Of a stretch of 19,808 nucleotides of DNA, positions 1-19,808 are shown piece after piece. The stretch spans positions 1 through 19,808 of the forward strand of contig JAKQEZ010000457.1 of the NCBI GenBank assembly GCA_029558435.1. Direction: 5' to 3'. The stretch is from Bacteroidota bacterium. Its GTDB lineage: Bacteria > Bacteroidota > Bacteroidia > Flavobacteriales > Crocinitomicaceae. Below the pieces are notes generated by a model that saw only the letters and a list, made by a program, of their open reading frames with translations, was not told the DNA's origin and made no database searches. The number at the start of each line of letters is the position of its first letter. The stretch's first letter is position 1. The position numbers were made by a program, and so were the translations under genes.

Positions 1-2818
<2,818 letters not shown>

Positions 2819-2842
2819 TGCTAAACCGCATTCCCATATTGA

Positions 2843-4195
2843 ATGAGAAAGACCATATTCATAAGCCACGCAACGCCTGACGACAATGATTTTACAAAAT
2901 GGTTGGCGTTAAAACTTATTGGATTAGGCTATGAAGTTTGGTGTGATGTTCTTTTTTTGGATAAGGGCGTAGATTTTTGGAGCAATATCGAAAAAGAAAT
3001 CAGAGAAAATGCTTGTAAGTTTTTAATTGTTTCCTCTACATATTCAAATCAGCGAGAAGGGGTTTTAAAAGAATTGGCAGTTGCTGCAAAAGTCAAAAAG
3101 CAGTTGAATGACGATACTTTTATTATTCCGTTAGCTATTGATGAGAAGCTTTCTTATGACGACATAAACATTGACATAGTTCGGCTTAATGCAATTGATT
3201 TTAAAAAATCTTGGGCAAGTGGATTACGAGATTTGTTAGAAGCATTAGAGAAACAAAACATTCCCAAAAACAGCCCTGACCTTGCAAAAAGCAATCATCT
3301 GTATCAACAAATTTTCCTGCACGATAAAAGCGTTATTGAAAAAGAAGAAATTTATGACTCAAATTGGTTTTCAATCACATCGTTTCCGACTGAGTTAAGA
3401 TTTCACGAATACGGAAAGAGAATTCCGAAAGGTTTTGACACCAGAACCTTGACTTTTCCAGCTATTCCTTACAAGAATTATTTATGCACATTTGCTTGGG
3501 AATACGATTTCATACAGCAATTGCCCGATACAGAAACATATAATAGCAGCAAGACTATCAGAATACCAGTAAATGATATTTTTTCAGGAAAATACAACAC
3601 AGATTTTATCGGAAACTTTGAATGTCAAAGGCTAATTGTTCAATTACTCAATAAAGCATTTGAGTTAAGAATGAAAGATAAGTTGGTTCGGAACTATCAA
3701 ATGTCAAACAGAATCGGATATTGGATTGAAAAAGGAATATTGGAGAAAGATAAGTTCAATAAAGTTCAGTTAGTTGGCAAACAGAAAGACAAAAATTGGC
3801 ATTTTGGAATTTCGGGAGCAGCAAAACTTTATCCGTTTCCTGTTCTAATGATTTCATCTCACATTTTTTTTACAGAAGACGGAACAAAGGTTATTGAAAC
3901 TAAAAGCATTCAACATTCCGCAAGAAGAAGACAAGGAAAAAATTGGTGGAATGACGATTGGAGAAGTAAATTATTAGCTTTTATCAAACACTTATCGGAT
4001 GATGATGCTTCATTTTATTTGGAAGTAGGTAGCGAAGAAAAGGTTTACGTTTCAAATACGCCAATTCAATTCAAAGGAATTGTTAGCTATAATATTCCAT
4101 CAAATAACAATTTAGAAGAAGAAGCTGAATTATCCGATTTGAATGACATAGATGATATTGAAGAAGAATTTGCTGAGAATATAGAATCAGAATGA
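2843..4195 (+). CDS. TIR-APAZ protein, NADase subunit of a SPARTA system
   Basis: This 450-aa protein starts with a TIR domain (about residues 1-150): IFISHATPDD forms strand A and the first loop, and Glu77 in VLKELAV sits where TIR NADases carry the catalytic glutamate. Residues from about 165 to 420 match the APAZ region, the N/PAZ-like partner module of short Argonautes. The last 30 residues are strongly acidic. In characterised SPARTA complexes the TIR-APAZ protein pairs with a short pAgo; guide RNA pairing with target DNA drives oligomerisation, and the TIR domains degrade NAD(P)+, killing or arresting the infected cell. The C-terminal tail of such proteins has been reported to occupy the nucleic-acid channel in the resting state. 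The next gene overlaps by 4 nt (ATGA), so the subunits are translationally coupled. The length is the one I recall for the Crenotalea thermophila subunit. Confidence 0.95.
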   Translation: MRKTIFISHATPDDNDFTKWLALKLIGLGYEVWCDVLFLDKGVDFWSNIEKEIRENACKFLIVSSTYSNQREGVLKELAVAAKVKKQLNDDTFIIPLAIDEKLSYDDINIDIVRLNAIDFKKSWASGLRDLLEALEKQNIPKNSPDLAKSNHLYQQIFLHDKSVIEKEEIYDSNWFSITSFPTELRFHEYGKRIPKGFDTRTLTFPAIPYKNYLCTFAWEYDFIQQLPDTETYNSSKTIRIPVNDIFSGKYNTDFIGNFECQRLIVQLLNKAFELRMKDKLVRNYQMSNRIGYWIEKGILEKDKFNKVQLVGKQKDKNWHFGISGAAKLYPFPVLMISSHIFFTEDGTKVIETKSIQHSARRRQGKNWWNDDWRSKLLAFIKHLSDDDASFYLEVGSEEKVYVSNTPIQFKGIVSYNIPSNNNLEEEAELSDLNDIDDIEEEFAENIESE

Positions 4196-5715
4196 AAGAC
4201 TTGATTTACATAGAAGAACCAAACATACTTTTTGCACACGGTCAAAAATGCACCGATGCAAGAGACGGGCTTTCATTGTTTGGTCCGCTAAATAATCTCT
4301 ATGGAATCAAAAGCGGTGTTGTTGCAACAAAAGACGGATTAAACATTTTTAAAAACTATTTAAAACACATTCAAAAACCGATTTACAACAATAACAACAT
4401 TACCAGACCTATGTTTCCGGGATTTGAAGCTGTTTTTGGCTGTAAATGGGAAGCGGAAAATATAGTTTTTAAAGAGGTAACCAATGAAGAAATTGGAAAA
4501 TTGCTTTATAACGACAGCACGCACAAAAGGACTTATGACTTGGTTTCATTGTATATCAATAAAATAATTGCAGCTAATAAAAATGAGGATGATAAAGTTG
4601 ATGTTTGGTTCGTAATTGTTCCAGATGATATTTACAAATACTGCCGTCCAAATTCAACTTTACCAAAAGCAATGGTTCAAACCAAAGCTCTTATTTCAAA
4701 GAAACAAGCAAAGAATTTCAGATATGAAGCCACTTTGTTTGAAGATATTAATATAGAGTTAAAAGCAAAGGAAAAAGAAGCTGTGTCTTATAATTATGAT
4801 GCTCAATTCCACGACCAATTAAAAGCAAGATTGCTTGAACATACTATCCCAACTCAAATTTTAAGAGAAAGCACATTGGCGTGGCGGGATTTCAAAAACA
4901 AGTTTGATAAACCCATAAGAGATTTTACAAAGATAGAAGGACATTTAGCTTGGACTATTTCGACAGCAGCATTTTACAAAGCAGGCGGAAAACCTTGGAA
5001 GTTGTCTGACATACGAAACGGAGTTTGCTATCTTGGATTAGTTTACAAAAAGGTTGAAAAAAGTAAGAACCCCAAAAATGCTTGTTGTGCAGCTCAAATG
5101 TTTTTAGATAATGGAGACGGAACTGTTTTTAAAGGTGAAGTTGGGCCTTGGTATAATCCTGAAAATGGAGAATATCATTTAAAACCAAAGGAAGCAAAAG
5201 CATTATTGACACAGGCTTTGAAATCATACCACGACCAAAATGGTAGTTATCCAAAGGAAATTTTCATTCACGCCAAAACAAAGTTTAATGCTCAAGAATG
5301 GAAAGCCTTTCAAGAAGTAACGCCAAGTGAGACAAATCTTGTTGGAGTTACGATTACCAAGACAAAACCTTTGAAACTTTACAAATCAGAAGGCGATTAT
5401 TCAATACTTAGAGGCAACGCATTTGTAGTAAATGACAAAAGTGCTTTTTTATGGACAGTTGGACACGTTCCAAAAATTCAAACTGCTTTATCTATGGAAG
5501 TTCCTAATCCAATTTTCATAGAAATAAACAAAGGAGAGGCTGACATTACGCAAGTTTTGAAAGACATCTTAGCATTGACAAAACTAAATTACAACGCTTG
5601 TATTTATGCAGACGGAGAACCTGTAACACTAAGGTTTGCTGACAAAATCGGTGAAATATTAACGGCAAGCACAGACATAAAAGCACCACCACTTGCATTC
5701 AAATATTACATATAA
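4192..5715 (+). CDS. Short prokaryotic Argonaute (MID-PIWI, catalytically inactive), SPARTA subunit
   Basis: A 507-aa protein with only MID (roughly residues 1-250) and PIWI (roughly 250-507) domains and no N or PAZ domain, the hallmark of short pAgos. Recognisable blocks are the N-terminal IYIEEPNILFAHGQKCTDAR, the MID strand VWFVIVPDD, the PIWI start GHLAWTISTAAFYKAGGKPW, and the C-terminal DKIGEIL with the ending FKYYI. The DEDX slicer tetrad is absent: the first Asp position reads CYLGLVYKK and the RDG-like position reads IFIHAKTKF. It should therefore bind guide and target without cutting and signal to the TIR domain of its partner. It is the last gene of the operon, and a hairpin (5726-5794) starts 11 nt after the stop. 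From memory the sequence is very close to Crenotalea thermophila SPARTA Ago; an alignment would settle how close. Confidence 0.95.
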   Translation: MKDLIYIEEPNILFAHGQKCTDARDGLSLFGPLNNLYGIKSGVVATKDGLNIFKNYLKHIQKPIYNNNNITRPMFPGFEAVFGCKWEAENIVFKEVTNEEIGKLLYNDSTHKRTYDLVSLYINKIIAANKNEDDKVDVWFVIVPDDIYKYCRPNSTLPKAMVQTKALISKKQAKNFRYEATLFEDINIELKAKEKEAVSYNYDAQFHDQLKARLLEHTIPTQILRESTLAWRDFKNKFDKPIRDFTKIEGHLAWTISTAAFYKAGGKPWKLSDIRNGVCYLGLVYKKVEKSKNPKNACCAAQMFLDNGDGTVFKGEVGPWYNPENGEYHLKPKEAKALLTQALKSYHDQNGSYPKEIFIHAKTKFNAQEWKAFQEVTPSETNLVGVTITKTKPLKLYKSEGDYSILRGNAFVVNDKSAFLWTVGHVPKIQTALSMEVPNPIFIEINKGEADITQVLKDILALTKLNYNACIYADGEPVTLRFADKIGEILTASTDIKAPPLAFKYYI

Positions 5716-5725
5716 CCCACAACGC

Positions 5726-5794
5726 AAAAGCATACACATTTTGCAGCCCCGCAAATCAGCCCACAAGCCAAAGCTGCAAAAAGAGTATGCTTTT
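5726..5794 (+). repeat. Family H hairpin, copy 1
   Basis: The 5' arm (5726-5747) and 3' arm (5773-5794) are complementary over 22 positions, except for two A.A mismatches around one C-G pair (5' ACA facing 3' AGA) and little else. The 25-nt loop contains CCCACAAGCCA. It lies 11 nt after the Argonaute stop, with CAACGCA just before the 5' arm, so it could act as the operon's transcription end, although only four T follow. Three other copies occur in this window with different stem sequences. Confidence 0.8.
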
Positions 5795-5803
5795 CTCCAG
5801 CCC

Positions 5804-5860
5804 GAGAAAAATTGTTTTAAAAAAATTCCTTCCCTTCTGAAAAATTTTAAAAACTCCAAC
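5804..5860 (+). repeat. AT-rich hairpin with pyrimidine loop beside H copy 1
   Basis: Just downstream of hairpin H1, TTTTAAAAAAATTC and GAAAAATTTTAAAA are largely self-complementary (11 of 14) around the pyrimidine-only loop CTTCCCTTCT. Comparable A/T arms next to C-rich, G-free linkers flank H copies 2, 3 and 4. It may be a satellite part of the H element or a terminator-like structure. The match is imperfect and the assignment is tentative. Confidence 0.4.
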
Positions 5861-5942
5861 TCACAATCCGACACAAATACATTCGGACTGTTTGCAAAAC
5901 TTAATAAAGACAAGGGTTGCAAGACACGGACGACAGGAACGC

Positions 5943-6087
5943 CAGCCTGTAACAGCGTGTATGTGGCAATAGCGGGTGAAGTGGTAAATCGAAGGTCAGT
6001 GCTTCTAAAAAACTTTGTGCTAAACGGACAGGAAAGTGCTTCTAATCCGCTACTGCACATACACGCCAACCGTTGGCTGCAATGCTA
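5943..6087 (+). repeat. Family A 145-bp attC-like inverted repeat, copy 1
   Basis: The left end CAGCCTGTAAC and right end ACCGTTGGCTGCAATGCTA bracket a long imperfect hairpin. GCGTGTATGTG (5955-5965) pairs perfectly with CACATACACGC (6056-6066) and continues through TAGCGG/CCGCTA; CAGCC pairs with GGCTG at the ends. The roughly 70-nt terminal loop carries AAGGTCAGTGCTTC and CTTTGTGCT. The layout (outer boxes AAC...GTT, spacer, inner stem, large loop) resembles an integron attC site, but the right box GTTGGCT departs from GTTRRRY. The element ends 35 nt before the Pif1-like gene. Confidence 0.8.
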
Positions 6088-6122
6088 AAGGACAGACCCT
6101 AATTGAAAATAATAAATAAAAA

Positions 6123-8426
6123 ATGACACTTGACACCAACAATATAGAATTTCAAACAGCTCTTGAGTTAATACAAGAGACAAATCAGTCATTTTTCTTG
6201 ACAGGGAAAGCAGGGACAGGGAAGTCAACTTTTCTAAAACATATCGTTGAGACAGTTTCGAAGGATTTTGTCGTTGTTGCACCAACTGGTATTGCCGCAG
6301 TGAACGTTGGTGGAGTTACAATCCATTCCTTTTTTCAATTTCCTCTAAGACCTTTACTCCCTGAAGATGAAGACATAAAAATATTTTGGAAAGATTCAGA
6401 GAAGCGGAAAATAATCTCTGCAATGGACACATTAATCATTGATGAAATTTCAATGGTTCGTGCTGATTTAATAGATGGAATTGACTATTCACTTAGAAAA
6501 AACGGTGGAAACCCAAATCTTCCATTTGGGGGGAAACAGGTGGTTTTTGTTGGCGACATATTCCAATTAGAACCTGTCACTATTAAAAACACTGGTGAGC
6601 AAAAAATTATTAGTGAAATTTATGGAAGTTCCTATTTCTACAATGCGAAAGTATTTGAAAGAGTTAGCTTATTTACCGTTGAACTTCAAAAAGTTTACCG
6701 ACAAACAGATTCGGCATTTATTTCATTATTGGACAAAGTAAGAGTCAAAGAAATTTCCCCAACAGATTTAAATAAAATAAATACTAGAGTATTCTCTCAA
6801 TCAGAATTAAACAAAAATGATTTTGCAATTACTCTTACAACAAAGAACGATTTAGCTGACACAGTTAATTTCAAAAAACTATCAGAATTAAAAACAGAAC
6901 CATTTGCTTACAATGCAGAAGTTTCAGGTGAATTCGAAGAAAGTAAATATCCTACAGAACCTGAACTAACTTTAAAAGTTGGAGCTCAGGTAATATTTAT
7001 AAAGAACGATACAGATAAAAGATGGGTAAATGGAACTATTGGTCAGGTTAGCGGATTAACAGATACCGAAATTAAAGTTAAGCTGAAAGACGGAGAAATC
7101 TACTCTGTAGAAAAGAGAATATGGGAAAATATTAAATACCAATACAATAAAGAAAAAAAGAAAATTGAACAAGAAATTGTAGGAACGTTTAAACAATATC
7201 CTTTGAAACTTGCTTGGGCAATTACAATTCATAAGAGTCAGGGATTAACTTTTGACAAAGTAGTCGTAGACTTTGGGAACGGGACTTTTGCAAGTGGACA
7301 AGCATACGTTGCACTAAGCAGAGCAACTAGTTTTGAAGGACTATTTCTTAAGCAAAAATTGAATTCAACTGATATTTACATTGATGACGAGATTAAAGAG
7401 TTTGCTAAAACCTTCAATGACCAGACAAAAATAAATGAGAGTTTAGTTGTTGGGAAAAAAGTGTTTAAGTATCAAAAAAATAAAGACAATGAACGTATTG
7501 GAGACTTACATTTCCAAAATGCAATCACTAATATTGAAAATGGAAATTTCAAATCTGCATACAGCGAACTAATAGCTGGATTTGAGAATGTATCTTGTGA
7601 CTGTGCCTTAACAACACTTATTGAAAGTAGATATGAGCAAATAACACTTTCATTAAAATCAAACTCAATTAACTGCTCATTATCAGAACTTGATTTTATA
7701 AGGGCAGTTATTTACTACTTTCCTGATTCAGGCAATTTTGGTCAAGAGCAGAAAGGTATTTACAAGAGAGCTTTACCTTTAATTGATTCATATTTAGATG
7801 ACTATCCTAATTCAGAAATCGGTCATTATTTAAAAGGAAGGGTTTTATCAGGACTTGAAAATTTTGACGAAGCTATTTCAGAATTTGAATTCGCATTGTC
7901 AATAAAGGAAACGCCAAGAGTCCACTATCGTATAGGAAGGATAAAAGAGCAAAAATTACAACATTTTGGTATAGACAATCTTTACAAGTCAATTTTGCAA
8001 AACCCTTCTAGTTTATGTTCATTAAGATGGTTTAAAGACTGTTGTGATTCCAGGGGCATAAAACTTCAAACAAACACACATAAACTTCTTGCTAATTTTT
8101 TTAATAATAAAAATACAGATGAATTCAGAAAAACGGTCAACCAATTATTATTAAATGGAACTGTCATTTTAACTGAAAACAGAACATTAAATGTTTCAAC
8201 TGCATTCGAAGATTTTCTTAGTAGTTTAAAGGCAGACGAAAATTTATTTGGTGTCGTAGAATTGGGAGAAGATGAAGAAGGCTACGAGCCTGATTATGAT
8301 GACTTTGATGATTATGACGATTACAGCCCAAGTTATGACAAATATGGTGGTGCTTATGGTTATGATGATGACACGATTGATAGTGCATTTGAAGGAGACC
8401 CTGAAAACTATTGGAATATTGACTAA
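6123..8426 (+). CDS. Pif1-like SF1 DNA helicase with TPR-like C-terminus and acidic tail
   Basis: In this 767-aa protein, Walker A is GKAGTGKST (28-36), Walker B DEIS (107-110) and motif III GDIFQLEPV (144-152). The C-terminal motor motifs are ITIHKSQG (367-374) and YVALSRA (395-401), all characteristic of Pif1/RecD-type 5'-3' DNA helicases. From about residue 450 the protein leaves the Pif1 fold. Residues 540-612 look like tetratricopeptide repeats (SYLDDYPNSEIGHYLKGRVL, then NFDEAISEFEFAL), suggesting a partner-binding platform. The last 45 residues are an Asp/Tyr/Gly-rich acidic tail. It is much longer than a minimal bacterial Pif1 domain (about 430 aa). It stands alone between two family A repeats; no clear TAnnTTTG promoter lies in the 35 nt before the ATG, so transcription may start inside or upstream of repeat A1. 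The role (replication-fork or anti-mobile-element function) is inference. Confidence 0.92.
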   Translation: MTLDTNNIEFQTALELIQETNQSFFLTGKAGTGKSTFLKHIVETVSKDFVVVAPTGIAAVNVGGVTIHSFFQFPLRPLLPEDEDIKIFWKDSEKRKIISAMDTLIIDEISMVRADLIDGIDYSLRKNGGNPNLPFGGKQVVFVGDIFQLEPVTIKNTGEQKIISEIYGSSYFYNAKVFERVSLFTVELQKVYRQTDSAFISLLDKVRVKEISPTDLNKINTRVFSQSELNKNDFAITLTTKNDLADTVNFKKLSELKTEPFAYNAEVSGEFEESKYPTEPELTLKVGAQVIFIKNDTDKRWVNGTIGQVSGLTDTEIKVKLKDGEIYSVEKRIWENIKYQYNKEKKKIEQEIVGTFKQYPLKLAWAITIHKSQGLTFDKVVVDFGNGTFASGQAYVALSRATSFEGLFLKQKLNSTDIYIDDEIKEFAKTFNDQTKINESLVVGKKVFKYQKNKDNERIGDLHFQNAITNIENGNFKSAYSELIAGFENVSCDCALTTLIESRYEQITLSLKSNSINCSLSELDFIRAVIYYFPDSGNFGQEQKGIYKRALPLIDSYLDDYPNSEIGHYLKGRVLSGLENFDEAISEFEFALSIKETPRVHYRIGRIKEQKLQHFGIDNLYKSILQNPSSLCSLRWFKDCCDSRGIKLQTNTHKLLANFFNNKNTDEFRKTVNQLLLNGTVILTENRTLNVSTAFEDFLSSLKADENLFGVVELGEDEEGYEPDYDDFDDYDDYSPSYDKYGGAYGYDDDTIDSAFEGDPENYWNID

Positions 8427-8434
8427 AGAAAGCA

Positions 8435-8582
8435 CAGCAGCCAACATGCGTTTGGCGTCATGCGGGCTGACGTGCTTACATTCAAGTTCAGTTTTCCAAT
8501 TGGGCTTTTGTGCTGGGTTGACAGTTTTGTGCTCCGAAAACCCGCACGAACGCAAAGCGCAAAAACGTTACCTGCAACCCTA
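8435..8582 (+). repeat. Family A attC-like inverted repeat, copy 2
   Basis: It begins 8 nt after the Pif1-like gene stop. The left end CAGCAGCCAAC and right end AACGTTACCTGCAACCCTA match copies 1 and 3. TGCGTTTGGCGT...TGCGGG pairs imperfectly with CCCGCACGAACGCAAAGCGCA. The loop carries AAGTTCAGTTTTCC and TTTTGTGCT. The AAC-to-GTT distance is 121 nt, against 118 in the other two copies. With copy 1 it brackets one gene as a cassette. Confidence 0.75.
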
Positions 8583-8684
8583 AAAGTTCTCTGCTAACTC
8601 CAAAGTTCAGTGCTTCTTTTTGACAGACAAAAGACAAATACCGACTTTAGGACAATCTCTTTTCACCGACAGACCCACCCTTCG

Positions 8685-8726
8685 TATTTTTATTTTTTCC
8701 CCACGCACAAAAAAATTGAAGTTTTT
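8685..8726 (+). repeat. AT-rich modules inverted relative to 15282-15326
   Basis: TATTTTTATTTTTT (8685-8698) and AAAAAAATTGAAGTTTTT (8709-8726) are exact reverse complements of 15313-15326 and 15282-15299. The C-rich linkers CCCACCCTTC and CCCCACGCAC are instead present in direct orientation at both places. The block directly precedes hairpin H2. Confidence 0.65.
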
Positions 8727-8739
8727 AATGCCAACGCAC

Positions 8740-8808
8740 ATTGCACACATTTGTCTTTGCCTGCTAACGCACAAAGCCAACCCAAAGGCAAAGCCAAAAG
8801 AGTGCAAT
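8740..8808 (+). repeat. Family H hairpin, copy 2
   Basis: The 5' arm 8740-8762 (ATTGCAC, then ACA, then the inner stem ending TTTGCCT) pairs with the 3' arm 8786-8808 (AGGCAAA to GAGTGCAAT), with the same A.A/C-G/A.A interruption as the other copies. The 23-nt loop contains GCACAAAGCCA. CCAACGCAC precedes it, matching the flank of copies 1 and 3. Confidence 0.75.
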
Positions 8809-8843
8809 CGCCACGCACTATAAAGACAAAACAGCCAAAAACA

Positions 8844-8870
8844 AACAGCCCCGAAAACGGGGCTGTTCTT
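8844..8870. terminator. Perfect 10-bp GC-rich stem with AAAA tetraloop
   Basis: AACAGCCCCG and CGGGGCTGTT form a perfect 10-bp stem around AAAA. On the + strand it is followed by CTTTG; on the - strand it is followed by TGTTTTTGG, so it may work in both directions. It separates the Pif1/repeat region from the two-component operon that starts 73 nt later. Confidence 0.65.
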
Positions 8871-8942
8871 TGTAATGCAAATACCGGCATCATATTTCAC
8901 CAATTCAAAAAGTATTCAAAATTCAATCGGTAAATTCGCACG

Positions 8943-9620
8943 ATGAAAGTTTTGGTTATAGAAGATGAACAGCAACTTGCGAATAGCATACAAACTTACC
9001 TGACGGGTAACGACTTTGTTTGTGAGTTGGCTGTCAATGCTAAAACGGCTATTGACAAAATCTCCTCTTACGAATACGACTGCATTTTACTTGACTTAAT
9101 GTTGCCTGACGGCAACGGCTTTCAAATTCTGAAAGAACTTAAAAGACAAAATAAAACCGAAGGAGTGATAATCATTTCCGCAAAAGAAACTTTAGAAACT
9201 CGCATAGAAGGTTTTAATCTTGGAGCGGACGACTATCTGACAAAGCCCTTTCATCTATCCGAATTGCTTGTAAGAATACAGGCACTCATCAGGCGTAAAA
9301 ATTTCAAAGGCAGCAACATTATTGCTTTCAACGAGATTGAAATCAATATCCTTTCAAAAACAGTAAGCATAAACAACGCACTGAAAGATTTTACCAAAAA
9401 GGAAATTGATTTACTGCTTTACTTAGTTGGCAACAAAAATAAAGTGCTTTCAAAAAGTGCCATTGCAGAACATCTTTCGGGTGATATGGCGGACATGCTG
9501 GATAATTATGATTTTGTTTACGCACACATCAAAAATTTGAAAAAGAAATTGAATGAGGCGGGTAGCGGTGATTACATAAAAACCGTTTACGGTTTAGGTT
9601 ACAAATGGCAGCATGACTAA
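8943..9620 (+). CDS. OmpR-family response regulator
   Basis: This 225-aa protein has a receiver domain with the acidic pocket Glu7-Asp8, phospho-acceptor Asp51 in LLDLMLPDGNGF, Ser79 at the switch position and Lys101 in LTKPF. An OmpR/PhoB winged-helix DNA-binding domain follows, with FTKKEIDLLLYLVGN and the C-terminal VYGLGYKW. The length is standard. The sensor kinase gene starts within its last codons (8-nt overlap), so the two form a cognate, translationally coupled pair. It most likely controls the downstream PepSY-like/outer-membrane receptor genes, which have a separate upstream promoter candidate. The inducing signal cannot be read from the sequence. Nothing points to a truncated or atypical receiver. 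Confidence 0.96.
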   Translation: MKVLVIEDEQQLANSIQTYLTGNDFVCELAVNAKTAIDKISSYEYDCILLDLMLPDGNGFQILKELKRQNKTEGVIIISAKETLETRIEGFNLGADDYLTKPFHLSELLVRIQALIRRKNFKGSNIIAFNEIEINILSKTVSINNALKDFTKKEIDLLLYLVGNKNKVLSKSAIAEHLSGDMADMLDNYDFVYAHIKNLKKKLNEAGSGDYIKTVYGLGYKWQHD

Positions 9621-10878
9621 AAAACTTCTACATAAAACTTCAAGGGCTTACCTCATTTTTTCGGTGTTGGTTTTAAGCGTGTCCGCTCCATTGTTCTATT
9701 TCATTACGGAGCGTTTATACATGCAAGAAACAGACGAAACGCTGATACTCCATAAGAACGAGTTTTTTAAATATTCACTACCGACACTAACTATTTCTGA
9801 AATTCCAAACTGGAACAAATACAACCGCAACGTAAAAATTGAACCATTCAATCACATCGCTAAAGACACACTGTTTTACACTTCTTACTTCGACACCTTA
9901 GATGCCGAGAACGAACCATACAGGGAACTCAATACACCTGTTACCATTCAGCAGCAACCTTACACCTACACAGCCAGAATTAACTTAGTTGAAACAGAAG
10001 ATTTGATGAAAAGCATTGCTCTTTTGTTCATTGCTGTCATTCTCATTCTGCTTGTGGGGCTTTTTATTATTACTCGTAAGTTATCCGTTACATTATGGAA
10101 ACCATTTTACAAAACATTGCAGCAGATAGAAGAATTTGAAATTGACAAGAGCAAGCAACCGCAATTAGCAGAAACAGACATTGAAGAATTTAACCGCTTA
10201 AATCAGAGTATTGAAAAACTAATTGAGAGAAACATAACCATTTACAAAAGCCAGCGTGAGTTTATTGAAAACGCAGCCCACGAACTGCAAACACCTTTAG
10301 CAGTTTTTCAGGTAAAGATAGATACCATCATACAGCGTTCAGATGTTACAAAAGAGCAGTCAGAAATTTTAAGTTCCTTAAACGAGAATGTTTCACGGTT
10401 AAATCGTTTGAACAAAAATTTACTCTTGCTTTCTAAAATTGATAACGAAAGTTACAGCGATAAGCAAACGGTTTCATTGAATGAATTGATTGAAAAACAC
10501 ATCGGCTTTTTTACGGAACAGGCAAAAGCAAAAAACATAACCATAGAAACAAAGCTGTCAGAGCCGCTTGAAACAAAATCAAATCCTGTTTTAGCTGAAG
10601 TGCTAATCAATAATCTCTTTCTCAATGCTATCAGGCATAATGTTCCTAACGGCAGAATTGTAATTACACTTTCTAATCACTCACTTACATTTTCAAATAC
10701 GGGTCAGGCAACTGCCTTGGTTCAGGAAAAATTGTTTAACCGCTTTTCAAAAGTCAATCCGTCTGAACAAGGAACAGGTTTGGGCTTATCCATTGTAAAG
10801 AAAATTGCCGACATAAATAACTGGACAGTATCTTACTGTCACTCCGAAAATCTCCATTCGTTTTCCATTTTATTCTAA
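9613..10878 (+). CDS. Membrane sensor histidine kinase
   Basis: The kinase has 421 residues, with two membrane segments at about 12-33 and 134-155 enclosing a roughly 100-residue periplasmic sensor region rich in charged and aromatic residues. Then come a HAMP-like linker, a HisKA domain with His223 in NAAHELQTPLA, the N box NNLFLNAIRHN (about 333-343) and the G box GTGLGLSIVKKI (387-398). The H box has Gln where most kinases have Arg (HELRTPL). No clear G1 box (DxGxG) is seen; at its place is the shortened SNTGQA at about 361-366, a compact form seen in some Bacteroidota kinases. It should phosphorylate the adjacent response regulator in response to an envelope signal. The sensor domain is not recognised as any named family. 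Confidence 0.95.
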   Translation: MTKKLLHKTSRAYLIFSVLVLSVSAPLFYFITERLYMQETDETLILHKNEFFKYSLPTLTISEIPNWNKYNRNVKIEPFNHIAKDTLFYTSYFDTLDAENEPYRELNTPVTIQQQPYTYTARINLVETEDLMKSIALLFIAVILILLVGLFIITRKLSVTLWKPFYKTLQQIEEFEIDKSKQPQLAETDIEEFNRLNQSIEKLIERNITIYKSQREFIENAAHELQTPLAVFQVKIDTIIQRSDVTKEQSEILSSLNENVSRLNRLNKNLLLLSKIDNESYSDKQTVSLNELIEKHIGFFTEQAKAKNITIETKLSEPLETKSNPVLAEVLINNLFLNAIRHNVPNGRIVITLSNHSLTFSNTGQATALVQEKLFNRFSKVNPSEQGTGLGLSIVKKIADINNWTVSYCHSENLHSFSILF

Positions 10879-10888
10879 GCGTTCAGAA

Positions 10889-10915
10889 TTTCTTCTAAAT
10901 CGAGTTTCACCTTTG
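10889..10915 (+). promoter_or_regulatory. Promoter candidate for the PepSY-like/receptor operon
   Basis: CACCTTTG at 10908-10915 matches the Bacteroidota -7 consensus TAnnTTTG at all fixed positions but one. TTTC at 10889-10892 is a weak -33 box with a short spacer. It would give a transcript starting about 25-30 nt before the ATG at 10951. The inference rests on consensus matching only. Confidence 0.3.
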
Positions 10916-10950
10916 CCTTGTAATTTTTAATTCAACAAAAAAACAAGGCA

Positions 10951-11379
10951 ATGAAAAACTCAATAATCCTTTTAGCAGTAATGCTCACAGCAGCATTTGC
11001 CAACGCACAAAAAATTCAGGACAAAGACGTTCCTGCAACTGTAAAAACAGCTTTGCAAAACAAGTATCCCCAAGCTAAAGAGCTAAAGTGGGAAAAAGAA
11101 AACGGCAACTACGAAGCAGAGTTTGAAGTCAGCGAAACCGACTATTCCGTTTTGTTAGATGCTTCGGGAAACATTCTTGAAACAGAAATTGAAATCAAAC
11201 TTGATGAACTTCCTGCCAATGCCAAAGAGTATGTTTCAAAAAATCATTCAGGTCAAAAAATTAAAGAAGCCGCAAAAATTACTGATGCCAAAGGCACAAT
11301 AACTTATGAAGCAGAAATCAAAGGCACAGATTTGATTTTTGACAGCAACGGCAATTTCATTAAAAAAGTAAAAGAGTAA
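10951..11379 (+). CDS. Periplasmic PepSY-like (beta-lactamase-inhibitor-like) protein
   Basis: The product is a 142-aa secreted protein with a clear signal peptide, probably cut at ANA-Q (after residue 19). The mature part holds two PepSY-like half-repeats of alternating strands and helices, each with an acidic, lysine-rich face: first VPATVKTALQNKYPQAKELK with WEKENGNYEAEF, then LPANAKEYVSKNH with TYEAEIKGTDLIFDSNG. This is the pattern of the putative BLIP-like PepSY domain common in Bacteroidota. Such proteins are usually periplasmic, of uncertain biochemical role, and often sit beside two-component systems. The TonB-receptor-like gene starts 4 nt after the stop, so they are co-expressed. 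A role in sensing or handling a ligand for that receptor is inference. Confidence 0.88.
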   Translation: MKNSIILLAVMLTAAFANAQKIQDKDVPATVKTALQNKYPQAKELKWEKENGNYEAEFEVSETDYSVLLDASGNILETEIEIKLDELPANAKEYVSKNHSGQKIKEAAKITDAKGTITYEAEIKGTDLIFDSNGNFIKKVKE

Positions 11380-11383
11380 ATCA

Positions 11384-13795
11384 ATGCACAGAAAAACACT
11401 GGTAGTTCTCGCATTATTTCTTTTTGCTTTTACAGTTTCGTTTGCACAAACCAAATTGGTTAGCGTTTCAGGAACAATAAAAGACAAAACAGCAAAAACT
11501 GTTTTGCCTTTTGTAAACGTGGTTTTGAAAACTGAGAAAGACACTGTATTTGTAACAGGCACAGTAAGCAACGAAGAAGGGCGGTTTACGCTGTCCAATG
11601 TAAAACCCGACAACTATCTTTTAGAAATCTCCTATGTGGGCTACACCACAAAACGCCAATCGCTTTTTGTAGGAACGCTTTCCGAGTTTTTAGAAGTGCC
11701 GACTGTAGAGTTGGAAGAAAGCACTCAAACTTTAGGCGAAGTAACTGTTACCGCCAAACAAGATGAAGTAAGCGGAAAGATGGACAAGAAAACCTTTTCC
11801 GTAGAGGACAACATCAGCCAAAGCGGTGGTTCGGTTTTGCAAACCATGCAAAACCTGCCCGGTGTTACGGTGCAAGACGGCAAAGTGCAGTTGCGGGGCA
11901 GCGACAAAGTAACCGTGCTGATTGACGGTAAGCAAACCGCTCTTACAGGCATGGGAAGCCAAACGGGGTTAGACAATATCCCTGCATCCGCCATTGAAAA
12001 AATTGAAATCATAAATAACCCTTCTGCTAAGTATGATGCCAACGGAAATGCAGGTATCATCAACATCATTTACAAGAAAAACAAACAAGACGGCTTTAAC
12101 GGCAAGGCGGGAATTGCAACAGGGTTAGGTTCTTTGTGGGTGCGAAAACAAAATCTTCCAACCATTCGTCCGCAATATCAGTTTACGCCAAAAGTAAATC
12201 CCACGCTGTCGTTCAACTATCGCAAAAACAAAGTGAACGCATTTTTTCAAGGCGATTATCTCTATACGCAAACGCTGAATAAAAATGAATTTGTAACACG
12301 AACTTATGATGACGGCACAATCATCAAGCAACAAACCAAGCGAAACCGCAACACGCATTTTGCAAATGCAAAAGCAGGAATTGATTGGTATATGAACGAC
12401 CACAACATGCTTACCGTTTCGGGCTTGTATGGTTTAGAAAAAATTATTGACAATGGCGACCAGCCTTTTTTCAATTCAGATTTATCAGAGCGGCTTCGAT
12501 TGTGGCAGTTTTTAGAAGATGAACTGAAAACTACTGTTATGGCATCTGCTGCCTATCAGCACAAGTTTAAACAGTTGGGGCATGTGCTGAACGCAGGTGT
12601 CAATTACACCTTTCACCGCGAGGACGAGAAATATTTTTTCGACAACATACTGCCCACTTATTCAGGCAAAGATGCTTTCGCATTGATTTCAGACGAGCAT
12701 GTAGTGGATATAAATACCGATTATGTCCGTCCGCTCAAATACGGACGGATTGAAGGAGGCTTAAAATTTCGTTGGCGGGAAATTCCTACCAACATGAAAT
12801 TTATTCCAGGACTTAATTCGCCTTTAGATACCACCGCAGGCGGTGCAGCTACTTACAAAGAAATTATTCCTGCACTTTATGCCAACTATGTTTATGAAAG
12901 CAAAAAGTTTGAAGCCGAAGTTGGTTTGCGGGTAGAGTATGTAAACATAAATTATGTGGTAGGTTCAATTCATCCCACTTACAAAACCGATGGATATAAC
13001 TATACACAGCCGTTTCCGAATGTTCGCTTGGCTTACAAAGTAAACGACAACAATAAAATTTCCATTTTCTACAACCGCAGGGTTGACAGACCAAACGAAG
13101 TGGACATTCGCATTTTTCCAAAGTATGACGATGCGGAAATTATCAAAGTTGGAAACCCTGCACTTCGTCCGCAGTTCACACACTTGATTGAGTTGGGCTA
13201 CAAAACCAATTGGAAGAGCGGATATTTTTATTCAGCCGCTTATCACCGCTTGGCAGACGGAACAATCACAAGAATACGGACGATAGTTCCAAACACTACA
13301 CTCATCTATTCCGTGATGCAAAATGCGGGCAGAAGCTACGCCACAGGTTTAGATATAACCTTGTCGCAAGACATTACAAAACTGTTTTCCTTCAACCTTA
13401 ATCTGAACGGTTATCATAACCGACTAAATGCTTTTACAGTTCTAAATAAATATCCGCAGGAAACAACATACAGTTCACCCACTCGACAAATCTTTTCAGG
13501 CAACGCAAAGTTGAACACCTTTTTTCATTTGCCGTTGAAATTTGAATTACAGTTGACAGGCATTTATTACGCACCCGACCTTGTTCCGCAAGGCAAAATC
13601 GGACATCGTTTTGCCTTGAACCTTGGTGTAAAAAAACTAATTCAAAAGGGCAAAGGTGAGTTGTTCCTCAATGCTACCGACCTTGCCAATACAATGGTGG
13701 TGAGAGAAGATATAAGAGGCAACGGCTTTAATTATGTGGGTTACGATTATTACGAAACACAGGTAATCCGCATCGGATATAACTACAAGTTTTAA
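11384..13795 (+). CDS. Outer-membrane TonB-dependent receptor-like beta-barrel protein
   Basis: The gene encodes 803 residues. A signal peptide ends near VSFAQ (residue 22). A carboxypeptidase-regulatory-like beta-sandwich follows (about 25-110; SGTIKDK, then PDNYLLEISYVGY), then a TonB plug domain (about 120-235; VLQTMQNLPGVTVQDG, VLIDGKQ, IEKIEIINNPSAKYDANG). The rest is a long C-terminal barrel of the OMP beta-barrel family, ending in an aromatic residue (YNYKF), as expected for insertion by the Bam machinery. The length is normal for the family lacking a SusD partner, and no susD gene is adjacent. It probably imports or binds a ligand at the outer membrane under the control of the upstream two-component pair. 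The substrate cannot be told; peptides, metals or siderophores are all possible. Confidence 0.94.
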   Translation: MHRKTLVVLALFLFAFTVSFAQTKLVSVSGTIKDKTAKTVLPFVNVVLKTEKDTVFVTGTVSNEEGRFTLSNVKPDNYLLEISYVGYTTKRQSLFVGTLSEFLEVPTVELEESTQTLGEVTVTAKQDEVSGKMDKKTFSVEDNISQSGGSVLQTMQNLPGVTVQDGKVQLRGSDKVTVLIDGKQTALTGMGSQTGLDNIPASAIEKIEIINNPSAKYDANGNAGIINIIYKKNKQDGFNGKAGIATGLGSLWVRKQNLPTIRPQYQFTPKVNPTLSFNYRKNKVNAFFQGDYLYTQTLNKNEFVTRTYDDGTIIKQQTKRNRNTHFANAKAGIDWYMNDHNMLTVSGLYGLEKIIDNGDQPFFNSDLSERLRLWQFLEDELKTTVMASAAYQHKFKQLGHVLNAGVNYTFHREDEKYFFDNILPTYSGKDAFALISDEHVVDINTDYVRPLKYGRIEGGLKFRWREIPTNMKFIPGLNSPLDTTAGGAATYKEIIPALYANYVYESKKFEAEVGLRVEYVNINYVVGSIHPTYKTDGYNYTQPFPNVRLAYKVNDNNKISIFYNRRVDRPNEVDIRIFPKYDDAEIIKVGNPALRPQFTHLIELGYKTNWKSGYFYSAAYHRLADGTITRIRTIVPNTTLIYSVMQNAGRSYATGLDITLSQDITKLFSFNLNLNGYHNRLNAFTVLNKYPQETTYSSPTRQIFSGNAKLNTFFHLPLKFELQLTGIYYAPDLVPQGKIGHRFALNLGVKKLIQKGKGELFLNATDLANTMVVREDIRGNGFNYVGYDYYETQVIRIGYNYKF

Positions 13796-13830
13796 GACAT
13801 GCGGAAGAATTTTAACTCAGCACTTCTTCA

Positions 13831-13866
13831 AAAAGCCCTCGATTGTATCGGGGGCTTTTGTTTTTG
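13831..13866 (+). terminator. Rho-independent terminator after the receptor gene
   Basis: AAAAGCCCTCGAT pairs with ATCGGGGGCTTTT (13 bp with one T.G wobble) around the triloop TGT, followed by a T-rich tail. It closes the two-component/receptor region 35 nt after the stop. Confidence 0.9.
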
Positions 13867-13940
13867 TAGTGACACTGTATTTACAACACTCTCATTTCAA
13901 ATACAGTCCTTTGCGTAGTTCTTTCACATATAGCTCAAAG

Positions 13941-14141
13941 GTGATTATCGGCAAACGCATCAAAATGTTGCGGAAGAAAAAGAACATGACCCTGCAACAA
14001 CTTGCCGACCTAATCAAAGCAGACAGACAATATGTATGGAATATTGAAAACGGAACTGTAAATCTTACACTGGATTACATGGATAGAATAGCAGAAGCAC
14101 TACAAGTTTCACAATCAGAATTCATCAACACAACTATTTAA
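13941..14141 (+). CDS. Small XRE-type helix-turn-helix protein
   Basis: A 66-aa protein that is almost entirely one Cro/C1-type HTH domain: IGKRIKMLRKKKNMTLQQLA (helices 1-2), ADRQYVWNIENG (recognition helix) and LDYMDRIAEALQVSQSEF (helices 4-5). I chose the GTG at 13941 because the domain begins there. A longer reading from GTG 13869 would start inside the T-tail of the preceding terminator and add 24 residues unlike the family. It likely regulates its own transcription or that of the following gene, which starts 20 nt downstream. Small orphan XRE proteins paired with an unknown gene are common in mobile or recently acquired Bacteroidota segments, but no toxin fold is evident next door. Confidence 0.85.
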   Translation: MIIGKRIKMLRKKKNMTLQQLADLIKADRQYVWNIENGTVNLTLDYMDRIAEALQVSQSEFINTTI

Positions 14142-14161
14142 TCACACCAAAATCAAATAAC

Positions 14162-14910
14162 ATGGCAAGCACATCAGAAACCGGACACGCAAAAAATGTA
14201 GCCAACTTCGAGGACATGATTTCCTTCTGCAACGGCTACGGTGGCTCCTACAATCCTTCTAAAATTGCAATTCAAATTCCATCGCTTAACACGCTTCGCA
14301 CAAATGCGGAAAATGCAGTAGCAGATGTAAACGCAGCCAACACAGCTTTCATCAATGCAACAAATGCTCGGCAAATTGCTTTCAATCCTGTTAAGCCATT
14401 AGCCACACGGTTAGTAAATGCTTTAGAAGCTACCGATGCAACAGACGAATTGATTAAGGATGCGAAAACTTTAAACAGAAAAGTTCAGGGTGCTCGTAAA
14501 AGCAAAGGCCAAAACCCGAAACGCCACCAACTCCACCCGATACACTTGCAGAAGATAAACAGATTTCCGTTTCACAACAAAGCTATGACAGCATTATTGA
14601 GAATGTTGGAAAGTTAGGTGAGTTGATAATATCAGAACCCACCTATGCACCAAACGAAGTGGACTTGCAAGTAGTATCACTTACAAACTTTCACAACAAC
14701 TTGAAAACGACAAACACCGCAGTCATTAACGCAACAACAGCTATCAGCAATGCACGTATTGCCCGCAACAACATTCTTTATGCCGACAAGACAGGACTTT
14801 ACGACATTGCACAGGAAGTGAAAAAATATGTGAAGTCAGTTTTCGGAGCGACAAGCCCTCAGTATAAACAAGTGAGCAAAATCAAGTTTACTAAGCCACG
14901 CAAAAAGTAA
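14162..14910 (+). pseudogene. Unknown alpha-helical two-repeat protein, frameshifted
   Basis: Two adjacent frames read as one gene. The first frame (14162-14617) gives an Ala/Asn/Thr-rich helical segment up to KSKGQ. From about 14511 the sensible reading continues in another frame (KPETPPTPPDTLAEDKQ, then through YDSIIENVGKLGELIISEP) into 14623-14910. Restoring one A to the run AAAA at 14511-14514 joins them into about 249 residues. The two halves resemble each other (SLNTLRTNAENAVADVNAAN against SLTNFHNNLKTTNTAVINAT), separated by a Pro-rich linker, so the protein is an internal duplication. No signal peptide or membrane segment is seen. I recognise the type only as a hypothetical protein found in Bacteroidota. 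It could be a real inactivation, a sequencing error or a phase-variable homopolymer. Confidence 0.75.
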
Positions 14911-14932
14911 TCTCACATGACAATCGGTAAAG

Positions 14933-14969
14933 CCGCCTTGACAATTCATAAAGTTGCAAGGCGGTTTTT
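14933..14969 (+). terminator. Rho-independent terminator after the frameshifted gene
   Basis: CCGCCTTG (14933-14940) pairs with CAAGGCGG (14957-14964), followed by TTTTT. It begins 22 nt after the stop codon at 14910. Confidence 0.85.
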
Positions 14970-14980
14970 ATTTTCTTTTA

Positions 14981-15175
14981 ACCTGCTCGACAATGTTGCC
15001 GTTCCTCTTTTCACTTTTCGCAATCCGCTCGACAATGTTGTCATGACAATCGGTAGCTCTACAATGACGTTCCATACTTTTCGCATGACACTTTATGCTT
15101 CTTTCAATCCGCTCAACACTTTTCGCACGACAATTTTCAGTTCTTGCATCACGCTCGACAATGTTGCCATGACAA
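14981..15175 (+). repeat. Degenerate tandem repeats, GCTCGACAATGTTG units
   Basis: GCTCGACAATGTTG occurs at 14985, 15027 and 15153, and shorter variants (CGCATGACACTTT, CGCTCAACACTTTTCGC, CGCACGACAATTTTC) lie between them. The spacing is irregular, about 25-45 nt. Both strands have an open frame over it by chance of the repeat, but neither looks like a protein. It is probably a non-coding minisatellite-like stretch of unknown role. Confidence 0.6.
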
Positions 15176-15200
15176 AGACCGAAAGACAGGCAACGCACTA

Positions 15201-15268
15201 AAAAAATACACTCTTGCAAGTCGCACAAGCCACCCCGCAGACCAAAACTTGCAAGAGAGTATTTTTTT
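15201..15268 (+). repeat. Family H hairpin, copy 3
   Basis: The 5' arm 15201-15220 pairs with the 3' arm 15248-15267, with a single A.A mismatch at the position conserved in all copies. The 27-nt loop begins TCGCACAAGCCACC, matching the loops of copies 1 and 2. GGCAACGCAC precedes it. The arm ends in T7, so it could also terminate transcription. Confidence 0.78.
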
Positions 15269-15281
15269 CTGCCGCCCAAAC

Positions 15282-15326
15282 AAAAACTTCAATTTTTTTC
15301 TCCCACCCTTCTAAAAAATAAAAATA
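15282..15326 (+). repeat. AT-rich modules inverted relative to 8685-8726
   Basis: AAAAACTTCAATTTTTTT (15282-15299) and AAAAAATAAAAATA (15313-15326) are exact reverse complements of the two AT-rich blocks before hairpin H2. The linker CCCACCCTTC between them and CCCCACGCAC (15327-15336) after them keep the same orientation as at the other site. Confidence 0.65.
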
Positions 15327-15430
15327 CCCCACGCACCCCCTAACCGACAGTTCAGTCCTTCCATTCCAAAGCCCTTCCTTGACAGTTTAGTGCTAACCCG
15401 ACACGACAACACCTTCGACAGACAGCAGGG

Positions 15431-15575
15431 CAGCCGGTAACATGGGGTTTGCGATAGCGGGGATTCCGTGCTTCGCAGACACATTTGTGCAGGGTGGAAG
15501 TTCAGTTCTCCGAATGAAGTTTAGTGCTAAAACTCCCCGCCATCGCAAACCCCCGAAACGTTAGCGGCAATGGTA
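15431..15575 (+). repeat. Family A 145-bp attC-like inverted repeat, copy 3
   Basis: The left end is CAGCCGGTAAC and the right end AACGTTAGCGGCAATGGTA. GCCGGTAAC pairs with GTTAGCGGC (8 of 9). The inner stem GGGTTTGCGATAGCGGGG pairs with CCCCGCCATCGCAAACCC at all but one position. The loop has TTTGTGC and AAGTTCAGTTCTCC. It lies midway between hairpins H3 and H4, upstream of the type IIG gene. Confidence 0.8.
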
Positions 15576-15725
15576 TTTCAGCGTTTCCCTTACCTGACAA
15601 GTTCCACTTCTTTGACAAAAAAAAACGACCTCGGACAACAACTGACAAACACGACAAACCCCACCCTCGCCCACCCGCAGAAAAAAAATTAAAAATCCCC
15701 CGCACAAAAATTTTATGGCTACGCT

Positions 15726-15789
15726 ATTGCACACATCCCGCTTTTTGCCACCCGCGAGCCCACCCACAAAAAAGCGGGAAGAGTGCAAT
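15726..15789 (+). repeat. Family H hairpin, copy 4
   Basis: ATTGCAC-ACA-TCCCGCTTTTT (15726-15746) pairs with 15769-15789, which ends GAGTGCAAT, with the usual A.A/C-G/A.A interruption. The 22-nt loop is C-rich (GCCCACCCACA). GGCTACGCT precedes it. It is 97 nt before the type IIG start codon. Confidence 0.78.
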
Positions 15790-15838
15790 TCCCACCCGCA
15801 AAAAACAGCCGGTGTGTCTTTTTAAGAAGCATAAATTT

Positions 15839-15846
15839 TACCTTTG
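15839..15846 (+). promoter_or_regulatory. Promoter -7 box candidate for the type IIG gene
   Basis: TACCTTTG is a full match to the Bacteroidota sigma -7 consensus TAnnTTTG, placed 39 nt before the ATG at 15886. The -33 region is only T-rich (TTTTT near 15819), so the match is partial. Confidence 0.5.
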
Positions 15847-15885
15847 CTATAATCACATTTAATAAATGATTATTGAATTAACTGA

Positions 15886-18687
15886 ATGACAAGCAAACAG
15901 GAGGCATACAACGAAATTTCCGAACTGGTGGAGCGATTCACCGAGCAATACGATAGCTACAAAAAAGCCGACTATAACGAAACCCTTACAAGGCGTGACT
16001 TTATTGACCCTTTCTTCAAGGCATTGGGTTGGGACATTGACAACAAAAACGGCTATGCCGAAGCATACCGAGAGGTAATCCATGAGGACAGAGTAAAAAT
16101 CGGCAAGGCGACCAAAGCCCCCGACTATTCATTCCGACTGGTGGGCGGCAAACGACTTTTCTTTGTGGAAGCCAAGAAACCGAGCGTTGCGGTCAAAGAT
16201 GAAATTCAACCCGCTTACCAAGTCCGCAGATATGGTTGGAGTGCCAAACTTCCAGTGAGCATCATTACCGACTTTGAGGAGTTTTCCGTTTACGACTGCA
16301 CCAAAAAGCCCAACCCTACCGACAAAGCATCTGTTGCCCGTATCAAATACCTGACTTTTAAGGACTACCTCAAAGAGTTTGACTTTCTGTGGGACACATT
16401 CAGCAAAGAGCGAGTGCTGAAAGGCAGCTTTGACAAGTTTATCGAAGGCAACCTACATAAAAAAGGAACTGCCACCGTTGACAAAGAATTTCTGCAATCG
16501 TTGGACAGTTGGCGAACTTACTTGGCTACAAGCATTGCAATCAACAACAAACATCTTGACGAAGACGAGATAAACTTTGCTGTTCAGCAAACCATTGACC
16601 GTATCATTTTCCTTCGCATTGCCGAAGACCGCAGCGTTGAACCTTACGGTGCCTTGAAAGACACCGTTAAAAGCGGCAACTTCTATCAAAACCTTTTCCA
16701 TCTGTTTCAACAGGCAGACGACAAATACAATTCGGGCTTGTTTGATTTCCGCAAAGACAAAATCAGCAAAGCACTCACCATTGACAACAAGGTGGTTAAA
16801 ACCATTGTAAACGAACTATACTATCCCGAAAGCCCTTACGAGTTTTCCGTTTTATCGGTAGAGATTTTAGGCAGTGCCTACGAACAGTTTTTGGGCAAAA
16901 CCATTACCATTGACAAAGCCCACCGAGCCAAGATTGAGGAAAAACCCGAAGTGCGAAAAGCGGGAGGCGTGTATTACACCCCGCAATATGTGGTGGACTA
17001 CATCGTAAAAAACACAGTCGGAAAACTCATTGAAAACAAAACACCGAAAGACATAAGCAAAATAAAAATAGTTGACCCTGCCTGCGGCAGTGGCAGCTTT
17101 TTGATTGGTGCTTATCAGTATTTGTTGGATTGGCACAAAAACTATTACACCGACAACGGCAAAATTTCCAAAGGCAACAAAGGCAATCCCCTAACGCCCG
17201 AAGGCAACCTCACCACAGCCGAAAAGAAACGCATTTTGCTCAACAACATTTTCGGGGTGGATATTGACGTAAACGCAGTAGAAGTAACCAAACTCAGTTT
17301 ATTGCTCAAATGTATGGAGGGCGAAACATCTGCTTCTATTTCTCACCAGTTGCAAATGTTTAACGAGCGGGTATTGCCCACACTTGACGAAAATATTAAA
17401 AGCGGAAACAGTTTGGTGGACACGGATTTTTACGACAGCGTTTTAGATTTTGGTGAGGAGAAAAAAGTAAAGCCGTTTAGTTGGCACAAAGGATTTCCCG
17501 ATGTGTTCAAGCAAGGAGGTTTTGATGTGGTGATTGGAAACCCACCTTACGTAATGTTGCAGAATCTTGAAACAAGAGAAGTATTTGATTATGCTTTGAG
17601 GAAATTTCAATCAGCAAAATATAAGATTGATACTTACCAAATCTTTACCGAGCAATCAATTAAGCTTTTGAAAGAACAAGGTTTGTTGGGTTTCATTACT
17701 CCAAATTCTTTCCTAAAAAATATTCATGCAGAACCTTTGCGGAAATATATTCTTGATACAACGAGTATCAAAGAAATTCTTTTGTTCAACTATTCTGTTT
17801 TCGCAGCAGCAAGTGTTGATACCTGCATTTTTGTTTTAGAGAAGGGAAAACCAAGCAAGAAAAGTGAGCTAAAAGTTTATACTTCCGATGTCGCTTTTGA
17901 AGTCAAAAATGTTTCAAGCATTAAACAGTTTGTTTTTACAAACAATAACCGAACTGATTTTAATCTTCTTATTACTGGTAATGATTCTGAGTTACTGAAT
18001 AAAATTTTAAAAAACTCAAACCGACTTGGCAATTATTGCGGAGCATATTTTGGAATCCAAACTTTTGATAGAAAAAAATATGTCAGTGAAACAAAAAAGG
18101 ACAACCACTATGAGCCGGTAATTGACGGAGGAAATATTGAACCATATAATTTAAAGCCGTCAACAGAGTTTGTTCACTACATTCCTACTGCAATCAAAAG
18201 CGGAGGAAGTGAAACAATTTACAGACAAGATAGAATTTGCATTAGGCAAATTGGAGCAACACCAGTTGCGACTTTTGTTTCTGCAAACATTTTTACTCTC
18301 AATACGATTTACAATGTTTATCTAAAAGAAAAGAATTTAGCAGACCTGAAATTTTTGTTAGGAGTAATCACATCAAAGGCAACAAAATATTTTTGGAAGA
18401 AAAATAATTCAGACGAGAAAAAAACTTTTCCAAAAATTAAGAAGGAAGCAATTCTTTCTATTCCCGTTCCAATTATCACTAAGCAGAATAAAAACTTGCA
18501 TGATGAAATTGTAAAACTGGTAAATCAACTCCTCCAACTTAACCAAGAAAAAGCAGAAATTAAGCTTGCCACAAAACTCGACCAACTCCAAAACAAAATT
18601 GACTACTGCGAAAACCGCATCAATCAAATAGTGTATCAGTTGTATGAGCTAACAGAAGCAGAAATTGAAGTTGTCGAAAATGGATAA
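15886..18687 (+). CDS. Type IIG restriction endonuclease-methyltransferase (Eco57I-like)
   Basis: A single 933-aa polypeptide with cutting, methylating and recognition parts. The N-terminal nuclease domain shows a PD-(D/E)xK pattern: Asp80 in APDYSFRL and Glu95-x-Lys97 in FFVEAKKP. A helical connector follows, then a gamma-class N6-adenine methyltransferase with the entry motif GVYYTPQYVVDYIV, motif I DPACGSGSF (397-405) and motif IV NPPY (552-555). The remaining 370 residues form the target-recognition domain and a C-terminal coiled-coil segment (LLQLNQEKAEIKLATKLDQL and on). The length and domain order are usual for Eco57I/MmeI-type enzymes, and all catalytic motifs are intact, so it is likely active. 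The sequence up to about 17550 is roughly 50% GC in sampled lines, but the recognition domain is about 33%, hinting at an exchanged specificity region. The pentapeptide-repeat gene overlaps its end by 8 nt. Confidence 0.95.
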   Translation: MTSKQEAYNEISELVERFTEQYDSYKKADYNETLTRRDFIDPFFKALGWDIDNKNGYAEAYREVIHEDRVKIGKATKAPDYSFRLVGGKRLFFVEAKKPSVAVKDEIQPAYQVRRYGWSAKLPVSIITDFEEFSVYDCTKKPNPTDKASVARIKYLTFKDYLKEFDFLWDTFSKERVLKGSFDKFIEGNLHKKGTATVDKEFLQSLDSWRTYLATSIAINNKHLDEDEINFAVQQTIDRIIFLRIAEDRSVEPYGALKDTVKSGNFYQNLFHLFQQADDKYNSGLFDFRKDKISKALTIDNKVVKTIVNELYYPESPYEFSVLSVEILGSAYEQFLGKTITIDKAHRAKIEEKPEVRKAGGVYYTPQYVVDYIVKNTVGKLIENKTPKDISKIKIVDPACGSGSFLIGAYQYLLDWHKNYYTDNGKISKGNKGNPLTPEGNLTTAEKKRILLNNIFGVDIDVNAVEVTKLSLLLKCMEGETSASISHQLQMFNERVLPTLDENIKSGNSLVDTDFYDSVLDFGEEKKVKPFSWHKGFPDVFKQGGFDVVIGNPPYVMLQNLETREVFDYALRKFQSAKYKIDTYQIFTEQSIKLLKEQGLLGFITPNSFLKNIHAEPLRKYILDTTSIKEILLFNYSVFAAASVDTCIFVLEKGKPSKKSELKVYTSDVAFEVKNVSSIKQFVFTNNNRTDFNLLITGNDSELLNKILKNSNRLGNYCGAYFGIQTFDRKKYVSETKKDNHYEPVIDGGNIEPYNLKPSTEFVHYIPTAIKSGGSETIYRQDRICIRQIGATPVATFVSANIFTLNTIYNVYLKEKNLADLKFLLGVITSKATKYFWKKNNSDEKKTFPKIKKEAILSIPVPIITKQNKNLHDEIVKLVNQLLQLNQEKAEIKLATKLDQLQNKIDYCENRINQIVYQLYELTEAEIEVVENG

Positions 18688-19808
18688 AATGAAAAGATTA
18701 CTCATCATTATTATTGCAATTCTTATAGTCTCAGTTATAGTTGTAGCTCTTAACCCTACTGTTCAAGGTTTCATATTACTCTGGTTCAACAAATTTGCTG
18801 TATGGTTTTATCCGAACAACCCGAATCGCAATGCGGATTTTTTAAAAATCATTCTAAGTGTATTGGCGGGAATAGGAGTTTTCTTTGGCATTTATGTATC
18901 ATTATGGCGTGCAAAGACAACGGAAGAAAGCGTTATACTACAGGCAGAGGCAATAAAAAAGCAAGGACAACAGATTCAACTTGCTGTTAAATCACAAATT
19001 GACGAGAGATTTTCAAATGCAATAGAACATTTAGGTTCAGATAAAGAACCAGTATTGCTGGGAGGAATTGCCGAACTGCACCAAACCGCAAAGGAAAACA
19101 GCAAAGACTATGCAGAAGTCGCATTCAATATCCTCTGTAGTTATATCCGTTCAAACACCAATGTTTATAAAAAGAACGCAGATGATTTTAACGCAACGGC
19201 TATTCAAACAATCATCAACTATTTATTCAAACCAAGTGGAGGTATCGAAAATCCCTACAAAAATTTAAAAGCAGATTTAGGACATTCAAATCTATTAGGT
19301 GTTGACTTAAACGATTGTGATTTCACTGGTGCTGATTTCAGTTTTAGCTTAATGCCGAGTATGGAAAATGTAATACTGGATTATGCAAATATTGGGAGTG
19401 CAGATTTTTCAGTAGCAACATTAAAAAACGTAAGTCTGAAAAACGCAAGAGTATTTCATGCACGTTTTAGACTTTCAAACCTAACTGATGTTTCATTTGA
19501 GGGGTGTAAAGATGTAGGAGTAATTTTTATCGATTCTGAACTAACCAAAGTCTCTTTTGCAAATTCATCAATCCACAGAAGTTTGTTTCTATCTTGCTTG
19601 TTAGATAATGTAAACTTTGAAAATGTTGAGGTTATTTCTGCATCATTTGCTTGTTCAATAATTAGGAATACGAACTTCACCAAATTACCAGTTATGTTTG
19701 AATTAGACTTTAGAGCATCCGCATTTTCAAACTCAATCTTTAATGGTTTTATGAGTAAATGTAAATTCAACGGCTGTGGAAATACATATAGTTCATATCG
19801 CTACTTTT
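18680..19808 (+). CDS. Membrane-anchored pentapeptide-repeat protein (3' partial)
   Basis: An open frame runs from ATG 18680 (alternative ATG 18689) to the end of the window without a stop, at least 376 codons. The N-terminus has a strongly hydrophobic segment (LLIIIIAILIVSVIVVAL), then a second one (ILSVLAGIGVFFGIYVSLW) about 30 residues later. Next comes a charged, probably coiled helix (AEAIKKQGQQIQLAVKSQID) and a helical block, FSNAIEHLGSDKEPVLLGGI, typical of this membrane pentapeptide group. From about 19290 the protein is a series of degenerate A(D/N)LxX repeats (NLLGVDLNDCDFTGADFSFS and on), predicting a quadrilateral beta-helix in the cytoplasm. It overlaps the type IIG gene by 8 nt, so it is probably co-translated. 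Its function is unknown; an accessory or second defence component is inference. Confidence 0.85.
   Translation, partial: MDKMKRLLIIIIAILIVSVIVVALNPTVQGFILLWFNKFAVWFYPNNPNRNADFLKIILSVLAGIGVFFGIYVSLWRAKTTEESVILQAEAIKKQGQQIQLAVKSQIDERFSNAIEHLGSDKEPVLLGGIAELHQTAKENSKDYAEVAFNILCSYIRSNTNVYKKNADDFNATAIQTIINYLFKPSGGIENPYKNLKADLGHSNLLGVDLNDCDFTGADFSFSLMPSMENVILDYANIGSADFSVATLKNVSLKNARVFHARFRLSNLTDVSFEGCKDVGVIFIDSELTKVSFANSSIHRSLFLSCLLDNVNFENVEVISASFACSIIRNTNFTKLPVMFELDFRASAFSNSIFNGFMSKCKFNGCGNTYSSYRYF

What the first reader, a model, noticed from the sequence alone, without database searches (positions are those of the whole stretch)
5943..15575. Family A: three 145-148 bp attC-like elements at defence-module boundaries
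The copies at 5943-6087, 8435-8582 and 15431-15575 share the left end CAGC..(T/C)AAC-A and the right end AMCGTTRSCKGCAAYSSTA. They have 118, 121 and 118 nt between AAC and GTT, and each carries AAG(G/T)TCAGT..TYC in the loop. Their inner stems differ completely in sequence but stay self-complementary (11 perfect bp in A1, about 17 of 18 in A3). Conserved ends, fixed length and covarying arms are what a folded recombination or RNA substrate would show. The layout mimics integron attC sites, but the right boxes (GTTGGCT, GTTACCT, GTTAGCG) do not obey GTTRRRY.
Basis: partly seen in the sequence, partly recalled or inferred. Interest (0 to 1): 0.8.

Follow-up and report, generated by a model that had tools for sequence, protein, structure and literature searches.

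The report
A hidden gene-cassette system of Bacteroidota
Three folded repeats in this window look like cut-and-join sites of an integron-like gene-swapping system, common in Bacteroidota and apparently overlooked, that strings together single-gene cassettes for phage defence, drug resistance and other traits.

Summary
In detail: A1-A3 score 104-119 bits with a covariance model (built with them); the best other window stretch scores 9. They are attC-like sites. Relatives form one-strand arrays of mostly single-gene cassettes; 139 of 296 sampled Bacteroidota genomes have at least one site. Stem arms covary. In 157 cassettes the left end of a site matches the start of its own cassette (9.74/14; shuffled 5.50, maximum 5.91 in 1000), not its own right end (5.66), as a cassette with crossover in GTT predicts. 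In 15 of 16 record pairs (five gene-site units) sharing left flank and site, the sequence just after GTT is unrelated. Arrays often lie beside a tyrosine recombinase, some with a conserved attI-like site between. It lacks the IntI-specific insert, and GTTRRRY holds in 5 of 186 sites, so canonical criteria fail. A 2026 paper reports homology-independent integration of one gene with a 140-bp attC-like 3' region in Riemerella, mechanism open. Verdict: an apparently unrecognised integron class, here with a PIF1-like helicase cassette beside short-Argonaute and restriction-modification genes. The recombinase is assigned by adjacency only.

The parts
5942..6082 (+). attC-like site A1; left box 5942-5953 (AAC 5951-5953), stem-loop 5954-6071, crossover GTT 6072-6074
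   Evidence: R1 104.1 bits; boxes
8434..8577 (+). attC-like site A2; AAC 8443-8445, GTT 8567-8569
   Evidence: R1 117.9 bits; query 8427-8942 matches 12 Bacteroidota plasmids, all within its first 160 nt
15430..15570 (+). attC-like site A3; AAC 15439-15441, GTT 15560-15562
   Evidence: R1 118.8 bits; core 94-97% identical to sites in L035, L041, L084, L114, L139 with other sequence around
6073..8567 (+). cassette between A1 and A2: starts TTGGCTGCAATGCT, one gene, ends with A2
   Evidence: start matches reverse complement of A2 left box 10 of 14 (1.5% of random pairs do as well)
6123..8426 (+). PIF1-like helicase, 767 aa, the gene of that cassette
   Evidence: Pfam PF05970 5.8e-33; begins 51 nt after the G of GTT, AAC of A2 begins 17 nt after its last base
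8568..15560 (+). 6.9-kb segment between A2 and A3 (response regulator, histidine kinase, PepSY-like, outer-membrane receptor, HTH); either one very large cassette or host DNA between two arrays
   Evidence: start matches A3 left box 9 of 14 (5.0% of random pairs do as well); longest of 157 segments
2843..4195 (+). TIR domain protein of a short Argonaute system, gene content upstream of A1
   Evidence: PADLOC Aga_TIR 2.1e-143
4192..5715 (+). short Argonaute, last base 236 nt before the AAC of A1
   Evidence: PADLOC pAgo_I 3.5e-197
1865..2818 (+). DNA methyltransferase, upstream of A1
   Evidence: PF01555 6.4e-53
15886..18687 (+). type IIG restriction-modification protein downstream of A3; end of its unit not seen in the window
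   Evidence: PADLOC 4.1e-210; no further R1 site

Best explanation
A1-A3 are attC-like recombination sites of an integron-like system of Bacteroidota. Shown by sequence comparison: a cassette runs from TTR... (just inside GTT of the upstream site) through usually one co-oriented gene to AAC-stem-loop-G of its own site; the outer left arm of a site complements its own cassette start; the same gene-site unit is followed by different sequence from GTT onward in different records. Inferred: as in integrons, one DNA strand of the site folds into a hairpin, an integrase cuts within GTT, and circular cassettes enter at an attI-like site (for example TTGCGTATATTTGAGAGTTA) or at another site. The likely integrase is the Xer/IntI-like tyrosine recombinase beside many arrays, which lacks the IntI insert. 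The window would be part of such an array or of two (no attI-like site or integrase seen in it), with a PIF1-helicase cassette and defence genes as cargo, probably in an uncultured Chitinophagales.
For: Covariation: 94.3% of cells paired versus 71.1% shuffled; 16 of 17 inner-stem pairs change on both sides; 253 double-change cells, 10 one-side cells; outside one fixed T-G pair, G-T pairs make 10 cells, as for arms kept as DNA (structure drawn from the same alignment). Cassette rule over 157 cassettes from 28 arrays I selected (window included), 13 elements dropped. Swaps: 15 of 16 record pairs, from five gene-site units. Cassettes: median 703 bp, 141 of 157 co-oriented, longest ORF fills 89%. 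Integrase near sites: 19 of 25 array-type recombinases in the tree have a site in the same fetched stretch (and R1 hits); attI-like site between integrase and first cassette in five platforms read. Co-occurrence in 296 genomes: both 78, site only 61, integrase only 13, neither 144; odds ratio 14, p 8e-20, not corrected for kinship. 14 of 30 integrase loci have a site within 1.5 kb. Catalytic residues intact by eye. Homology-independent integration in print.
Against: No enzyme activity was tested. 61 of 139 site-bearing genomes gave no integrase hit at 1e-45 and 13 of 91 integrase genomes no site hit (both searches truncated). 6 of 25 array-type recombinases had no site in the fetched stretch. 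No attI-like site was found for the co-oriented type of platform (11 of 19). None of 15 PIF1-helicase homologue loci (1.5-kb flanks) has a site, so the window's own cassette was not seen elsewhere. The A2-A3 segment is about 10 times the usual length. No integrase or attI-like site in the window. Weak TIGR02249 hits occur in most genomes (13 of 14 control genomes), so only adjacency, not presence, speaks for the enzyme.
Confidence: 0.9

Rival explanations
1. Ordinary integron: canonical attC sites moved by a canonical IntI.
For: Same layout and cassette logic; C-terminal SPLD motif shared with IntI1; NCBI calls some relatives 'site-specific tyrosine recombinase/integron integrase', and 4 of 8 scanned pass the cut-off of that family, NF040815; a canonical IntI occurs in G312, which also has R1 sites.
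Against: GTTRRRY in 5 of 186 right ends and 2 of 186 left boxes; R1 finds nothing above 7.8 bits in a class 1 integron with aadA2 and dfrA12; eight array-type recombinases score 181-215 bits in two pieces on TIGR02249 (cut-off 265) while IntI1 scores 506 in one piece; 0 of 14 site-bearing genomes have a hit over the cut-off; the Treponema MAG with canonical IntI (G310) has no R1 match at 1e-6.
Confidence: 0.05
2. Small non-autonomous transposable elements or IS91-type ends scattered after genes.
For: An IS91 plus tyrosine recombinase element abuts several sites at AAC; sites with at least 90% identical core have different right flanks in 573 and different left flanks in 569 of 599 pairs.
Against: One-strand arrays with one gene per site, the cassette-start rule, and breakpoints at GTT are not predicted; an uninterrupted site exists where the IS91 element is absent (L009 versus L006). 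No insertion-sequence library was searched.
Confidence: 0.03
3. Structured RNA (terminator, riboswitch or RNA of a defence system) transcribed after genes.
For: Covarying stem, position after genes.
Against: Few G-U pairs outside one fixed position (10 cells), outer complementarity with a sequence one gene upstream, exchange at GTT, no Rfam match.
Confidence: 0.02
4. Homologous recombination between repeats, or a housekeeping XerC/XerD, shuffles the genes; the adjacent recombinase is a bystander.
For: Sites can share up to 97% or more of the core; Riemerella takes up DNA naturally; 61 site-bearing genomes gave no integrase hit.
Against: In the swap pairs identity ends at GTT, the edge of the 118-nt core; housekeeping Xer proteins split off at 100/99; adjacency and co-occurrence.
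Confidence: 0.1

Closest known systems
Integrons (attC/attI/IntI), including sedentary chromosomal integrons
   Same: Folded site after each gene, crossover in GTT, left box complementing own cassette start, one-strand arrays, attI-like site beside a tyrosine recombinase in part of the platforms
   Different: Site about 140 nt with about 118 nt between boxes and no GTTRRRY; fixed A/C mismatch in the outer stem; recombinase without the IntI insert. The passages seen of PMC9024848 report one complete integron in Bacteroidetes proper, in Salinibacter ruber
aph(3')-IVb unit of Riemerella anatipestifer (PMC13148043; section 11 read, other passages)
   Same: 140-bp 3' region folding like attC; homology-independent integration with 27 bp of 5' and 140 bp of 3' sequence
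   Different: That section names no family, array, attI or recombinase; its sequence was not compared here
Tyrosine recombinase 'integron-like subgroup' (PMC8138268, passages)
   Same: Paper says the IntI insertion is not fully conserved in that subgroup
   Different: Paper calls the insertion essential for integron function; no Bacteroidota cassette arrays in the passages seen
XerA (5hxy) and IntI4 (2a3v)
   Same: Among the best solved-structure relatives by sequence and fold
   Different: XerA acts on dif-like sites (recalled); IntI4 has the extra domain (recalled; its alignment to our protein is in two pieces)

Membership tests
Integron attC site | Boxes RYYYAAC / GTTRRRY (recalled consensus) | tested here: not met
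   5 of 186 right ends, 2 of 186 left boxes
Integron attC site | Self-complementary arms conserved as structure, not sequence | tested here: met
Integron attC site | Left box complements own cassette start; crossover in GTT | tested here: met
Integron attC site | Recombined as folded single strand | not testable with these tools
   needs experiment
Integron integrase IntI | Tyrosine recombinase with intact catalytic residues | tested here: met
   R, K, HxLRH, H, Y present by eye in the array-type rows shown
Integron integrase IntI | IntI-specific additional domain (called defining in passages of PMC9668308) | tested here: not met
   8 of 8 array-type proteins scanned match TIGR02249 in two pieces, gap about 180-238; insert absent in the alignment, present in IntI1 and two other IntI
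Integron integrase IntI | Over the TIGR02249 cut-off | tested here: not met
   181-215 versus 265 bits; IntI1 506
NCBI family NF040815 (site-specific tyrosine recombinase/integron integrase) | Over its cut-off of 220 bits | tested here: inconclusive
   4 of 8 over it (222-240), 4 below (198-219)
Integron platform | attI next to integrase gene, first cassette starts there | tested here: met
   five divergent platforms read; 15 distinct attI-like sites by one regex made from those five; none found for co-oriented platforms
Integron platform | Array of mostly co-oriented single-gene cassettes | tested here: met
   141 of 157
Rfam RNA families | Match at gathering score | tested here: not met
   window; L149 at E up to 1 gave one unrelated sub-threshold hit
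IS91-type element end | Site exists only with the element | tested here: not met
   L009 has the site without the element

The most novel reading that the evidence does not exclude
Bacteroidota carry a second integron system, perhaps older or independently derived, whose recombinase handles folded sites without the extra domain held to be essential for integron integrases; it is present in about half of the phylum, feeds defence and resistance cassettes to plasmids, and has its own parasite, an IS91 element that uses an integrase-like recombinase to insert in the sites.
Probability: 0.4. Interest if true: 0.95.

Novelty: new variant of a known kind. Interest (0 to 1): 0.87.

Why it matters
The IntegronFinder 2.0 paper (passages) reports one complete integron in Bacteroidetes proper, yet 139 of 296 sampled genomes carry these sites. 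If right, a whole phylum has a cassette-exchange system that box and integrase definitions left out. It would explain how units such as erm(F), tet(X) and catB are strung together on Bacteroidota plasmids and why the erm(F) site also turns up on a Salmonella IncC and an Acinetobacter plasmid; it offers a mechanism for the unexplained integration in Riemerella, a natural test of what an integrase needs to recombine folded DNA, and a large unread pool of cassette genes.

Tried and rejected
Own-genome search: genome not held. First viral-contig pattern: 15 hits, about chance level by my estimate, used only to sharpen the pattern. RNAalifold on 159 aligned sites found only a short stem; the structure was therefore read from column pairing. 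Canonical integron, transposon-end, RNA and homologous-recombination readings were weighed as above. PIF1-helicase mobility: 91 of 395 genomes have homologues at 1e-60, 15 loci looked at, no site beside any; the Argonaute genes were not tested this way. Erm(F) site in complete E. coli genomes: no match. Phylum controls: 11 of 149 in the Treponema centre's phylum (one genome with 8 sites), 1 of 149 in the phylum of G312, that one being the centre itself, a MAG named Bacillota that may be mixed (21 candidates scored per genome, against 10). The pattern hit in the Treponema MAG (L042) is not an R1 match at 1e-6. Tree: deep order of array-type recombinases, IntI and IS91 recombinases unresolved; 25 rows were labelled array-type, of which 19 have a site in the same stretch. 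Papers: the ten searches listed no paper on this site family or its integrase apart from PMC13148043; most were judged from the listing only; no preprints and few subscription journals are in that library, so print elsewhere is possible. AlphaFold model of one integrase: pLDDT 84.7, pTM 0.59, nearest XerA and IntI4, supportive only.
Full report
WHAT IS IN THE WINDOW. Three + strand elements lie at 5942-6082, 8434-8577 and 15430-15570. Each has a left box ending in AAC, an A, two stem segments, a variable loop and a right end CGTTRSCKGCAA; 118, 121 and 118 nt separate AAC and GTT. Around them: helicase-restriction-like gene (cut by the window edge), DNA methyltransferase, TIR protein plus short Argonaute (PADLOC names), A1, PIF1-like helicase, A2, two-component system, PepSY-like, outer-membrane receptor, HTH, A3, type IIG restriction-modification protein, a last open frame cut by the window edge. 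The receptor is 97% and 93% identical to proteins named from Chitinophagales MAGs, so the host is probably an uncultured Chitinophagales.

RELATIVES. Blastn of 8427-8942 found 12 Bacteroidota plasmids, all matches within A2; A1 gave 2 records and A3 gave 9. On plasmids looked at, elements lie among resistance genes such as tet(X), catB, erm(F), ere(D), OXA-347, lnu(H) and estT-floR.

STRUCTURE. From 65 elements (3 of the window, 62 others picked for difference) model R1 was built. With the drawn structure 94.3% of cells pair (71.1% after shuffling, 31-46% after sliding); 16 of 17 inner-stem pairs have changes on both sides; 253 cells change on both sides and 10 on one. One T-G pair is fixed (48 of 61 cells); elsewhere G-T pairs make 10 cells, which suits arms kept as DNA. 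The structure was drawn from this alignment, which favours it. R1 gives 442 matches at E up to 0.1 in 72 chosen loci (660 kb; opposite-strand echoes included, 300 listed), and none above 7.8 bits in a class 1 integron.

CASSETTE LOGIC. If these were attC sites, a cassette would start inside GTT of the upstream site and end with its own site, and its left box would complement its own start, not the next one. I took 28 arrays (the window and 27 loci with several R1 hits; weak hits beyond the listed rows were not included), 186 elements after dropping 13 whose AAC or GTT was not at the expected offset, giving 157 segments between neighbouring sites; a dropped or unlisted site merges two cassettes and works against the test. 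One element is counted twice (L165 and L091 overlap). Matches over the 14 nt after GTT: own start 9.74, shuffled 5.50 (sd 0.118, maximum 5.91 in 1000), own array right end 5.66. The own left end is best or tied best of 157 in 111. Position 8 after GTT hardly ever pairs (1%): A in the start (185 of 186), mostly G in the complement of the left box, a fixed A/C mismatch. In the window, A1 to A2 matches 10 of 14 (1.5% of 24,492 random pairs reach that) and A2 to A3 9 of 14 (5.0%). So the PIF1-helicase unit is fairly well supported as a cassette; the 6.9-kb A2-A3 segment is only suggestive. Segments have median 703 bp; in 141 of 157 the longest ORF points towards the site, in 8 away, 8 have no ORF of 60 aa; median 40 nt from TT to the start codon and 18 nt from stop to the end of AAC.

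NATURAL SWAPS. The erm(F) unit is followed, right after GTT, by ATGTGAAAG, AGCGGGCAT, ATGTGCCAT and GGCATTCAT in L002, L008, L009 and L010. Over 307 elements found by a script, 16 pairs of records share at least 90% of 60 nt to the left and at least 95% of the core; in 15 the right flank is unrelated from just after GTT. They come from five gene-site units (erm(F)-type, tet(X), catB and two others), so they are not 15 independent events. The tet(X) unit in L001, L002 and L009 is 100% identical in left flank and core, with three different followers.

PLATFORM. In 14 of 14 genomes behind loci chosen for their sites, R1 hits number 7-49 (candidates truncated). Integron-integrase-like genes, below the TIGR02249 cut-off, sit beside arrays. 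Of 25 recombinases that I labelled array-type in the tree, 19 have a site in the same fetched stretch: 8 divergent from the array, 11 co-oriented and upstream of it; 6 have none there (L027, L088, L123, L126 also). In five divergent platforms read in full, a conserved sequence lies directly before the first GTT: TTTCGTATATTTGAGT (G004, G006), GACGCAATGCGTAAATTTGRAA (G005, G007), CGCATTGCGTATATTTGGGT (G003); the first site's left box complements that cassette start over 9 or 10 nt before the first mismatch in all five, by eye. A regex from these five finds 15 distinct sites in all loci, two of them on plasmid stretches without a neighbouring integrase (L003, L007); none in the window and none in the co-oriented platforms. 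In a sample of 296 genomes of the same phylum, sites occur in 139 (10 candidates scored per genome) and the integrase (E up to 1e-45) in 91; both 78, odds ratio 14, not corrected for kinship. Of 30 integrase loci 14 have a site within 1.5 kb, the query's own among them. Controls: 11 of 149 and 1 of 149 in two other phyla.

THE RECOMBINASE. Open frames of the eight scanned are 278-394 aa. The L147 protein is best matched to XerA, an archaeal Xer and IntI4 among solved structures and is 28.8% identical to IntI1. On TIGR02249 the eight score 181-215 bits in two pieces, IntI1 505.7 in one (cut-off 265); the gap is at about positions 180-238. Four of the eight pass NF040815, which NCBI names 'site-specific tyrosine recombinase/integron integrase', and relatives in databases bear that name, so the resemblance to integron integrases has been noted by name, not the arrays as far as I saw. 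The alignment shows the IntI insert missing, the catalytic residues present and a C-terminal SPLD or SPFD shared with IntI and absent from the two XerC/XerD rows. In a 43-row tree the nine housekeeping Xer proteins split off (100/99), three canonical IntI form one clade (100/100), and array-type enzymes fall in several clades whose order is open.

PRIOR WORK. PMC13148043 (section 11 read): aph(3')-IVb integrates in R. anatipestifer without homology together with 27 bp upstream and 140 bp downstream; the authors liken the fold to attC and leave the mechanism open. PMC9024848 (passages): only integrases without cassettes had been seen in Bacteroidetes before; complete ones now in the Bacteroidetes/Chlorobi group, one in Salinibacter ruber. 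PMC9668308 (passages) calls the additional domain defining for IntI; PMC8138268 (passages) says the insertion is not fully conserved in its integron-like subgroup but essential for function. PMC8618304 (passages) lists Bacteroidota among phyla with integrons. I found no paper describing this site family (searches named under Tried and rejected).

JUDGEMENT. It works like an integron; by two tested criteria (box consensus, integrase domain) it is not a canonical one. I file it as a new variant of a known kind. Function of the recombinase and strand folding remain inference.

Noticed in passing
L003 7691-10001, L006 1062-3373 and 11935-14246; single ends also in L059, L064, L062, L066, L119, L183: IS91-family element with an overlapping integrase-like tyrosine recombinase gene (both genes seen in L003 and L006) sits in the left box of these sites: right end GGTTTAGTTC followed by AACA in 7 of 7 places, left end after ...AA in 6 of 6; uninterrupted comparator L009. 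It looks like an attC-targeting transposon.
   Followed up: partly
window 8740-8808 and 15726-15789: Second palindrome type (ATTGCACACAT...AGAGTGCAAT) with different arms, once after A2 and once after A3; none in L001-L011 and 2 motif hits in L027-L145.
   Followed up: partly
window 5726-5794 and 15200-15268: Strong inverted repeats with 22-nt arms (91% and 95% complementary) upstream of A1 and A3; possible terminators.
   Followed up: no
L007 5467-9960: Emticicia plasmid: attI-like site followed by RloB-family and other genes with several sites, near kwaAB defence genes; no integrase among the annotated features of the stretch.
   Followed up: partly
G322 C1 1153465-1225425: One genome in the Treponema centre's phylum carries 8 sites over 72 kb, one on the other strand; possibly acquired from Bacteroidota.
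   Followed up: no
L010 5865-6683: XerA-like recombinase next to erm(F) on a Flagellimonas plasmid groups with the L146/L147 array integrases (95/89); a candidate mobile integrase.
   Followed up: partly
window 14162-14910: Two small open frames of unknown function before A3, no PADLOC match.
   Followed up: no
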